Of a DNA stretch of 64,000 bases, positions 1-64,000 are shown piece by piece. Within the stretch, counting starts at the first letter, position 1, and each line of letters opens with the position of its first letter. The translations under genes were made by a program, and so were the position numbers. The DNA comes from Aquimarina latercula DSM 2041 (GTDB lineage: Bacteria; Bacteroidota; Bacteroidia; Flavobacteriales; Flavobacteriaceae), in the NCBI RefSeq assembly GCF_000430645.1, contig NZ_AUMK01000004.1, positions 62,001 to 126,000 of the forward strand. The letters are read 5' to 3'. A model generated the notes under the pieces. The model saw only the letters and a program-made list of their open reading frames with translations, ran no database searches and was not told the origin of the DNA.

Positions 1-80
1 ATCATAAAAGAATACACAAGCAATGATATATCCTTCTACCCGATTTTACTGTTAAAAAATAGTAAAATATTTTTCAGAGC

Positions 81-117
81 GCTACATATTATGTAGCTTT
101 GCTACCAATAATGTAGC
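81..117. promoter_or_regulatory. Double palindromic operator before the HxlR gene
   Basis: Positions 81-97 (GCTACATATTATGTAGC) form a palindrome around one central base, and 101-117 (GCTACCAATAATGTAGC) is a second, slightly degenerate copy. The two centres are 20 bp apart, about two helical turns, so two repressor dimers could bind the same DNA face. The pair ends 10 bp before the start of the HxlR-family gene. HxlR proteins are dimeric winged-helix regulators that often control their own and neighbouring genes. The autoregulation is inferred. Confidence 0.6.
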
Positions 118-127
118 AAATTAAACT

Positions 128-463
128 ATGTCACTACCCACACCAGGAAAACCAGTTAGAGGTTCAAAATCAGGAAATCATTTAATGGCACTATTTGACT
201 TACTAGGAAGAAGTTGGTCGATGGGAATTATTTGGAGACTACAAGAAGGATCTTGTACATTCAGGGTACTTCAGGACAGGTGTGAATCTATTTCGCCAAC
301 AACATTAAATAGGAGACTGAAAGAATTAACCCAATCATTTTTAATTGAAAGAACAGTTGATGGATATGCGCTTACCGATAAAGGGAAAGAAATTTTCTTA
401 CTACTAAAACCTTTAGAATCCTGGGCAAAAGATTGGGCAAAAAACTTTGACACCAATGAATAG
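128..463 (+). CDS. HxlR-family winged-helix transcriptional regulator
   Basis: A 111-residue protein that fits the whole HxlR domain: an N-terminal helix with LLGRSWSMGIIWRL, a recognition region around SISPTTLNRRLKEL (residues about 56-69), and a wing ending YALTDKGKEIF followed by the usual C-terminal aromatic helix (LESWAKDWAKNF). HxlR proteins are cytoplasmic dimers that sense electrophiles, oxidants or redox state. Its last codons overlap the start of the following Nudix gene (ATGAATAG, 456-463), so the two are probably co-transcribed. A two-copy palindrome immediately upstream suggests autoregulation. The inducer cannot be told from the sequence. Confidence 0.9.
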   Translation: MSLPTPGKPVRGSKSGNHLMALFDLLGRSWSMGIIWRLQEGSCTFRVLQDRCESISPTTLNRRLKELTQSFLIERTVDGYALTDKGKEIFLLLKPLESWAKDWAKNFDTNE

Positions 464-1361
464 AATACAATCCTATAGCAATTATGACTTTGATAGAGCT
501 GCTGAACTACGTGAAGTTGACACAAAATTTCGTGAGGTTTCTTATATCCCAATTTTTAAGAATGACTTTTTTATAGTTACATCAGCCTTAAAAGATGAAG
601 TGTTAATGAATATCCCTTTGGAATTAGCTTCTTTAACTAATCAAAAATATTTTCTTGGCGTATCTAATAATAAAGAAATTTGGTGTATTGATTTATCAGA
701 AATTGAGCTTTCGACTATAGCAAATTTTATATCATATTCTAAATTACTATGTGTACGAGATTGTTTCCATCTCATTAATGAAAGAGAAGCTTCGTTACTA
801 GCATATGCTAAAGGAATTACAAACTGGAACAACACGCATCAATTCTGCAATAATTGTGGTTCTACGACAATCAGAGAAGAAAAAGGGCATAGAAGAAAAT
901 GCATAAACAATCTTTGTAATTCATTACACTTTCCAAGAATTAATCCCGCTGTAATTGTAATAATAGAATACAAACCAAAAAATGGACCTCCACTATGTCT
1001 ATTAAATATGCACGAAAAAGAATATGGTTATATGTGTTCTCTATTTTCGGGGTTTTCAGAAATTGGAGAAAGCCTTGAAGACACTGTTAAAAGAGAAATG
1101 AAAGAAGAAGTAAATCTAGCGGTCACCAATATAGAATATATCGGTTCTCAACCTTGGTCCTTTCCATCGTCATTAATGTTAGGCTTTTCGGCAAAAACAG
1201 AAAGCAAAAATTTTACTATCGATAATAAAGAAATAAAAAAAGCACAATGGTTTTCTGCTAATCAAATCAACAAAATGGTGCAAGAAAATAAACTTGTGAT
1301 TTCTAAAAAGGACTCTATCTCAAATTATATAATACAATTATGGATCGAAAAAAACAGTTAA
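456..1361 (+). CDS. nudC: NADH pyrophosphatase-like Nudix hydrolase (NudC family)
   Basis: A NudC-type protein of 301 residues from ATG 456 (a TTG at 447 would add three). It has an N-terminal domain, a zinc-ribbon-like segment with Cys131, Cys134, Cys149 and Cys154, and a Nudix box at about 199-221 (GFSEIGES...REMKEEV). The NudC signature SQPWSFPSS follows at about 231-239. The family hydrolyses NAD(H) to NMN(H) and AMP and can remove NAD caps from RNA. The second Cys pair is C-x4-C rather than the C-x2-C of E. coli NudC. The gene overlaps the HxlR gene by 8 bp, so redox-linked co-regulation is plausible but inferred. Confidence 0.88.
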   Translation: MNRIQSYSNYDFDRAAELREVDTKFREVSYIPIFKNDFFIVTSALKDEVLMNIPLELASLTNQKYFLGVSNNKEIWCIDLSEIELSTIANFISYSKLLCVRDCFHLINEREASLLAYAKGITNWNNTHQFCNNCGSTTIREEKGHRRKCINNLCNSLHFPRINPAVIVIIEYKPKNGPPLCLLNMHEKEYGYMCSLFSGFSEIGESLEDTVKREMKEEVNLAVTNIEYIGSQPWSFPSSLMLGFSAKTESKNFTIDNKEIKKAQWFSANQINKMVQENKLVISKKDSISNYIIQLWIEKNS

Positions 1362-1381
1362 TCTAAATTAAAAAGAAAAAT

Positions 1382-1675
1382 ATGAAAAAAGTTAATGTAA
1401 CAATCGTAGCTACAATAAATCAACAAGGCAACGAGGCATTATCTCATTACTTAGAAAAAGTAGGAATTCTATATAAAAAAGTAGATGCAAAGCCTGTAAA
1501 TAAATTTAAGGTCTCTAAACCTCTTATAGGTGATTACACTCCCAGTTTAGTTTCTATAATGGAATTTCCAGATATGAAATCATTACATGATGTATTTGAT
1601 AGTGATGAATATAAAGAATTATTACCTTACCGTGAAAAAGCTTTTTCCAAACTAGAAGCTTATATTAGTGAGTAA
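1382..1675 (+). CDS. Small DUF1330-like alpha/beta-barrel protein
   Basis: A 97-residue protein starting 20 bp after the Nudix gene, so probably the third gene of that operon. The pattern of a first strand (VNVTIVATI), a helix (NEALSHYLEKVG), a strand holding VSIMEFPDMKSLHDVFDSDEYKELLPYREKAF, and a final strand resembles the DUF1330 dimeric alpha-beta-barrel family. The segment with a strand, then F-D-S-x-E-Y, then R is the usual family signature. DUF1330 proteins have no settled biochemical role. The family assignment is moderate and the function unknown. Confidence 0.65.
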   Translation: MKKVNVTIVATINQQGNEALSHYLEKVGILYKKVDAKPVNKFKVSKPLIGDYTPSLVSIMEFPDMKSLHDVFDSDEYKELLPYREKAFSKLEAYISE

Positions 1676-1736
1676 ATCTATTCATATTATATCTATCGTT
1701 TAGTTAACATTTAATTCCTTAGAATTCAATTATAAA

Positions 1737-2273
1737 ATGAACAAAAAATTTCCGGTTTTAGAATCTAAAAGAGTAATCTTAAGACAGTTTAATGATTCGG
1801 ACTTAGAAAATGTTTTTAAAGGGCTTTCGCACCCAGATATAATTAAATATTATGGCATTAGTTATAATAGTTTAGAGGCTACAAGAGAACAAATGTCTTG
1901 GTTTGCTGATCTGGAAGAAAATGAAACCGGAATTTGGTGGGCTGTCTGTTCAAAGGATGATGGAAGTTTTCTAGGTGCAGGTGGATTAAATAATATGAGT
2001 AAAGAAAATAGAAAAGCAGAAATTGGTTTTTGGTTATTGCCACAAAGTTGGGGAAAAGGTTTCATGACCGAAACAATGCCACTTATTGTTAATTACGCAT
2101 TTGATACTATTGGATTACATAGAATTGAGGGCTTTGTAGAAACCGAAAACATAAATTGCAAAAAAGCTTTGGCAAAACTTAAATTCAATTTAGAAGGTAC
2201 AATGCAAGACTGCGAAGTTAAAAATGGAGCATTTATTAGTTTAGATATTTATTCTAAAATAGCTAATGAATGA
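1737..2273 (+). CDS. GNAT family N-acetyltransferase (RimJ/RimL-like)
   Basis: A 178-residue single-domain GNAT. The start SKRVILRQFNDSDLENVF is the usual first strand and helix of RimJ/RimL-type acetyltransferases. The acetyl-CoA pyrophosphate loop is LLPQSWGKGFMTE (Q-x-x-G-x-G form, about residues 99-111). The C-terminal part LHRIEGFVETENINCKKALAKLKF is the typical motif B region, with E-N-x-x-C/S and the 'KLKF' ending. It would transfer an acetyl group from acetyl-CoA to an amine, such as a protein N-terminus or small molecule. The substrate is not predictable. It stands alone with its own 60-bp leader. Confidence 0.88.
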   Translation: MNKKFPVLESKRVILRQFNDSDLENVFKGLSHPDIIKYYGISYNSLEATREQMSWFADLEENETGIWWAVCSKDDGSFLGAGGLNNMSKENRKAEIGFWLLPQSWGKGFMTETMPLIVNYAFDTIGLHRIEGFVETENINCKKALAKLKFNLEGTMQDCEVKNGAFISLDIYSKIANE

Positions 2274-2340
2274 ACTATTCTATCTAATAATAGTTGACCT
2301 TTTAGACTAGCAAAAAATTGGAAAGTAATAGACTTGAAAA

Positions 2341-2772
2341 ATGGTAAGAAAAAATAATGAAATAACCCTCGATTTTTTAGATCACGTAGCCATTAGAGTA
2401 AAAGATTTGAAAATCTCAAGTGAATGGTATCAAAAAGTATTAGGATTAAAAGAATACAAACCACCTGAATGGGGTGAATTTCCCATTTTTCTGCTTTCCG
2501 GAAAATCTGGAATTGCATTGTTTCCGGCTGATTTAGATGATTCTAAACTTAATTTAAATTCTAAAAATGTAAAAATTGACCATTTTGCCTTTAATGTTAC
2601 AAAAGAAAATTTTGAAAAAGCTAAAGAACGATATACAGAATTAAATTTAGACTTCAACATTCAGGATCATCACTATTTTCATTCAATTTATACAAAAGAC
2701 CCAGATGGACATAAGGTCGAATTGACGACCATTGTTGTCAATGAGAATGAATTCTATTCCAAATTCAAATAA
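2341..2772 (+). CDS. VOC family (glyoxalase/dioxygenase fold) protein
   Basis: A 143-residue protein with two beta-alpha-beta-beta-beta modules. Candidate metal ligands are the His of DFLDHVAIRV, the His of KIDHFAFNV and the Glu of DGHKVELTT, the places where glyoxalase I and extradiol dioxygenases bind metal. WYQKVLGLKEY in the first module and KDPDGHKVEL in the second are standard for the superfamily. It could be a lyase, dioxygenase or resistance protein such as a thiol transferase; the sequence does not decide. The following gene is another VOC protein, suggesting a small detoxification group. Confidence 0.8.
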   Translation: MVRKNNEITLDFLDHVAIRVKDLKISSEWYQKVLGLKEYKPPEWGEFPIFLLSGKSGIALFPADLDDSKLNLNSKNVKIDHFAFNVTKENFEKAKERYTELNLDFNIQDHHYFHSIYTKDPDGHKVELTTIVVNENEFYSKFK

Positions 2773-2850
2773 AAAACCGTGACTAATAAAGATTAATATA
2801 CTTTTGTCTTTTACCCAAAATAGTACAAGTAATTAGTAAATGGACCAAAA

Positions 2851-3525
2851 ATGAAAATTCAAAAATTAAAGTTATATACAAATAAACTAGATTTAGAAAA
2901 ACAATTCTATTCAAATACTTTAGGATTTGAAATACTTGAAAGTACAGTAAGCCACTTTACATTAAAAATTGGATGGAGTGAATTAACTTTCGAAAAGTCT
3001 GAAAAGGATTATAAGTACCATTATTGTTTTTTAATCCCATCCAACAAACTAAATCAAGCAATAAAATGGATGGAAAAAAGGGTTCCCATTTTAGACTTAG
3101 AAGAAGGAAGAAAGACCCAGAGATTTGAAAGCTGGAATGCTGATTCATTTTACTTCTATGATGCTAGTGGAAATATTGCTGAATTTATCGTAAGACATGA
3201 ACTGAAAAACGCTATTGATTCTGATTTTAAAATTTCGGATGTATTATGTGTAAATGAAATTGGAATGCCTACAAGTGATGTAAAAAAAATGAATAATCAA
3301 CTTCAAGAAAAGTTTGGAACAAAATTTTGGAAAGGTGATCCTCTAAGATTTGGAACAAATGGTTCGCAAGAAGGATTATTTTTACTACCAAACTATAACT
3401 TAAAAGATTTTTGGTTTCCTACTTCCATTAAAATTAAACCAGAACCATTTAGTGTTACAATAAATAATAATGATCAAACATTCTATCTAGAATATAAGAA
3501 TGAAGAAATAAAAAAGTACTCCTAA
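2851..3525 (+). CDS. VOC family protein, larger form
   Basis: A 224-residue VOC-like protein. The N-terminal module has the family pattern (LKLYTNKLDLEKQFYSNTLGFEIL, then WSELTFEKS), followed by FYDASGNIAEFIVRHEL, the usual strand with the Glu ligand. The C-terminal half (from about residue 130) contains a second, more divergent pair (VLCVNEIGMPTSDVKKMNNQL ... FLLPNYNLKDFW) whose metal ligands are less clear. It lies 78 bp after a shorter VOC gene. The enzyme activity is unknown. Flavobacterial proteins of this size are usually annotated only as VOC family. Confidence 0.72.
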   Translation: MKIQKLKLYTNKLDLEKQFYSNTLGFEILESTVSHFTLKIGWSELTFEKSEKDYKYHYCFLIPSNKLNQAIKWMEKRVPILDLEEGRKTQRFESWNADSFYFYDASGNIAEFIVRHELKNAIDSDFKISDVLCVNEIGMPTSDVKKMNNQLQEKFGTKFWKGDPLRFGTNGSQEGLFLLPNYNLKDFWFPTSIKIKPEPFSVTINNNDQTFYLEYKNEEIKKYS

Positions 3526-3624
3526 AAAAACAACTATCAATTAATATAGCTTTTATTAATTGGCCCTATATTTTGAGTTATTAACCTTATTGTTAGCTAA
3601 GTATTCAAACAAAAAACGTGTATA

Positions 3625-3660
3625 TTTAATTACTAATTCTACATACTGTTAGTAATTAAA
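3625..3660. promoter_or_regulatory. 12-bp perfect inverted repeat before the broken membrane gene
   Basis: TTTAATTACTAA at 3625-3636 is exactly matched by TTAGTAATTAAA at 3649-3660, with a 12-base spacer. It ends 10 bp before the ATG at 3670. It could be an operator for a dimeric regulator or a 5'-UTR hairpin that shields the start. No adjacent regulator gene points to its partner. Confidence 0.45.
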
Positions 3661-3669
3661 TTACAACAC

Positions 3670-4705
3670 ATGAATAGAACTTTAAACCTTCAGAAAAGCC
3701 TAGCCATTTTAGGGATTCCTGTATTGATTATTGTTGTTATGATACTTCTAACAAAATCGTCCATATTTACAAAAAACTCCAACAGTTTATCTATTGCAAT
3801 TACATTTGATTTATTATTAACCGTTCCCTTTATATATTTTCTGCAAATTAGAAAAACCAACATTCCGAAAAGTACTATTCTTTCATTTGTGATTATCGGT
3901 ATGGTAGTTTGCACAATCATAATTCCTTCCAACAATCAATATTATTTGGATCTTTTTAAGACTTGGATATTTCCTGTTTTAGAACTTTCTATAGTATCAT
4001 ATGTGATATACAAGTTGACTAGGTTTATAAAGCGTTATAAAGTAAATAAAAATGGATCTGTAGACTTTTACCGTTCTAAAGGATACTTGTAGGGAGATAC
4101 TTCCTAAAGCCGCTGTAATACCTGTAATCACAGAAATTGCTGTTTTTTATTATGGTTTTATTTATTGGAAAAAAAGAAACCTCAGTAAAAATGAGTTCTC
4201 TTATCATAAAAACAGTGGAACAATATCTTTATTAATTGCTCTTATAGTTATTATTGGGATAGAAACAGTTGTATTTCATATTCTTCTTGCAAAATGGAAT
4301 CTCACTGCAGCTTGGATTTTAACTTTTCTTAGTATATATTCTGGTATTCAGATTATTGGTTTTATCAAATCGATGTATAAAAGACCTATTTCTATCGAAA
4401 ATAATAAATTATTCCTTCGATATGGAATTATGAATGAGACTACTATTGAGTTATCTAATATTGATAGCATAGAAATCTCATCAAAAGATATTGAATTAGA
4501 CAAAATCACTAGAAAACTATCATTTTTAGGAGTATTAGAAAATCATAATATGATTATAAGGGTAAAAGAAGAAAACACCTTGATTGGGCTTTATGGAATT
4601 AAACGTACTTACAAAAATTTAGCAATACATATTGATGACAAAAATGAATTTAAAAATCGAATAATTAGTGTTTCTAATCGATTAAAACTAGATGCAACTT
4701 TATAA
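3670..4705 (+). pseudogene. Frameshifted multi-spanning membrane protein with C-terminal PH-like domain
   Basis: Reading from ATG 3670 gives about 140 residues with four hydrophobic segments and stops at TAG 4090. The frame one base further on is open from 4064 to the TAA at 4705. It encodes KDTCREILPKAAVIP, more hydrophobic segments (LLIALIVIIGIETVVFHI and LTAAWILTFLSIYSG), and a soluble beta-rich tail from about 4373 that resembles a bacterial PH-like domain. The 1036 nt are one base more than 345 codons, so a single extra base (or loss of two) between 4064 and 4090 would restore one protein of about 344 residues. Either the gene is broken, or the read has an error, or a +1 frameshift is used. 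The function is unknown. Confidence 0.7.
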
Positions 4706-4718
4706 TATAATACACGAT

Positions 4719-5375
4719 CTAAAAAACTTCATAAATTGTTGTTTTTATAAGTCCTTTACCACCTGCTGTATTAATTGATAGTAACTCTTTTTCTTTTTTT
4801 ATTTTAAAATTAAAAGGTGGTGCTAATAAATTTATTCCGCTTTGCTTTTTTAATCTGATTCCTTGCCCAGAAATCACATCTGTATTTGGATTAAAAATAC
4901 CTTTTGGTATATGCTCTGTAAGAATAACATACTTAAAATCATATAGCTTATTCACTACTTGTTTTACTTCCTTATTTGACAAATGTTGTAATACTTGCCG
5001 TACTATCAAACAATCTGCAGAAGGTAAATCATCGACCGCAGCATCTAGACAATGAAACTCTAAATTTTGTTGCTTAAATTTTTCTTTATTGTACGCTATT
5101 AGTTCTGCTACTATATCTATTGCAATATATTTCTTACTGTATTCAACCAATTGCTTCCCTATATTAAAATCACCACAACCAATATCACATACGATCAATG
5201 GTGTCTTAAACGACGTTAGAAATGATATTATAGCATCTATATAAGGAAGTACAATCTTAGGGTTATGAGATCCATCGCCAGAATAAAAATCAAATTCTGT
5301 ACCTCCCCAAAGTTTCTTTTCATAAACCTGAGTCATTGCATCTTTTGTTGGCCAAGGAGTTTTCTTTTTATTCAT
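4719..5375 (-). CDS. Class I SAM-dependent methyltransferase
   Basis: A protein of 218 residues from ATG 5375 (a TTG at 5414 would add 13 residues). Motif I is IVCDIGCGDFNIG, followed by the acidic end of strand 2 in YIAIDIVAELI, then CLDAAVDDLPSADCLIVRQVLQHL (motifs II-IV). This is the Rossmann core of SAM methyltransferases. The N-terminal lysine/proline-rich segment and WGGTEFDFYSGDGSH are typical of a small-molecule methyltransferase subgroup in Bacteroidetes and cyanobacteria. It runs convergent to the broken membrane gene, only 13 bp away. The substrate is unknown. Confidence 0.82.
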   Translation of the reverse strand: MNKKKTPWPTKDAMTQVYEKKLWGGTEFDFYSGDGSHNPKIVLPYIDAIISFLTSFKTPLIVCDIGCGDFNIGKQLVEYSKKYIAIDIVAELIAYNKEKFKQQNLEFHCLDAAVDDLPSADCLIVRQVLQHLSNKEVKQVVNKLYDFKYVILTEHIPKGIFNPNTDVISGQGIRLKKQSGINLLAPPFNFKIKKEKELLSINTAGGKGLIKTTIYEVF

Positions 5376-5620
5376 ATTTGTTTTTCTATTCGTCTTTAAA
5401 AACTGCTCCTGCAAACTATTAAAGGGATTCTCTTCTAAAAATAAAAATATAATATCGAAACAAACTTACAAATTATGAAGTATAACAACCTCTTAAATTG
5501 TTTGGTCATTATTATAATGACAGCTTCAAAAAAGTACAATTAGTAGTCTTTTTTTTGTAGCATCAAAACCTTCATTCTACTTCATCTTTGCATTGTATTA
5601 ATCATTAAATAAACAAAAAA

Positions 5621-5974
5621 ATGAATATTAAAGACCAAGTACAAAAAATGGATGCAATCGTAGCACAAGGTGCTATTGTTGACGCTGTAAAAGATTTTTT
5701 TGCAGATAATGCAGTAACTGCTGATTACGGTAATAGTGGAACAAATGGAAAACCTGAAATGGTAAAAAAAATGGAAGGTTTTGCTAATGCTATAGCTAAG
5801 GTTAATGGAATTACACATCATCATACCATTGTTAATAAAAATATTTCTGCTTCTGAATTCACTTTTGATTTTGATATGAAAGATGGCAGTAAAATATACT
5901 GGCACGAAATTATACGTCGAATTTGGAATGACCAAGGAAAGGTTACTCAAGAAACATATTTTAACGCAGAATAA
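5621..5974 (+). CDS. SnoaL/NTF2-like small protein
   Basis: A 117-residue protein with the NTF2-like cone fold pattern. An N-terminal helix (AIVDAVKDFFADNAVTADYG) is followed by a helix around KPEMVKKMEGFANAI and four beta strands (THHHTIVNKNISASEFTFDFD, KIYWHEIIRRIW, VTQETYFNAE). It has no signal peptide, so it is cytoplasmic. SnoaL-like proteins can be isomerases, hydrolases or simple ligand-binding proteins; no catalytic Asp/His pair is compelling. It is 34 bp before a YHS-domain gene and may be co-transcribed with it. Confidence 0.75.
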   Translation: MNIKDQVQKMDAIVAQGAIVDAVKDFFADNAVTADYGNSGTNGKPEMVKKMEGFANAIAKVNGITHHHTIVNKNISASEFTFDFDMKDGSKIYWHEIIRRIWNDQGKVTQETYFNAE

Positions 5975-6008
5975 TTAACATCAATAATAACATTTAAATA
6001 AAAACATT

Positions 6009-6479
6009 ATGAAACTTATAAAATCATCATTAATAATAATCGCACTAATTTTTACCGCTAATTTATCTGCACAAGATAAAAAAGCCAATAACGTAGACAA
6101 TAGCAATATAGCATTACAAGGATATAGCCCAGTATCTTACCTAGATCTAGGTTTAGCGCAGAGAGGAAATAAACAATATAAATCAGAACATCAAAAAATC
6201 ATTTATTATTTCACCTCATCAGATCAAAAACAAGCTTTTGATAACAACCCTGCTAAATATCTACCGCAATATGGAGGATTCTGTGCATTCGGTTCGTATG
6301 CAGGTGCAAAATTTAGAGTTGATCCAACAAAGTTTATTGTTAAAGACAGTAAGTATTATCTATTCTTAAATAACGTAGAACTAGATGCTAAACAACTATG
6401 GTTAGCAGAAAACAATCATAATAAACTAAAAAGTACTGCTGATAAAAACTGGAGTAAACTAAGTAAAACTCACAATTAA
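6009..6479 (+). CDS. Exported YHS domain-containing protein
   Basis: A 156-residue protein. Residues 1-21 are a signal peptide (KLIKSSLIIIALIFTANLSAQ), so the product is periplasmic. The YHS domain follows, with ALQGYSPVSYLD (about 36-47), IIYYFTSSDQKQAFDNNPAKYLPQ (about 65-88) and the conserved YGGFCAFG (about 89-96) with its single Cys. YHS domains occur in heavy-metal ATPases and oxygenases and probably bind metal, though this exported form is uncharacterised. The gene lies between the NTF2-like gene and an SPW membrane gene, with gaps of 34 and 28 bp, so a three-gene operon is likely. Confidence 0.82.
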   Translation: MKLIKSSLIIIALIFTANLSAQDKKANNVDNSNIALQGYSPVSYLDLGLAQRGNKQYKSEHQKIIYYFTSSDQKQAFDNNPAKYLPQYGGFCAFGSYAGAKFRVDPTKFIVKDSKYYLFLNNVELDAKQLWLAENNHNKLKSTADKNWSKLSKTHN

Positions 6480-6507
6480 TTTTCCCATCACTTTAAATTT
6501 AAAAATC

Positions 6508-6861
6508 ATGAAATTTGTAACCAAAAGAATACACGCATTTTTAGATTATCCTGTTGCGATTATATTAATATTACTACCATACATACTTGGTTTAGGAAGT
6601 TCCAATCCAATGGCGCTATATGTTTCTGTAGCAACTGGGGTTGCAGCTTTTATATTGACCTTATTAACAGATCATAGTTTAGGAGTATATCGTATTGTAC
6701 CATATAAAGTTCATTTAATTGTAGATTTTTTAGTAGCAATCGTATTTATTATCGTTCCTTTTATTTTATCATTCCAAGGAATAGATGCCTACTACTATTG
6801 GATAAATGGTGCAATGGTTCTTATAGTAGTAAGCCTACATAAACCAGAAATATCTGTCTGA
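6508..6861 (+). CDS. SPW-repeat-like four-helix membrane protein
   Basis: A 117-residue integral membrane protein with four hydrophobic helices (about 14-30, 36-54, 66-86, 92-110). The R-x-H-A-x-L-D-Y-P-V start and the internal duplication (FLDYPVAIILILLPYILGLG versus HLIVDFLVAIVFIIVPFILSF) match the SPW domain class, in which a two-helix unit is repeated. The function of the family is unknown. It is the last gene of the group starting at 5621 and is followed by a hairpin terminator. Confidence 0.75.
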   Translation: MKFVTKRIHAFLDYPVAIILILLPYILGLGSSNPMALYVSVATGVAAFILTLLTDHSLGVYRIVPYKVHLIVDFLVAIVFIIVPFILSFQGIDAYYYWINGAMVLIVVSLHKPEISV

Positions 6862-6908
6862 TATATAAATATTTGATCAAATAGATTACAGTAATAACAT
6901 TAATGAGT

Positions 6909-6948
6909 AATAACCGTTTGAATCTTAATTTAAGCGGTTATTGCTTTT
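6909..6948 (+). terminator. Hairpin terminator after the SPW gene
   Basis: AATAACCG at 6909-6916 pairs with CGGTTATT at 6935-6942; the inner TTGAA/TTTAA positions lengthen the stem. A short T-rich run (GCTTTTAT) follows. Its position 48 bp after the SPW gene fits an intrinsic terminator. Confidence 0.6.
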
Positions 6949-7101
6949 ATATATTATAATTAAAAAAGCTATCATTAATATCTTGAATGATTCATTCTAA
7001 AACTTCTTACACTTTTATTATCTTGCTTTTGAATAATAAATTTCTTGTTAATCTTGCGGGATCCACTATAAAGGATCCAAAAAGTGTATATTGTAAATTG
7101 A

Positions 7102-8151
7102 ATGCATCACGTCGAAAAATTTTCACCAGAACTTAATAAAGTATACTTTATAGAAAAACATACGTTAATCCACATTTTATCGGGTAACGGGAGTATTCAG
7201 GTTGATTTTAAAAATTATTTAGACTGGCAAGAAAAAGCCATTTTTTTAGAAAAAGGACAATACATCAAGTTTCTTTCAGACAATTTCACCATCAGAAGAA
7301 TTGAATTCTCGAACAAAGAGAAATTTTATAATACCGAAGTTCGAGTATTATTTAAACATCTAATATCTTTAGGGTATATTGATTTATTAGAATGTGACGA
7401 ATGTAATAACTTTTTATCAGAATCAACATTAACAGATAATTCCTCTAATATTATAGATATTTCTTCAAAACAATGGTACTGGCAAAACCCTTTTAAAGCA
7501 AACAAAGAAGAATATCAGATTATTTTTGATATTAAAGATATTATTGATGAAGAATATTCTAATAATTTAACCAGTAACGATCTAGTAAATCTTATTAATG
7601 ATAATGGATATAATGCCCAAGCACTTATTAAAAATAAAGTAGGATTGTCAATTAAAAATTTAGTTAGCTCTAAAAGATTACAGGAAAGTCAAAAACAAAT
7701 TGCTTTTACCGATAAGAATATTCAGGAAATCTCTTATGATTTAGGGTTTAAGGATGATGCTTATTTTAATCGTGTTTTTAAAAATTCAACTGGACAAACG
7801 CCTAAACAGTTTCGAGAAAACTTCGATTTTGAAAAACGAGATACATTTACCCAAAATATTCTAGAACTTTTACAAAAATATCATACTCAAGAAAGAGCTC
7901 TAGAATTTTATGCTGATAAAATGAATCTATCTATTAAAGCGCTTTCTAGTAAAGTTAAATCTAAAATGAATATCACTTTAGGCCAATTAATCAGATTAGA
8001 ACTTATCAATACTGCAAAATTTATGCTCATTGAAGGGGAATCTATTTCTGAGATATCTAGAACCTTAGGTTTTGAAGAACCTAACCATTTTACTCGGTTT
8101 TTTAAACATTATTTAGGTATTTCACCAACGGATTTTAAATCAAGCATTTAA
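7102..8151 (+). CDS. AraC-family regulator with two tandem HTH domains
   Basis: A 349-residue cytoplasmic regulator. The N-terminal about 130 residues look like a small cupin-type ligand-binding domain (strands such as IHILSGNGSIQVDF and WQEKAIFLEKGQYIKFL). Two AraC-type DNA-binding domains follow. The first, about 140-245, ends IQEISYDLGFKDDAYFNRVFKNSTGQTPKQF. The second, about 255-349, ends ISEISRTLGFEEPNHFTRFFKHYLGISPTDF. Each has its own seven-helix pattern and signature. Most AraC proteins have only one. A GGATCC repeat lies at 7059-7064 and 7073-7078 upstream. The ligand and targets are unknown. Confidence 0.85.
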   Translation: MHHVEKFSPELNKVYFIEKHTLIHILSGNGSIQVDFKNYLDWQEKAIFLEKGQYIKFLSDNFTIRRIEFSNKEKFYNTEVRVLFKHLISLGYIDLLECDECNNFLSESTLTDNSSNIIDISSKQWYWQNPFKANKEEYQIIFDIKDIIDEEYSNNLTSNDLVNLINDNGYNAQALIKNKVGLSIKNLVSSKRLQESQKQIAFTDKNIQEISYDLGFKDDAYFNRVFKNSTGQTPKQFRENFDFEKRDTFTQNILELLQKYHTQERALEFYADKMNLSIKALSSKVKSKMNITLGQLIRLELINTAKFMLIEGESISEISRTLGFEEPNHFTRFFKHYLGISPTDFKSSI

Positions 8152-8289
8152 ATAAAAAAATCCAAGCTAATATCCTGTTTACAAAATGTATCTGATTTGT
8201 AACAATTCAGTCAAAACATATAACAATTCGGTAATTATAATTACTTTCATACTACGTATCGCAGTAGCTTTTGCATAAATTAATACATT

Positions 8290-8799
8290 ATGTTTTTAAG
8301 CGCTATAGGTATTGTTCATTTCGCCTCATCAATAATTTCATTATTATTTGGAACTCTAGCTTTAATAAAACCTAAAGGCACCAAAAATCATAAGAGAATT
8401 GGTTATATCTATACCATTGCTATGAGCGTTTTACTGGCAACTTCTTTTATGATATATCGATTACATGGAACATTTGGTGTACTACATTGGTTCGCAGTAA
8501 TTAGCAGCATCACTTTATTATTAGGAATTATACCAATGTTCATAAAAAAGCCAACAAATTATTTACAACTACATCTTAGTTTTATGTATTGGAGTGTGAT
8601 AGGATTGTACTGTGCATTTTTTGCCGAAGTACTTACGAGAATACCATTTATGCTAAAGGTTAATAGCAACATAATCCCTATTTTTTATTCATTAGTAGGA
8701 ATTGCTGCAGCAGTAGTTAGTATAATAGGTTCAATTTATTTTAGAAAATATAAAGAATCTTGGATGAGTCTTATAGAAGATTCTACAACTAAAAAATAA
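8290..8799 (+). CDS. DUF2306-like membrane protein
   Basis: A 169-residue protein with five hydrophobic segments. GIVHFASSIISLLFGTLALIKPKGTKNHKRIGYIYTIAM is the usual DUF2306 opening, in which G-T-x-x-H-x-x-x-G-Y follows the first helix. A central helix carries LHWFAVISSITLLLGIIPMF and the conserved region LQLHLSFMYWSVIGLYCAF includes a His that may face a membrane ligand. No function is established for the family. It stands between a tandem-HTH regulator and a convergent fasciclin gene. Confidence 0.75.
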   Translation: MFLSAIGIVHFASSIISLLFGTLALIKPKGTKNHKRIGYIYTIAMSVLLATSFMIYRLHGTFGVLHWFAVISSITLLLGIIPMFIKKPTNYLQLHLSFMYWSVIGLYCAFFAEVLTRIPFMLKVNSNIIPIFYSLVGIAAAVVSIIGSIYFRKYKESWMSLIEDSTTKK

Positions 8800-8820
8800 A
8801 CGCTGTATTTCTACAGCGCT
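8792..8820 (-). terminator. Terminator shared by convergent genes, T-run on the minus strand
   Basis: CGCTGTA at 8801-8807 pairs with TACAGCG at 8812-8818 around a four-base loop. Read on the minus strand the stem is followed by a T-rich run (TTTATTTTTT), so it best serves the leftward fasciclin gene. It lies in the 41-bp gap between convergent coding regions. Confidence 0.7.
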
Positions 8821-8840
8821 TACAAATGATATAATGACTT

Positions 8841-9359
8841 TTATTTTGGCATTACAACATCACCAATTACATGAATCACTCCGTTAGAAGCCATTACATC
8901 AGTTTTTACAATTTGGCTATAATTACCATTTTGGTCTTTTAGCCATATTTTCCCATCCTTTTTCAGAACTTTTAATTTCGCACCATTCAGAGTAGTTAGT
9001 TCCGCTTTTCCACCGCCACTTTTCAATGCTTTTACTACAGCTCCAGCATCAATTTTACCTGATACTACGTGATATGTAAGAATTGAAGTTAACTTTGCTT
9101 TATTAGCTGGTTCTAATAAAGAATTTAAAGTTTTAGAATCAATCTTTGCAAAAGCATCATTCGTGGGAGCAAACACTGTAAATGGGCCATCGCCTTTTAA
9201 TGCTCCTACTAAATCTGCTGCTTTTACCGCTGTAACCAATGTAGAGAAATCATCTACCGAAGCTGCCACATCTACAATATCTTTTTTTGATTGTGCAAAC
9301 ATCGATTGAGATACTACGAATAAGAAAAGAGTCGAGGTAATAAAAATTAGTTTTTTCAT
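8841..9359 (-). CDS. Secreted fasciclin (FAS1) domain protein
   Basis: A 172-residue protein with a signal peptide (residues 1-22, ending SMFAQ) and one FAS1 domain. The H1 motif is FTVFAPTNDAF (about 60-70) and the YH motif region is LTYHVVSGKIDAG (about 95-107). The end VMASNGVIHVIGDVVMP is the H2 motif. FAS1 domains mediate adhesion or ligand binding outside the cytoplasm. The gene is divergent from an ECF sigma factor gene 121 bp away. In mycobacteria the fasciclin antigens MPT70/MPT83 are controlled by SigK and its anti-sigma factor RskA, so similar control is a reasonable inference here. Confidence 0.9.
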   Translation of the reverse strand: MKKLIFITSTLFLFVVSQSMFAQSKKDIVDVAASVDDFSTLVTAVKAADLVGALKGDGPFTVFAPTNDAFAKIDSKTLNSLLEPANKAKLTSILTYHVVSGKIDAGAVVKALKSGGGKAELTTLNGAKLKVLKKDGKIWLKDQNGNYSQIVKTDVMASNGVIHVIGDVVMPK

Positions 9360-9428
9360 GATTTTATTTTTTAATAATTAAACAATGTTAAACGCGCTTT
9401 TCATTATCATATACACAAGTTTGTTTCG

Positions 9429-9464
9429 TTTGGATGAGTTTGGATGAGATTTTTTTTAAATTTG
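9429..9464 (+). promoter_or_regulatory. 10-bp tandem repeat and -7-like element in the sigma/fasciclin divergent region
   Basis: TTTGGATGAG occurs twice without a gap (9429-9438 and 9439-9448), followed by TAAATTTG at 9457-9464, which fits the Bacteroidetes -7 element TAnnTTTG. The TTTG parts of the repeat are 24 or 14 bp upstream of it rather than the usual 19-20, so this is a near fit. The exact one-turn repeat may be a regulator site or an ECF promoter part. Confidence 0.4.
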
Positions 9465-9480
9465 AAGAAGTCAATAATAA

Positions 9481-10035
9481 ATGAAAGACGATTTAGAGCT
9501 CATAAAAAGATTACAGAATCAAGACACAAAAGCGTTGTCTAAGGTCTATGATCTATACTCTGGAGCGATTTATGGCGTAATTTTAAGAATGTGTAAAAAT
9601 GAACCTTTAGCACAAGAATTATTACAAGAAACATTTATGAAAATTTGGCAAAAAGCAACTACTTATGATTCAGAAAAAGGAAAGTTTTTTACATGGTCCT
9701 ACCGAATAGCTAGGAACCTTACGTTAAATTCTTTAAGAAAAACAGAAACCCTCATCCAAAATGAGGATTTAAGTGTATATAAAGATAGAAGTACTTCTGA
9801 AGAAGAAATAGATACAAAAGGGATAGTAGGTTCTTTAAAGAAATTAGAACCTCATCATCAAAAAGCTTTAGAACTTGTATACTTTAATGGACTCACTCAT
9901 AGAGAAGCTCATGAAGAGATGAATGTACCATTAGGAACATTCAAATCGTATATAAAACAAGCTCTTAAGAAATTGCGTGAATCTTACAAAGAAGAACTTA
10001 TTATCGTATGGATTATTATTGAACTGATGAGATGA
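9481..10035 (+). CDS. ECF-type RNA polymerase sigma factor (SigK-like)
   Basis: A 184-residue sigma-70 family factor with regions 2 and 4 only. Region 2 covers about 15-85, with LAQELLQETFMKIWQKA and FFTWSYRIARNLTLNSLRK (the -10 recognition part). Region 4 covers about 115-165, with HQKALELVYFNGLTHREAHEEMNVPLGTFKSYIKQAL, a clear HTH. It directs RNA polymerase to a small regulon and is held inactive by a membrane anti-sigma factor, whose gene overlaps its stop codon by four bases (ATGA, 10032-10035). The fasciclin gene on the opposite strand is the obvious candidate target. Confidence 0.92.
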   Translation: MKDDLELIKRLQNQDTKALSKVYDLYSGAIYGVILRMCKNEPLAQELLQETFMKIWQKATTYDSEKGKFFTWSYRIARNLTLNSLRKTETLIQNEDLSVYKDRSTSEEEIDTKGIVGSLKKLEPHHQKALELVYFNGLTHREAHEEMNVPLGTFKSYIKQALKKLRESYKEELIIVWIIIELMR

Positions 10036-10820
10036 TGGATAGGAATACAATAAAAAATACAGGAATACTAGAACAATATCTATTAGGTGAGCTTTCGGAG
10101 AAGGAATCTATAGAAGTAGAAAATATTCTAAAAGAGGATGATGAGTTGCGTGAATACTTTAGCAAAATGGAAGATGATATGGAGCAAATAGCTTTAGAAA
10201 ATGCCATCTCCCCTCCCACTCATTTAAAAACAGCACTATTTAATACGATAGAAAAAGCTACTATACATTCTGATGAAAAAGTAATTCCATTACAAAAAAC
10301 AAAAAGAACATCTTATAATTTTGCAGTTGCGGCAAGTTTAGCTACACTATTTTTATTGAGTTCTAGTTGGTTATATAATCAATGGAAAGAGACAGAACAG
10401 ACTATAGTGAATTTACAACAAGAAACAGATAATTTACGAACCAAATTGGTAAATATAGAAGGAGATTTAAAGGAAACGAATGATTGGTATCGAGCGATTA
10501 ATAAACCCGATGTAGTTCAATTGGTTTTAAAAGGAAATGAAAAATCACCTAATTCTGCTGCTGTTGCTTATGTTAATCATCAAAACAAAGAAGTTATATT
10601 AAACCCTCAAGGACTTTCTAAGCTAAAGAACAATAATACTTATCAAATGTGGGCGGATGTAGATGGAGAAATGATAGATATGGGGGTTATTTCTTCTGAT
10701 GCTGAAATGATAAAAATGAAATACATAGAAAATGCTGAATCATTAAACATCACTATTGAACCAGCTGGTGGAAACGATCATCCTACGGTAGAACAGCTTA
10801 TTTCTAATGTGATTTTATAA
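10032..10820 (+). CDS. RskA-like anti-sigma factor
   Basis: A 262-residue membrane protein. Residues 1-70 hold the cytoplasmic sigma-binding part, with ILEQYLLGELSEKESIEVENIL as in anti-sigma zinc-finger-like N-termini, but without the HxxxCxxC zinc ligands. One membrane helix follows at about 94-116, then a coiled coil (about 120-150) and a C-terminal RskA domain (about 158-262, with YQMWADVDGEMIDMGVIS and LNITIEPAGGNDHPT). Its gene is translationally coupled to the sigma gene. The family is controlled by proteolysis that releases the sigma factor. Confidence 0.9.
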   Translation: MMDRNTIKNTGILEQYLLGELSEKESIEVENILKEDDELREYFSKMEDDMEQIALENAISPPTHLKTALFNTIEKATIHSDEKVIPLQKTKRTSYNFAVAASLATLFLLSSSWLYNQWKETEQTIVNLQQETDNLRTKLVNIEGDLKETNDWYRAINKPDVVQLVLKGNEKSPNSAAVAYVNHQNKEVILNPQGLSKLKNNNTYQMWADVDGEMIDMGVISSDAEMIKMKYIENAESLNITIEPAGGNDHPTVEQLISNVIL

Positions 10821-10867
10821 TCTAAAAAATATCTAAGTTTTTATAACCCAAATACTAAATACTGTAT

Positions 10868-11698
10868 ATGATTTTTGAAACTCATCAATTGAATGGTCCC
10901 ATTAGTGAATACATTGAATCTATATTTCATTTTAAAGATTTTATGCCAGATCATTCTATAGAGAGAGTTATACCAACAGGACATGTTTTTATTATATTCG
11001 AACTAGATAACATCCCAAGAAAAACATTTGATAATACTACGCTAAAACCAAATAAAACATATACAAAAGCCTGGGTATCTGGCATACATAAAAACTACAT
11101 TTCAATCTCAGCACACCCAAAATCAGAAATGTTTGTAATTCAGTTTAAACCTTTTGGAACCTATCCCTTTTTTCATTTTCCTGCGGAAAATCTGAGTGAT
11201 AAGGTTTTATCTTATGAAGAAATTTTTAAAGAAGAGCTAACACAACTGAGAGAAAACCTTAAGAAGCAAGAATCATCTAAGGATAAATTCAATGTAGCAG
11301 AACAATGGTTAATAAATAGATTTAATGATTCTAAAATACCTTCTAAAGAATTGCTCTATGTAATAAAAAAGTTGGAAACAGCACCTGTAACGAATTTTAA
11401 TGAAGCTATCAATGGCTATCCTTATACTCAAAAGCATCTTATAGATCAATTCAAAAAATATATAGGTGTTACCCCCAAATATTATCAACGAATTTTACGA
11501 TTTAATGAAATCTTAAAACAAATTCGACAAAAAGAAAGTATCACTTGGTCCCAAATAGCATATCAATGTGGTTATTCCGATCAATCACACTTTATAAAGG
11601 AGTTTAATCATTTTTCTGGCTTTAACCCTCAAGAATTTATTAAACAGGAATTTAATAAAGATGAACCTAACTTCTTTCCTTTGGATAGAGAAGGTTAA
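10868..11698 (+). CDS. AraC-family transcriptional regulator
   Basis: A 276-residue regulator with an N-terminal beta-rich ligand-binding domain (RVIPTGHVFIIFELDNIPR, about 34-52, and SEMFVIQFKPFGTYPFFHFP). Its C-terminal AraC HTH (about 170-265) has QKHLIDQFKKYIGVTPKYYQRILRF and ITWSQIAYQCGYSDQSHFIKEF, ending FSGFNPQEF. The N-terminal part resembles the DUF6597-type domain of Bacteroidetes regulators. It sits between the sigma/anti-sigma pair and an exported SRPBCC protein. The latter is the nearest candidate target. Confidence 0.85.
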   Translation: MIFETHQLNGPISEYIESIFHFKDFMPDHSIERVIPTGHVFIIFELDNIPRKTFDNTTLKPNKTYTKAWVSGIHKNYISISAHPKSEMFVIQFKPFGTYPFFHFPAENLSDKVLSYEEIFKEELTQLRENLKKQESSKDKFNVAEQWLINRFNDSKIPSKELLYVIKKLETAPVTNFNEAINGYPYTQKHLIDQFKKYIGVTPKYYQRILRFNEILKQIRQKESITWSQIAYQCGYSDQSHFIKEFNHFSGFNPQEFIKQEFNKDEPNFFPLDREG

Positions 11699-11755
11699 TT
11701 TTTTACTATCATAGTACTTTTTGTTTTTATTACTTCGCATTAAATTGATAATGAT

Positions 11756-12343
11756 ATGAAAACATCTTTTCTAATAATTCTAATTATTTCCCCTTGGTTA
11801 TTTCTTTATTCGCAAGATCAAAAGTTACAAACAGAAAAAAGAGTTACTTCTACCATTGATTCTACAAATAAAAAGGAGCTTGTACTCATACAAGAGTTTA
11901 TCATTAATGTTCCATTAGATTCTGTTTGGAATGCATATACAACCAAAAAAGGTTGGGAAAACTGGGCAGTGGCATTAGCAGAAGTTGATTTTAAAATCAA
12001 TGGAAAAATAAGAACCAATTATAATAAAAATGGAAGGATTGGAGATAGCACAACAATACATCTTAATATTGTGAACTATGTGCCCAAAAAAATCATAACA
12101 CTACAAGCAGAACTTACTAGTAATTTTCCGAATTTTATGAAAAAAGATGAAAAAGATCTTTATAATATTATATCTTTTGAAAATATCACAACTAAAAAAA
12201 CCAAGGTAACTTCTTATGGAGTTGGCTATAAGAATAATCCAAAATATCTATCCTTAATGAAGTTTTTTATTAGTGGTAATGAAAAATCATATTTGAATTT
12301 AATTACATACTTAGAAACTGGCAAACGATCAATTAACTATTAA
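11756..12343 (+). CDS. Exported SRPBCC (START/Bet v1-like) protein
   Basis: A 195-residue protein with a signal peptide (about 1-20, ending FLYSQDQ) and an SRPBCC domain. It has FIINVPLDSVWNAYTTKKGWENWA (helices around the pocket), VDFKINGKIRTNYN, VPKKIITLQAEL and IISFENITTKKTKVTSYGVGY. Such domains bind hydrophobic ligands in a deep cavity. The last helix LMKFFISGNEKSYLNLITYLE closes the pocket. Cytoplasmic relatives are common, and the export signal is the unusual point. It is 3 bp before the next gene, so an operon is likely. Confidence 0.78.
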   Translation: MKTSFLIILIISPWLFLYSQDQKLQTEKRVTSTIDSTNKKELVLIQEFIINVPLDSVWNAYTTKKGWENWAVALAEVDFKINGKIRTNYNKNGRIGDSTTIHLNIVNYVPKKIITLQAELTSNFPNFMKKDEKDLYNIISFENITTKKTKVTSYGVGYKNNPKYLSLMKFFISGNEKSYLNLITYLETGKRSINY

Positions 12344-12346
12344 AAT

Positions 12347-12889
12347 ATGGACAAAGCACTACAAACCATGATAAGTAACATGCCTGAAAAAACAGGTAAA
12401 TCATTAGATGAATGGAAAAAAATTCTACAAGAAAAATCTTTCGCTAAACACGGAGAAGCTATGAAGTTTTTGAAGGGTGAACATGGAGTTACACACGGTT
12501 TTGCTAATACCATTATTGCGCTATCTAAAGAATCAAACGAAACTCCGGATGACTTAGTTACGAATCAGTATAAAGGAAAAGAAACTTTATTACCAATCTA
12601 TCAAAAACTATTAGCTGTAGTTAATTCTTTTGGCACTGATGTCATAAATACTCCTAAAAAAACAAGTGTCAGCATTATCAGAAAAAAACAATTCGCACTT
12701 ATTAAGCCAGCAACTAAAACAAGAATAGATCTTGGTTTAAAATTAAAAGACGTACCAACAACAGATCGATTACTAAATTCTGGTCCTTTTGGAACAATGT
12801 GTACTCATAGAGTTCAATTAACAACTCTAGATCAAATAGACTCAGAACTTACCGAATGGCTAAAAGAAGCTTATAAAAAAGCTGAATAA
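12347..12889 (+). CDS. DUF4287/DUF5655 two-domain protein
   Basis: A 180-residue cytoplasmic protein. Residues 1-65 carry the DUF4287 pattern (MISNMPEKTGKSLDEWKKIL and HGVTHGFANTIIALS), a helical domain. From about 78 a DUF5655-like domain follows, with YQKLLAVVNSFGTDVINTPKKTSVSIIRKKQFALIKPATKTRIDLGLKL and the ending THRVQLTTLDQIDSELTEWLKEAY. DUF5655 is thought to be a nucleic-acid-related or transporter-like fold, but no activity is proven. It directly follows the SRPBCC gene (3 bp), which suggests linked expression. Confidence 0.75.
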   Translation: MDKALQTMISNMPEKTGKSLDEWKKILQEKSFAKHGEAMKFLKGEHGVTHGFANTIIALSKESNETPDDLVTNQYKGKETLLPIYQKLLAVVNSFGTDVINTPKKTSVSIIRKKQFALIKPATKTRIDLGLKLKDVPTTDRLLNSGPFGTMCTHRVQLTTLDQIDSELTEWLKEAYKKAE

Positions 12890-13061
12890 TAATTAAGCAT
12901 TTAATGTAATTTAGTATAAACAACTATCTATCATTGCATTACTATATAGTATACAATGATCAATAAAACTTTATATTTTATTTATGAGGTAATTCACATG
13001 TTCAGGACAGTTTTATGAAGATATTGCCGTCAAATTAGAACACTCATAAAATAAAATTTAA

Positions 13062-13460
13062 ATGAACATTACATTAGATCAAGCAGAAAAAATAATTAAT
13101 GCTGCAAAAGCAAAATCAATTGCGCTAAACACTAAAATGAATATTTCTGTTGTTGATGCTGGAGCAAATCTAGTTGCTTTTGCACGCATGGATGGCGCAT
13201 GGTTAGGATCTCTAGATATATCATTAAAAAAAGCTAAAACAGCGCGATTTTTTGATATGAATACAGGTGTTATTGGAGAGTTATCACAACCAGGAGGCGC
13301 TTTATATAATATAGAACATTCTAATGGAGGTTTAATAACCTTTCCCGGTGGAATACCTATAAAAAACGAAAAAGATGAAATTATTGGTGCAATCGGAGTA
13401 AGCGGTAGTACTGTAGAAAATGATCACGCGGTAGCAGAAGCTGGAGCTTCAGCTCTATAA
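13062..13460 (+). CDS. GlcG/HbpS-family (DUF336) protein
   Basis: A 132-residue protein covering a complete DUF336 domain. It has [20 protein letters not shown] at the start, then [36 protein letters not shown], and the glycine-rich end FPGGIPIKN ... [26 protein letters not shown]. In the family, HbpS binds heme and forms octamers, and GlcG is of unknown role in glycolate operons. The cytoplasmic form here has no signal peptide. A long hairpin follows, so it is probably monocistronic. Confidence 0.88.
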
Positions 13461-13472
13461 TTTTTTTGTAAA

Positions 13473-13521
13473 AAGGTGTAGATTATCTAAAAACAAAACT
13501 TATATAATCTACACCTTCTAA
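13473..13521. terminator. 14-bp-stem hairpin after the GlcG-like gene
   Basis: AAGGTGTAGATTAT at 13473-13486 is exactly complementary to ATAATCTACACCTT at 13504-13517, with a 17-base loop. The downstream T-run is weak on the plus strand and stronger on the minus strand (TTTTTAC). It probably stops transcription between the GlcG-like and methyltransferase-like genes. Confidence 0.65.
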
Positions 13522-13553
13522 TTTCATTCTTAGGCATTACTAATAGTATAAAT

Positions 13554-14195
13554 ATGAAAAAAATAGTTAGCTATATCTGGCCGCTTACCCGAAAAATCTC
13601 ATCTAAGATCAACGGAACATTGGAGATTACCTGGATGAATGGTAAAAAAGTTTTGGATAGTGAAATGGCTAATTATTCCTACGGTTCATTGCAGCGTATT
13701 TTAGATTATGGTTTATCTAAGATATACTTTGATAGTAAAGCAAACATCCTGTTGTTAGGAATGGGGGGAGGAAGTGTCATAGAGACATTAAAAAAGAGGT
13801 ATAATCATAGAGGACATATTACCGCTGTAGAAATTGATCCAGTTATAATCAAACTAGCAGGAGATGAATTCGATATTATTCAAAGTAATAATTTATCTAT
13901 TATATCTGACGATGCAGCTAATTTTATTAAAAATTGTAAAAGCTCTTTTGACCTTATCGTTATAGATATTTTTATTGATTTAGAAGTACCGGACAAATTC
14001 TATACAATTGAATTCTGGCGTTCTCTCATAAAACAGTTGAAATCAAAAGGAAATATCCTTTTTAACGCCGGAATCCAGTTAGAAAATGATACTGATATAC
14101 AATCAATAATACGAACATACTCTAAAGAGATTGAATTTCAGTTACATGATAATGTTCACGGAACAAATACTCTTTTAATCGGAAGGAAAAAATAG
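13554..14195 (+). CDS. Spermidine synthase-like class I methyltransferase-fold protein
   Basis: A 213-residue protein with the Rossmann core of the spermidine synthase family. The nucleotide loop is ILLLGMGGGSVIET (about 64-77), then HITAVEIDPVIIKLA, SDDAANFI and SFDLIVIDIFIDLEVPDKFYTIEFW. The N-terminal strand hairpin GTLEITWMNGKKVLDSEMANYSYGSLQRI resembles the tetramerisation part of true synthases but is shorter. The polyamine-site Asp pattern is incomplete, so the substrate is doubtful. It lies 32 bp before a threonine dehydratase-like gene. Confidence 0.72.
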   Translation: MKKIVSYIWPLTRKISSKINGTLEITWMNGKKVLDSEMANYSYGSLQRILDYGLSKIYFDSKANILLLGMGGGSVIETLKKRYNHRGHITAVEIDPVIIKLAGDEFDIIQSNNLSIISDDAANFIKNCKSSFDLIVIDIFIDLEVPDKFYTIEFWRSLIKQLKSKGNILFNAGIQLENDTDIQSIIRTYSKEIEFQLHDNVHGTNTLLIGRKK

Positions 14196-14227
14196 TATCT
14201 TCGTTTGAGATATTTATTTCGTCCTTC

Positions 14228-15163
14228 ATGAATGCAAAAAGCCTTAGCACTACTGCCCAAACGATAGCATCCTATATCCATAGAACTCCCGTATTGACAT
14301 CTAGACTTATCAACCAAATATCTGGTGCGGATCTTTATTTTAAGTGCGAAAACTTTCAGAGAATGGGAGCTTTTAAAATGAGAGGTGCTACTCATGCTAT
14401 TCTTAAATTATCAGAGGAACAAAAATCAAAAGGTGTTGTTACTCATTCTTCCGGTAATTTTGCACAAGCACTATCTCTATCCGCTCAAATTTTAGGTGTT
14501 AAAGCCTATATCGTGATGCCATCTAATGCTCCACAAGTAAAAAAGGACGCGGTTAAGGATTATGGAGGAGAAATCATAGAATGTCCTCCTACCCATAAAG
14601 ATCGAGAAGAAACCACAAATAAAATTCAAAAAGAAAAAGGAGCTACATTTTTACATCCATATAATGATCATAATGTTATATTAGGACAAGGGACTGCTGC
14701 ATTAGAATTATTAGAAGATCACCCAGATTTAACATATATATTTGCTCCTGTTGGTGGTGGTGGATTAATTGCAGGAACGTCATTAGCTGCTCATTATTTT
14801 GGAAAAAATTGTACCGTAGTTGGAGGAGAACCTTTTGAAGTTGATGATGCATACCGTGCATTACAAAGTGGTACTTTAGAAATTAATGAAACAACTAATA
14901 CTTCTGCTGATGGACTTAAGATGCCTCTAGGTGATCTTACTTTTCCAATTCTACAACAATACGTTTCAGAAATTATACGAGTAGATGAAGAAGAAATCAT
15001 AAGTGCTATGCGTCTTATTTGGGAACGTATGAAAATTATAATAGAACCTTCTTGTGCTGTTCCTCTAGCAGCTTTGCTTAAAGAAAAAGAACGTTTTAGG
15101 CATCAAAAAATAGGAATTATTCTATCCGGTGGAAATGTAGACCTTAATAATCTTCCTTTCTAA
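14228..15163 (+). CDS. PLP-dependent threonine dehydratase/serine racemase-like enzyme
   Basis: A 311-residue fold-type II PLP enzyme. The Schiff-base lysine is in QRMGAFKMRGA (Lys50), the substrate loop is HSSGNFAQ (about 73-80), and the phosphate-binding glycine loop is PVGGGGLIAG (about 175-184). The end IGIILSGGNVDL is the usual SGGN motif that contacts the pyridine nitrogen. The lack of a C-terminal ACT domain and the short length indicate the catabolic/serine racemase-type branch rather than biosynthetic IlvA. It would deaminate threonine or serine to a 2-oxo acid, or racemise serine. These cannot be separated from sequence alone. Confidence 0.85.
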   Translation: MNAKSLSTTAQTIASYIHRTPVLTSRLINQISGADLYFKCENFQRMGAFKMRGATHAILKLSEEQKSKGVVTHSSGNFAQALSLSAQILGVKAYIVMPSNAPQVKKDAVKDYGGEIIECPPTHKDREETTNKIQKEKGATFLHPYNDHNVILGQGTAALELLEDHPDLTYIFAPVGGGGLIAGTSLAAHYFGKNCTVVGGEPFEVDDAYRALQSGTLEINETTNTSADGLKMPLGDLTFPILQQYVSEIIRVDEEEIISAMRLIWERMKIIIEPSCAVPLAALLKEKERFRHQKIGIILSGGNVDLNNLPF

Positions 15164-15232
15164 AACCATTTTAATACTTATTTAACAAAGCCTAAAAAAC
15201 CCTTATCTATAAAGGTCTCAACAACAAAACTC

Positions 15233-15284
15233 CTAATAAGTTAGTTTAACTCCTAATAGATTAGTTGTAAAACTAATTTATTAG
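15233..15284. promoter_or_regulatory. Three phased palindromic operators before the BlaI-type repressor
   Basis: Three 12-bp sites with CTAAT-N2-(A/G)TTAG symmetry occur at 15233-15244 (CTAATAAGTTAG), 15253-15264 (CTAATAGATTAG) and 15273-15284 (CTAATTTATTAG). Starts are exactly 20 bp apart, so all face the same side of the helix. They end 30 bp before the ATG of the BlaI/MecI-family gene. BlaI/MecI repressors bind short palindromes, usually in series, in their own control regions. The pairing with this repressor is inferred from position. Confidence 0.75.
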
Positions 15285-15314
15285 GAGTATGTTTGTTCTA
15301 TCAAATTGAAAATC

Positions 15315-15674
15315 ATGCAAAAGTTAGCTAAACGAGAAGAACAGATTATGCAGAGTTTATGGAAACTCAAGAAAGCTTTTATTAAAGAGATTATTGAAGA
15401 GCTACCAGATCCGAAGCCTCATTATAATACCACTGCTACTATCGTGAAAATTTTAGAAGAGAAAGGTTTTATTAGTCATAAGGCATTTGGTAATAGTTTT
15501 CAATACTATCCTTTAATTTCAAAAAATGATTATCAAAAAGATGTTTTGGGAGAAGTTGTCAATAATTACTTCGATAACTCACCTTTAGCATTGGTTAAAT
15601 TCTTTGCTAAAGAAGAAAAAATAAATACTGAAGAGTTAGAAGAAATTATTAAACTCATTAAAAGCAAGAAATAA
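15315..15674 (+). CDS. BlaI/MecI/CopY-family repressor
   Basis: A repressor of 119 residues from ATG 15315 (a TTG at 15306 would add three). An N-terminal winged helix (KREEQIMQSLWKLKKAFIKEIIEEL and PHYNTTATIVKILEEKGFISHK) is followed by a C-terminal dimerisation helix pair (PLALVKFFAKEEKINTEELEEIIKLIK). This is the form of BlaI and MecI, which are inactivated by proteolysis when the membrane sensor/antirepressor is triggered. Its stop codon overlaps the ATG of the M56 gene at 15674. Three palindromes upstream are the likely operator. Confidence 0.92.
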   Translation: MQKLAKREEQIMQSLWKLKKAFIKEIIEELPDPKPHYNTTATIVKILEEKGFISHKAFGNSFQYYPLISKNDYQKDVLGEVVNNYFDNSPLALVKFFAKEEKINTEELEEIIKLIKSKK

Positions 15675-18409
15675 TGGCGTATATCATCTACAGTTCAGCA
15701 CTTATAGGTTTGTCATATTTGATATATAGATTATTCCTATCTAAAGAGACTTTTTATCACCTAAACAGAGGAGTATTAATTAGCTTGATGGTGATCTCAT
15801 TTTCCATACCTTTTATCTCGGTACCAGAAAATATATCTTTTAGAACGGCCTTATTTCAGAAAGAAATTATCGAAAATCCGGTACCTAACTTGGTTGAAAC
15901 TAATGTTTATAACAATGAAGACTCAGTAAGCTTTTCTGAGAATACAACTACCATTACTGCTACTGAATCAATAAACCCTGCTATTATTTCTTTGGATTGG
16001 AAATCAATAATTCTCTATATCTATATTTTAGGTGTAATGGCGTTTGGAGTTAATTTTTTAATTCAATTGATTGTATTAGTATACAGAATGATAAAGTTTC
16101 CTACTATCGAAGTTGATGCATACAAAATTGTAGAAACGGATACTAATCATGCACCCTACTCTTTTTGGAATAGGATATTCATCAATCCAAATCAATACAA
16201 TCCAGATACATATTTGCAAATACTAAAACATGAACAATTACATATTTCCGGAAAACATAGTTTAGATATGTTATTAGTAGAATTATTAGTTACTATACAA
16301 TGGTTTAATCCATTTGCCTGGTTATATCGTAAGGCCATTGACAATAATCTAGAATATCTTACGGATCACGGTATGCTTATTAAAGGGGAGAATAAAGAAG
16401 TATATCAAATGAATTTATTAAAAGTATCAACCCCAGATATGCCTACAGGTTTGGCAACAAGTTACAATCAATCATTTCTCAAAAAACGAATCATTATGAT
16501 GAATTCCAAAAAATCAACAGCAAAATCAGGATGGAAATACCTAATCATTATTCCATTACTGGCAGTAACCGTATTATCATTTAATCCGGTCAGTATTAAC
16601 ACATCAATTGATGAATCTATTTCTAATGAATTAGAAACCCCAAGTGATGAACATTTTAAAGAGTCCAAGTTTAAAAATGACTTTACCAAAGGAGCCTGGG
16701 ATGCAGAAGAAGGAGGCGGTAAACTCTGTATTATGTATAGAAATGCAGAACCTCTAAAAAGAAGTTATTGGTCTATAACGCGTTGTTACGATCCTTCATT
16801 TTTTGCCGATTTCCCTTCGGGTAGCAAACAAAAATTCGAAATTACACGAGATGCAGGAACTATGGTATTTAGTGGTCAATACGAAAATGGGATTGGAGAT
16901 GGAAGATATACTTTTACACCCAATACAAGTTTTAGCAGCGCATTATCTAAACAAGGATTTAAGGTAGATAATGAAGAGCTTGTACATTGTTTTCTTACTG
17001 ATTTTGACAATGCTTATTTGGCTTATCTAAAACAAGAAAATCTTTCTCTAGATCAAGATGATTTTGAAGATATCATACACAAAGGACTTTCTTTGGAAAA
17101 ATTGAAAATGTATAGAAAAGAATTATCCAAATTAGGATATACAGATTATACTATGAATGAGGTAAGTAAATTAAACTTATTTGATGTAGATGTTGCCTAT
17201 ATAAAATTCATTAACAACGTTAATGGTCAACAAGCTACATTAAAAGAAATTACGAAAGCTAAAATTCATAATCTATCTCCAGATTTTATTAAATCTTATA
17301 ATGACAATGGATATAAAAAGATGTCATTAAATGACTATATGAGACTAAAGATTCATAATGTATCTCCTGATTTTATTGCCGATTTTAAAAAAGAAGGATA
17401 CACAAATATTTCAGCAAAGGAGGCACAGAATCTGAAGATCCACAATGTGACTCCACAATATGTGCAAGCTTATAAAAACGTTGGATACAAAAACATTACT
17501 CTAAAAGAGGCTAAAAACCTAAAAATACATAATGTAACACCAGCATTTATAAGCAGTTTTAAAACATCGGGATATCCAAATATCACATTAAAAGAAGCTA
17601 GAAATCTTAAAATACATAATGTAACACCAGACCTTATAAAATCTTATAAAAAAGCAGGGCAAACCAATCTTTCCTTAAAAGAAGCCATTAAATTAAAAAT
17701 TCATGGAATTTCTCCTGAACAAGCAAAAGCTGCTCAACAAAACGGAAAATCAAGTTCTTCTACAAGTAGTTCGGGAAAAGGATATCAAGAAATTAAACAA
17801 AACCCTAATGACTTTATAAAACAATTTAAGGCACTTGGTTATGAAAACGCTTCCGTAGATGATATCATTTCACTTAAAATTCATAATGTGACTCCAGAGT
17901 TTATAAAAAAATATCACGCCGCGGGGTATAAAAACATTCCTTTAGATAAAGTTGTAGGTTTAAAAATTCATAATGTGACTCCAGAATTCATTAATACCTT
18001 TAAAAAAGCTGGATATCAGAATATTTCTATAGATGAAGCAATGTCATTAAAAATACATAATGTATCGCCAGATGTTGCTAAAGAGTATAAAAATATTGGA
18101 TATAGTAATTTAGATATTGACGATTTGATGTCTTTAAAGATTCACAATATTTCTCCTGAATATATTAAAGAATTTAAAAAAACTAAGTTTGGTAATCTTC
18201 CTTTAGATGATATTATGTCTTTCAAAATACATAATGTAACTCCAGAGTTTATAAAAACATTTGAAGATATAGGTTATAAGAATATCACAGCTGATCAAGC
18301 GCAAAGTTTAAGAATTCATGGAGTAACTCCAGAGTTTGTAAAATCATTAAAGGAACAGGACAATGATGTCTCTCTTGATCAAGCAATCAGAATAAAAATT
18401 CATTTTTAA
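15674..18409 (+). CDS. BlaR1-like M56 metallopeptidase with C-terminal 29-residue repeats
   Basis: A 911-residue membrane protein. The M56 part (about 1-310) has hydrophobic helices near 7-20, 33-50 and 110-138, and the zinc motif HEQLH at 186-190, with Glu227 in NNLEYLTDHG as the probable third ligand. A further helix follows at about 287-303 (LIIIPLLAVTVLSF). A beta-rich segment (about 340-440) leads to a long repeat region, about 530-911. Instead of the penicillin-binding sensor of true BlaR1, it carries the repeats KIHNVTPEFIxxxKxxGYxN. M56 antirepressors cleave or cause cleavage of BlaI. The stimulus is unknown. Confidence 0.88.
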   Translation: MAYIIYSSALIGLSYLIYRLFLSKETFYHLNRGVLISLMVISFSIPFISVPENISFRTALFQKEIIENPVPNLVETNVYNNEDSVSFSENTTTITATESINPAIISLDWKSIILYIYILGVMAFGVNFLIQLIVLVYRMIKFPTIEVDAYKIVETDTNHAPYSFWNRIFINPNQYNPDTYLQILKHEQLHISGKHSLDMLLVELLVTIQWFNPFAWLYRKAIDNNLEYLTDHGMLIKGENKEVYQMNLLKVSTPDMPTGLATSYNQSFLKKRIIMMNSKKSTAKSGWKYLIIIPLLAVTVLSFNPVSINTSIDESISNELETPSDEHFKESKFKNDFTKGAWDAEEGGGKLCIMYRNAEPLKRSYWSITRCYDPSFFADFPSGSKQKFEITRDAGTMVFSGQYENGIGDGRYTFTPNTSFSSALSKQGFKVDNEELVHCFLTDFDNAYLAYLKQENLSLDQDDFEDIIHKGLSLEKLKMYRKELSKLGYTDYTMNEVSKLNLFDVDVAYIKFINNVNGQQATLKEITKAKIHNLSPDFIKSYNDNGYKKMSLNDYMRLKIHNVSPDFIADFKKEGYTNISAKEAQNLKIHNVTPQYVQAYKNVGYKNITLKEAKNLKIHNVTPAFISSFKTSGYPNITLKEARNLKIHNVTPDLIKSYKKAGQTNLSLKEAIKLKIHGISPEQAKAAQQNGKSSSSTSSSGKGYQEIKQNPNDFIKQFKALGYENASVDDIISLKIHNVTPEFIKKYHAAGYKNIPLDKVVGLKIHNVTPEFINTFKKAGYQNISIDEAMSLKIHNVSPDVAKEYKNIGYSNLDIDDLMSLKIHNISPEYIKEFKKTKFGNLPLDDIMSFKIHNVTPEFIKTFEDIGYKNITADQAQSLRIHGVTPEFVKSLKEQDNDVSLDQAIRIKIHF
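17261..18409 (+). repeat. Twelve 29-residue repeats inside the M56 gene
   Basis: The motif K/R-I-H-N/G-x-S/T-P begins twelve repeats, usually 29 residues (87 bp) long, and a thirteenth copy is cut to KIHF at the C-terminus. Each unit reads roughly KIHNVTPEFIxxFKxxGYxNIxLDEAxxL. Between units six and seven a serine-rich linker (SSSSTSSSGKG) splits the array. More degenerate units precede it from about residue 470 (KMYRKELSKLGYTDYTMNEVSKL). The repetition is at protein level; codons vary, so it is not a recent DNA duplication. Confidence 0.85.
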
Positions 18410-18460
18410 ATGAATATTGTCAAGAACTAATCTATCATTTATACATTCATCAATCATAGA

Positions 18461-18495
18461 AAATGCTGTTACTAATAGTCTGTAACAGCATTTTT
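18461..18495 (+). terminator. Intrinsic terminator after the BlaR1-like gene
   Basis: AAATGCTGTTAC at 18461-18472 pairs perfectly with GTAACAGCATTT at 18482-18493, with T's continuing to 18495. This is a strong hairpin with a T-run, 52 bp after the stop codon and before the convergent lipoprotein gene. Confidence 0.85.
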
Positions 18496-18565
18496 AATTA
18501 ATCTTAAACGATTAGGCAGACATTCTAAATCATCAGATATAATCAAAATCTATATAGAACTTAGA

Positions 18566-19474
18566 TTATTTGTGTATATGTAATCCTATTTGCCTATGTA
18601 TTCTGAGTGAATTGTCTTTTTCTCTTCTCCAATATGAGATCCCAGATCCTGTGGTATTACCTGAAAATCCTGGCACCGTCCAATCTACATAAAACCCTCC
18701 ATATTTGATATATCCATTTTCTACTTTATCATATGCATACGTCATAATTTCAAGGGAATCAATTTTTGCAGGATTCTGATAATATGCTTTATAATGATCT
18801 AACAAAACAGCTTTTCCAGTTTTAATGGTATCGGCGAATGGCAAATACATTGTATCGTCGGTATATGAATCTGCTGTTTTTTCAGGAATTCTAGCAATTA
18901 CATTACTTTTTCCCAAAGTTGTATAGGCCATCAATTCTCTTGGTATCTCAATAGTTTTTAGTACAGATGTACTTGCTTCGGGAACCAAAAATACTTTAGG
19001 ATCATCAATATGCTCTAAATAGCCTAATGCTTCTGCGCGTATCATTAGTTTTCCATTTACCATCTTTTTCCAAACATTAAAATACTTTCCTTTTAATTTT
19101 TTCGAGTTTTCAAAAACCGTGGTAAACAAACCTATTTCTATAATTCTATTAGAAAATTCTATAACATCAATCGTTTCCCTATGATATTCTTTAATATTCT
19201 GTCTCGCAAATATAGTGTCATAGTATATTTTAATATTATCACTATGAACTATTAATGGATTGTAATCCGTAAATAACAAAGATTCTTGATCATACAAATC
19301 ATGTATCGCTTCAAAAGAACTTGTCTTTATTGCTGTACTAATTCTTTCATTATACTCTTGCAAAAGATCTTCCACCCTTTCTGATTCTTGTAATTCATCA
19401 ATCTTATTACTCTTTGAGTTTTTACAAGCCAATAACGTTGCTAATACAATAGTTAGGACTATGAAATTTTTCAT
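18566..19474 (-). CDS. Lipoprotein with two NTF2-like (SnoaL/DUF4440) domains
   Basis: A 302-residue protein with a lipoprotein signal (lipobox TLLACKNS, Cys17). Two NTF2-like domains follow. The first, about 40-155, has YNERISTAIKTSSFEAIHDLYDQESLLFTDYN and NVWKKMVNGKLMIRAEAL. The second, about 175-300, has ENGYIKYGGFYVDWTVPG and ends YWRREKDNSLRIHRQIG. It is the last gene of a four-gene leftward cluster, all exported. NTF2-like pairs may bind a small ligand or isomerise it. No active-site residues are clear. Confidence 0.72.
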   Translation of the reverse strand: MKNFIVLTIVLATLLACKNSKSNKIDELQESERVEDLLQEYNERISTAIKTSSFEAIHDLYDQESLLFTDYNPLIVHSDNIKIYYDTIFARQNIKEYHRETIDVIEFSNRIIEIGLFTTVFENSKKLKGKYFNVWKKMVNGKLMIRAEALGYLEHIDDPKVFLVPEASTSVLKTIEIPRELMAYTTLGKSNVIARIPEKTADSYTDDTMYLPFADTIKTGKAVLLDHYKAYYQNPAKIDSLEIMTYAYDKVENGYIKYGGFYVDWTVPGFSGNTTGSGISYWRREKDNSLRIHRQIGLHIHK

Positions 19475-19503
19475 GTTTTGTTTTTTTAAATTCTCAATCT
19501 AGT

Positions 19504-19971
19504 TTAAGAAGTCATATTAAAAATCACTTTCCAAATTTTTAAAGAATCGTTTTTCATCCTTCTAAAAACAAATAAGTTTTTAGTACTAAAAGTATTCGAT
19601 GTTTCGGTATTTGCTGGATAGAAAGTTCCGGTTACTTTGCCCTGCATCACTACTATTTCTTGATAAGAGTGTATCTCTGTTATTTCGTGTTTCATATCAG
19701 CAAAACCAAATTCTTTTTCTTTATCAATATGTGCTATCAATGCCATTTTATCCGTAATTAAAGGCTGATTTGGAGCCATAAGAACGAGATCATCTACCCA
19801 AATTCCCATTTTATTTTCTGTAGAAATAGTATGATCATCTAATATTTCTAAAATAGTCTTCACGGATTTTTGATCTTTTTCTACAGAAAAATTTTGTTTT
19901 TCTTTTTGATCATCACACCCAATCCCTAAAACCATAATTATCAGCACTATAGTTAAGTTTTTTATCCGCAT
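19504..19971 (-). CDS. NTF2-like (SnoaL/DUF4440) lipoprotein
   Basis: A lipoprotein of 155 residues from ATG 19971 (an ATG at 19980 would add three). The lipobox is LGIGCDD and the mature part is a single NTF2-like domain with VKTILEILDDHTISTENKMGIWVDDLVLMAPNQP and NLFVFRRMKNDSLKIWKVIFNM. The closing pattern of two strands ending K-I-W-K-V is typical of DUF4440. It follows the esterase-fold gene by about 20 bp in the same leftward cluster, so it is probably co-transcribed. The function is unknown. Confidence 0.7.
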   Translation of the reverse strand: MRIKNLTIVLIIMVLGIGCDDQKEKQNFSVEKDQKSVKTILEILDDHTISTENKMGIWVDDLVLMAPNQPLITDKMALIAHIDKEKEFGFADMKHEITEIHSYQEIVVMQGKVTGTFYPANTETSNTFSTKNLFVFRRMKNDSLKIWKVIFNMTS

Positions 19972-19992
19972 AAGTATCAATTTAGAGGTTCA

Positions 19993-21063
19993 TTAAAAGG
20001 ATAAATGTTTGTTTAAAAATGGTAAAACTCTTGTGGCTAAGCGCCCTTCATCTCCCCAATACTTATTCCAAGGATCTCCCACAAATTCTTCACCCATATG
20101 ATCTACTCCCAAATCCATCATTTTTTTACTAAACCTACGATTAGAAATTACATGTGCTTGTGTTTGATCAAATCTTGCCCAATCAAATGCAATTGCGGTA
20201 AGATTTCTTAAATTATCTGCATAATCATCCAGTCTTTCATCAAGATGAAATTCTCTTTGCTCTTTTCTTATATTTTTTGGATGAAGTTGCAAAACATTAT
20301 TTTCATCTTTTTCAAATAGAAAATCACAATATAAAGGTGATCTATTTGGATTAGGAAGAAATGCCTGACATACACTGGTAAAAATCTTAGTCCTAATATC
20401 ATCACCTACTTCTTCATATGATCGTGCTACTAATACTTTATCCCAATCAACACCTAAAGAAACTCTTGGCAAATACCCAGAACCAGTAGCTACTGGATGC
20501 AACGCATAAACAATATTGAAAATTTCTGGATATGCCATAGCAACTTTTAATGCTCCTCTTCCACCCATAAAATGACCGATTACCGCTCTACTATTTTTAT
20601 TAGAAATCGTTCGATACTTCCTATCTATAAAAGGAACTAATTCTTCCGTAATAAAATCTAACCAAAAACCGCTTGTGCTAGAGTTTTCAAACAAACTCCC
20701 AACAGTTGGCGAAGAGAAATCAGGTATTACCAAAATAAACTTGTTAGATTTATTTTTTATAATATTTTTATCAATGATTTCTGGAGTTTTATGATCAGAA
20801 ACCACTTGATTTGGATTTTCAAATAAACTATGGAAATAATAGACTACTGGATATTTATTTTTTGATGATGAATAACCTGGCGGAAGGTAAATTTTAATGT
20901 TTCTATTGGTATTTAATCCTATTTTATTTTTAGTTAGAATTCTAGATTCTATAGTATCATCTATAATACTACCCTTTATTTTATATTGTGCAGAAGTAGT
21001 ATGAATACACAAGAATATTAGAAAAAATGATATTGATATTTTCTTCAAAAAAGTAATATACAT
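19993..21063 (-). CDS. Exported esterase-fold protein lacking the catalytic serine
   Basis: A protein of 356 residues from ATG 21063 (an upstream ATG at 21111 is possible but would lengthen the signal). The signal peptide ends CIHTTSAQ. The body follows the esterase D/putative esterase family: NIKIYLPPGYSSSKNKYPVVYYFHS, FITEELVPFIDRKYRT, AVIGHFMGGRGALK. In the family the elbow is G-x-S-M-G-G. Here the serine is Phe165 (codon TTT at 20569-20571). The usual C-terminal G-D-H catalytic His is replaced by Pro331 (VGDPWNKYW). Both changes suggest a pseudoenzyme or binding protein. Confidence 0.8.
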   Translation of the reverse strand: MYITFLKKISISFFLIFLCIHTTSAQYKIKGSIIDDTIESRILTKNKIGLNTNRNIKIYLPPGYSSSKNKYPVVYYFHSLFENPNQVVSDHKTPEIIDKNIIKNKSNKFILVIPDFSSPTVGSLFENSSTSGFWLDFITEELVPFIDRKYRTISNKNSRAVIGHFMGGRGALKVAMAYPEIFNIVYALHPVATGSGYLPRVSLGVDWDKVLVARSYEEVGDDIRTKIFTSVCQAFLPNPNRSPLYCDFLFEKDENNVLQLHPKNIRKEQREFHLDERLDDYADNLRNLTAIAFDWARFDQTQAHVISNRRFSKKMMDLGVDHMGEEFVGDPWNKYWGDEGRLATRVLPFLNKHLSF

Positions 21064-21094
21064 ATTAGAGTTCTTTATGGATTCGTTTATTCGA

Positions 21095-22033
21095 TTAATA
21101 GTTATAATCATACGTTGATATCTGTCTTACAATTTTTAAGGTCCCATTAGGTGCTCTTTGCCATATCTTTATTCCTTTACCAGTGCTAATACCAGAATGT
21201 TCATTATTTCTCCAATTAGCTATATGACTCGCATAATTAACTACATAACCCCCTAAGTCATTTATGTAGTTGTTTCTTATATCTAGTTTCTCGAAAATCG
21301 GAAGTTCTACAACGTGATCTTTAATAAACTTATCTAATGTGGGCTTATCTTTAAATACTGGTTTATAGCTAAAAAAAGCGATCACATCATCGGCATATAA
21401 CTGCGTCCATAATGTATGATCTCTATGCGCTATAAATTCTTCTGTAAAATGATTAATACTTGCTATTTCAAATCTAATGTTACTATTTATCGGAAGATGC
21501 TCCTGATAGGCCAAAACAGTACCTGGAATATCATCAAACTTTAATTGTTCAGTAATATCTGTATGATGATTATAATTCCATATTTCTGAAAGTAAGGAAA
21601 TGTTATTTTCTTGTTTTCTCCATATGTTCATATATTTTCCATTAAGTTCTTCGACTGCGGCTCCATTTTTTAATCGAATTTTCATAGTAAACTCACCTAA
21701 TACGGAGATTTGAGATCCTAAATCCAGCGCTTCAATATTCTTTCTTTTATACTCGATAATATCAAATCGATCAAAGAATGCTTTGTGATATCGCATTGCA
21801 TTTTCTTTTCCTATAAGTGTTTTTTGAAAAGCAGGCATTAGATAAATATCATCAGAATAGTATCCTTCTATTATTTCTGGCGTAGCGGTTATCATTGCTT
21901 TATTACTATCCTTAATAAATCTATTTAGAGAAATATTAATATCATTCTCACTCACCATTTTAGTCTGAGCTATTATCGTTAAGGTATGTAGTAAAAAAAA
22001 CACCCAAAATAGTCCATCTCTAATTTGTCTCAT
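21095..22033 (-). CDS. Exported protein with two NTF2-like (SnoaL/DUF4440) domains
   Basis: A 312-residue protein with a signal peptide (residues 1-22, ending LTIIAQ; no lipobox Cys, so probably soluble periplasmic). Domain one (about 28-160) has LNRFIKDSNKAMITATPEIIEGYYSDDIYLMPAFQ and NGKYMNIWRKQENNISLLSEIWNY. Domain two (about 185-312) has NHFTEEFIAHRDHTLWTQLYADDVIAFFSYKP and IKIWQRAPNGTLKIVRQI. It is the first gene of the leftward cluster. Its start faces a LytS/LytTR system across 235 bp, making it a likely regulatory target. Confidence 0.75.
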   Translation of the reverse strand: MRQIRDGLFWVFFLLHTLTIIAQTKMVSENDINISLNRFIKDSNKAMITATPEIIEGYYSDDIYLMPAFQKTLIGKENAMRYHKAFFDRFDIIEYKRKNIEALDLGSQISVLGEFTMKIRLKNGAAVEELNGKYMNIWRKQENNISLLSEIWNYNHHTDITEQLKFDDIPGTVLAYQEHLPINSNIRFEIASINHFTEEFIAHRDHTLWTQLYADDVIAFFSYKPVFKDKPTLDKFIKDHVVELPIFEKLDIRNNYINDLGGYVVNYASHIANWRNNEHSGISTGKGIKIWQRAPNGTLKIVRQISTYDYNY

Positions 22034-22177
22034 AAAATATTTAGTTTTAGTGGTTTCAACTAAAATATTCTGAAAACAAACATGATAACGTTCGAAATTG
22101 ACAAAATCAGTATAAGTATTGATCTATAACAAAAATGATGTATCTGCTAGCATGAAAGGACACAAAACGAGATCAAT

Positions 22178-22214
22178 ACACTTTCATCAATAATTTGAAC
22201 ACTTTCGTCAATAA
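22178..22214. promoter_or_regulatory. 21-bp-phased direct repeat, candidate LytTR site
   Basis: ACACTTTCATCAATAA at 22178-22193 recurs with one mismatch as ACACTTTCGTCAATAA at 22199-22214, a period of 21 bp. LytTR response regulators bind two direct repeats on one helix face, spaced about two turns. The site is in the divergent region between the exported-protein cluster and the LytS/LytTR genes. The pairing with this regulator is inferred. Confidence 0.5.
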
Positions 22215-22268
22215 ATTAGAACCTCAACTCATCTTTAAGAACTATTTTCTTATTTTAATAGATTGTAA

Positions 22269-23441
22269 ATGATATCATTTATGTCTATAAAATTAGATAC
22301 TATAAAAAACTCTAAAGTACTTATTGGTTTATATCATTATAAAGTACATCACCTTGTGTTTTGGTTTGTTTATCACTATATGTGGTGGGCAATCGGTATT
22401 GGAAGTGCTAAAGAAGCTGCTTACAACATTTTTTTTTCGCCATATAATGTGAAATTTTTATTCTATTTTATTTTTCAAGCGGCAGCTGTATACTTTAACT
22501 TGTATTATTTGATACCAAAATTTTTAGAGAAAAGAAAATACTTCATATACCTCTCCTTTTTTAGTTTGACTATACTAATTACTGTATTAATCATTACTTC
22601 TGGTTATTTTGTTGCGGCTTATGTTTCTGATACTACTCTTACTGAATTATTTGGCGAGCAAACCTTTATTTCTCTTTTAAAATCAGGTCCTTTATCTTCT
22701 ACATTAGCTAGTATGACACTAGCAATGAGTATTAAGCTGACTAAAAATTGGATTAAATCTCAACAACAGCAACAGTTATTAGAAAAAGAAAAAATAGAAA
22801 CAGAGCTTAAATTTTTGAAATCTCAATTTAATCCACATTTCTTATTCAATACTATTAATTCCATTTTTGTTTTGATCCATAAAAACCCAGATATGGCTTC
22901 AGAATCATTAGCAAGCTTTTCAGACCTTATGCGGTATCAATTATATGAATGTAATGAAGCAAAAATCCCTTTAGAAAAAGAGATTAATTATCTTCATAAT
23001 TTTATTAACCTTGGAAAACTTCGTCTTGACCAAACAGTACAAGTGATTACTGCTATCAAAGATCAGATGTGCGGTGATTGGTCTATAGCACCTTTTATTC
23101 TAATGCCTTTCGTAGAAAATGCTTTTAAACATGTTTCTCAAGGTGTAGATCAAAAAAACTGGATTGATATAAAACTTCATAATACCGAAAATGAAATCAT
23201 ATTTGAAATAACAAACTCTATTAATTCCTATGATAATTATACTACTGAAGATCTCATGAAAAACAATGGAATTGGATTAAAAAATGTACAAAGAAGATTA
23301 GATTTAATCTATAAAGATCAATATGATCTCTATATCAAAAAAACTGACAAATTATATCGAGTAGCACTTAAATTAAAGTTGAATCCACACTCTGTTACTT
23401 CTGAAGGTATAATTACACCTATTGCGACATTACAATCTTAA
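22269..23441 (+). CDS. LytS-type membrane histidine kinase
   Basis: A 390-residue sensor kinase. Four hydrophobic helices lie at about 32-50, 64-80, 92-115 and 130-150, with a coiled coil after them (QQQQQLLEKEKIETELKFLK). The His_kinase (PF06580) box is LKSQFNPHFLFNTINSI, with the phospho-accepting His in NPHFLFN. The ATPase part has IAPFILMPFVENAFKHV (N box) and NGIGLKNVQRRLDLIY (G box). It lacks a large extracellular sensor, so the signal is probably sensed in the membrane. It is followed by its LytTR regulator after 10 bp. Confidence 0.92.
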   Translation: MISFMSIKLDTIKNSKVLIGLYHYKVHHLVFWFVYHYMWWAIGIGSAKEAAYNIFFSPYNVKFLFYFIFQAAAVYFNLYYLIPKFLEKRKYFIYLSFFSLTILITVLIITSGYFVAAYVSDTTLTELFGEQTFISLLKSGPLSSTLASMTLAMSIKLTKNWIKSQQQQQLLEKEKIETELKFLKSQFNPHFLFNTINSIFVLIHKNPDMASESLASFSDLMRYQLYECNEAKIPLEKEINYLHNFINLGKLRLDQTVQVITAIKDQMCGDWSIAPFILMPFVENAFKHVSQGVDQKNWIDIKLHNTENEIIFEITNSINSYDNYTTEDLMKNNGIGLKNVQRRLDLIYKDQYDLYIKKTDKLYRVALKLKLNPHSVTSEGIITPIATLQS

Positions 23442-23451
23442 AAAGATAATT

Positions 23452-24186
23452 ATGGTTTTAAAATGTATTGTAATTGATGATGAACCACTGGCAAGAGAAT
23501 GCATAACTAACTACATTAATGAAGTAGATTTTTTAGAATTGCAAGGAACTTGTAGTAACCCTTTGGAAATTACTAAAGTCGAAAATGCGCATGAAGCAGA
23601 TCTACTTTTTTTAGATATTCAGATGCCTAGAATGAATGGTATAGAATTTTTAAAATCTATGAAATCTAAACCTTTGGTAGTAATCACTACTGCTTTTCCT
23701 AACTATGCGTTAGAAGGTTTTGATTTAGACGTAATTGACTATTTACTAAAGCCAATCACCTTTACTCGTTTTTTTAAAGCGGTTTATAAAGTAAAGGATC
23801 AGTACATCCTCTTACAAAATAACACTAGTATAAACACTAACAAAGAAAACAGCACTGCTAATTATGTTTTCATAAAATGTGATAGCAGTTATAAAAAAAT
23901 ATATTTCGACGATATTCTGTTCATCAAAGCAATGCAAAACTACGTAGCATTCCATACATCTGATGGAAAAAAACACCTTTCATTAATACCCCTAAAAGAA
24001 GTCGCAAAACAACTTAACTCTGAAATGTTTATGCAAGTTCACAAGTCATTTATTATACATATTCATAAAATTGAGGCTATCCAAACAGAAGGGATATCAA
24101 TAGGATCTTATCATATTCCATTAGGTAGAAATTATAAGGAAGCTATTATGAAAAAGATAGTAAATGATAAAATTTTAAAAAAATAA
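23452..24186 (+). CDS. LytTR-family response regulator
   Basis: A regulator of 244 residues from ATG 23452 (a TTG frame start at 23422 overlaps the kinase gene and is rejected). The receiver domain has CIVIDDEPLA and the phospho-acceptor Asp55 in FLDIQMPRMNG, with the conserved Lys in DYLLKPI. The C-terminal LytTR DNA-binding domain (about 140-240) has KIYFDDILFIKAMQNYVAFHT and MFMQVHKSFIIHIHKI, the usual signature. It acts on the adjacent LytS-type kinase. The exported-protein cluster on the other strand is the likely target. Confidence 0.93.
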   Translation: MVLKCIVIDDEPLARECITNYINEVDFLELQGTCSNPLEITKVENAHEADLLFLDIQMPRMNGIEFLKSMKSKPLVVITTAFPNYALEGFDLDVIDYLLKPITFTRFFKAVYKVKDQYILLQNNTSINTNKENSTANYVFIKCDSSYKKIYFDDILFIKAMQNYVAFHTSDGKKHLSLIPLKEVAKQLNSEMFMQVHKSFIIHIHKIEAIQTEGISIGSYHIPLGRNYKEAIMKKIVNDKILKK

Positions 24187-24203
24187 TCATATTCTAACTT
24201 TGT

Positions 24204-24239
24204 AAAAAGGCTGCTAACAGAATAGTAAGCAGCCTTTTA
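24204..24239. terminator. Bidirectional terminator between the LytTR gene and gltD
   Basis: AAAAGGCTGCT from 24205 pairs with AGCAGCCTTTT ending at 24238, with a loop of about ten bases. A T-run follows on the plus strand and an A-run precedes it, so it can stop transcripts of both convergent genes. Confidence 0.8.
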
Positions 24240-24273
24240 TTAACACTAATATTGAATATTAGATTCTAAAAAA

Positions 24274-25737
24274 CTAAATTCTTGGTAAGTCTCCATCTCC
24301 TTTAAGAGGTAAATTAGAACTTCCCATAAGATATGTATCTATATGATATGCCGCCTGTCTACCTTCTGCGATAGCCCAAACAATTAATGATTGCCCTCTT
24401 CGCGTATCACCCGCTGCAAAAACACCTTTTACATTGGTAGCATAATTTTCTTCTGTAGCTTTTATATTTGTTCTTGCGTCCATATCAATACCTAATTGTT
24501 CTGCAATTGTAGGTTCTGAACCGGTAAACCCTAATGCTAATAAAGCTAACTCACATTTCCATTCTTTTTCTGTATCTGGAATCTCTTTTAAAGTAAAACG
24601 ACCATTCTCTTTTACCCATTCAACTTCAGATGTTATTAAACCTCTAAGATTACCATTTTCATCTCCCAAAAATTCTTTTGTAGAAATACTCCAATTACGT
24701 TCCACTCCTTCTTGATGTGAAGAACTCGTTCGTAATCTCATAGGCCAAAAAGGCCATGGTTGGTTATCAGGACGTTCTACGGTACCTTTCCCCATGATTT
24801 CAAAATTAGTCACAGATGTCGCACCATGTCGTACAGAAGTTCCGATACAATCTGATCCAGTATCTCCACCTCCGATTACGATTACATCTTTATCCGTTGC
24901 AAGAATTTCTTCGCCTAAATCTTTCATCCCATCGACTCTACGATTGTTTTGTGGAAGAAAATCCATAGCCTGAACCACTCCTTTTAGATCAGCTCCTTGT
25001 ACCGGTAACTTACGTCTCACTGTAGCACCTGTACATAATACTACAGCATCAAAATCAGCTTTTAGTTGATCCGCTTTAACATCTTTACCTATATGTGTAT
25101 TTGTTTTAAAAACAATACCTTCTTCTTCTAAAACAGCAACTCTTCGATCGATTACATTTTTTTCCATCTTAAAATCAGGGATTCCATATCGCAACAATCC
25201 TCCTACCTTTTCATCTCTTTCGAAAACAGTCACTAAATGTCCGGCTCTATTTAACTGTTGAGCAGCAGCAAGTCCCGCAGGTCCAGAACCAATAACTGCA
25301 ACTGTCTTTCCTGTTCTCTCTTTGGGAGCATTCGCTTTTACCCATCCATTTTTAAAAGCTTCTTCTACTATATTTTTTTCAATATTTTCTATTGTTACAG
25401 GATCTTCATTAATCCCTAAAACGCAAGCTTCTTCGCAAGGTGCTGGACATAATCTACCTGTAAATTCTGGAAAGTTATTAGTCGAATGTAATATCCGAGC
25501 TGCCTTTTCCCATTTACCACGATATACAGCATCATTAAAATCAGGTATCAGGTTTCCTAATGGACATCCACTATGACAAAAAGGGATTCCGCAATCCATG
25601 CATCTTGCTCCTTGATTTTTAAGCTTACTTTCCTCCATTGGCACAGTAAACTCCTTATATCCTTTTATACGATCTTTAACAGGCTGGTACTGTTCAATCT
25701 CTCTTTCAAATTCTAAAAATCCAGTTATCTTTCCCAT
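24274..25737 (-). CDS. gltD: Glutamate synthase (NADPH) small subunit
   Basis: A 487-residue flavoprotein. The N-terminal iron-sulfur part has CMDCGIPFCHSGCPLGNLIPDF (Cys about 42-54) and CPAPCEEAC. Two dinucleotide sites follow: VAVIGSGPAGLAAAQQL for FAD (about 147-163) and VIVIGGGDTGSDCIG for NADPH (about 286-300). The C-terminal GVFAAGDTRRGQSLIVWAIAEGRQAA is the usual FAD closing motif. It passes electrons from NADPH to the large subunit to reduce 2-oxoglutarate plus glutamine to two glutamates. It starts 12 bp after gltB, so the two form an operon. Confidence 0.97.
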   Translation of the reverse strand: MGKITGFLEFEREIEQYQPVKDRIKGYKEFTVPMEESKLKNQGARCMDCGIPFCHSGCPLGNLIPDFNDAVYRGKWEKAARILHSTNNFPEFTGRLCPAPCEEACVLGINEDPVTIENIEKNIVEEAFKNGWVKANAPKERTGKTVAVIGSGPAGLAAAQQLNRAGHLVTVFERDEKVGGLLRYGIPDFKMEKNVIDRRVAVLEEEGIVFKTNTHIGKDVKADQLKADFDAVVLCTGATVRRKLPVQGADLKGVVQAMDFLPQNNRRVDGMKDLGEEILATDKDVIVIGGGDTGSDCIGTSVRHGATSVTNFEIMGKGTVERPDNQPWPFWPMRLRTSSSHQEGVERNWSISTKEFLGDENGNLRGLITSEVEWVKENGRFTLKEIPDTEKEWKCELALLALGFTGSEPTIAEQLGIDMDARTNIKATEENYATNVKGVFAAGDTRRGQSLIVWAIAEGRQAAYHIDTYLMGSSNLPLKGDGDLPRI

Positions 25738-25749
25738 GTCTATTATCGT

Positions 25750-28700
25750 TTATGCTTGTGCTAATTTTTCTTCTTCTAATCTTTTTAAAGCCTGCTTGTA
25801 TTCCTCTGGGAAGATCTTAATGAATTTTGGTAATTCGCTCTCCCAATTCTCGAGAATTCTCTGTGCTAAAGGACTTAGTGTTGCATTATAGTGTGATTCA
25901 ATTAAGTTTTTAAGTTCTATCACATCTTCTGGTATTTCTACAGGATCCAAGTTTAGCGCTTCTTTATTACAATGCGCTTCGAATGTCTTTTTATCATCAT
26001 ATATATATGCAATACCTCCAGACATCCCTGCGCCAAAGTTTCTTCCTACTTCCCCAAGGATAACGGCAACTCCACCAGTCATATATTCACATCCATGATC
26101 TCCAATACCTTCTACAACAGCTCTGGCACCTGAGTTACGAACACAAAAACGTTCTCCAGCCTTACCATTAATAAATACTTCTCCATCTGTTGCTCCATAT
26201 AATGTGACATTTCCTGTAATTACATTGTTTTCTGGAACGAGTGTTGCTTCATCTGGAACTTTAATAATTAACTTAGCTCCAGAAAGTCCTTTCCCTAAGT
26301 AGTCATTTGTGTTTCCATTTACGATCATTGTTAATCCCTTGGTTGCAAAAGCTCCAAAACTTTGTCCAGCTGCACCTGTGAAATTTAATTTCAGTGTACT
26401 TTCTGGTAATCCTTGTGCTCCATAAATTTTAGAAATTTCATTACTAAGAATAGCGCCTACTGCTCTATCGGTATTTGTAATATCAAAGTCTAAAGTGGTC
26501 TTTTCTTTTCTAAACAACGCTTGATGCGCCTGTTCTATAATTTCAAAATCTATAGAATTTCCTAATCCATGATCTTGTATTTCGGAATTGTATATACCTA
26601 CTCCTTCTGAAGCTTCTACCTGATGTAATATTGGTGAAAGATCAACTCCTGCAGTTTTATAATGTTCGATAGCTTGCTTACGATCTAATTTATGTACTTG
26701 TCCGACCATTTCATTAATCGTTCGGAAACCAAGCTGAGCCATAATTTCTCTTAGTTCTTGAGCTACGAAATACATGTAATTTACTACGTGTTCTGGTTTT
26801 CCTTTAAACTTTTTACGCAATTCAGGGTTTTGAGTTGCTATACCTACAGGACAAGTGTTTAAGTGACAAACACGCATCATAATACATCCAGAAGCTACTA
26901 AAGGAGCTGTGGCAAATCCAAATTCTTCTGCCCCTAACAGACAAGCTACTGCTACATCTCTTCCTGTTTTTAATTGTCCATCACACTCTAATACAATACG
27001 ACTACGTAGATTATTCCCTACTAAAGTCTGTTGTGCTTCGGCTATTCCTAGTTCCCAAGGCAATCCAGCATGCTTTAATGATGTTAATGGTGATGCTCCC
27101 GTTCCTCCATCAAATCCAGATATTAATACTACGTCTGCCTTTGCCTTTGCTACTCCTGCTGCAACAGTTCCTACTCCTACTTCTGAAACTAATTTCACAT
27201 TAATTCTAGCATCTCTATTAGCTGATTTTAAGTCATAAATTAACTGAGATAAATCTTCAATAGAATATATATCGTGATGTGGTGGCGGTGAAATTAATCC
27301 AACATACGGAGTAGAGTTACGAGTTTTAGCAATCTCAGGGTTTACTTTTGGACCTGGTAATTGCCCCCCTTCTCCTGGTTTAGCTCCTTGAGCCATTTTT
27401 ATCTGTATCTCTGCAGCATTTGTTAAATAATTCGAAGAAACCCCAAATCTACCTGAAGCAACTTGCTTGATAGCGCTATTTTTCCAATCTCCATTTACAT
27501 CTTTATAAAAACGTAGTGGATTCTCTCCTCCTTCTCCCGAATTACTTTTCCCACCGATACGATTCATAGCAACAGCCAAGTTTTCATGTGCTTCTTGACT
27601 TATTGACCCATAAGACATCGCTCCTGTTTTAAAGCGTTTTACAATTTCTGTCCAAGGCTCTACCTCATCTAGTGGAATTGGATCATAGTTAGAGAATTCT
27701 AATAATCCTCGAATGGTCATTAAACTTTTAGACTGCTCATTAATTAAACTTGCATATTCTTTATAAGTTTTAGGATCATTATCTCTTACTGATTTCTGAA
27801 GTTTAGCTACAGAAAGCGGATTAAACTGGTGTTTTTCACCATTTCGTCTCCATCTATATTGTCCCCCAATTTCTAAATCTAAATCAGCATCTACTTCTCT
27901 TTCTATGTATGCTCTTTTATGACGTTTAGCAATTTCCTTTTCGATTTCGTACAATCCAATTCCTTGAATTCTAGTAGCAGTATTCGGAAAATACTTATCT
28001 ACTACTTTAGTATTAATTCCAATACATTCGAAAAGTTGAGAACTTCGGTAAGAATTTAAGGTAGAGATACCGATTTTATTCATCACTTTCAATACGCCTT
28101 TACCTACAGCTTTATTGTAATTATTAACCGCTTCTTCTGCAGCTAACTCTGTAATATTATTGTCTTCAATTTGTTCCTTGATAATTTCATTTACCATATA
28201 AGGATTTATAGCACTGGCCCCATATCCAAATAATAAAGCAAAGTGATGTACCTCTCTTGGTTCTGCAGATTCTATTATGATACTTACTTGAGAACGTTTC
28301 CCTAATTTCTGTAGACCACTATTTACAAAAGAACAAGCTAATAATGCCGGAATCGGTGCTCGATGCTTACTTATATTTCTATCAGAAAGTATTATAATAT
28401 TACTACCATCATCAATTGCCTCAGATACCTTTTGTAAAGTAGCTTCTAAAGCATCTTCTAACCCATTAAGCCCTCTATTAATATTATACAACATAGAAAC
28501 AGAAGTTGCTTTAAAGCCTTTATCTGAATATGTTTTGATCTTATCTAAATCTTCTTTAGAAATTACGGGATTCTGAATCTTTAGTTTATTGCAATGCTTT
28601 TCATCAATATTAAAAATATTATGATCTGCTCCTAGTGTTAAACTAATATCTGTAATCAGTTCTTCTCGAATCCCGTCTAAAGGAGGGTTGGTTACCTGTG

Positions 28701-30249
28701 CAAATAACTGTTTAAAGTAATTGTAAATTAATTGCGACCTCTGCGAAAGTACAGCTATTGGTGTATCTGATCCCATAGAACCAATTGGTTCCTTTGCTAA
28801 TTGACTCATCGGAACGATAATCGTATCAATATCTTCCTGAGTATATCCGAATACTTCTTTACGTTTACCAATAGTTTCTTCACCCAAAAACAAAGGGCAA
28901 TCATTATATGCAATGTCTTTTAAGTGCACTAGATTATTATCCAACCATTCTCTATATGGATGTTTCGAGGCTATTTCTTCCTTTATTTCTTCATCATTAA
29001 TAATTCTACCTTCATCCATATTTACCAAAAACATCTTACCAGGCTCTAATCTCCCATGAAACTCTAAATTGCTTGGTTCTATATCTACTACACCAGTTTC
29101 AGAAGACATAATTACATATCCATCTTTAGTAACGGTATAACGAGAAGGTCTTAATCCATTTCTATCCAATACTGCTCCAATATAATTACCATCAGTAAAC
29201 GGGATAGATGCTGGGCCATCCCAAGGCTCCATTGCACATGAATTATATTCATAAAATGCCTTTTTAGCTTCAGACATTTCTGAGTTCTTCTCCCAAGCTT
29301 CTGGCACCATCATCATCATAACTTCTGGAAGCGATCGTCCAGTCATCAATAACAACTCTACAACCATATCCATAGATGCAGAGTCTGATTTTCCTTTAAG
29401 AACTACTGGTAGTATCTTTTTTATATCATCTCCAAACCAATCACTGGCTAATAATTCCTCTCTAGAGCGCATTCTGGTTACATTTCCTCTTAAAGTATTG
29501 ATCTCTCCATTATGACACATATATCGGAATGGTTGTGCTAAATCCCAGGTAGGAAATGTATTTGTAGAAAAACGTTGGTGTACCAAGGCTAACCTAGTTA
29601 CCACTTTTGGATCCATAAGATCTGTATAGTACAATTTAATATCTTCTGGCATTAATAAACCTTTAAATATTAAAGTCTTTGTAGATAAGCTTGGTAAATA
29701 AAAGAACTTATTCTCTGACAGTTTAGAACTGTATATTTCATGTTCTGTAACCTTACGAGCAGTAAATAACTTTAAATTAAAGTCAAAATAGCTCTGCTCC
29801 TTATCACTTTTGCCAATAAAAATTTGTTTAATCGAAGGTTCTGTAGTTGCTGCTATTTCTCCTAAATGTACTGTATCAACAGGTACCTCTCTCCATCCCA
29901 AAAGAACAAGACCTTGATCGGTGATATTTTTTTCAAAAGTATCAATACAGTATTGTCTTTGATTTTCTTTTTTAGGTAAAAACACGTTACTTACAGCATA
30001 TTCTCCAGACTCAGGTAAATTAAATGAACAATTTTCTATAAAGAAATCATGTGGTATATCTATCAGTATTCCCGCTCCATCTCCTGTTTTTCCATCAGAG
30101 CTTACAGCTCCCCGATGTTCTAATTTTTCAAGAATTTCTAGTGCCTTATGAATAATATCATTAGACTTTTTCCCTTCCAAGCTACAAATAAATCCGGCAC
30201 CACATGCGTCGTGTTCGAATTCTGGCAGATACATTCCTTGTTTCTTCAT
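25750..30249 (-). CDS. gltB: Glutamate synthase (NADPH) large subunit
   Basis: A 1499-residue protein, full length for the family. Residues 1-15 are a propeptide and Cys16 (EHDACGAGF) becomes the N-terminal nucleophile of the glutaminase domain. The central and FMN-binding synthase domains contain GGKSNSGEGGENP and KPGEGGQLPGPKV. The 3Fe-4S cluster ligands are in CIMMRVCHLNTCPVGIATQ. The C-terminal alpha-subunit-like beta-helix ends around GNTNDYLGKGLSGAKLI. It works with GltD in nitrogen assimilation. The 436-bp region upstream separates it from the divergent P-II gene. Confidence 0.98.
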   Translation of the reverse strand: MKKQGMYLPEFEHDACGAGFICSLEGKKSNDIIHKALEILEKLEHRGAVSSDGKTGDGAGILIDIPHDFFIENCSFNLPESGEYAVSNVFLPKKENQRQYCIDTFEKNITDQGLVLLGWREVPVDTVHLGEIAATTEPSIKQIFIGKSDKEQSYFDFNLKLFTARKVTEHEIYSSKLSENKFFYLPSLSTKTLIFKGLLMPEDIKLYYTDLMDPKVVTRLALVHQRFSTNTFPTWDLAQPFRYMCHNGEINTLRGNVTRMRSREELLASDWFGDDIKKILPVVLKGKSDSASMDMVVELLLMTGRSLPEVMMMMVPEAWEKNSEMSEAKKAFYEYNSCAMEPWDGPASIPFTDGNYIGAVLDRNGLRPSRYTVTKDGYVIMSSETGVVDIEPSNLEFHGRLEPGKMFLVNMDEGRIINDEEIKEEIASKHPYREWLDNNLVHLKDIAYNDCPLFLGEETIGKRKEVFGYTQEDIDTIIVPMSQLAKEPIGSMGSDTPIAVLSQRSQLIYNYFKQLFAQVTNPPLDGIREELITDISLTLGADHNIFNIDEKHCNKLKIQNPVISKEDLDKIKTYSDKGFKATSVSMLYNINRGLNGLEDALEATLQKVSEAIDDGSNIIILSDRNISKHRAPIPALLACSFVNSGLQKLGKRSQVSIIIESAEPREVHHFALLFGYGASAINPYMVNEIIKEQIEDNNITELAAEEAVNNYNKAVGKGVLKVMNKIGISTLNSYRSSQLFECIGINTKVVDKYFPNTATRIQGIGLYEIEKEIAKRHKRAYIEREVDADLDLEIGGQYRWRRNGEKHQFNPLSVAKLQKSVRDNDPKTYKEYASLINEQSKSLMTIRGLLEFSNYDPIPLDEVEPWTEIVKRFKTGAMSYGSISQEAHENLAVAMNRIGGKSNSGEGGENPLRFYKDVNGDWKNSAIKQVASGRFGVSSNYLTNAAEIQIKMAQGAKPGEGGQLPGPKVNPEIAKTRNSTPYVGLISPPPHHDIYSIEDLSQLIYDLKSANRDARINVKLVSEVGVGTVAAGVAKAKADVVLISGFDGGTGASPLTSLKHAGLPWELGIAEAQQTLVGNNLRSRIVLECDGQLKTGRDVAVACLLGAEEFGFATAPLVASGCIMMRVCHLNTCPVGIATQNPELRKKFKGKPEHVVNYMYFVAQELREIMAQLGFRTINEMVGQVHKLDRKQAIEHYKTAGVDLSPILHQVEASEGVGIYNSEIQDHGLGNSIDFEIIEQAHQALFRKEKTTLDFDITNTDRAVGAILSNEISKIYGAQGLPESTLKLNFTGAAGQSFGAFATKGLTMIVNGNTNDYLGKGLSGAKLIIKVPDEATLVPENNVITGNVTLYGATDGEVFINGKAGERFCVRNSGARAVVEGIGDHGCEYMTGGVAVILGEVGRNFGAGMSGGIAYIYDDKKTFEAHCNKEALNLDPVEIPEDVIELKNLIESHYNATLSPLAQRILENWESELPKFIKIFPEEYKQALKRLEEEKLAQA

Positions 30250-30551
30250 ATTATTTCCGATCTAAAGTGTTTCAAGTTGTTGAAATTAACAAAACCTTAA
30301 GGAAGGAGAAAGAAAAACCACTTATCGAACACCACTTTTTGGAGCTCAATAAAAAAAGTACTATTTAACTAATAGAATCCTAAAATAAGGACTTCAAATT
30401 ACGAATTTAATAACGCGATTTTTGGTAAAAAACACCAAATAACATAGGGGTTTACAGCATTATAAGGCCAATAGGTACTAAAGAAAACGTTTTCGTAAAA
30501 AACAAAAACACCTAACTGCGAAATCCTCATTTATTTCTTCAAAAAATACAC

Positions 30552-30572
30552 ACCCCCAATTTTTTAGGGGGT
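30552..30572. promoter_or_regulatory. Short C5/G5 hairpin
   Basis: ACCCCC (30552-30557) can pair with GGGGGT (30567-30572) across a nine-base A/T loop. Such a G/C block is unusual in this AT-rich region. It lies 45 bp before the P-II promoter -33 element, so it may be an operator, or a terminator for a short transcript. Its role is unknown. Confidence 0.35.
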
Positions 30573-30616
30573 AAATATTTTAAAATGATAAAAATACCTT
30601 GATTACCCTTCAAAAT

Positions 30617-30648
30617 TTTGAGGCTAAAGAGTAATTCACATATTTTTG
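30617..30648 (+). promoter_or_regulatory. Promoter of the P-II/amtB operon
   Basis: TTTG at 30617-30620 and TATTTTTG at 30641-30648 are separated by 20 bp, which fits the Bacteroidetes housekeeping promoter (TTTG, 19-20 bp, TAnnTTTG). Transcription would start near 30655, about 30 bp before the P-II ATG. Confidence 0.7.
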
Positions 30649-30685
30649 ACATAGATTTAACATTAATTTTAACTTTTTAGTCTTT

Positions 30686-31024
30686 ATGAAGAAAATAGAA
30701 GCAATCATCAGAAGATCAAAATACCGTGTTGTAAAAGAAGCTTTACACGAAAAAGGTATCACATTCTTTTCTTATTGGGATGTTACTGGTGTGGGTAATG
30801 AGAAACAAGGACACGTATATCGTGGAATCTCGTATAGCACCACAGATATCCAGAGACGTTTTTTATCTATCGTGGTAAACGATGAATTTGAAGAAGCAGC
30901 CGTATCGGCAATTCTTGAAGCTGGTAAAACAGGAGAAGTCGGAGATGGAAAGGTATTTGTATCCGATATCAAAGAAGCATACAGAATTCGTACTTCTGAA
31001 AAAGGAGGTTCTACACTATCCTAA
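30686..31024 (+). CDS. glnK: P-II family nitrogen regulator (GlnB/GlnK)
   Basis: A 112-residue P-II signalling protein. The T-loop region reads GVGNEKQGHVYRGISYSTT with a Tyr at the uridylylation position (GISYS). The B-loop is TGEVGDGKVFV and the C-loop is AYRIRTSE, the sites for ATP and 2-oxoglutarate. P-II senses energy and nitrogen status and can plug the ammonium channel. Its gene is 59 bp before amtB, the usual glnK-amtB order, which supports GlnK over GlnB. Whether it is uridylylated cannot be told here. Confidence 0.95.
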   Translation: MKKIEAIIRRSKYRVVKEALHEKGITFFSYWDVTGVGNEKQGHVYRGISYSTTDIQRRFLSIVVNDEFEEAAVSAILEAGKTGEVGDGKVFVSDIKEAYRIRTSEKGGSTLS

Positions 31025-31083
31025 CCACCACACACAAATTACCAACTGAAAACAAAAAATAACTTTTAATAGTCAATTATATA

Positions 31084-32337
31084 ATGGAAATGTTAACTAT
31101 AAACAACGTATGGATGATGGTGTGTACAGCACTAGTCTTTTTCATGCATTTGGGTTTCTCTTTTTTAGAAATTGGATTAACTCGTCAAAAAAACACAATT
31201 AATATTCTTTTCAAAAATGTATTCATCATCTGTGTAGGTTTATTATTATACTGCCTAGTAGGATTCAATTTAATGTATCCAGGATTTGGAGAAGATGCAG
31301 CAGGATTTATTGGATTTGCTGGATTTGGATTGAGTTCTCCTGTTGTAGAAGGAGCTTTAGACTTAACATATAATGAAGGGTATACATACTGGACTGATTT
31401 CTTATTCCAAGGAATGTTTGCTGCTACTGCAGCTACTATAGTTTCTGGAGCTGTTGCAGAACGTATAAAGCTAGGAGCTTTTATGATTTTTACCATAATA
31501 TACGTAGGTGTTGTATATCCAATTGTAGGTTCTTGGCAATGGGGAGGTGGGTTCTTATCATCATTCCAGATTGGTGAAGCTGAAGGTTTTTATGATTTTG
31601 CCGGTTCTACCTTAGTTCATTCTGTAGGAGGATGGGCTGCTTTGGTAGCTGTATGGTTATTAGGGTCTAGAATTGGTAAATTCGGTTCTGATGGTAAACC
31701 TAAAGCTATACCAGGACATAACATCCCGTTAGCTGCTGCCGGTGTTTTAATTCTATGGTTAGGATGGTTTGGATTTAATGGCGGTTCTGTACTTTCTGCA
31801 GATGCTGCTGGAACATCTCTTACCCTAGTAACTACATCTCTTGCTGCTGCTGCCGGTGGAGTTGTTGCATTTTTAGTTTCTACATTATTATACAAGAACT
31901 ACGACTTAACAATGTTCTTAAATGGTATTCTAGGTGGACTAGTAGGAATTACAGCTGGTGCTGATCAAATGACACCAACCGATGCTGTATTAATTGGAGC
32001 GATTGCTGGTGCTATTATAGTATTTGGGGTAGCATTAATTGATAAATTAAAACTAGATGATCCTGTAGGAGCTATTGCTGTTCACTTAATCTGTGGTATT
32101 TGGGGAACATTAGCTGTTGGAATTTTTGGAGCAAAAGCAGGTTTTGACCAATTCTTAGTACAAGGAGTAGGTGTATTAGCTGCTGGTGGATTTTGTGTAG
32201 CTACCTCATTTATTATCATATTTGCATTAAAGAAAACTATCGGTATTAGAGTTTCTGAAAAAGAAGAAATTGATGGTCTTGACGGTCATGAACATGGGAT
32301 GGATGCTTATCCAGATTTTAGATTAAATCAACACTAG
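31084..32337 (+). CDS. amtB: Ammonium transporter
   Basis: A 417-residue channel with eleven hydrophobic helices. The pore histidines are in STLVHSVGGW (about residue 179) and AVHLICGIWGT (about 336), the twin-His pair that conducts ammonia/ammonium. It has no cleavable signal and begins directly with the first helix (VWMMVCTALVFFMHLGFSFLE). The C-terminal tail RVSEKEEIDGLDGHEHGMDAYPDF is the conserved cytoplasmic part that binds P-II. It ends the glnK-amtB operon and is followed by a strong terminator. Confidence 0.97.
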   Translation: MEMLTINNVWMMVCTALVFFMHLGFSFLEIGLTRQKNTINILFKNVFIICVGLLLYCLVGFNLMYPGFGEDAAGFIGFAGFGLSSPVVEGALDLTYNEGYTYWTDFLFQGMFAATAATIVSGAVAERIKLGAFMIFTIIYVGVVYPIVGSWQWGGGFLSSFQIGEAEGFYDFAGSTLVHSVGGWAALVAVWLLGSRIGKFGSDGKPKAIPGHNIPLAAAGVLILWLGWFGFNGGSVLSADAAGTSLTLVTTSLAAAAGGVVAFLVSTLLYKNYDLTMFLNGILGGLVGITAGADQMTPTDAVLIGAIAGAIIVFGVALIDKLKLDDPVGAIAVHLICGIWGTLAVGIFGAKAGFDQFLVQGVGVLAAGGFCVATSFIIIFALKKTIGIRVSEKEEIDGLDGHEHGMDAYPDFRLNQH

Positions 32338-32362
32338 AATTTAATTCAACTTATATATTTAT

Positions 32363-32396
32363 AAAAAGGGTCGATTTACAATCGACCCTTTTTCTT
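32363..32396. terminator. Bidirectional terminator after amtB
   Basis: AAAAAGGGTCGATT at 32363-32376 is exactly complementary to AATCGACCCTTTTT at 32380-32393 with a three-base loop. T-runs on both strands suit the convergent amtB and DUF4870 genes. Confidence 0.9.
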
Positions 32397-32401
32397 ATTC
32401 A

Positions 32402-32740
32402 TTATTTTATAATGTCCATGGATAACGGATATGATGGCTCTTCTCCGTTACTAGCTTTAATTGCATTTATTATAGGAAATACTAAGCATAAAATACCTAT
32501 AACAATTAATCCTAGAATTCCTACTCCAAATAATAGTATTAACGGTATACAAACAATTGCATAAATAAACATACTTATCTGAAAATTCATAATTGATTTT
32601 CCGTGATTATCCATTGCTAATACTTGTTCTCTTTGTGTAAGCCATAATATTAATGGTACTACAAACCCTCCGAACCCGGTTACAAGGTCTAATAATTGTG
32701 ATAAATGGGTAATGACTAGTAATGATCTGTCTTGTCTCAT
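32402..32740 (-). CDS. DUF4870 membrane protein
   Basis: A 112-residue protein with DUF4870 features: LLVITHLSQLLDLVTGFGGFVVPLILWLTQ, the acidic-basic HGKSIMNFQISMFIYAIVCIPLI and a third helix LLFGVGILGLIVIGILCLVFPIINAIKA. Such three- or four-helix proteins are common and uncharacterised; some resemble Tic20-like translocon parts. It starts near 32740 and is bounded by the amtB terminator and the protease terminator, so it is probably monocistronic. Confidence 0.85.
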   Translation of the reverse strand: MRQDRSLLVITHLSQLLDLVTGFGGFVVPLILWLTQREQVLAMDNHGKSIMNFQISMFIYAIVCIPLILLFGVGILGLIVIGILCLVFPIINAIKASNGEEPSYPLSMDIIK

Positions 32741-32866
32741 GATTTCTTTTATTTTTGGTTGATGATTGCTTTATAGAATTGCTAATTTAATTAGCAACCT
32801 ATGCATATATGACGAAATATTGAGCAAAACGTTACAGTTACATCTATGTATAAGAGAAAAAATTAC

Positions 32867-32897
32867 AAAAAAAGCACCCTAAAAACCTAGGGCGCTT
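32867..32897 (-). terminator. Terminator of the T9SS serine protease gene
   Basis: On the minus strand AAGCGCCCTA pairs with TAGGGTGCTT (one C/A mismatch) and is followed by TTTTTTT. It lies 38 bp downstream of the protease stop codon. Confidence 0.75.
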
Positions 32898-32935
32898 CTC
32901 TATTTTAGTAACTAAATTTAATTCTATATCATTTA

Positions 32936-35362
32936 TTAATTGATTATTAGTTTTTGTGTTATAGATTCTCCGTCGCTCTCTATTCGAATTAAATAAATAC
33001 CTAATCCTAATGATAAATTCTTAGCAGAAATCGTGTTTGCTCCTGGTTGAAGTTCTATCTCAGCTTGTTTTTGACCTAGAATAGAAAATACTGTCGCATT
33101 TGCTTTTTTAACAAACTGATTAAGATATATCGAAAAATTATTCGTCGCTGGATTCGGTGCAATTCTTACGTCATTAAATATACCTTCTGGTTCATCTCCT
33201 AAAATCGCTTCAGTAGATTCCAAATCAGCGATTAGACTTTCTGCATTAGCTGATTGTCCACAAGAACCTTCATAAATTTTAACATCAGAAAAAGTAGAGT
33301 TGTTACCACTACCCGCGTCATTATCATTTATAAATACTAACCTGTCCATATTTCCGGTATAAAAATTACCTACAGGAATCACATAAGTTGTAGATCCACT
33401 GCTGTAATTATCAAAATTAGTCACACCATAATTCTGGGTTCCATGAACTTTAAAATATCTGCTAGAGGTCAGCGTATTATCATCTTCAAAACCAACTCCG
33501 TGGATTTCTCCTTGACTACTACTACTAAAAGTAAACTCAATAACCGTATTAGCTGTTACATTATAATTAAAAGGAATAAATTTCCAAGTATTATTAGTCA
33601 TTGATATCGATGCTCCTCCATTACCTATAGAAAAGTTCCCTGCAGAATCTTGGTTAGAAAAACCTGTAATTGCATAATCATTAAAATTTAATGAATCACA
33701 AGTCGGCGGTGGTGGTGTATTACCATTAGTTATGCTTAGGTCATCAATTGTAATATCTCCTTGCCAGCTAGTACCTGTAACTACATTTAATCGTAATTGT
33801 ACACTAGAATTACCCGCATATGCAGAAAGATCTACGCTTGCAGCATTCCAATCAGCACCTTGATCCCCAGATCTAGTAAATACATTACTCCAGTTCCCAG
33901 TATTATTAGTTCTAGCTTCAACATTTAATGTTCCTACCGCATTTCCGGTCATATGATATTGAAAGCTTATTGTTGGAGAAGACACGCCATTAAAATTTAA
34001 ACAAGGAGCATTTAAGATTGCTTGTTTATTTGGATATCCAGTTCCATTACCTGAAGCTTCTACATAAATGTAAGAATTACCATCTACTGCTCCACTAGGT
34101 CCTGTTCCATTAGAAGGAGTACCTCCTGAATTTACAGTCCAATTAATATCATCATTAGATGATTGTGACCAAGCACCGATAGATCCTTCAAAACTTTCGC
34201 TGTAAGGGAAAGATGAAACATTCCCTGAACACTCATCTGTTGGAGGTGGCGGCGGTGTACCTAACCCCATTGCATCCCAAAAAGCAGGAATCGTAGCTCT
34301 TTCTCCGGAATTAGATCCTCCAGATCCAGAACATCCTCCATATGCATGCACTCCAACAGCATTACCCGTTGCTGTATCTATAATTGGGCTACCAGAGTTA
34401 CCTCCTGTAGTATCTGTTCTATATCTTACAAAAGTATTTGTCGAAGAGCTTAATGGTCCAGTGTGAATTTGTTGTGTTTGATTATCAATTCCTGTATCTG
34501 TTCCGAAACCAGTTATTGTGATATTCGCTCCAGGCGTATCCTGTGTCACATTGTATGATGCTCCTTGCCCTTGAATTGGCGTTTGACCTGTTTGAGAATT
34601 CGCAAAACCATCAAAAACTGCCCAGTCATTTGCCTGACTCGGACTATTTGGATATGGTGATACAAAATTTCCTATTGGATATTGATCTTCTGGTCCAGGA
34701 TGTACTATCGTTCTATCAGGATTTGATTTTGGTACATTAAATTCGATTATCTCAGCTCTACTACCCACACAGTGACCAGCAGTTACTAATTTACCATTTG
34801 TGATAATCCAACCTGTACATCCTATTGGAACAATTCTTCCAATAGCATCATCCGCAGAATCCACCCTATCATCGCTAGATCCACATTGTGATTTTACAGT
34901 AGGATCAAGTTCCCCAACACTTAATTCCGAAATATTAATTCCTACTGATGAATCGTTTGCAGCTACCGATAATGTAACTGTAACTGCATCTCCGTTAAAA
35001 TAAGCACTAGAGTTATTCCAGTCCTTTATAGTTTTGGATGTTAAGGTCTGAGTTGCTCCATCTAGTTTTGAAGTAATAGTAATTGTACTATTATTACCCA
35101 AATTTACGTCCTTAAAAAACAGACGTAGCCAAGTAGCTCCTGTTTCTGAAACTTCTTCGGTAATCACTTGTGAGTTATTCTTACCCACAACTCCATCTGA
35201 TTTTAAGGTTAAATTATAAGGAGTTTCATGTCTTGCTAAACTCTGCGTCTGAGCATAATTGACAAATGGAATTAGCATAAATACTACGCAGACGGCAGCA
35301 ATAATTTTGTGTTTTAATAGTAGTTTCCTATTATTAAATGAGTTTGTGCTGTGAAAATTCAT
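32936..35362 (-). CDS. Secreted trypsin-like serine protease with MAM domain and T9SS sorting signal
   Basis: An 808-residue multidomain exoprotein. A signal peptide (about 1-38, ending VNYAQ) is followed by a propeptide-like beta domain (about 45-150). The trypsin-like catalytic domain (about 165-370) has His197 in LVTAGHCVG, Asp246 in NDWAVF and Ser323 in GGNSGSP. After a PPPPP linker (about 373) comes a MAM-like domain (SFEGSIGAWSQS ... ITIDDLSI) and another beta-sandwich of about 150 residues. A T9SS C-terminal domain (RIAPNPATNNFSIYL to the end) closes it. It is a cell-surface or secreted protease. The gene stands alone. Confidence 0.9.
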   Translation of the reverse strand: MNFHSTNSFNNRKLLLKHKIIAAVCVVFMLIPFVNYAQTQSLARHETPYNLTLKSDGVVGKNNSQVITEEVSETGATWLRLFFKDVNLGNNSTITITSKLDGATQTLTSKTIKDWNNSSAYFNGDAVTVTLSVAANDSSVGINISELSVGELDPTVKSQCGSSDDRVDSADDAIGRIVPIGCTGWIITNGKLVTAGHCVGSRAEIIEFNVPKSNPDRTIVHPGPEDQYPIGNFVSPYPNSPSQANDWAVFDGFANSQTGQTPIQGQGASYNVTQDTPGANITITGFGTDTGIDNQTQQIHTGPLSSSTNTFVRYRTDTTGGNSGSPIIDTATGNAVGVHAYGGCSGSGGSNSGERATIPAFWDAMGLGTPPPPPTDECSGNVSSFPYSESFEGSIGAWSQSSNDDINWTVNSGGTPSNGTGPSGAVDGNSYIYVEASGNGTGYPNKQAILNAPCLNFNGVSSPTISFQYHMTGNAVGTLNVEARTNNTGNWSNVFTRSGDQGADWNAASVDLSAYAGNSSVQLRLNVVTGTSWQGDITIDDLSITNGNTPPPPTCDSLNFNDYAITGFSNQDSAGNFSIGNGGASISMTNNTWKFIPFNYNVTANTVIEFTFSSSSQGEIHGVGFEDDNTLTSSRYFKVHGTQNYGVTNFDNYSSGSTTYVIPVGNFYTGNMDRLVFINDNDAGSGNNSTFSDVKIYEGSCGQSANAESLIADLESTEAILGDEPEGIFNDVRIAPNPATNNFSIYLNQFVKKANATVFSILGQKQAEIELQPGANTISAKNLSLGLGIYLIRIESDGESITQKLIIN

Positions 35363-35641
35363 AAAAATAAAAGTTTTAGTATATAGAAATTAAATTTAGT
35401 TACTAAATCAATTTTGCTTAAGGTTAGTTACTCCTTAAACATATACTCCATATAAATGCATTTAAAAACTATTAAATTACATCTACTTTATTTCCCTTTA
35501 TTTTTTGTCTTAGAAATCTATTAAAATTTCAACCCCAGCAATAAAAGTAAGGAAGAAAATTTTGTCTACAAAAAAGTTTGAAGTCTAAAATGAAATGTAA
35601 GATTATATTATGTCTATTTTTGTACTTTCTATTAGTAAAAT

Positions 35642-37033
35642 ATGATTTCACAAGATACCATAGTTGCTTTAGCTACTCCAGCAGGAGCTGGTGCTATAGC
35701 AGTGATTAGAGTTTCGGGAAAAGATGCAATTAGTATTTGCGCTCCCCTATTTCGTTCTATTAAAGGAAAAGATCTAAATAAACAAAAAAGTCATACAATA
35801 CATCTAGGTCATATTATTGATAATGAGCGTATATTAGATGAAGTATTACTCTCTTTGTTTAAAGGAACGACTTCTTATACGGGAGAACCTACTGTAGAAA
35901 TATCATGTCATGGGTCAAGCTACATCCAACAAGAAATTATTCAGTTATTACTTCGTAAAGGATGTAGAATCGCTAACGCCGGAGAATTTACATTAAGAGC
36001 ATTTATTAATGGTAAATTAGATTTATCACAAGCAGAAGCAGTGGCAGATCTTATCGCTTCTGATTCTGAAGCTTCTCATCAGATTGCTATGCAACAAATG
36101 CGTGGTGGTTTTAGTAATGAAATTCAAAAACTGCGGGATGAGCTTCTCAATTTTGCATCATTAATAGAACTAGAACTTGATTTTGCCGAGGAAGATGTAG
36201 AGTTCGCTAATAGATCGCAGTTTCAGGATCTAATCTCTCGGATCACCAAAGTTCTAAAGCGACTAATTGATTCTTTTGCTGTTGGAAATGTAATTAAAAA
36301 TGGTATTCCGGTTGCAATTGTGGGAGAACCTAACGTTGGTAAATCTACATTACTCAACGTTTTATTAAACGAAGAGCGCGCTATTGTTTCTGACATTGCT
36401 GGAACCACACGCGATACTATTGAAGATGAAATCAATATAGGAGGTATTGGATTTAGATTTATCGATACTGCTGGTATTAGAGACACTAAGGATATCGTAG
36501 AAAGTATAGGAATAAAGAAGACTTTCGAAAAGATTGAGCAAGCACAGGTGGTTATTTATTTGATTGACAGTTCTGCATTAACCGTTGATAGTTTAAAGTT
36601 ATTAAAAACTGAAATCGGTAAGATCAAAAACAAATATCCGCAGAAACCATTAATTGTTATAGCTAACAAAGTAGATAAACTTAGTGAATCCGAGATTTCA
36701 TCATTAACTTCAGAGATCGAGAATATACACCTGTTGTCCGCCAAACAAAATATTGGGGTTGAAGAATTACAAAGTAAACTCTTAGATTTTGTAAATACAG
36801 GAGCTTTAAGAAATGACGAAACTATTGTGACCAATTCTCGTCATTATGATGCTTTATTAAAAGCTTTAGAAGAAATTCAAAAAGTACAATACGGTATTGA
36901 CAATGGTTTATCTGGAGATTTAATGGCGATTGATATTCGTCAGGCATTATATCATTTTGGTGAGATTACCGGTGAGATTACTTCTGATGATTTGCTTGGT
37001 AATATTTTTGCTAATTTCTGTATTGGTAAATAG
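35642..37033 (+). CDS. mnmE: tRNA modification GTPase
   Basis: A 463-residue MnmE. The N-terminal folate-binding domain (IVALATPAGAGAIAVIRVSG, residues 7-26) is followed by a helical domain. The inserted G domain has GEPNVGKST (about 227-235), GTTRDT (about 254-259), DTAG (about 276-279) and NKVD (about 341-344). The C-terminal CIGK motif is present, with the conserved Cys. With MnmG it installs the 5-carboxymethylaminomethyl group on wobble uridine of tRNAs. The full length and motifs leave no doubt. Confidence 0.98.
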   Translation: MISQDTIVALATPAGAGAIAVIRVSGKDAISICAPLFRSIKGKDLNKQKSHTIHLGHIIDNERILDEVLLSLFKGTTSYTGEPTVEISCHGSSYIQQEIIQLLLRKGCRIANAGEFTLRAFINGKLDLSQAEAVADLIASDSEASHQIAMQQMRGGFSNEIQKLRDELLNFASLIELELDFAEEDVEFANRSQFQDLISRITKVLKRLIDSFAVGNVIKNGIPVAIVGEPNVGKSTLLNVLLNEERAIVSDIAGTTRDTIEDEINIGGIGFRFIDTAGIRDTKDIVESIGIKKTFEKIEQAQVVIYLIDSSALTVDSLKLLKTEIGKIKNKYPQKPLIVIANKVDKLSESEISSLTSEIENIHLLSAKQNIGVEELQSKLLDFVNTGALRNDETIVTNSRHYDALLKALEEIQKVQYGIDNGLSGDLMAIDIRQALYHFGEITGEITSDDLLGNIFANFCIGK

Positions 37034-37276
37034 ATTTTCTAGCCTTTAATAAGGTTTTGTTTTCCTTTGTTTGACCTTTTATATAAAAATAGTGTGATTT
37101 ATAGCTATCCACAAAGAACTTACTTTAATATATTCTCAAAATAGAATTGGCCTTACTTAGAATTCAAAAATCAAACATTATCACACTCCTATATGACATG
37201 AAAAAACATCAAAATCAAAAAAGAACCGTGATATTAGAGATGTTTAATAAAAAGAATGAATTTATAAAAACCATAA

Positions 37277-38959
37277 TTATTCTTTTAGTATCCTAAATAT
37301 TTTCGATGTTTCAACTCCTTCTATTTTCAGTAAATAAATACCTTTCGAAAAATCACTCATATTTACCTCTAATTTATTAGTACCATCTTCTATTTTATTA
37401 TTTCTTAGTACTTTTCCTTCTAAATTATATAATATATAGTTTGTGTAATATATGTCACTTAAATTAACATTTAATAAATCTTCTACAGGATTCGGGTATA
37501 TAGTTTCTATTTTTTTGATATTGGAAAATTCTTTATCTATATTATAATATCCGTTTTCACCGTCAAATCTCTGAAATTCTTCTAAAACTATATTAAATGT
37601 TTTTTTTACTGTAAAAAATAATGCTTCACCTCCCTTAAGTTCGAACTCTTTTTCAAACCATCCATTACGATAAGTATCAAACTGGATTTCCTCATCTTTA
37701 CCATTATCTGGGTTAATTTGTCTCCTATGGGCGAGCTTATCGCTAAACTTACAAATAACTTTTTGATTAAAAATCGTTTGATCATAGTTATTTCCGCCAT
37801 GTTGCATATTTACCACCATTATATTATACCACTCGCTATTCCAGGGATAATCAAAACGTGCGATACAAATGCCTCCATCACCGGAAACATCAAAATCTGA
37901 GCTTACGTCCCCTAACTTATATTCCCTTACACCTCTAGGAATACCACCATTTTTATTCTTCATAAAAGAAACGCTTGTTGATTCTAAATCCATTAACTTA
38001 TCTCCCCAATTAAGAACAGTCTGATTAATATCTTTAACTATTTTGTATAAATCTGTTTTTTTGTTGGTAGTATGTTCTAACATACCATTCCCAAAGTTAT
38101 CTTTATCCTTTTCCTTTATCTGATAATTATACCACCAAAGCCCTTTCGCTCCATATGCTAAGTGCATGTTAACCTGCCATCTACAATCTGTCTCGCTGGA
38201 CTTACGTGTATCCTGAGAATCAGCTCCACCTCCTGTCCATTCCACAAGGCTAATGAATCCGAAGATTCCTGGACCTCGATTTCCAACTAAGTCATATGAT
38301 CTATTTCTAAATAGTTCGAGATTATTAAAGTATGAAGGACTTGTAGCATTATCTGAACTCTTCAAAGTAGGGTAATGAGAGTAGCCTACAACAGAAGGGT
38401 TACATCTCTCCAAGCCTTGATCCACAAGAGTATTGTAAGGTACTTTAAATCGGCTTTCTGGAACCGCCCAATTTGGTAAAAAGTTAATTTGAGTTATAAC
38501 CCTACTTGGTAGTTTTGGATAAATCTCTTTATTCACAACCCAATTAATAAAATCGTACTGATGATAATAATGATGAAATTGATGTTTTTTAAAATTGGGA
38601 GCATCATCTTTTAGAATAAAAATAGAGATTCTATTGGCAGAATCATTCGCTAATTTAATTGCGTTTTCCAATGAAGACCTGTTACTAGGTAAAAAATATT
38701 CGTCCCAAGTTCCCAAAACAGCATTGAGTCCTGCAGCTTTGGTAAATTTTAATTGATTTGTATCTACTTGTATCATATTAAGGTTGGCCTCTGCATAGGT
38801 ATCAAACCAACTTTGTGTTTTACTTGTTCTCCATGCAAAAGACCAAGCACCAATAGGGAACTCTTCTTGTGCATCAATCCATTTTTTAAATCTTTCCCCT
38901 GTTTGACCATATCCATAAGACACAAAACAAATGATAATTAGCAATATACACTTGTTCAT
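37277..38959 (-). CDS. Secreted T9SS protein, putative glycoside hydrolase-like TIM barrel
   Basis: A protein of 560 residues from ATG 38959 (an ATG at 38989 would add ten and weaken the signal peptide). The signal peptide ends FVSYGYGQ. The body has barrel-like strand/helix alternation: EEFPIGAWSFAW, TYAEANLNMIQVD, AGLNAVLGTWDEYFLP, FGFISLVEW, and AYGAKGLWWYNY, which resembles the 'YGAKG' strand of glycoside hydrolases. The last about 70 residues are a T9SS sorting domain (IYPNPVEDLLNVNL ... KGIYLLKIEG). The exact family and catalytic pair cannot be named. The gene stands alone. Confidence 0.72.
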   Translation of the reverse strand: MNKCILLIIICFVSYGYGQTGERFKKWIDAQEEFPIGAWSFAWRTSKTQSWFDTYAEANLNMIQVDTNQLKFTKAAGLNAVLGTWDEYFLPSNRSSLENAIKLANDSANRISIFILKDDAPNFKKHQFHHYYHQYDFINWVVNKEIYPKLPSRVITQINFLPNWAVPESRFKVPYNTLVDQGLERCNPSVVGYSHYPTLKSSDNATSPSYFNNLELFRNRSYDLVGNRGPGIFGFISLVEWTGGGADSQDTRKSSETDCRWQVNMHLAYGAKGLWWYNYQIKEKDKDNFGNGMLEHTTNKKTDLYKIVKDINQTVLNWGDKLMDLESTSVSFMKNKNGGIPRGVREYKLGDVSSDFDVSGDGGICIARFDYPWNSEWYNIMVVNMQHGGNNYDQTIFNQKVICKFSDKLAHRRQINPDNGKDEEIQFDTYRNGWFEKEFELKGGEALFFTVKKTFNIVLEEFQRFDGENGYYNIDKEFSNIKKIETIYPNPVEDLLNVNLSDIYYTNYILYNLEGKVLRNNKIEDGTNKLEVNMSDFSKGIYLLKIEGVETSKIFRILKE

Positions 38960-38989
38960 ATTTAGGTTTTCTTTTATTAACATTATCAT

Positions 38990-39468
38990 AATAAATTTTT
39001 AATCTTTTTTTTAACACAAAGAATCAAACACTATATTTATAAGTGTCATTAAACATAAATATGTTACCCCTGCTCAACCTTTTTTTATCAAAAATTAATT
39101 TAAAAAGAAGAAACTAACAGTTTTAGCTAATTATCCAGTAGTAAAAATATTTCTTTCTTGGATAAAATAGAACTTTCAATTGCATTGGAAAAACATACTT
39201 TCATATTTTAACTTTGAAATCAAACAAAACACCAACAAAAGAAAACAAAATCTAGCACTTCCATTTCACCTCCTACTCTGCTACCCCTTTATTTATAATG
39301 GTTCAACACATATTGTATTGAGAAGTAGTTTAGATAATACTTCTCAACTCTGCTTTGTTATATGATTATTTATTTAAACTTATAATGCAATAAACTTAAA
39401 TACAAAAAGTAGATCACCTCATTGTATTATCCATAATTATTCTGAAATAATTATTGTATTTTCATTCT
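38990..39468. other. Non-coding stretch with a 10-bp hairpin and a palindrome
   Basis: A 479-bp AT-rich region without a convincing gene. It contains a hairpin at 39318-39347 (TTGAGAAGTA pairing with TACTTCTCAA, ten-base loop) and a palindrome at 39433-39454 just before the acyl-CoA oxidase-type gene. A 61-residue reading frame at 39180-39365 has no domain and no supporting context. Confidence 0.55.
39433..39454. promoter_or_regulatory. 9-bp-arm palindrome before the acyl-CoA oxidase-like gene
   Basis: ATAATTATT at 39433-39441 and AATAATTAT at 39446-39454 are exact complements with four bases between. It ends 15 bp before ATG 39469, where a dimeric TetR- or GntR-type repressor could block expression. 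No neighbouring regulator gene is present. Confidence 0.45.
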
Positions 39469-41733
39469 ATGAATGCAACAAGCTATACTCAAGGTATTTT
39501 ACAATATATTCCTTTCTTTTATGTAATCTGGTCAGACGATTTATTATCCTACTCGGAAATTTCTGTTGTAAAGACAGCAATCCAAGGAGATGAAACATTA
39601 GGCAAGGAAGACAGAGGTGTTCTTACAAGTTGGTTAAACCCTAATGACCCTCCTAAGGATCAAGAGTTAAAAAACTGGAAAAAAACAATAACAAATTCTT
39701 CCATTAAACTAGTAGAAAGTGAAGTGCATCCACTGGCAACATTCAGCCAAAATTTAGTTTGTTATTATCAGACAGCATGTCCTTTTAATACCCATTTAAA
39801 AGATATAGAAATAAACCTTGGTATTCAGCCTAACCACTACAGGCATTTATTTGATTTAGAAGTAGTCCAAGAAACATCGGCTGAACATTATGAAGCTTCT
39901 GCTATTGACCAGATTCTTAAAGGTGAGCACTCCGATGTGGTTGATGCTTTTCGAGAAGTTCTTAAAGATCCAATTTTTGATTGGGATATCAGGAGAACCA
40001 AAGAAGAATTTAGAGAACACGTATTACAACAAGTAAAATTCTTAGCCAAAGAAGGATATGGAGCTATGGCGTATCCAGAAACCTATGGCGGCACCGAAGA
40101 TATGCTTGGATATGCAGCTATTTTTGAAAATCTAATGTATGTAGATGGAAGTTTAGCGATAAAGTTTGGGGTTCAGTTTGGTCTTTTTGGAGGAAGTATT
40201 CAAAAATTAGGCACAAAAAAACATCATGATCAATACCTAGCAGATACCGGAAAAACAAAACTATTAGGATGTTTTGCGATGACCGAAACTGGACATGGTT
40301 CTAATGTAAGAGGTATTAAAACTACTGCAACATATCATAAAGAAACAGATAGTATAATTATACATACGCCAGGACAAAACGATAATAAAGAATATATAGG
40401 TAATGCCTTAGATTCTAAGATGGCATCAGTTTTTGCCCAATTAATTGTTAATGGTAAGAACGAAGGAGTACATGCTATTCTGGTTCCGATAAGAAATAAA
40501 CAACACGAATTAATGCCTGGAGTCACTATTGAGGATAATGGTTATAAATTAGGACTTAACGGAGTAGACAACGGAAAGATATGGTTTCATCAAGTGCACG
40601 TTCCCAGAGAGAACTTATTAAACAAATATGGAGATATTGATGCAAATGGCTCATATCATTCTGATATCAAAAATCCAAACAAACGTTTCTTTACGATGTT
40701 AGGCACATTAGTTGGAGGTAGAATATGTGTAGCTCGCGCTGGACTAGGCGGAGCTAAAAAAGCCCTAGCAATCGCTGTTAGGCATGCTTTAAAAAGAAGG
40801 CAATTTAATGATAGTATAAAAATCCAAGAGGATCTCCTTATGGATTACCCCACACATCAATTACGCCTCACACCGGCTGTAGCAACTTGTTATGTATATG
40901 ATATTACATTAACGCATATGATGAAAATCTACAGTGACAAATCAGTAATAGATAAACGAAAAATTGAAACTCAGGCAGCTGGACTTAAATCCATAATTAC
41001 CTGGTTTGCAAATGATACGATACAAGAATGTAGAGAAGCCTGTGGTGGAAAGGGATATTTAATAGAGAATCAAATTGCTGACCTAAAAGGCGATGTAGAT
41101 ATCTTCACCACTTTTGAAGGAGATAACCATGTATTACTATTATTAGCGGCAAAGGGTATATTATCAGAGTTTAAATCTGAATTTAACAGTGCCGGTTTTA
41201 CGGCTGTGCTAAAATTACTGGGAGCTAGACTTAATGATAAATTAAGTACTATAAATCCTGCTTATACTAACAATGTAGACAAGGATCATCTGTATAATCC
41301 TAAATTCCACAAACATGCATTTGATTATCGAACCAGAAGACTTACGTATACCTTAGCAATGCGAATTCGTGATTATGTAAAAAAAGGAATTCCCTCGTAT
41401 CAAGCTTTTCTAAAAGTTCAAACACATTTATTATCCCTAGGAAAAGCATATAGCACTGAATTGGCATATAGCACCTTTACAAGTTTTGTAGATACCATAG
41501 AAGATAAAAAATATCAACAGTTGTTTCAGAAAATAGGTACTTTGTATGCATTACACGAATTAAGAAAAGATGCATCCTGGTATTTAGAACAAGGATATAT
41601 TGGTAGTGCAAAATCAAAAGCAATTCGAAACCGTGTAGAGCGGCTTTCTACAGAATTAAGACCGCATATAAAAACATTAGTTGATGGATACGGAATTCCA
41701 GAGCATTGTATGAGTGCTCCAATAGCAATTTAA
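39469..41733 (+). CDS. Acyl-CoA oxidase-type flavoprotein
   Basis: A protein of 754 residues from ATG 39469 (a TTG frame start at 39454 is possible). The N-terminal part differs from plain acyl-CoA dehydrogenases. The central flavin domain has CFAMTETGHGSNVRGI and TTATYHKETD as in acyl-CoA oxidases, with GVTIEDNGYKLGLNGVDNG. The C-terminal part has ACGGKGYL and TFEGDNHVLLLLAAKG, the motif holding the catalytic Glu in acyl-CoA oxidases. It should oxidise fatty acyl-CoA to enoyl-CoA, passing electrons to O2 rather than to ETF. The length is close to peroxisomal oxidases. Confidence 0.85.
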   Translation: MNATSYTQGILQYIPFFYVIWSDDLLSYSEISVVKTAIQGDETLGKEDRGVLTSWLNPNDPPKDQELKNWKKTITNSSIKLVESEVHPLATFSQNLVCYYQTACPFNTHLKDIEINLGIQPNHYRHLFDLEVVQETSAEHYEASAIDQILKGEHSDVVDAFREVLKDPIFDWDIRRTKEEFREHVLQQVKFLAKEGYGAMAYPETYGGTEDMLGYAAIFENLMYVDGSLAIKFGVQFGLFGGSIQKLGTKKHHDQYLADTGKTKLLGCFAMTETGHGSNVRGIKTTATYHKETDSIIIHTPGQNDNKEYIGNALDSKMASVFAQLIVNGKNEGVHAILVPIRNKQHELMPGVTIEDNGYKLGLNGVDNGKIWFHQVHVPRENLLNKYGDIDANGSYHSDIKNPNKRFFTMLGTLVGGRICVARAGLGGAKKALAIAVRHALKRRQFNDSIKIQEDLLMDYPTHQLRLTPAVATCYVYDITLTHMMKIYSDKSVIDKRKIETQAAGLKSIITWFANDTIQECREACGGKGYLIENQIADLKGDVDIFTTFEGDNHVLLLLAAKGILSEFKSEFNSAGFTAVLKLLGARLNDKLSTINPAYTNNVDKDHLYNPKFHKHAFDYRTRRLTYTLAMRIRDYVKKGIPSYQAFLKVQTHLLSLGKAYSTELAYSTFTSFVDTIEDKKYQQLFQKIGTLYALHELRKDASWYLEQGYIGSAKSKAIRNRVERLSTELRPHIKTLVDGYGIPEHCMSAPIAI

Positions 41734-41739
41734 AAATAA

Positions 41740-41777
41740 AAAACCAGTAAATAAACAATTCATTTACTGGTTTTTTT
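41740..41777. terminator. Bidirectional terminator
   Basis: AAAACCAGTAAAT at 41740-41752 pairs exactly with ATTTACTGGTTTT at 41762-41774 and is followed by a T-run. It separates the convergent acyl-CoA oxidase-like and His-heptad lipoprotein genes. Confidence 0.9.
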
Positions 41778-41798
41778 AATAACTATATCTATTTTTAT

Positions 41799-42308
41799 TT
41801 ACTCTTGTTCCGAAACTTCTTCTTCGGCCTTCTTTTTATCTTCCTCAATCATTTTTTTATCCTCATCAGTAATACGCTCGTGTTCTGCAGCTATACCTTT
41901 ATGCTCTTTCTCCATATGCTCATGTTCCGCTTTCATGGATTCATGTTCAGATTTCATTTGCTCCAATGTAATCTCTCCAGAAACATGTTTTGTTTCTAAT
42001 TCAGCGTGCTTTTCTATCAATGTCTGATGATCTTCAATAAGTTTACCGTGTTTGGCTAATAAATCTATGTGACTCTTTTCTGTTATCAAATGAATTGAAT
42101 CATTTTCGATTGTTTTATGAGCAGCTACCATCTGCTGATGATCATCTTTCATAGTGTTATGTTCTTTAGCCATAGTTTCGTGAGAAGCTTCCATTTCTTG
42201 ATGCTTTTCTACCATAGCTTTATGCTCAGGTGCTTCTGCGGGGTTTTGCTTGCAAGACACAAATAAAAGAACTGTTGCAATCACTGCTAATCTACTAAGT
42301 GTTTTCAT
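41799..42308 (-). CDS. His/Met-rich coiled-coil lipoprotein with heptad-spaced histidines
   Basis: A 169-residue lipoprotein (lipobox FVSC, Cys19). The mature part is one long coiled coil. Histidines occur every seven residues: 29, 36, 43, 50, 57, 64, then 73, 80, 87, 94, 101, 108, 122, 129, 136, 143. Methionine often stands three residues later (HKAMVEKHQEM, EHESMKAEHEHM). A shift of two residues occurs between 64 and 73 and one position (115) is missed. On a helix this makes a ladder of His side chains. Metal binding is plausible. The function is unknown. Confidence 0.8.
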   Translation of the reverse strand: MKTLSRLAVIATVLLFVSCKQNPAEAPEHKAMVEKHQEMEASHETMAKEHNTMKDDHQQMVAAHKTIENDSIHLITEKSHIDLLAKHGKLIEDHQTLIEKHAELETKHVSGEITLEQMKSEHESMKAEHEHMEKEHKGIAAEHERITDEDKKMIEEDKKKAEEEVSEQE

Positions 42309-42475
42309 GATTTTAATTAATTGGTTTACGATTCAAATGTATAAACTATTTTTTTACTGAATTATTTTAGTTTTGCTTTTTTAAAAAATTTAAAAATTCC
42401 CTATTCCCTAACAATCTAATTTGGAAAAATTTCCTTTATAAGTAAGGTTTGGATTAATCAGAAGACAAAATGGTG

Positions 42476-42514
42476 AAGTATACTTTTTTCGAATTTTATG
42501 AAAAAAAAGTACTT
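42476..42514. promoter_or_regulatory. Two palindromes before the Fur-family gene
   Basis: AAGTATACTT at 42476-42485 and AAGTACTT at 42507-42514 are each perfect palindromes and their flanks also form a loose inverted repeat. They lie 54-92 bp upstream of the Fur-family ATG and could be an autoregulatory site. They do not match the GCAAC-N3-GTTGC palindrome found further right. Confidence 0.35.
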
Positions 42515-42567
42515 ATGGTCAAAAAATCATTATTTTCGATAAAGTAAAGGAATCCGAATACGATAGC

Positions 42568-42954
42568 ATGGAGATTAAAAAATCAAGAAATACTGAAAAA
42601 CAAAATCTTGTTAAAAAAATCCTTTCTGACACGGAACATGCAATGTCTGCTGAAGAAATTATGGCTACTATGCCAATAAAAGTTAACAAGACCACCATAT
42701 ATAGAATTTTAGATCGATTTGCCGATAAAGGAGAGGTTCATTTCGTAACTGGCAAAAATGGAAAAGCGTATTATGCACTTTGTGATACTAATTGTGGAAC
42801 ATCTCATAAAATTCATAATCACATACATTTCGAATGTCAGACATGTAAAGAAGTAACTTGTCAACCCAATACACTACATATCCCAAGCTTAGAAGGGTTT
42901 ACAATCCAAGAGACTCAATTTTTAATTATTGGTATTTGTAATAAATGTAAATAA
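42568..42954 (+). CDS. Fur-family metalloregulator
   Basis: A 128-residue Fur-type repressor. The winged helix has SAEEIMATMPIKVNKTTIYRILDRFADKGEVH (about 30-61). The dimerisation and metal part has SHKIHNHIHFECQTCKEVTCQ and ends GICNKCK, giving two CxxC pairs for structural zinc plus His ligands. Its length is that of Zur/PerR-like members rather than the longer Fur. It lies 1.8 kb before a metal-limitation locus that shares a 13-bp palindrome, so a Zur role is a fair inference. The sensed metal is not proven by sequence. Confidence 0.88.
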   Translation: MEIKKSRNTEKQNLVKKILSDTEHAMSAEEIMATMPIKVNKTTIYRILDRFADKGEVHFVTGKNGKAYYALCDTNCGTSHKIHNHIHFECQTCKEVTCQPNTLHIPSLEGFTIQETQFLIIGICNKCK

Positions 42955-43027
42955 AGAGAAACCATCAGCTCTCCAGCCAATGGTTTCGTAACTACACATC
43001 CCAACGTAAAAATAAAGATTGTGTCTT

Positions 43028-44296
43028 TTATCTTACTGCTATAGGATAGTTTTCTCCTCTGTTACTTACAGTACCAGATGTTCTAGGTCCGTTATTTCTA
43101 GCATGCATAATTCCAGCTACGTGAGGTGATGCCATTGATGTACCACTCAATGTTGCATAACCACCGTTTAAATATGTACTTCTAACGCTACTACCTGTAG
43201 CAATAACATCAACAGGATTCATATTGTAATTTGAGAAAGATGAGAATCCTTGACTACAAGTCATAGAAGCTACTGTGAATATATTAGTTCCATTCACACA
43301 AGCTGGTTGATAGTTTGCTGAATTAGCACTACTATTTCCTGCTGCAATAGCAACTCTAGTTCCTGCATTTCCAAGAGCTAATAATGCACTTCTGTAAGAA
43401 GAATTGTTTGCACATCCTGATCCAAAGAAACCTCCTAAACTTAAGTTAGCTACATCACCAGCTAAATCATATTGACCAACGTGGTTGATTCCATTTAATA
43501 TTGTAGAAGTACTTGTACCACCACTACATCCAAAAACTCTTACTGGCACAACTGGTGCTCCAGCAGAAACTCCTACTACACCAATACTATTGTTTATAGC
43601 AGCCGCAGTTCCTGCTACGTGTGTTCCGTGACCATTACAATCATTAGCGGATCCACCTACAAATGATCTAGCATAAGTAGTATTTGTAACTACATTAAGG
43701 TCTGGATGATCTAAATCAATACCAGTATCGATTACCCATATCCAAGCATTACTACTAGAACCATCAGCGGCTCCACCAGCTCTAGTAATACCACAAGGTG
43801 TTTGCTGAGCCATTCTTTGTGATTGATCTCCAGAAACTACTTCTTCGATATCGAATTTAGGCAATTCTACCACTCTATCGTACTCGATCGCTGCAATATT
43901 AGCGTCTTTAGATAATTTTTGAAATTCACTATCTCCTAATTCAATAGCCATCCCCGAAATTTTGGTAGTATAGTAACTTAATACTTTAGACTGATCCAAA
44001 TCATTTTCTGATAAGATGTCATTCATTTTTTTGATAGATACTTCGGAGATCTCTCTAACCGAATTTGCCTTATCTTCTCTACTCGTAAAAGATCTTTTTT
44101 CTAAAACTTTCGATGCAGGTTCTATTTTAGAATCTTTAAACACTACAATATACTGTCCGGGAATTATTTTCCCTTCAGTACTAGTAGGTTCTACAATAGT
44201 TTCTGCAGTTCCATCATTAAAATTTTCATTTTGACATGATGTGAATACCATAGCTGAGAGTAGTGTCCCCACAGCGATTTTACTTAAATTTTTCAT
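43028..44296 (-). CDS. Subtilisin-like S8 protease lipoprotein with I9 propeptide
   Basis: A 422-residue protein. The signal ends at a lipobox (VFTSC, Cys21). An inhibitor I9 propeptide (about 46-145, GQYIVVFKD ... NIAAIEYDRVVEL) precedes the S8 domain. The catalytic triad is Asp190 (IWVIDTGID), His223 (NGHGTHVAG) and Ser387 (SGTSMASPHVAG). The protein ends soon after the domain (NYPIAVR) and has no T9SS tail. It is probably a surface-anchored protease, activated by removing its propeptide. A 417-bp non-coding stretch lies upstream of it. Confidence 0.92.
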   Translation of the reverse strand: MKNLSKIAVGTLLSAMVFTSCQNENFNDGTAETIVEPTSTEGKIIPGQYIVVFKDSKIEPASKVLEKRSFTSREDKANSVREISEVSIKKMNDILSENDLDQSKVLSYYTTKISGMAIELGDSEFQKLSKDANIAAIEYDRVVELPKFDIEEVVSGDQSQRMAQQTPCGITRAGGAADGSSSNAWIWVIDTGIDLDHPDLNVVTNTTYARSFVGGSANDCNGHGTHVAGTAAAINNSIGVVGVSAGAPVVPVRVFGCSGGTSTSTILNGINHVGQYDLAGDVANLSLGGFFGSGCANNSSYRSALLALGNAGTRVAIAAGNSSANSANYQPACVNGTNIFTVASMTCSQGFSSFSNYNMNPVDVIATGSSVRSTYLNGGYATLSGTSMASPHVAGIMHARNNGPRTSGTVSNRGENYPIAVR

Positions 44297-44713
44297 ATTG
44301 AGTTAAATTTGTGTTAGGCGCAAATTTATAAATTCAAACGAAAAATTTAATATGGTAAAACCGTATGCTATTTCGTTAACAATTAATAATTAAGATAAAA
44401 AATTGCATTTAAAAATAATTTGTTGCAACTTTGTTGCTTTAGTGATAATAATGGTTTCAAGAAGAATTAACAAAAACAAAAACCAGTACAAAAACACACA
44501 AAACTAAAATAATTAATCAAAATTAATTAACATTTAATTAACACTATTTAACTAAATTTTCCAAAGACAAGTACTTCTAAAGGTTAAAAACTGTTTAATT
44601 AACTAAAAATTATATTAAACAAAGTGCCACTTTTTCGAAAACATAGTAAAACAAAATAGCTTTATTAAATACTTTATTATCTAAAAAAGCTTATTAGTTA
44701 TCATATCTAACCA
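44297..44713. other. Subtilase/metal-locus divergent non-coding region
   Basis: A 417-bp very AT-rich stretch between divergent genes. It contains the 13-bp palindrome at 44425-44437 and several TTAATTAA-rich segments between 44517 and 44620. On the minus strand a TAAATTTG (-7 form) lies at 44321-44328 for the subtilase gene. I could not find a clear promoter toward the 44714 gene. Confidence 0.55.
44425..44437. promoter_or_regulatory. GCAAC-N3-GTTGC palindrome, copy 1
   Basis: GCAACTTTGTTGC is a perfect 5-bp-arm palindrome around TTT. It is one of four copies in the control regions of the 44-64 kb locus. It lies 276 bp before the small secreted-protein gene and 129 bp before the subtilase start, so its target is not certain. 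A Fur/Zur-type operator is inferred. Confidence 0.6.
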
Positions 44714-45025
44714 ATGAGGTTGAACTTTTATAAAAATATAATTTCTCTTTTTTTAGTTACAACTTTTCTGCTTTTAAGAGTTGTTAGTGCACACGCATTT
44801 TCACATTTTTCCGATGATACGCATCCAGATACAAATTGCGAATTATGTGAGATCATTACAACATCAAATCAGCTTACACCTTTTATAGGTGATACTACCG
44901 AAGAAATAGAACAAAAATCTACAGCAGATTATCAAGAACATAAAGTAGATTTTAGTTACGAAACATCTAAATATAGTATAACACTGCCCAAAAGTGTTTA
45001 CAACAAACCTCCTCCAACACTTTAA
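44714..45025 (+). CDS. Small exported protein with His/Cys cluster
   Basis: A 103-residue protein with a signal peptide (about 1-26, ending VVSA). The mature N-terminus has His27, His31, His37, Cys42 and Cys45 (HPDTNCELC), a potential metal site. The rest is polar, with GDTTEEIEQKSTADYQEHKVDFSYE and a proline-rich end (NKPPPTL). It resembles the short secreted proteins near outer-membrane metal receptors in Bacteroidetes and the DUF2946 type, but I cannot assign it firmly. It is the first gene after palindrome copy 1, followed by a 213-bp gap. Confidence 0.6.
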   Translation: MRLNFYKNIISLFLVTTFLLLRVVSAHAFSHFSDDTHPDTNCELCEIITTSNQLTPFIGDTTEEIEQKSTADYQEHKVDFSYETSKYSITLPKSVYNKPPPTL

Positions 45026-45238
45026 ATTAGAGTTAAAACACTTTATTTTTTACTTATTCTTTTACGATTATACAGTGATATATAAAATAACTCAACTTTT
45101 CCTGCTAGAAAACCTTATTTCAAATTTTTCTAATCTATCACAATTTCACTCATTATCAAGAAGGTTCTCTATCAGGTATAAAACCTCTCAATATTAAGAT
45201 TTACATCAAATAACATTATTAATAATTTAAAACTTACC

Positions 45239-45712
45239 ATGATTACTAAAAAAGAAATTGAAAATGCCCAAAAAATTTGGGGAGAAGGAGTTGTTCAAAT
45301 AGGTGCACTTCATACAGATAGATCAGCAAATGAAACTTATACGGAAAACTTCGTAAATGATTTGTATGATTTTGACAACAAAGAAGTATTATTTAAACCA
45401 ACTAAAGCTGCAATTGATCAGTTTAGAATTACTAAAGAAGGTGCGATTTCCTATTTTATTGGTGGTAATTCAAAATTTTCTGAAGATAAAGGTTTTGCTC
45501 TTCAACCTTGGACACAGGTTAGGTTTGAAAATGCAGCCTTAATATTAGAAGAAAATAGGGCGTTAGCCATGGGGAATTATTTTTTTACTGATACAAATGG
45601 ACAAGACACTAAAGTTGAATACACTTTTGGATATCGAAAAGATTCCAACGGAAAACTAAAAATAGATGTACATCATTCATCTTTACCATTTAGCATAGTA
45701 GAAAGTGTATGA
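45239..45712 (+). CDS. NTF2-like (CaMKII-association-type) cytoplasmic protein
   Basis: A 157-residue protein with an NTF2-like fold. ITKKEIENAQKIWGEGVVQIGAL forms the first helices, LFKPTKAAIDQFRITKEGAISYFIGGN the central part, and FALQPWTQVRFENAALILEENRALAMGNYFFTD with KVEYTFGYRKDSNGKLKI the strands, ending HHSSLPF. These features match the CaMKII association-domain subgroup. It has no signal peptide. Its stop overlaps the next gene by ATGA. It opens the closely packed run 45239-50499. The role is unknown. Confidence 0.68.
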   Translation: MITKKEIENAQKIWGEGVVQIGALHTDRSANETYTENFVNDLYDFDNKEVLFKPTKAAIDQFRITKEGAISYFIGGNSKFSEDKGFALQPWTQVRFENAALILEENRALAMGNYFFTDTNGQDTKVEYTFGYRKDSNGKLKIDVHHSSLPFSIVESV

Positions 45713-46245
45713 CTTTTAATAAACTAAAATCAGGTAATTCTCTGTTTTTGATTTGCCCAACGGACCATATAGAAGGTGTTTTAAGACAAACTTGTAGTAA
45801 TGAAGCATTTTTCTATACGGCCCTTGGGGCTAATTTTAGATGGGATATTGATACTCAAGAAAACCTTATTTCTGTAATTAAAAATCAAAACATTACTCAA
45901 GTTATTTTTATAACAAAAAACACAAATATTTTTTACAGAGAAGTACTTGAACCAGAAATCGAGCCCTTTTTCAACGCTAATAAAACCTTATTACAGCTTG
46001 ATAAAACGTTACCTAAACATTTCTTAAGTCAAAGTCATCCAATATTGAGAGTAATGCTTTTGGCCTCCAGACATTTACAAAAACAACGAAAATACATGTT
46101 AGACACTCCAATACTGGGAAAAGCTTTAAAACATCACAATGTTATTACCCAAAGTTTTGTCTACTATTCAAATAATCAAATTTTTTATCCTCCAAAAACA
46201 ATCGAAAATAAGGTTTTGTTATATGGTAAATTATCTCCTAACTAA
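45709..46245 (+). CDS. Unrecognised cytoplasmic protein coupled to the NTF2-like gene
   Basis: A 178-residue protein that I do not recognise with certainty. Its start overlaps the stop of the preceding gene (ATGA, 45709-45712), so translation is coupled. The first half alternates strands and helices (GNSLFLICPTDHIEGVLR, TQENLISVIKNQNITQVIFITKN) in a Rossmann-like way that recalls beta-carbonic anhydrase, but the usual zinc ligands are not all there. The second half is rich in basic and aromatic residues. As part of the locus it may have a metal-related role. This is speculation. Confidence 0.5.
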   Translation: MTFNKLKSGNSLFLICPTDHIEGVLRQTCSNEAFFYTALGANFRWDIDTQENLISVIKNQNITQVIFITKNTNIFYREVLEPEIEPFFNANKTLLQLDKTLPKHFLSQSHPILRVMLLASRHLQKQRKYMLDTPILGKALKHHNVITQSFVYYSNNQIFYPPKTIENKVLLYGKLSPN

Positions 46246-46304
46246 AAATTAGGTAGCCAATTGTACAAAATGAAAATTATCATAATAATTAAAATACTGT
46301 AATT

Positions 46305-46823
46305 ATGAAATTCTATCAAATATTACTTCTCGGATGTCTATTGCTATTTTCTACATCATTTAGCCTAACACATCCAATAAAGCTAACCTCATCATTAATT
46401 CAATCTTTTCCGGAAAGTAATATTTTAGGAGTAGAATGCAGAGTTTTTATTGATGATTTTACTTTTAGTATGAACGATACATTTACTAAAAATTTTAATG
46501 CATCAGACTTATCCGAAGAAGATATTGAAGGAATTGAGAATTATTTTAAAAAGTATTATAAAATAATCATTAATGATAAAATATACACCCTTAAATATAT
46601 TTCTTCAGAAGTTTTTGAAAAGCATAATGTTTTATCAATTAAGTTTTCCAAAAAAATTCCGGTGATAAAAGAGGGAGATCAAATTTGTATCGAAAACACA
46701 CTTTTTTTTCAAGAATTTGACTTTTTACAATCTAATAGGATGACTGTTCGTATACCTCCATTTATTTCAGAAGATTACTTCGAAGTTACATCACTAGACA
46801 AACCTATAACTCTTAATTTATAA
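46305..46823 (+). CDS. Exported DUF6702-like protein
   Basis: A 172-residue protein with a signal peptide (about 1-20, LLLGCLLLFSTSFS). The mature part starts HPIKLTSSLIQSFPESNILGVECRVFIDDFTFSM and consists of beta strands with KYYKIIINDKIYTLKYISSE. DUF6702 proteins (small exported beta proteins starting with His) are widespread in Bacteroidetes and often sit before HupE/UreJ genes, as here (13 bp). The His at the mature N-terminus suggests a metal ligand, not proven. Confidence 0.65.
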   Translation: MKFYQILLLGCLLLFSTSFSLTHPIKLTSSLIQSFPESNILGVECRVFIDDFTFSMNDTFTKNFNASDLSEEDIEGIENYFKKYYKIIINDKIYTLKYISSEVFEKHNVLSIKFSKKIPVIKEGDQICIENTLFFQEFDFLQSNRMTVRIPPFISEDYFEVTSLDKPITLNL

Positions 46824-46836
46824 TACCCTAATCCTA

Positions 46837-47424
46837 ATGGATAATTTAAGCTCTTTTTTTATTAATGGATGGCATCATATCGTAGATATTAATGCATACG
46901 ACCATTTATTATTTGTAATGACATTATGTGCTGCTTTTAAACTAGAACAATGGAAGCAAATATTAGTAATCATTACCGCTTTTACTATTGGGCATAGCGG
47001 AACTCTTATTCTAAGCGCCTTAGATATAATTCCGGCAAATTCCAAACTTATAGATATGCTCATTCCTTTTACCATAATGTTAACTGCATTAGCCAATATT
47101 ATCAATTACAATAAACACGGTAAATTTTCTGATACTAAAGTAAAATATAGCATTGCCTTAATTTTTGGGTTAATTCATGGATTAGCATTTGCCAGCAATT
47201 TTAAATTTATGCTATTTAGTGATAGCATAATTATGCCACTATTGGCATTTAATATTGGTATCGAGGTTGGACAGTTATTTATTGTACTCCTTTTTATGTT
47301 ATCCCTATGGATATATACTCAATTTATTAGGGGAGAACATTTAAAATGGAACCTGTTCATTTCGGGAGCTGGTTTTGGAATTGCTGCCACGATTTTATTA
47401 AACGCTTTTAATGATATACAATAA
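46837..47424 (+). CDS. HupE/UreJ-family membrane protein
   Basis: A 195-residue protein with six hydrophobic helices. Family motifs are GWHHIVDINAYDHLLF (about 11-26), TAFTIGHSGTL (about 49-59), FGLIHGLAFASNF (about 111-123) and FNIGIEVGQLF (about 137-147); the conserved His and Asp form a metal-binding set inside the membrane. HupE and UreJ transport or help deliver nickel or cobalt. In this locus zinc or another metal is possible. It follows the DUF6702 gene by 13 bp. Confidence 0.88.
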   Translation: MDNLSSFFINGWHHIVDINAYDHLLFVMTLCAAFKLEQWKQILVIITAFTIGHSGTLILSALDIIPANSKLIDMLIPFTIMLTALANIINYNKHGKFSDTKVKYSIALIFGLIHGLAFASNFKFMLFSDSIIMPLLAFNIGIEVGQLFIVLLFMLSLWIYTQFIRGEHLKWNLFISGAGFGIAATILLNAFNDIQ

Positions 47425-47452
47425 TAGACTATGTTAACAAAGGAGTTTTAAT

Positions 47453-48406
47453 ATGTTTAAACAAATAGCTATTTACTTAATTCTTTCATTTTTGTTTGGA
47501 TCTTGTGGGGCACAAGAAAAAAAAGAAGAATCTGAAGTTATTATTGATCGAAAAAAAATTGATGCAACTTTTAACAAAGATGTATCTAAGTTATTATTAG
47601 ATCATTTATACGTGGTTGTAGATAGCATTACTTATGAAAAATTAATAAAAAACAATAGCTGGAAAAGTAAATATGCCTCTATAGATATAGGATTACCAGA
47701 TTTTGCTCCCGCAGATCATAAAGTATCTACCTGTTATTTACGAGGACATCAACATTATATTGAAATCTTAAGTCCAAAAAATAGCTATAACGAACCTGTA
47801 GGAAAAAGTGGAATTGGTTTCTCTTTAAAAAACAATGACGAACATTTTCATTTGGGTGTTAAACCAAAATTAAAAACTACTAAAGACTCGCTTCTTTATG
47901 CTATGGAAAATGTTGAGATGCCTTTGGATGATCATAACCATACCTGGTTCAAGGCTTTTTACACACCAAGTCCTGGCACATCTTTACACACTTGGTATGG
48001 TTTTTATAACCCAGCTTTTTTAGATAACCTTCTAGGCAAAAGACATACCACATATTCACGAGAAGCATTTCTTGAATCTACGTATACTGATGAAAAACTT
48101 TTTAACGGGATTAAAGAAATTCATTTAAGCTGTATCCCAAATGATTATCGCCGCGTAACCCAAGAACTAAGGCATTTAGGTTGTAAGCTATTAGAAAAAA
48201 ACGGAAATACTCTAACCATAGCTAGCGGTGACATTACTATTAATATTCAACCCTCTAATCAGATCGAATACAGTCAAATTACCAAAATAATTTGTCGATT
48301 AAACGAAAAAGATAACAGCACGATTCAATTAGGTAATGTTACCATAACCAATCAAGGGAATGAATCTACATGGAATTTTGATAAACTTCATAAAAACAAT
48401 TTTTAG
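47453..48406 (+). CDS. DUF5829-like lipoprotein
   Basis: A 317-residue lipoprotein (lipobox FGSC, Cys18). The mature part has LLLDHLYVVVDSITYEKLI and IDIGLPDFAPADHKVSTCYLRGHQHYIEILSP, which is VOC-like. Later, WFKAFYTPSPGTSLHTWYGFYNPAFL and IKEIHLSCIPNDYRRVTQELRHLGCKLL follow. This fits DUF5829, a family of exported VOC-fold proteins. Several His and Asp could bind a metal or small ligand. It is in the tight run between HupE and a lipoprotein gene (28 and 34 bp), so it is likely part of the same operon. Confidence 0.65.
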   Translation: MFKQIAIYLILSFLFGSCGAQEKKEESEVIIDRKKIDATFNKDVSKLLLDHLYVVVDSITYEKLIKNNSWKSKYASIDIGLPDFAPADHKVSTCYLRGHQHYIEILSPKNSYNEPVGKSGIGFSLKNNDEHFHLGVKPKLKTTKDSLLYAMENVEMPLDDHNHTWFKAFYTPSPGTSLHTWYGFYNPAFLDNLLGKRHTTYSREAFLESTYTDEKLFNGIKEIHLSCIPNDYRRVTQELRHLGCKLLEKNGNTLTIASGDITINIQPSNQIEYSQITKIICRLNEKDNSTIQLGNVTITNQGNESTWNFDKLHKNNF

Positions 48407-48440
48407 AAAACACTGTAATATTATTTAAAATTAAAACAAA

Positions 48441-49268
48441 ATGAACAAAAAAACTCACTATCAAATTATTGTAACTCTTCTTTTATTTTTTGCTATTACA
48501 TCCTGTAAACAAGAAAAAAAGGCTCCAGAAACTACTGATGAGTTAGAAACAGAAATTACTGAAGAAGCCGAAGTAGTACAATCTAAAATTACCTTAGAGA
48601 AATTAGAAGGTTCGCCTGCATATAAAGACGCAGCACTTATTGTAGATACTTCTGATGAAATAGTCGCTAAAAAATCTGGAGAAATGGATTTCTATTTTAA
48701 CGTTGAAAATTATGAATTAGGTGCTCAAACTAAAGGTCCAAACGCACAAAAACTAGCAAATTCTGGGAAAGGACAACATATTCATTTCATCCTAAATAAT
48801 CAGCCCTACTCTGCACACTATGAACCAAATTTTAAAAAAGAAATACCTGATGGCATTCACCATTTAGTTGCCTTTTTAAGCCGTTCATTCCACGAATCAG
48901 TAAAGAATGAAAATTCTGTAGTTGTTCGTAAACTAGTAGTAGGAGAAAAACCTGAGGATAAATTAAACCTTAATATGGAGGCACCAACACTAATTTATAG
49001 CCGACCTAAAGGTGAATATACTGGTGACGGTACAAAGGAAGTATTATTGGATTTCTTTGTACTAAACACAAAACTTTCTAAAGAAGGAAATAAAGTTCGT
49101 GCAAAAATTAATGGCACAGAATTTACAATCACAGAATGGGTTCCTCACGTTATCAAAGGGCTTCCTATGGGAGAAATTACTATTCAGCTAGAATTAGTTG
49201 ATGAAGCTGGAAATGTAATTCCAGGGCCATTTAACAAAGTGACTCGTAAGATCACTTTAAAAGACTAA
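48441..49268 (+). CDS. Exported lipoprotein with His-rich strands
   Basis: A 275-residue lipoprotein (lipobox ITSC, Cys22). An acidic linker ([17 protein letters not shown]) follows, then beta strands with [43 protein letters not shown] and, in the C-terminal half, [16 protein letters not shown] and [22 protein letters not shown]. The His clusters in QHIHF and GIHHL may bind metal. Its closest neighbour is a COG0523 GTPase gene 13 bp later. The family is not recognised with confidence. Confidence 0.6.
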
Positions 49269-49281
49269 AAAAATAAAGTCA

Positions 49282-50499
49282 ATGAAAAAATTACCTGTAA
49301 CTGTATTGAGTGGCTTTCTTGGAGCAGGAAAGACAACGCTCTTAAATCATATTTTACATAACAAAGAAGGATTAAAAGTTGCTGTTATTGTAAATGACAT
49401 GAGTGAAATCAACATTGATGCACAGCTTGTAGAAAATGAAAACACCCTATCTAGAACCGAAGAAAAACTCGTTGAGATGTCTAATGGTTGTATTTGTTGT
49501 ACTCTAAGAGAAGATCTAATGGTAGAGGTAGAAAAATTAGCCAAAGAACAACGCTTTGATTATTTAATCATAGAAAGTACTGGGATTTCGGAACCTATCC
49601 CTGTAGCACAAACCTTTAGTTTTACCAGCGAAGATGGACAACTAGACTTAAGTAAGTTTAGCTATGTAGATACTATGGTCACTGTTGTAGATGGTTATAA
49701 TTTTCTGAGAGATTTTTCTAGCCCACAATATCTAACAGATAGAAACCTTACTAATATTGAGGGAGATGACCGTACTATTGTTAACCTATTAACTGATCAA
49801 GTAGAGTTTGCTAATGTTATTTTGCTAAATAAAGTAGACTTAATAACAGAATCAGAATTGAGGAATTTATATGATATTATTCATAAATTAAACCCAAACG
49901 CTCGCGTTATCCCTACTCAAAATTCTCAAGTATCAATACGTGAAGTAATTGATACAGGTTTGTTTGATTTTGAAGAAGCAGAAGCATCAGCAGGATGGAT
50001 ACAGGAACTCGAAAATGAGCACATCCCGGAAACCGAAGAATATGGGATTGGTTCTTTTGTTTATCGAAAATGTAAACCCTTTCATCCTGAACGTTTTTTA
50101 GAATTTGCCAAGGATCACTTTCCTTCAAATATTATTCGTAGTAAAGGATTATTTTGGCTTGCCTCTCGTCCCAATCAAGCTCTTATATGGGGTTCTGCAG
50201 GAGGTTCACTCAAAACAGATCCAGCTGGAGTTTGGTGGGCTTCGATGCCTTTTAGTGAACGAATCAGTTATGGCTCATTTTTAGATAATCAAAAGATGAT
50301 TGAAGCTGAGTGGGATCCTACATTTGGGGATCGTAAAATCGAACTCGTATTTATTGGTCAAAACATTGATGTTGATCTTGTAACTAAACAATTGGATGAT
50401 TGTTTGATCACAGAATCAGAACTTAACGAATGGAAAAAGGGAGTGTTTGTAGCAAACGATCATTGGCCAATTCCTAATTACGAAGGGTCATCTGTCTAA
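49282..50499 (+). CDS. COG0523 (CobW/ZigA-type) GTPase metallochaperone
   Basis: A 405-residue G3E GTPase. Walker A is GFLGAGKTT (11-19), the metal motif is GCICC (69-73), Walker B lies in YLIIESTG, and the base-recognition motif is LNKVD. The C-terminal domain from about 270 has [22 protein letters not shown], characteristic of the ZigA group, and includes a second His/Trp-rich part. Members are induced by zinc limitation and deliver zinc to chosen apoproteins. It ends the operon and a strong terminator follows. Confidence 0.92.
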
Positions 50500-50531
50500 T
50501 AGAGATAAAACCGAAAGAAGTGAAATAACAA

Positions 50532-50564
50532 TAAATCCGGTTAGCCTTTAGCTAACCGGATTTA
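50532..50564. terminator. Strong hairpin after the first COG0523 gene
   Basis: TAAATCCGGTTAGC at 50532-50545 pairs exactly with GCTAACCGGATTTA at 50551-50564, loop CTTTA. It lies between the convergent COG0523 and metallophosphoesterase genes and can end both transcripts. Confidence 0.85.
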
Positions 50565-50584
50565 CTAATAATATAATTAGAATT

Positions 50585-51499
50585 TTATACAACCATAGCA
50601 GTTCCGTCTGAAGTTTTATTTTTTTGGCTATCAAAATAAAAATCTATTCTACCTAAATACAAACCGTAACACCCAACCTGATTTACGAGCACATTTTTAT
50701 CTTTTCTATTTTTTACTACTGTTGGTTCTTTTAGAAAAGTATGCGTATGTCCACCTATAATTAGATCAATGTTTTCTGTAGCTGCAGCTAGGCTTAAATC
50801 ACTCACTTTATTTGGCTCGTTTTTATAATCATATCCTAAATGAGATAAGCATATAACCAAATCACACTTTTCTTCGTTTTTTAATACAGCACTCATGTCC
50901 TGAGCAATCTCTATTGGATTAAGATAGTTAGTCTCCTTATATAAATCTTTCATTACAAGTCCTTCTAACTCTATTCCTAAACCAAATATTCCAATCTTAA
51001 TAGAATCCTTTATTATTATTTTATAAGGCTTTACGAACGTATCCATAACTGTATTAGTAAAATCATAGTTAGCGGACACAAAATTAAATTTTGCATAAGG
51101 CAATTGTGCATGCAATCCCTCAATCCCATTATCAAAATCATGATTCCCTATAGTTACTACATCGTATTTAAGCATACTCATCAACTTAAATTCTAGCTCA
51201 CCTCCGTAAAAATTAAAATAAGGAGTTCCCTGAAAAATATCACCTGCGTCTAATAACAAAGTATTAGGGTTCTCTTTTCTTATATTTTCGATAATTGTAG
51301 CTCTTCGGGCCACTCCCCCTTTATTAGAATTTCTACCATCATTTGGCCCAAAAGGATCTATATGACTATGTACATCGTTTGTGTGTAAGATGGTTATCTT
51401 TTTCGTGTTACTCGCAGAAAAAGAAGATAAACCTACACCTCCAACTGTTAACAAGCCAGCCGTTAATGCAGAATGTTTTACAAATTCTCTTCGTTTCAT
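50585..51499 (-). CDS. Metallophosphoesterase, 5'-nucleotidase N-domain (Tat-type export)
   Basis: A 304-residue protein. KRREFVKHS with a hydrophobic stretch (to about 30) is a twin-arginine signal. The calcineurin-like phosphoesterase motifs are ILHTNDVHSH (about 37-46), DAGDIFQG (about 84-91), GNHDFDNG (about 117-124) and GGHTHTF (about 240-246). These give a two-metal site, normally zinc or manganese. It lacks the C-terminal 5'-nucleotidase domain, which is encoded by the gene just before it (13 bp). The two products likely act together in the periplasm on nucleotides. Confidence 0.88.
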   Translation of the reverse strand: MKRREFVKHSALTAGLLTVGGVGLSSFSASNTKKITILHTNDVHSHIDPFGPNDGRNSNKGGVARRATIIENIRKENPNTLLLDAGDIFQGTPYFNFYGGELEFKLMSMLKYDVVTIGNHDFDNGIEGLHAQLPYAKFNFVSANYDFTNTVMDTFVKPYKIIIKDSIKIGIFGLGIELEGLVMKDLYKETNYLNPIEIAQDMSAVLKNEEKCDLVICLSHLGYDYKNEPNKVSDLSLAAATENIDLIIGGHTHTFLKEPTVVKNRKDKNVLVNQVGCYGLYLGRIDFYFDSQKNKTSDGTAMVV

Positions 51500-51511
51500 C
51501 GCTTTATTTAA

Positions 51512-52267
51512 TTAGTTGGTTTGTAAAAATCTATCGTCAATTTTCGGTGCAATTGTATCTACTTTTTTAAAGTAGTCAATCATTGCATTCCTAATTTTAT
51601 AATTCAACTTATGAGCCTTGCCCGCTTTTTTAAAAAAATACATCTCACTACCACCATGATACAGATAATCATTAGTTGCTACGAAATAAACCTTGTCTTC
51701 GTTAATTTCCATATCATTAATCAAAGCTTTCACGATATTAAAATCTTCATCAACGGTCAATTTTAATCCAGAAATAGGATGTGCTTTTCTAGATTTTTGT
51801 AAATAGGAAATCAATTCTTTAATATGGGCGCCATTCATTTCCACAACTATGATACTATTCTCAAATGGCATCACCTGATAGGCAGTACGTGCGGTAACAT
51901 TACCTTTTGGAATTGGTGCTCGTATTCCTCCTTGATTTAATAATACCATATCAATGGCACTTTTAGTTTTTGAAATAAAAAAAGGATTGGCTTGTTCTAA
52001 TACGATATCGGCCATTAAATTACCAATAGCTGTATTAAGGTTTCCATCTCTTTTAGAGTAAGTTTCTGGAGCATACGCCAAGGTACTATCCAAAGTCTTA
52101 TTTACATGTTCTTTATAAGGTTTTATAAAAGCCTCCACATCTGAATTATCCAGAGTAGTATCATTTATTTCAATTCTCACTCCTTCTACTTTTATAAGAT
52201 GTTCTTTTTTCTTACAAGATGAGAAAACCAATATGAATGTAAGCAATAAGAAACTCTTATCAATCAT
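51512..52267 (-). CDS. 5'-nucleotidase C-domain lipoprotein
   Basis: A lipoprotein of 251 residues from ATG 52267 (an ATG at 52306 would add 13 and spoil the signal). The lipobox is FSSC. The body is the UshA-type C-domain, with NTAIGNLMADIV, LLNQGGIRAPIPKG (the substrate-binding NxGGIR) and TARTAYQVMPFENSI, ending YFVATNDYLYHGGSEMYFF. It precedes the metallophosphoesterase N-domain gene by 12 bp, so the enzyme is split over two genes in domain order C then N. The nucleotide substrate is inferred from the family. Confidence 0.85.
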   Translation of the reverse strand: MIDKSFLLLTFILVFSSCKKKEHLIKVEGVRIEINDTTLDNSDVEAFIKPYKEHVNKTLDSTLAYAPETYSKRDGNLNTAIGNLMADIVLEQANPFFISKTKSAIDMVLLNQGGIRAPIPKGNVTARTAYQVMPFENSIIVVEMNGAHIKELISYLQKSRKAHPISGLKLTVDEDFNIVKALINDMEINEDKVYFVATNDYLYHGGSEMYFFKKAGKAHKLNYKIRNAMIDYFKKVDTIAPKIDDRFLQTN

Positions 52268-52365
52268 ATTTTTTCGTAGGTAATTATGATCTATTATTTT
52301 ATCCATGTATTATAAAACTTGATTAATCCTTTCTCTAGCAGCTAATGTATAATTTTAATTCTATT

Positions 52366-52800
52366 TTACTGTATCAATCTAGCGGTTGCTTCTTTCAATA
52401 TATAATTACAGTGATCAACATCATCCGCATTTAATTCTAGTATTCCCGTTACTTCTATTATTTGGTCTGTTTTATAACCAGGTTTATTTTTAAAAATCAC
52501 TTCTACAATAGTTTCAGGACCAGCTCCCCCGCAGAAAAAACAAGATGACATTGGATTTCTAGAAACCATAAAAAACTCTTCTTTATAAGAAAAATCTAAA
52601 AAATAACCCCTGATACTAATTTTGGATCCTTCATAAGACTTTATTTTAGGTCCAAATGTTGGTTTCAAAAAATAATCATCATAATGTACGTTATAAATAT
52701 CTTGAAAACTAACATCTGTAAAATCATCCCATAACAATTTTTGCTGAGCCATAAGATGAAGTGGGATACTGAAGACCAGAAATAAAAATACTTTACGCAT
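52366..52800 (-). CDS. Exported DUF3299-like protein of the ABC operon
   Basis: A 144-residue protein with a signal peptide (about 1-19, ending LHLMAQ). The mature part has an OB-fold-like look: KISIRGYFLDFSYKEEFFMVSRNPMSSCFFCGGAGPETIVEV, then KTDQIIEVTGILELNADDVDHCNYIL. The CFFCGGAGP loop with two Cys is reminiscent of the DUF3299 proteins found beside MacB-like zinc ABC systems of Gamma-proteobacteria. It overlaps the permease gene by 8 bp. A metal-binding role is inferred. Confidence 0.62.
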   Translation of the reverse strand: MRKVFLFLVFSIPLHLMAQQKLLWDDFTDVSFQDIYNVHYDDYFLKPTFGPKIKSYEGSKISIRGYFLDFSYKEEFFMVSRNPMSSCFFCGGAGPETIVEVIFKNKPGYKTDQIIEVTGILELNADDVDHCNYILKEATARLIQ

Positions 52801-54004
52801 CGGCTAAAGTTTTAGAAATATTTAATTTAAATAAAGAATAAGAAGCAAAAATTGTAGCAAGTATTGTGGTAAAAAGTACTAGAGTGAATATAAAAAACTC
52901 TTCTGTATCAGGTATACTTATCTCCAATTGATACTGATATACCTCTGAAGCTAAGGTTGCAAATAGCAAAACACTTCCTCTACCTAAAATCCATCCTAAA
53001 ATGCATCCAATGATGGATAAAGAAAGTGCCTCGTAAAAAACTAATTTCAGCAATTGAAAGTTCGTTGCTCCATATGTTCTTAATAAAGCTAATTCATGTT
53101 TTCTTTCTCTAACAGTCTTTATTAGGTTAGTAAAAATACTTAACCCTGCTACAAGTAGTATTGCTATGGCAATTCCATTGATTGCCTGAAAACCAACACC
53201 TAAAAATCTCAATAATCGGTCAATCTCTAATTTTGGAAGTGCTGCCTGTAATGAGCTATTTTTATTGATAGATCTAGAAAGTTGCAAGGCCCCAATAGGG
53301 TTTCTGAAGTTTAATAATAAAGCTGTAATTTCTTTATGCTCTTCCTCGTGCTCTGTATGTTCTTCACCTTCTATGTGTTCTTCATCTGATGGATGCTCAT
53401 GAACTTCCCAAATACTTTCAAGATTTGTTATAATAAGATCATCTACCACTGTTCCTGTAGACACTAAAATTCCACTAACTACAAAAGGTTTATCATCGTG
53501 AATATCAATTTCATTTTGTATCAACCCATGAGAACTAACAAAAGTACTTCCAACGCTAAGGTTTAAGTTACTAGCTACTTTACTACCCAATACCGCTTCA
53601 AAATTTTTCGTGTTTAGTTTCCCTTCTTTACAGGTAGCATTATATTTAAGTAAATACTGACTAGAAGTTCCTAAAATCTTATAACTTTTATAATTATCAC
53701 CATAAGAAACAGGTATAGCTTCCTTTATCATAGGATTTTTACTTATCCTTAAAGCTTCATCTAGAGATATATTTCCAGTTGGGTTATCTATGTGAAAGAT
53801 AGTCGATAATACAAGTTGCAAAGGACTTCCTTTTGCGCCAACTACCATATCAAATGGTTTACTATTTTTCTCTAGATGATGATTAAGCTGTTTGCTTATT
53901 TGTAAAACAAAAGTAGCTAACAAAATACTTAACGTTAATAGCAAAACGCTAAGCATTGTATTAAGAGGTTTTGAAATGAGATTTTTAAACGCTAAGTATA
54001 ACAA
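52793..54004 (-). CDS. FtsX/MacB-like ABC permease with His/Glu-rich loop
   Basis: A 403-residue permease. TM1 lies at about 12-35 (LNTMLSVLLLTLSILLATFV), a large periplasmic domain at about 40-260, and three helices at the C-terminus (about 275-297, 320-350 and 365-395), the FtsX/MacB topology. In the periplasmic domain residues 202-223 hold six His (202, 204, 210, 216, 219, 223) among many Glu, as in EHIEGEEHTEHEEEHKE. This loop should bind zinc or a similar metal. It is 2 bp from the ATPase gene. Import or efflux direction is unknown. Confidence 0.85.
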   Translation of the reverse strand: MLYLAFKNLISKPLNTMLSVLLLTLSILLATFVLQISKQLNHHLEKNSKPFDMVVGAKGSPLQLVLSTIFHIDNPTGNISLDEALRISKNPMIKEAIPVSYGDNYKSYKILGTSSQYLLKYNATCKEGKLNTKNFEAVLGSKVASNLNLSVGSTFVSSHGLIQNEIDIHDDKPFVVSGILVSTGTVVDDLIITNLESIWEVHEHPSDEEHIEGEEHTEHEEEHKEITALLLNFRNPIGALQLSRSINKNSSLQAALPKLEIDRLLRFLGVGFQAINGIAIAILLVAGLSIFTNLIKTVRERKHELALLRTYGATNFQLLKLVFYEALSLSIIGCILGWILGRGSVLLFATLASEVYQYQLEISIPDTEEFFIFTLVLFTTILATIFASYSLFKLNISKTLADA

Positions 54005-54006
54005 AT

Positions 54007-54639
54007 TTAGAGGATTATATGTTTATCAAAATGTGGTCTAACTCTTTGATCATGGGTGATAATGACCAAATTACTTTTGCAAATCTGAGCCTCTTTTTTT
54101 AATAAGGAGATGACCCTCTCACAATTCTTATCATCTAAATTAGAAGTAGGTTCATCTGCTAAGATTACCTTTGGTTTATGTATAATCCCAAGAGCAATGG
54201 AAAGTCGTTGTCTTTGACCCTCGCTTAATTCTTGAACTTTCTTATTCCTAACATCAATTAAATCCAATTTCTCTATTAATCCTATTCTCCTTTCTTGATC
54301 TATTGTTTTTTTAGACAGTTTCTCACGAATTTTAATGTTCTCTAATAAACTTAAAGACTTAATAAAATATGCTCTTTGAAAAATTATTCCTATATGCTTA
54401 CCTCTGAAATTATTTAATTGATTTCTTGTAAGTTGTTGCACACAAGTATTACCAATAAATACATTTCCTTTTTTTGGAACTAAAAGACCAGCCATAATAT
54501 GTAACAACGTAGTTTTACCAATACCTGAGTCTCCCAAAATCAAAGCATTTTGTTCAAATGATAAATCTATGTCTGGAAAATAAAAAGTATTAGTTTTTGT
54601 GTTCTTATATGCAAACCTTAACGATGTCGTTCGGATCAT
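54007..54639 (-). CDS. LolD/MacB-type ABC ATPase
   Basis: A 210-residue ATPase. Walker A is GDSGIGKTTLL (about 36-46), the signature is LSEGQRQRLSIA (about 138-149), Walker B is VILADEPTSNLDD (about 158-170) and the H-loop is VIITHDQRV. It is of the small LolD/MacB group that pairs with FtsX-like permeases. The gene starts the leftward operon. Its start is 38 bp from the palindrome at 54677-54689, which also faces the MerC/folE operon. Confidence 0.92.
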   Translation of the reverse strand: MIRTTSLRFAYKNTKTNTFYFPDIDLSFEQNALILGDSGIGKTTLLHIMAGLLVPKKGNVFIGNTCVQQLTRNQLNNFRGKHIGIIFQRAYFIKSLSLLENIKIREKLSKKTIDQERRIGLIEKLDLIDVRNKKVQELSEGQRQRLSIALGIIHKPKVILADEPTSNLDDKNCERVISLLKKEAQICKSNLVIITHDQRVRPHFDKHIIL

Positions 54640-54676
54640 AAAAAAGTTTTGTCAAAAATAAATAAATATTATTAAC

Positions 54677-54689
54677 GCAACAAAGTTGC
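54677..54689. promoter_or_regulatory. GCAAC-N3-GTTGC palindrome, copy 2, between divergent operons
   Basis: GCAACAAAGTTGC (with outer C/G it becomes 54676-54690) is a perfect palindrome in the 103-bp gap between the leftward ABC operon and the rightward MerC/folE operon. Its right half overlaps the probable -33 element of the rightward promoter, so a bound repressor would block it. It could serve both directions. Confidence 0.7.
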
Positions 54690-54714
54690 GTTTGTAAATT
54701 ATACACTATCTTTG
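54685..54714 (+). promoter_or_regulatory. Promoter of the MerC/folE operon
   Basis: GTTG at 54685-54688 as -33 element and TATCTTTG at 54707-54714 as -7 element are 18 bp apart, near the Bacteroidetes consensus. Transcription would begin near 54721, 22 bp before the TTG start of the MerC-like gene. Confidence 0.55.
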
Positions 54715-54742
54715 CCCTCATTAAAATATATACACTTTTACT

Positions 54743-55147
54743 TTGAATATTTTACAAATACGCAGCAACTCCGATACCTTAGGTATTATAGCCAGTAGCT
54801 TATGTTTAGCACACTGCTTAGCAACTCCTTTTTTATTTCTAGCCAATACCGGCTCCACCTTATTTCAAGATGGACATTCTTTATGGTGGAAATCACTGGA
54901 TATTATTTTTTTAGGGCTTTCATTTATCGCAATTCGTCAAACCACTAAAACCACCACAAACCATAGAATAAAATATGCTTTTTGGTCAGCTTGGACGATG
55001 TTGTTATTTATTATAATGAATGAAAAACTATCAATTATACCGCTTCCTGAAGAAGTTATTTACGTAGTATCTTTAATATTAGTAGGATTACATTTTTATA
55101 ATAAGAAGTACTGCCGTTGTAAAGATGAAAAATGCTGCACAAATTAA
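54743..55147 (+). CDS. MerC-domain membrane protein with TTG start
   Basis: A 134-residue protein with four hydrophobic helices. The MerC-type feature is SLCLAHCLATPFLFL (about 18-32), with the Cys pair on either side of AH. The C-terminus is Cys-rich (CRCKDEKCC). MerC-like proteins move or bind mercury or other thiophilic metals. The only usable start is TTG at 54743: a stop lies at 54722 in frame and no upstream ATG exists. It is 6 bp before folE in the same operon. Confidence 0.8.
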   Translation: MNILQIRSNSDTLGIIASSLCLAHCLATPFLFLANTGSTLFQDGHSLWWKSLDIIFLGLSFIAIRQTTKTTTNHRIKYAFWSAWTMLLFIIMNEKLSIIPLPEEVIYVVSLILVGLHFYNKKYCRCKDEKCCTN

Positions 55148-55153
55148 TGCATA

Positions 55154-55831
55154 ATGAGCACTAAGAATCAAAACGAAATAGAATTAATTGGAGATGCGCA
55201 TATTTCCAATTCAACAGAAACTCCTTTACGGGCAAATGCTTTTGACACATCTGATGAAGACAAAATTAAAAACATACAACATCATTTTGCTGAAATCATG
55301 AAAGAGTTAGGACTTGATCTAACCGATGACAGTCTCTCTGGAACTCCTTACAGGTTTGCGAAAATGTATGTAAAAGAACTTTTTTACGGTCTAAATCCAA
55401 AGAACCGCCCTAAGACTTCCATTTTTGAAAATAAATATGGATATCAGAAAATGTTGGTTGAGCAAAACATCAATATTGATTCTTCTTGTGAACATCACTT
55501 TTTACCAATTGTTGGTACCGCACATGTGGGATACATTCCTAAAGAAAAGGTAATCGGGCTATCAAAAATCAATAGATTGGTAGATTATTATGCCCATCGT
55601 CCCCAAGTACAAGAAAGATTATGCTTACAAATTTTAAAAGACTTACAAGAAACTCTAGGAACTGAGGATGTGATTGTAGTAATACAGGCTAAACATCTTT
55701 GTGTTTCCTCAAGAGGAATTAAAGATAAAAGCAGTTTTACGACTACCATCGAATATAGAGGAAAGTTTATTGAACCGGATACTAGAAAAGAATTCTTTGA
55801 TGTTATAAACAAACCTTTTGAAAGTATTTAA
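55154..55831 (+). CDS. folE: GTP cyclohydrolase I (type IA)
   Basis: A 225-residue GTP cyclohydrolase I. The catalytic zinc ligands are Cys112 and His115 (SCEHHF, 111-116) and Cys183 (HLCVSSRG). The remaining motifs (GTPYRFAKMYV, GLSKINRLVDYYAHRPQVQERL) are complete. It makes 7,8-dihydroneopterin triphosphate for folate. Its location next to COG0523 GTPases and MerC-like genes, away from folate genes, suggests a second copy used under metal stress; this is a known arrangement in Zur regulons of cyanobacteria. It is 6 bp after the MerC gene. Confidence 0.96.
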   Translation: MSTKNQNEIELIGDAHISNSTETPLRANAFDTSDEDKIKNIQHHFAEIMKELGLDLTDDSLSGTPYRFAKMYVKELFYGLNPKNRPKTSIFENKYGYQKMLVEQNINIDSSCEHHFLPIVGTAHVGYIPKEKVIGLSKINRLVDYYAHRPQVQERLCLQILKDLQETLGTEDVIVVIQAKHLCVSSRGIKDKSSFTTTIEYRGKFIEPDTRKEFFDVINKPFESI

Positions 55832-55861
55832 ATGTTAGAAATCATTAAGTAAAAACCAATA

Positions 55862-56818
55862 ATGAGATATAAACTAACATTACTTTTGCTTTTCACTATT
55901 TTTAAGTGTTTTGTTTCTTTTTCCCAAAATGGGAAAATTATAGAAAAGGAAAGGTTAATTTTAAGTGATTCTATAATTACCAAAATTCACAAGGCTGATT
56001 CAGCCATGATTAAAGCACTTAAAAACATTGAATTTTTTCGAATTACATATCTATCAGACTCTCTTAAAGTTAAAGGTTTTATCGCTAAACCAGTTCAGAA
56101 AGGTAGTTTCCCTTGTATCATTTCAAATCGCGGAGGTACAGGTGAATTCGGGAAATGGAATGAGACTGGAGTGGGTTTCTTTTTAGGAAAACTTGCTAGT
56201 TGGGGATATGTAGTCGTGGCAAGTCAATACCGAGGTAATGATGGTGGTGAAGGACAAGAAGAAAGAGGCGGAAAGGACGTAAATGATGTACTAAGTCTTG
56301 TTAACACTTTAGGAGAAATTGATAATGCCGATACATCGAGAATTGGAATAGAAGGTGCTAGCAGAGGAGGTATGATGACATATCTTTCACTTAAAAAAAC
56401 ATGTCAATTCAAAGCTGCCGTTGTCCTTGCGGGTGCTGCTAATGCTTTCGAACATCTCGTACATAGACCCGATTTTGAAGAGAATGTATATGCCAAGGTT
56501 ATTCCTAATTATTATGAAAATAAAGAAAAAGAACTCAAAGCACGGTCGGCAGTATTTTGGGCTGATAAAATGTGTAAAACAACTCCAATGTTAATAATGC
56601 AAGGTAGCGCTGACTGGCGTGTTCCAGCAACAGAATCACTAGAGTTATTGAACAAGTTGTATGAATATAAACATCCAGTTCGTTATATTTTATTTGAAGG
56701 AGCTGATCACCGAATATCAGAATTTAGAAAAGAGTTTTTTGCCCAAACCAAAAGCTTTTTTGATTTTTATGTAAAAGAGCTTAATGATTTACCAAATATG
56801 GAGTTACATGGCAGATAA
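55862..56818 (+). CDS. Exported alpha/beta hydrolase (S9 peptidase-like)
   Basis: A 318-residue protein with a signal peptide (about 1-20, ending CFVSFSQ). The fold has LKVKGFIAKPVQKGSFPCIISNRGG, the nucleophile elbow GASRGG (GxSxG, about 166-171), the Asp of MQGSADWRVP and His of EGADHRI. This is a full Ser-Asp-His triad. Its closest groups are dienelactone hydrolase/S9 peptidase-like proteins. It lies 30 bp after folE and 140 bp before the second COG0523 gene. The substrate is unknown; cleavage of a metallophore ester is one speculative option. Confidence 0.8.
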   Translation: MRYKLTLLLLFTIFKCFVSFSQNGKIIEKERLILSDSIITKIHKADSAMIKALKNIEFFRITYLSDSLKVKGFIAKPVQKGSFPCIISNRGGTGEFGKWNETGVGFFLGKLASWGYVVVASQYRGNDGGEGQEERGGKDVNDVLSLVNTLGEIDNADTSRIGIEGASRGGMMTYLSLKKTCQFKAAVVLAGAANAFEHLVHRPDFEENVYAKVIPNYYENKEKELKARSAVFWADKMCKTTPMLIMQGSADWRVPATESLELLNKLYEYKHPVRYILFEGADHRISEFRKEFFAQTKSFFDFYVKELNDLPNMELHGR

Positions 56819-56958
56819 CCTTCTTTTATTTAAAAGATGGATTAGTATTAAAAGTGTTGTATTGTTATTCGGAAATATAATCCCCGTCTAATCCAGTGGT
56901 ATTTTACTCCTTTATTAATCTTCTTTAACCATATAAAATTTTACTTTTTTATTAAAAC

Positions 56959-57858
56959 ATGGAAGCTATAATTACAATTGTTGGTTTTTTGGGAGCTGGA
57001 AAAACGACACTTTTGAAGCATTTGGTAACAAGCTATATCAAGAATAATTGGAACCCTTTTATTGTTCTAAATGATTATGAAAATGCAAATCTCGATGCAC
57101 TTCAGCTTATCGATAAAATTGATCCTAAATGGATAAGAGCCCTTACAGGTAGTTGTATTTGCTGCAGTGGTATTAATGAATTGAGAGATCACGTAAACCG
57201 AATTCCAGTACGTACTAATGGAATTACTTTAATCGAAGCCAATGGCACTTCTGATGCATGTGCGCTAATGGAGTTCTTAGGTGTTGGACTTAACGATAGA
57301 TTCTTACCCCCTATCCAGATATCCGTTGTTGATGTAAAAAATTGGCAAAAAAGAGGAGAATATGATGAGCTAGAAGCAAATCAAGTACAAGTGTCTTCAT
57401 TGATTATCCTAACTCATCTTGAAAAAACAACTAAAAATAGACAAACTCTTGTTAGGAAAGAATTAAAAGCACTCAACCGATTCGCTAAAATTATGACAAT
57501 GGATGAAATTGATGCCACACTGCTTCCTGAATTTTTGCCTTCTAAAAACATCGCTCAAAAACTTGATCATCAAAAAGCACATTGGTCTTCTTGCTCCACA
57601 GATCTGCCAGATCTGCCCAACTTAGATTGCATATATACTATCTGCAATGCATTACCAAAAAGTATACTAAGGGTAAAAGGTTGCACAAAAATTGGAGACG
57701 AAAAAAAGTATACTTATTTTGAACGTAATCCAGATGGTCAAGTTTTTATTCGACCATTTAACGGCATACCTATCACAGGTCCAAAACTTCTTACTGTAGG
57801 ACCGGGAAGTGAATCTTCATTATTAGAAAAAGTTATCCAAACTAGTCTTAAAAAATAA
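56959..57858 (+). CDS. Second COG0523 GTPase, short form
   Basis: A 299-residue G3E GTPase. Walker A is GFLGAGKTT (9-17). The metal motif is SCICC (about 65-69), with the usual first Gly changed to Ser but all three Cys kept. The C-terminal domain (about 220-299) is shorter than in the 49282 gene (299 against 405 residues), and the base-recognition motif is weak (ILTHLE). It has no His-rich tail. It may be a second metallochaperone with a different client. It ends the rightward operon. Confidence 0.85.
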   Translation: MEAIITIVGFLGAGKTTLLKHLVTSYIKNNWNPFIVLNDYENANLDALQLIDKIDPKWIRALTGSCICCSGINELRDHVNRIPVRTNGITLIEANGTSDACALMEFLGVGLNDRFLPPIQISVVDVKNWQKRGEYDELEANQVQVSSLIILTHLEKTTKNRQTLVRKELKALNRFAKIMTMDEIDATLLPEFLPSKNIAQKLDHQKAHWSSCSTDLPDLPNLDCIYTICNALPKSILRVKGCTKIGDEKKYTYFERNPDGQVFIRPFNGIPITGPKLLTVGPGSESSLLEKVIQTSLKK

Positions 57859-58014
57859 AACTAAGACCCTAGTAAAATAAAAAAGAGTATCGCAGTAAAT
57901 AGACAATATGCTCTACATATTCTTTATAAATATACCAATCTATTTCCAAAAATGAATCAAATAATATTTGTGCTAATACCACAGAATTTTAAAATCCATT
58001 AACATAATATTAAC

Positions 58015-58027
58015 GCAACAGTGTTGC
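58015..58027. promoter_or_regulatory. GCAAC-N3-GTTGC palindrome, copy 3
   Basis: GCAACAGTGTTGC is a perfect-arm palindrome around AGT. Its right arm contains GTTG at 58023-58026, the -33 element of the promoter described at 58023-58053. It is 38 bp from copy 4. Confidence 0.7.
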
Positions 58028-58053
58028 AAAAACAAATATTATAATTAAGTTTG
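58023..58053 (+). promoter_or_regulatory. Promoter of the ABC/TonB-receptor operon
   Basis: GTTG (58023-58026), 19 bp, then TAAGTTTG (58046-58053) matches the Bacteroidetes promoter. Palindrome copy 3 covers the -33 element and copy 4 begins at the last base of the -7 element. A bound repressor at either site would block transcription. The start would lie near 58060. Confidence 0.7.
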
Positions 58054-58065
58054 CAACATAGTTGC
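58053..58065. promoter_or_regulatory. GCAAC-N3-GTTGC palindrome, copy 4
   Basis: GCAACATAGTTGC is a perfect-arm palindrome around ATA. It overlaps the final G of the -7 element and covers the expected transcription start. With copy 3 it forms a double operator. Confidence 0.7.
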
Positions 58066-58166
58066 TTTAAATACTCTTTTACAGTATAAACTATATGTTT
58101 TTTGATCAATTGTATAATTTGATTAAGGAACAAAAAGGGCTTAACTCTCAATTAAAAAAAACTCAT

Positions 58167-58862
58167 ATGCTTAAAGCAATAAATCTCACCAAAACATATG
58201 GTAAACATCAAGCACTTAGCCAATTAAATTTATCAGTTGATAAAGGAGAAATATTTTGTTTACTAGGTCAAAACGGTGCCGGAAAAACAACTACTATTAA
58301 TTTATTTTTAGGCCTAATTGAATCTACTAGTGGCGAAGCTTTAATTAATGGAGTTACCGTTACACCCAATAATAACAAAACCACTAACATGATTGCATAC
58401 ATCCCTGAAGTTGTGCAATTATACGGTAATCTATCTGGTACTGAAAATTTAAACTTCTTCAGTAGATTGGCGGGTTTTAAATACTCAAACAAACAGCTTT
58501 CTGACTTTTTATCAAAAGCAGGACTACAAGAAAACGCACATCAAAACAAGCTATCCTCCTACTCCAAAGGGATGAGACAGAAAGTTGGTATTGCCATTGC
58601 ACTTTCTAAAAATGCGGATTACATCTTCATGGATGAACCCATCTCAGGTTTGGACCCCAAAGCCACACTTGAGTTTACCAAAATTTGTAAAGAATTAAGC
58701 AATGACGGCAAGGCTATTTTTATGGCTACTCATGACATTTTTAACGCAGTCAATGTAGGAACAAAAATTGGAATTATGAAAGAGGGACAACTTGTACATA
58801 CTTCCAATACCGACTCTATAACCGCAACTCAACTACAAGATTTATACTTAAAAACTATCTAA
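58167..58862 (+). CDS. ABC transporter ATPase (ABC-2 type)
   Basis: An ATPase of 231 residues from ATG 58167, the start that fits the family (LKAINLTKTYGKH); an ATG at 58095 would add 24 unrelated residues. Walker A is GQNGAGKTT, the signature is SSYSKGMRQKVGIAIAL and Walker B is YIFMDEPISGLDP, with ATHD as the H-loop. It belongs to the CcmA/NosF-like group that pairs with ABC-2 permeases, of which two are encoded after the TonB receptor. It is the first gene after palindrome copies 3 and 4. Confidence 0.92.
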   Translation: MLKAINLTKTYGKHQALSQLNLSVDKGEIFCLLGQNGAGKTTTINLFLGLIESTSGEALINGVTVTPNNNKTTNMIAYIPEVVQLYGNLSGTENLNFFSRLAGFKYSNKQLSDFLSKAGLQENAHQNKLSSYSKGMRQKVGIAIALSKNADYIFMDEPISGLDPKATLEFTKICKELSNDGKAIFMATHDIFNAVNVGTKIGIMKEGQLVHTSNTDSITATQLQDLYLKTI

Positions 58863-58888
58863 ACGTAAAACAAATCAATTAACACACA

Positions 58889-61387
58889 ATGAAACTTTTT
58901 AGATTATTACCCACCCTTTTATTTATATTATTTGGTTGTGCCACATTTGCACAAGTAAAAGTAACAGGAACCATCGTCGACGCCGAAAATACTCCAATAG
59001 TCGGAGCTACCATTTTATTAGAGAATTCTGAAAATAATTTTGGAAAACTAACTAATAGATCTGGACAATTTGAAATAGATGCTCCTTCTGGCAACTACAA
59101 CCTAGAAGTGAGATATTTAGGATTTCAATCCTATAAGAAAAGTATCGAAATAGGTGATGATTCTACATTTGACGTAGGAACTATTCAATTAGAAGCAGGT
59201 ACTGAGCAATTACAGACTGTCGAAGTTGTCGGTCGTGTAAGAAAAGATTACAATAGTGATTATTCCTTTTCTGCTACCAAAATAGCTATTAAAAATAAAG
59301 AATTGCCTCAATCGGTAGCTACAGTAACTAAAGAACTTATTGATGATCGTCTAGCATTTCAATTACCAGATGCTGTCAAAACAGTAAGTAGTGTATCAGC
59401 GACGGGATTATATAATCATTATAACATTAGAGGTATAACTCAAGCTGATGACGGACAAATGCTTAATGGAATGCGTACACGTCAATATTACTTTTTACAA
59501 CCTATTACATCTCACCTTGAGCGTGTAGAGGTTATCAAAGGGCCTTCTTCAGTAACTTTTTCTAGTGCAGATCCTGGTGGAACTGTAAATATGGTAACTA
59601 AAAAACCATTGACTGAAAAAAGAAATTCAGTAAGTTTAACAACAGGGAGTTTTGGAACTTTAAGAGCGACAGCTGATTTCACAGGACCATTGAACGAATC
59701 TAAAACTTTATTATATCGTTTTAATGCGGCTTTTCAAGAAGCAGATTCTTTTAGAGATGTTGTAAATAACAATGCTATTTTAATCACTCCTTCTTTAAGT
59801 TATATTCCTAACGATAAGACCTCACTTAATGTTGAAATGATTTACAATAACGCCGAGGGTAATTTAGACAGAGGTCAGCCAATTTTTGGTGCAATTAATG
59901 GCGAGTTTGATTTGAATAGCACACCAATCACAAGAAACGTAGGTGCATCAAACGATCACTATAAAACTAAAGAACTCATATTTATGGCTAATTTTAGTCA
60001 AAAGTTTACTGAAGACTTTGGCTTTAATGCACAGTTCATGAAACAAACTTGGGATGAAGATTTAGCTGAGCATAGAGTTGATGGTACAGCCGTTGATATT
60101 GATGGAAATGTGATTCCTACACTTGCTAGAATGCGATATGACAAAAGACAACAATTTTGGGAAACAGATAACTTTAGTGCCTATTTTAATTATGACATCA
60201 AAAAAAATAATATTACCAATAAATTATTGGTTGGATACGATGCTACGAGATGGGAAAGAAAAATTGGAGCTGGATTCCTTCGTGCAAGAAGATATCTAAC
60301 AGTTGATGGAGGTCAGGCTAATTATGACCCAACTAACCCTGGTAATTTTCAACAAATGGTTGTAGATGGTGTAACTATGCCTGTACCAGCTGTTCCACAT
60401 TTTAATTTAGAAAACCCTTTTAATGGAGCCAGAAATACAAATAGTTACAATCTTGCTGAATTAACAATTCCTGCAAATTTAAACACTTCAAACGGTATCT
60501 ATATTCAAAACCAATTCAAAATTGGAAAATTATCAGCATTAGTAAACTTAAGGTATGAGTGGTTTACAGACATTTTTGATTACAAAAATGATGAAGAAGA
60601 ATTTAAAACTAGTGCTTTTGTACCTAGACTTGGTGTAACTTATGAAATTACAGATGATATTAGTGCGTATACAACATATTTAGAAGGATTTCAACCACAT
60701 ACGAATACAGTATCATTATCTCCAACTGCAGAAGGTTTTTTCTGGGCAGCCTCACCAAGTAGATTCGATCCATTAGAAAGTAGTCTAATAGAAGTAGGTG
60801 CTAAAGGAGAATTTTTAAATGGAAAAATCTTTGCCAACTTCGCAATTTTTAATGTTACTCAAAAAAACATCTTGCTAGGAGACACCTACGATTTAGATAA
60901 TTTAACAACAAGAGGAGAACAAAGAAGTAGAGGTTTTGAAGCAGATATATCAGGTTATATACTACCAAATTTACAATTAACAGCTTCTTATTCTTATACA
61001 GATGCTACAATTGAAGAAGATGCTATCGCAGAATTTATAGGAGCTCGAATCGGTGGGGCTCCAAAACATAATGCAAATTTTTGGGGGAGATACGATTTTA
61101 ATTCAATTTCATTTTTAAAAGGAATTGGAGTTGGTTTAGGTGCACAATATGTAGACGAAAGATTTACGTGGTACAATCCTACATACGATACCAATAGAGT
61201 ATTATTACCAGAATACACAATATTTGATGCAGCTGTATATTACAAGCCTAGTTACATCAATATGCAGTTAAGCCTAAAAGTAAACAACCTATTTAATGAT
61301 ACTTATTGGTTAGGTGGTCTTAACCCTTCTAGACTAGGACCAGGTGCTCCAAGAAATATTTTGTTAAATGCAACGTATACATTTTAA
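58889..61387 (+). CDS. Siderophore-type TonB-dependent outer-membrane receptor
   Basis: An 832-residue outer-membrane protein. The signal peptide ends ATFAQ (about residue 21). A carboxypeptidase-regulatory domain (about 24-105, VKVTGTIVDAENTPIVGATILLE) precedes the plug (about 120-240), with QSVATVTKELIDDR and VEVIKGPSSVTFSSADPGGTVNM of siderophore receptors. The 22-strand barrel closes with NATYTF, the usual terminal Phe. It imports a metal chelate with TonB energy. In this locus the ligand may be a zincophore or siderophore. It is 26 bp after the ABC ATPase gene. Confidence 0.94.
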   Translation: MKLFRLLPTLLFILFGCATFAQVKVTGTIVDAENTPIVGATILLENSENNFGKLTNRSGQFEIDAPSGNYNLEVRYLGFQSYKKSIEIGDDSTFDVGTIQLEAGTEQLQTVEVVGRVRKDYNSDYSFSATKIAIKNKELPQSVATVTKELIDDRLAFQLPDAVKTVSSVSATGLYNHYNIRGITQADDGQMLNGMRTRQYYFLQPITSHLERVEVIKGPSSVTFSSADPGGTVNMVTKKPLTEKRNSVSLTTGSFGTLRATADFTGPLNESKTLLYRFNAAFQEADSFRDVVNNNAILITPSLSYIPNDKTSLNVEMIYNNAEGNLDRGQPIFGAINGEFDLNSTPITRNVGASNDHYKTKELIFMANFSQKFTEDFGFNAQFMKQTWDEDLAEHRVDGTAVDIDGNVIPTLARMRYDKRQQFWETDNFSAYFNYDIKKNNITNKLLVGYDATRWERKIGAGFLRARRYLTVDGGQANYDPTNPGNFQQMVVDGVTMPVPAVPHFNLENPFNGARNTNSYNLAELTIPANLNTSNGIYIQNQFKIGKLSALVNLRYEWFTDIFDYKNDEEEFKTSAFVPRLGVTYEITDDISAYTTYLEGFQPHTNTVSLSPTAEGFFWAASPSRFDPLESSLIEVGAKGEFLNGKIFANFAIFNVTQKNILLGDTYDLDNLTTRGEQRSRGFEADISGYILPNLQLTASYSYTDATIEEDAIAEFIGARIGGAPKHNANFWGRYDFNSISFLKGIGVGLGAQYVDERFTWYNPTYDTNRVLLPEYTIFDAAVYYKPSYINMQLSLKVNNLFNDTYWLGGLNPSRLGPGAPRNILLNATYTF

Positions 61388-61393
61388 AGAATG

Positions 61394-61429
61394 AAACCGA
61401 TATGATTGGATCAATCATATCGGTTTTAT
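61394..61429 (+). terminator. Hairpin between the TonB receptor and permease genes
   Basis: AAACCGATATGATTG at 61394-61408 pairs exactly with CAATCATATCGGTTT at 61412-61426, with a three-base loop and a short T-run. It may partly end transcription, lowering expression of the permease genes compared with the receptor. Confidence 0.7.
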
Positions 61430-61460
61430 ATCACCATTGACAAACAATAAAAGCGAACAT

Positions 61461-62912
61461 ATGAAATGGGTTAATATTAAGTTATTCGTATTAAACTTTT
61501 GGCATAATGCAACAACTCCCAAGAGTTTCTATCTATTGTATTCCATTTTTATAGTATTAACGTGCTATGCCGCTGTTAGTGGTGTGAAAAATCATATTAC
61601 ACAGAATGAAATTCGATTAGATCATCAAGTCAAAGCTAGACAGAGTTGGGAGGCTAACCCAGATAAGCATCCACACCGAATGGCTCATTTTGGAACTTTT
61701 GCTTTTAGAATAAATGCTTCCTTAGGAATATTTGATCATGGGTTAGAAAGTTTTACTGGGAATACAGTTTTTTTAGAAGCCCATCGACAAAATAGCGTAA
61801 ACTTTTCTGAAGCTACTTTTTCTACAGGTATGCTGCGATTCGGAGAATTAAGCTTATCATTATTATTACAGCTAGTACTTCCGTTGGTCTTGTTTTTTTT
61901 AGGATTCTCTAGTGTTGCAAAAGATCGCCAGAATGGAACGCTAAAAATGTTATTGTCCCAAGGAGCTACCTGGAAAGAGATCTTATTCGGAAAATCTCTC
62001 GGACTTTTTGCTATTTCTATGTTGTATTTTATTCCCGTTTTTTTGACAGTAATTATTGCCCTTTTGATTTATGGACAACAAGGTGCTAATGATTTTCTTT
62101 GGCTACGGTTATTATTCATAAGCTTTGGCTATTTAGCTTTTCTATTTATTATATCAACCTTAACCATCATTGTTTCTGCAAGCACCCATACTTCAAAAGG
62201 TGCTTTACTTAGGTTATTAGGTATTTGGTTACTATTAGTGGTGTTATTACCAAAATCTGCACAAGCTATGGGTAATTATTGGTTTCCTACTCCTAGCAAA
62301 TTAGCATTTCAATCTGCTATTGAAAAAGAAGTTATTAAAAAAGGTGATAGTCACAATCCTAATGATCCACATTATAATAATCTAAGGGACTCTGTTTTAA
62401 GTGTTCATAATGTTAAAAAAGTAACAGATTTGCCTTTTAACTACTCAGGTTTTGTTATGAGAGAGGGAGAAAAAATAACGGCTAATTTGTATCGAAAGCA
62501 TTATAAAAAATTGATCTCTATTTATAACAGTCAAAATGATGTAACCCAGTTTTCATCATTTATCAATCCTTTTACTGCTATCAAACAATTATCCATGATA
62601 ATGTCAGGAACAGATTTTTCATCTTATATTGATTTTCAAGATCAAGCCGATACGTATCGTTATCAGTTAGCTCAAACTATGAATGAATTACAAATGGAAT
62701 ATATAAGTCCAAAAAAAGAAAGTGGATCTGAAGGAAAAAAACATGTAGTTGATCATGAACATTGGTCAGAATTTAAAGATTTTAGACACCAACCAATGAA
62801 TTTTTCTAAATCAATTAAAGAAGCTTCTCTTACATTGATCTCCATAACATTATGGATGTTATTTGTCTTCTGGTTATTGTTATTCACATCAAAAAAAGCA
62901 AAAGCTATATGA
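61461..62912 (+). CDS. ABC-2 permease, DUF3526-like, first of two
   Basis: A protein of 483 residues from ATG 61461 (a TTG at 61437 would add eight). Helix 1 (about 24-40, FYLLYSIFIVLTCYAAVSG) is followed by a large periplasmic domain (about 40-130). Helices then follow at about 140-160 and 190-290, another soluble part, and a final helix near 460-476. SSVAKDRQNGTLKMLLSQGATWKEILFGKSLG is the typical ABC-2 coupling region. DUF3526 permeases pair with NosF-like ATPases. It overlaps the next permease gene by ATGA. It probably exports a small molecule or protein. Confidence 0.82.
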   Translation: MKWVNIKLFVLNFWHNATTPKSFYLLYSIFIVLTCYAAVSGVKNHITQNEIRLDHQVKARQSWEANPDKHPHRMAHFGTFAFRINASLGIFDHGLESFTGNTVFLEAHRQNSVNFSEATFSTGMLRFGELSLSLLLQLVLPLVLFFLGFSSVAKDRQNGTLKMLLSQGATWKEILFGKSLGLFAISMLYFIPVFLTVIIALLIYGQQGANDFLWLRLLFISFGYLAFLFIISTLTIIVSASTHTSKGALLRLLGIWLLLVVLLPKSAQAMGNYWFPTPSKLAFQSAIEKEVIKKGDSHNPNDPHYNNLRDSVLSVHNVKKVTDLPFNYSGFVMREGEKITANLYRKHYKKLISIYNSQNDVTQFSSFINPFTAIKQLSMIMSGTDFSSYIDFQDQADTYRYQLAQTMNELQMEYISPKKESGSEGKKHVVDHEHWSEFKDFRHQPMNFSKSIKEASLTLISITLWMLFVFWLLLFTSKKAKAI

Positions 62913-64000
62913 CAACGTTAAAGTTATTTTTACAGCAATGTATCAGATCTAAAGAGGTCCGGATAAGTTTATTGCTTATTACACTTTTAGGTATAATTAG
63001 TATTGTTATTGGCAATAAACATCTGGAGAGACAACAAGATGCAATAGCAGAAGTAAAATCATATCAAGCACAACATTTTGATCGACAAGTAGCGCTGCAT
63101 AATGAAGACTTAGGGTTATTACTATATTATGCAAAATTCGCCTATATAAACAACTTAAACCCATTAGCTGGACTATCCATTGGTCAGTCAGATGTGAATC
63201 CTACTGTAAAGCGAATTACTATTAAGACTTTTGAAGCTCAAAAATATGATACTGATTTGGTAAACCCAATGAATTTACAATCCGGTAATCTCGATCTATC
63301 ATTTGTAATCATTTATTTATTTCCATTATTAGTCATTGTGCTATCTTTTAATGTTCTTTCTGAAGAAACAGAAACTGGTACTTGGCGATTAGTAACCATA
63401 CAAGCGAGATCTAAATTAGGGTTCATTATATCAAAGCTTTTAATCCGAATGCTATTATTATATACTGCACTAATCGTTCTTTTTTTCATAGCAAAACTAG
63501 TGCTTAATCTAACTTTTGACCGTAACTTATTTTGGATGTTAGGGCTATCAATGTTATATATCCTATTTTGGTTTACGCTTACTTTTTTTATCATTATTTT
63601 CAAGAAATCTTCTGGTTTTAATGCCTTATTACTTTTATCAGTTTGGCTAGTACTAATCATTCTTTTACCTGCTGGCATTAATGCATATGTATCAACGAAA
63701 TATCCGGTCCCAGAAGCATTAAGCACAGCTATAGCACAGAGAGATGGGTATCACGTTAAATGGGATACCGATAAATTAGCAACTATAGAGAAGTTTTACA
63801 AACACTATCCTCAATTTAAAAAATATGGATATCCTACAGATGGGTTTAACTGGTTATGGTATTACGCCATGCAGCAAATGGGAGATGATGACTCTAAAAA
63901 TCAACAAGAAGCTTTAAATGAAAAGATAAAGCTACGTGAACAAACCAGTAATCAAATTGCATCAATAATTCCAAATATGCATATACAACTAGTTTTTAAT
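62909..64000 (+). CDS. ABC-2 permease, DUF3526-like, second of two (cut by window end)
   Basis: An open frame from ATG 62909 to the last base (364 codons, no stop). Its ATGA overlaps the previous stop. It has the same layout as its neighbour: an N-terminal helix (ISLLLITLLGIISIVIG), a periplasmic domain (about 40-120), then helices. The coupling stretch is SEETETGTWRLVTIQARSKLGFIISKLLIR, and the later helices include LLLLSVWLVLIILLPAGINAY. The two permeases are likely paralogues forming a heterodimer with the 58167 ATPase. Confidence 0.85.
   Translation, partial: MTTLKLFLQQCIRSKEVRISLLLITLLGIISIVIGNKHLERQQDAIAEVKSYQAQHFDRQVALHNEDLGLLLYYAKFAYINNLNPLAGLSIGQSDVNPTVKRITIKTFEAQKYDTDLVNPMNLQSGNLDLSFVIIYLFPLLVIVLSFNVLSEETETGTWRLVTIQARSKLGFIISKLLIRMLLLYTALIVLFFIAKLVLNLTFDRNLFWMLGLSMLYILFWFTLTFFIIIFKKSSGFNALLLLSVWLVLIILLPAGINAYVSTKYPVPEALSTAIAQRDGYHVKWDTDKLATIEKFYKHYPQFKKYGYPTDGFNWLWYYAMQQMGDDDSKNQQEALNEKIKLREQTSNQIASIIPNMHIQLVFN

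What the first reader, a model, noticed from the sequence alone, without database searches (positions are those of the whole stretch)
44425..58065. Four copies of one 13-bp palindrome tie together four operons of a metal locus
GCAAC-N3-GTTGC occurs at 44425-44437, 54677-54689, 58015-58027 and 58053-58065, all in non-coding control regions of the 44-64 kb block. I did not find it in control regions elsewhere in the window on reading. A Fur-family gene is 1.8 kb before the first copy. Together with folE and COG0523 genes this points to a Zur-type regulon with a Flavobacterium-specific operator. The metal and regulator are inferred.
Basis: partly seen in the sequence, partly recalled or inferred. 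Interest (0 to 1): 0.85.

Follow-up and report, generated by a model that had tools for sequence, protein, structure and literature searches.

The report
Zinc-type regulator's operator in Aquimarina
Four copies of a short DNA palindrome in this marine bacterium's metal locus look like the docking sites of a zinc-sensing repressor that controls zinc-saving genes and, unusually, protein-digesting enzymes that appear to sit on the cell surface.

Summary
GCAAC-N3-GTTGC occurs at the four stated places, all outside genes, and only six times in the 6.2-Mb Aquimarina genome. It is the core of a 7-1-7 palindrome, TGCAACA-N-TGTTGCA, the layout of Fur-family operators. Comparative evidence ties it to a Fur-family clade that includes the 42568 protein; many members in other genera carry it in their own promoters.

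Zinc is the likely metal: the operons encode a ZigA-type COG0523 GTPase, an iota-type carbonic anhydrase and FolE; relatives add PhoX and CysRS.

At the metal operons one arm supplies the TTG of the -33 promoter element. At 54677 one palindrome serves both divergent promoters; two operators 38 bp apart bracket the 58-kb promoter. This is steric-repressor geometry.

The sign of control there is open.

Binding and metal are inferred. The motif is not Flavobacterium-specific and marks three control regions, not four operons.

The parts
44425..44437 (.). Operator copy 1 (GCAACTTTGTTGC), 129 bp upstream of the subtilase gene 43028-44296 (minus strand) and 277 bp before the 44714 gene; distal geometry
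   Evidence: same slot in 22 of 22 orthologous promoters with at most 1 mismatch (11 exact)
44321..44328 (-). -7 promoter element (TAAATTTG) of the subtilase, 109 bp from the operator start
   Evidence: TAnnTTTG at 109-111 bp in 21 of 22 orthologues
43028..44296 (-). Subtilase with I9 propeptide (sub422); lipoprotein-like signal judged by eye
   Evidence: Peptidase_S8 115.2 bits, Inhibitor_I9 34.7 bits
42568..42954 (+). Fur-family regulator, candidate Zur-like reader of the palindrome
   Evidence: FUR 31.5 bits, cut-off 23.1; clade; invariant NKTT-YR helix
54677..54689 (.). Operator copy 2 (GCAACAAAGTTGC): its two arms supply the TTG of the -33 element of both divergent promoters
54686..54714 (+). 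Predicted promoter TTG-N18-TATCTTTG of the merC-folE-S9-cobW genes
54653..54680 (-). Predicted promoter TTG-N17-TATTTTTG of the ABC transporter genes reading left
58015..58027 (.). Operator copy 3 (GCAACAGTGTTGC), overlapping the -33 element
58024..58053 (+). Predicted promoter TTG-N19-TAAGTTTG between operator copies 3 and 4
58053..58065 (.). Operator copy 4 (GCAACATAGTTGC), starting at the last base of the -7 element; 38 bp from copy 3
   Evidence: 37-39 bp tandem spacing seen in relatives
45239..45712 (+). Iota-type (metal-independent) carbonic anhydrase
   Evidence: NF047901 E 1.2e-39 (135.8 bits, below the curated cut-off of 350); PDB 7c5v E 2.6e-35, 7c5x E 1.3e-89
45709..46245 (+). Uncharacterised gene of the same operon (I first took it for DUF1826; no Pfam family matched)
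   Evidence: 0 families; in six relatives (L081, L082, L085, L090, L092, L093) a separate promoter-overlapping site stands before its operon
46837..47424 (+). HupE/UreJ-type membrane protein
   Evidence: PF13795 155 bits
49282..50499 (+). COG0523 GTPase of ZigA type
   Evidence: NF038288 563.7 bits (cut-off 600)
52793..54639 (-). ABC transporter permease and ATPase genes (LolCDE/MacB-like)
54743..55147 (+). MerC-like membrane protein
   Evidence: PF03203 67.9 bits
55154..55831 (+). GTP cyclohydrolase I (FolE), one of four in this genome
56959..57858 (+). Second COG0523-family GTPase
   Evidence: PF02492 82 bits
58095..62912 (+). ABC ATPase, TonB-dependent receptor of the siderophore-receptor family, ABC-2 type permease
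   Evidence: (TIGR01783 281 bits, cut-off 223.5)

Best explanation
The palindrome is the operator (consensus TTAATGCAACA-N-TGTTGCATTAA, a 7-1-7 inverted repeat) of a Zur-like, zinc-responsive Fur-family repressor, most likely the protein encoded at 42568. Loaded with zinc, a dimer would bind the palindrome. At the metal operons one arm of the palindrome is the -33 promoter element, so binding would shut RNA polymerase out; zinc starvation would release the ABC transporters, the TonB receptor, MerC, FolE and COG0523 GTPases. At two subtilase genes the same operator stands at a fixed distance upstream of the promoter, where it cannot occlude RNA polymerase directly; there the regulator more likely acts from afar, by activation or anti-activation. 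Shown: the sites, their conservation, geometry and gene neighbours, and a regulator clade many of whose members carry the site in their own promoters. Inferred: that 42568 binds, that the metal is zinc, that the -33/-7 elements are the promoters used, and the sign of control.
For: Sites. Genus: 260 sites against 55 reversed-control matches in 66 genomes, more sites than control in 58, fewer in 3, equal in 5. Of 75 sites in the regions read (69 from 15 relatives, 6 own), 59 lie outside ORFs of 200 aa or more; 28.7% of that sequence is outside (P 5e-19 if sites were independent, which related genomes are not). Geometry: 17 of 59 such sites have an exact TAnnTTTG 17-21 bp from the arm's TTG; shuffled flanks give a mean of 0.9 and at most 5 in 300; 1 of 16 coding sites has it. 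Regulator: of 26 nearest Fur-like genes scored in other genera, 15 have an exact site in their own promoter and 17 one with up to 1 mismatch. In the tree 17 of 18 rows of the sister clade have the site, and 21 of 33 rows of the joint clade (support 98/92), against 5 of the other 25 rows. The recognition helix NKTT-YR is invariant in 21 of 21 aligned members; this genome's five other paralogues differ. Aquimarina genomes with an orthologue of at least 58% identity average 4.8 sites (40 genomes), those without 2.6 (26 genomes); all four genomes with no site lack the orthologue. Zinc: ZigA type and iota carbonic anhydrase, FolE, and in relatives PhoX, CysRS and FolE with promoter-overlapping sites. 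COG0523, FolE2 and CysS paralogues are named as predicted Zur targets in PMC2770081 (passages).
Against: No binding, expression or metal data exist. In Aquimarina the regulator's own promoter mostly lacks the site: 0 of 27 scored loci exact, one (L202, 62% identity) with 1 mismatch; two further 61%-identity orthologues (L145, L168) do have exact sites. 26 of 66 Aquimarina genomes lack a close orthologue, yet 22 of them have at least one match, and one of these, G169, keeps an exact site before its window-type subtilase; so other Fur-like proteins must read the motif there. Five rows outside the clade also have a site in their promoters, two of them exact (L035, L105). The protein is remote from solved Zur proteins (best E 1.1e-5) and far below NCBI's Zur cut-off (25.2 of 167 bits). 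The TonB receptor falls in the siderophore-receptor family, so iron or another metal is possible. Neither znuA nor ribosomal-protein genes were met among the neighbours identified. The carbonic-anhydrase-to-ZigA operon of this genome shows no clear promoter at the 44425 site.
Confidence: 0.75

Rival explanations
1. At the subtilases the distal site is an activator site: the metal-loaded regulator switches this proteolysis on when zinc is plentiful, the opposite of the metal operons.
For: The operator starts 109-111 bp before the -7 element in 21 of 22 window-type subtilase promoters, and 117-121 bp before it in 21 of 30 of the second type, with no promoter of 17-21 bp spacing at the operator in any of 13 rows. 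PMC5472717 (passages) states that Fur-activated genes carry the box about 100-200 bp upstream of the start, and that S. coelicolor Zur activates zitB, there from a box just upstream of the -35.
Against: Zinc-sparing logic would favour making a zinc-free protease in starvation, i.e. derepression. The transcription start is not mapped; a second conserved element near the promoter suggests another activator. Nine of 30 second-type promoters could not be measured (no site or no exact -7 element).
Confidence: 0.45
2. At the subtilases the regulator represses from a distance or blocks another activator, so that serine proteases without zinc are made in zinc starvation in place of zinc proteases, or to free zinc from proteins.
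For: Same operator as the zinc-sparing genes (iota carbonic anhydrase; PhoX in a relative). Conserved second element between operator and -7 in both subtilase types.
Against: The position is unusual for a repressor; I saw no second palindrome in these promoters that could be a looping partner, apart from the separate site of the divergent operon in seven loci.
Confidence: 0.4
3. The palindrome is read by another Fur paralogue (L008, L009, L010, L012 type) or responds to another metal such as copper, nickel, manganese or iron.
For: Site C1:1204232 heads a DUF6660-RND efflux operon that contains paralogue L010. The same DUF6660 arrangement, 26 bp from the site, recurs in four loci of other genera (L215, L216, L221, L224) and in one congener (L127). 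In three loci (L226, L231, L232) the site lies beside genes with 34-36% identity to an L050-type Fur.
Against: Those paralogues have other recognition helices, and this genome's C7 paralogue cluster has no exact site. The zinc-sparing targets point to zinc.
Confidence: 0.15
4. The site before the second subtilase (sub405) is not an operator but the tip of an RNA or DNA hairpin, for instance a terminator of the upstream gene.
For: Inverted repeat of up to 24-bp arms whose bases covary: 13 of 24 pairs changed on both sides, 40 such cells against a shuffled mean of 15.6, 0 of 500 shuffles (27 of 30 loci aligned, related rows).
Against: GCAA...TTGC is invariant in all 27 while the outer arms vary or decay; in this genome the arms are degraded but the core is exact. 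Palindromes can also be corrected by template switching (recalled). The window-type subtilase sites have no such arms.
Confidence: 0.15
5. Chance palindromes.
For: The reversed control gives three exact matches genome-wide.
Against: Clustering, conservation of position and promoter geometry in relatives.
Confidence: 0.01

Closest known systems
Zur regulons of Proteobacteria, Firmicutes and Actinobacteria (E. coli, B. subtilis, S. coelicolor)
   Same: Fur-family regulator, dyad operator at promoters, COG0523 and GTP cyclohydrolase targets, zinc-independent substitutes (PMC2770081, PMC6103462: passages)
   Different: Operator TGCAACA-N-TGTTGCA is unlike the boxes in the passages seen (actinobacterial taaTGaNAANNNTTNtCANta in PMC5472717; TRWNAYRWTATAWYRTNWCA in PMC6103462). 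The E. coli Glu111 ligand position appears to hold a cysteine, C98, counting from the CxxC motif. Neighbours include an iota carbonic anhydrase, PhoX and subtilases
Distal-site activation by Fur (Neisseria, Helicobacter, Salmonella) and activation by Zur (S. coelicolor zitB)
   Same: Box about 100-200 bp upstream of the start in the Fur cases (PMC5472717 passages)
   Different: Here the target is a predicted secreted serine protease and the sign of control is unknown; the zitB box is proximal
V. cholerae Zur-controlled cell-wall hydrolase (PMC6381278, title and start of abstract in a listing)
   Same: A hydrolase placed under the zinc-starvation regulator
   Different: Cell-wall hydrolase, not a subtilase; a different phylum
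P. gingivalis PgFur (PMC6613475, start of abstract in a listing)
   Same: Fur-family regulator of the Bacteroidota
   Different: Linked to virulence factors; its relation to this palindrome was not examined

Membership tests
Zur (zinc uptake regulator, Fur family) | Fur-family sequence | tested here: met
   Pfam FUR 31.5 bits, over the cut-off 23.1; profile A3 best matches are metal-uptake/Zur chains 3mwm E 1.7e-10, 2o03 E 2.7e-9, and E. coli Zur 4mtd E 2.4e-7, with Fur chains between them
Zur (zinc uptake regulator, Fur family) | Structural zinc site of two CxxC pairs | tested here: met
   C90-x2-C93 and C124-x2-C127, invariant in 21 of 21 clade members; ligand roles from PMC4219657 (one passage)
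Zur (zinc uptake regulator, Fur family) | Regulatory site His77-Cys88-His96-Glu111 of E. coli Zur | tested here: inconclusive
   H58 (invariant) and C72 (20 of 21) fit His77 and Cys88; H83, H85 or H87 could be His96; the Glu111 position holds C98. Correspondence by counting from the CxxC motif, partly with the E. coli sequence recalled; the structure model was too poor to check
Zur (zinc uptake regulator, Fur family) | Curated NCBIfam Zur equivalog score | tested here: not met
   NF008646 25.2 bits, cut-off 167; a model of one named type, so a remote Zur need not reach it
Zur (zinc uptake regulator, Fur family) | Dyad operator in promoters of zinc-linked genes | tested here: met
Zur (zinc uptake regulator, Fur family) | Zinc-dependent DNA binding and repression | not testable with these tools
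   Needs protein and expression data
Zur regulon | znuABC or ribosomal-protein paralogues behind the box | tested here: inconclusive
   Not met among the neighbours identified at this genome's six sites and in the regions read from 15 relatives; several neighbours stay unidentified and these families were not searched for
ZigA-type COG0523 GTPase (49282) | NCBIfam NF038288 cut-off | tested here: not met
   563.7 bits against 600; hence 'ZigA type', not ZigA
Iota-class carbonic anhydrase (45239) | Homology over the whole catalytic domain to solved iota enzymes | tested here: met
   Residues 2-151 or 2-152 match 7c5v E 2.6e-35 and 7c5x E 1.3e-89; NF047901 is below its curated cut-off

The most novel reading that the evidence does not exclude
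A Zur-like regulator of the Bacteroidota uses one palindrome in two geometries: promoter-overlapping (repression) for zinc uptake and zinc-sparing enzymes, and at a fixed distal position for subtilases, so that extracellular proteolysis is wired directly and oppositely (metal-activated) to zinc status.
Probability: 0.35. Interest if true: 0.75.

Novelty: new variant of a known kind. Interest (0 to 1): 0.6.

Why it matters
None of the listings of my ten paper searches showed a paper on a Zur box in the Bacteroidota, a major phylum of the sea and the gut. A concrete operator, its likely regulator clade and a promoter geometry would make the zinc regulon of these bacteria predictable from sequence. 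The link to subtilases and to non-zinc enzymes (iota carbonic anhydrase, PhoX) would connect zinc supply to how marine particle degraders use protein and phosphate.

Tried and rejected
Chance was rejected. Genome-wide scanning at 1 mismatch was useless (45 against 34 for the control). A second conserved element in the subtilase promoters (TACGG-TTTT-N-CCGTA-like) was sought genome-wide together with a -7 element: 6 forward matches against control 11, 0 reverse against 6; two of the six are the two subtilase promoters themselves. By that test it is not a wider regulon. An AlphaFold model of 42568 from 24 sequences of 83-94% identity was poor (pLDDT 61) and was not used. Subtilase paralogues of about 50% identity served as a negative control: 8 of 8 (L269-L276) have no site (3 or more mismatches). 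Of the other ten scored genes of that call two have an exact site (L282, L287), two have 1 mismatch (one each in L277, L284) and six have 2-4; L279, L280, L281 and L285 gave no scored gene and were dropped. In one search three of 29 family loci (L027, L046, L051) and two of 29 genus loci (L186, L194) gave no ORF under the filter and were dropped; those 29 family loci are the best-scoring of 88 genomes with a match. In one search three of 30 loci (L249 with unresolved start, L253, L258) have no site. The tree lacks paralogue L012. The regions cover the sites listed, whose list was cut: 6 of the 8 sites of G164 and none of the genomes after it. (PMC3022926, passages) mentions Zur and subtilisins in one Corynebacterium genome, without linking them in the passages seen.
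Full report
1. Observation. The whole genome (6,245,252 bases) has six, against three for the reversed pattern; the other two lie at C3:157476 and C1:1204232. None of 2,000,000 random placements of six sites put four within 13.64 kb. A weight matrix from 53 intergenic sites of 14 other Aquimarina genomes scores the four at 27.6, 27.4, 26.1 and 20.5; the next place in the window scores 5.7. Named relatives show that the organism is an Aquimarina (82-93% identity of the Fur-like protein in 23 loci), family Flavobacteriaceae.

2. The palindrome is larger than 13 bp. Regions around the sites listed for 15 congeners were read (66 regions, 69 sites; the list was cut, so 6 of 8 sites of G164 and no later genome), plus this genome's six sites: 75 in all. 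Over the 59 that lie outside ORFs of 200 aa or more (this genome and 14 congeners; both sites of G158 are coding) the consensus is TTAATGCAACA-N-TGTTGCATTAA, a 7-1-7 dyad with AT-rich arms; the 16 coding sites do not show these flanks. Across 66 genomes of the genus there are 260 exact sites against 55 control matches; 58 genomes have more sites than control, 3 fewer, 5 equal. The 59 of 75 compare with 28.7% of that sequence being outside such ORFs (P 5e-19 under independence, which related genomes do not have). TGCAAC-N3-GTTGCA occurs in 83 of 299 family genomes (21 have a control match) and 111 of 295 class genomes (14 have a control match); control tallies were counted by eye, the reversed control differs in dinucleotides, and contexts of the class hits were not read.

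3. Two geometries. At the metal genes the TTG of one arm is the -33 element of a flavobacterial promoter (consensus TTG ... TAnnTTTG, recalled) with the -7 element 17-21 bp on. An exact -7 is found for 17 of 59 intergenic sites, against 0.9 on average (at most 5 in 300) with shuffled flanks, and for 1 of 16 coding sites. At 54677 one palindrome supplies the -33 of both divergent promoters, towards merC-folE and towards the ABC genes; the same holds in L109, L122, L133, L137, L147 and L165. At 58 kb one operator holds the -33 and the next starts at the last base of the -7 element, 38 bp on. Close pairs spaced 37-39 bp recur in the listings: L119, L121, L148, L028, L033, L036, L038, G138, G437 and G574; I did not search for pairs systematically. 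This is how a steric repressor would be placed.

4. The subtilases. The first copy (44425) lies 129 bp upstream of a subtilase with I9 propeptide, read leftward. In 22 of 22 orthologues (window plus 21 of 23 named loci; L084 lacks the gene and L098 has a fragment) a site with at most 1 mismatch stands 141-146 bp before the start codon, 11 of them exact. In L086 and L087 the subtilase is the only nearby gene facing the site; in L102 the next divergent ORF starts 557 bp away (ORFs of 60 aa or more). In seven loci (L081, L082, L083, L085, L090, L092, L093) a second, separate site serves the divergent operon, exact in six and with 1 mismatch in L083. The subtilase site stands 109-111 bp before the -7 element in 21 of 22. 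The copy at C3:157476 is upstream of another subtilase, sub405. Of 30 sub405 genes, one per genome, 19 have an exact site and 27 one with at most 2 mismatches; in 21 of 30 an exact -7 element follows at 117-121 bp. Eight of eight paralogues of about 50% identity have no site. A larger subtilase with a T9SS sorting domain has the site 146-147 bp upstream in three genomes (L149, L157, L161); in L161 a TAnnTTTG stands 16 bp from the arm's TTG, so its geometry is unclear. For the first two types no promoter of 17-21 bp spacing is seen at the operator in 13 of 13 rows. PMC5472717 (passages) says Fur-activated genes carry their box about 100-200 bp upstream of the start. I therefore rate distal activation slightly above distal repression. 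The sub405 site also sits in a long inverted repeat with covarying arms, which I cannot explain.

5. The regulator. The genome has six Fur-family genes. The 42568 protein belongs to a clade (support 98/92, 33 rows, some identical) in which 21 of 33 rows have the palindrome in their own promoter at up to 1 mismatch; in the sister subclade 17 of 18 do; outside the clade 5 of 25 do, two of them exact. Among nearest Fur-like genes in other genera 15 of 26 scored have an exact site in the promoter; in five of the 30 family loci with the site it lies between such a gene and a divergent merC (L203, L204, L205, L212, L230). The recognition helix NKTT-YR is invariant in 21 of 21 aligned members and differs in this genome's five other paralogues. 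Aquimarina genomes with an orthologue of at least 58% identity (40 of 66) average 4.8 sites (control 1.0), those without (26 of 66) 2.6 (control 0.6), P 4e-5 without correction for relatedness. Against: in the Aquimarina orthologues scored the gene's own promoter lacks an exact site (0 of 27; L202 has 1 mismatch), though two of 61% identity have one (L145, L168); and 22 of the 26 genomes without a close orthologue still have at least one match, so other Fur-like proteins probably share the motif.

6. The metal. The operons behind the sites hold a ZigA-type GTPase (563.7 bits, cut-off 600), an iota-type carbonic anhydrase (PDB 7c5v E 2.6e-35, 7c5x E 1.3e-89; metal independence is the NCBIfam name, and recalled), FolE (one of four in the genome), MerC, transporters and a TonB receptor. 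The link of the carbonic-anhydrase-to-ZigA genes to the 44425 site is by position only (277 bp before the first gene, no clear promoter); in six relatives that operon has its own promoter-overlapping site. In relatives, sites overlap the predicted promoters of PhoX (L136), CysRS (L154) and FolE (L119), and a LCIB-type carbonic anhydrase has the site 67 bp upstream (L104, near-consensus -7 only). That PhoX and subtilases do without zinc is recalled. COG0523, FolE2 and CysS paralogues are predicted Zur targets elsewhere (PMC2770081, passages). Zinc is thus the best guess. The TonB receptor's siderophore-type score (281 bits, cut-off 223.5) leaves other metals open.

7. Verdict. A real operator, most likely of a Zur-like regulator, with the motif enriched through the family and class. 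The regulon type is known; the operator sequence, the target set and the distal subtilase sites are the new part. Ten searches of the held library listed no paper that I recognised as describing a Zur box in this phylum; listings were capped and most subscription papers are not held.

Noticed in passing
L171:4001-4347 (G000 C1:1204232): Exact palindrome 25-26 bp before a DUF6660 gene that heads an RND efflux operon with its own Fur paralogue (L010); the same arrangement occurs in four loci of other genera (L215, L216, L221, L224) and one congener (L127).
   Followed up: partly
upstream regions of L233-L262; own genome L170 near 4001: The sub405 site lies in an inverted repeat of up to 24-bp arms that covary across species; its role (hairpin, terminator, extra dimers) is unknown.
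   Followed up: partly
window 44351-44365 (minus strand) and sub405 promoters: A second conserved dyad, TACGG-TTTT-N-CCGTA-like, lies between operator and -7 element in both subtilase types; possibly an activator site.
   Followed up: partly
L171 about 10450-10498; L173 about 10618-10676 and 15156-15213: The identical string ATGCACTTCCGTTGCAC stands between a Fur-paralogue gene and the next gene three times in this genome.
   Followed up: no
window 55154-55831: This genome carries four folE genes; whether the other three have regulatory sites of their own was not looked at.
   Followed up: no
L277 (G160 C1:4178394-4184198) and G156 C21:66087-70617: The sub405 subtilase is present as three tandem copies in two relatives; in G160 the copies have degraded sites (1-3 mismatches).
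   Followed up: no
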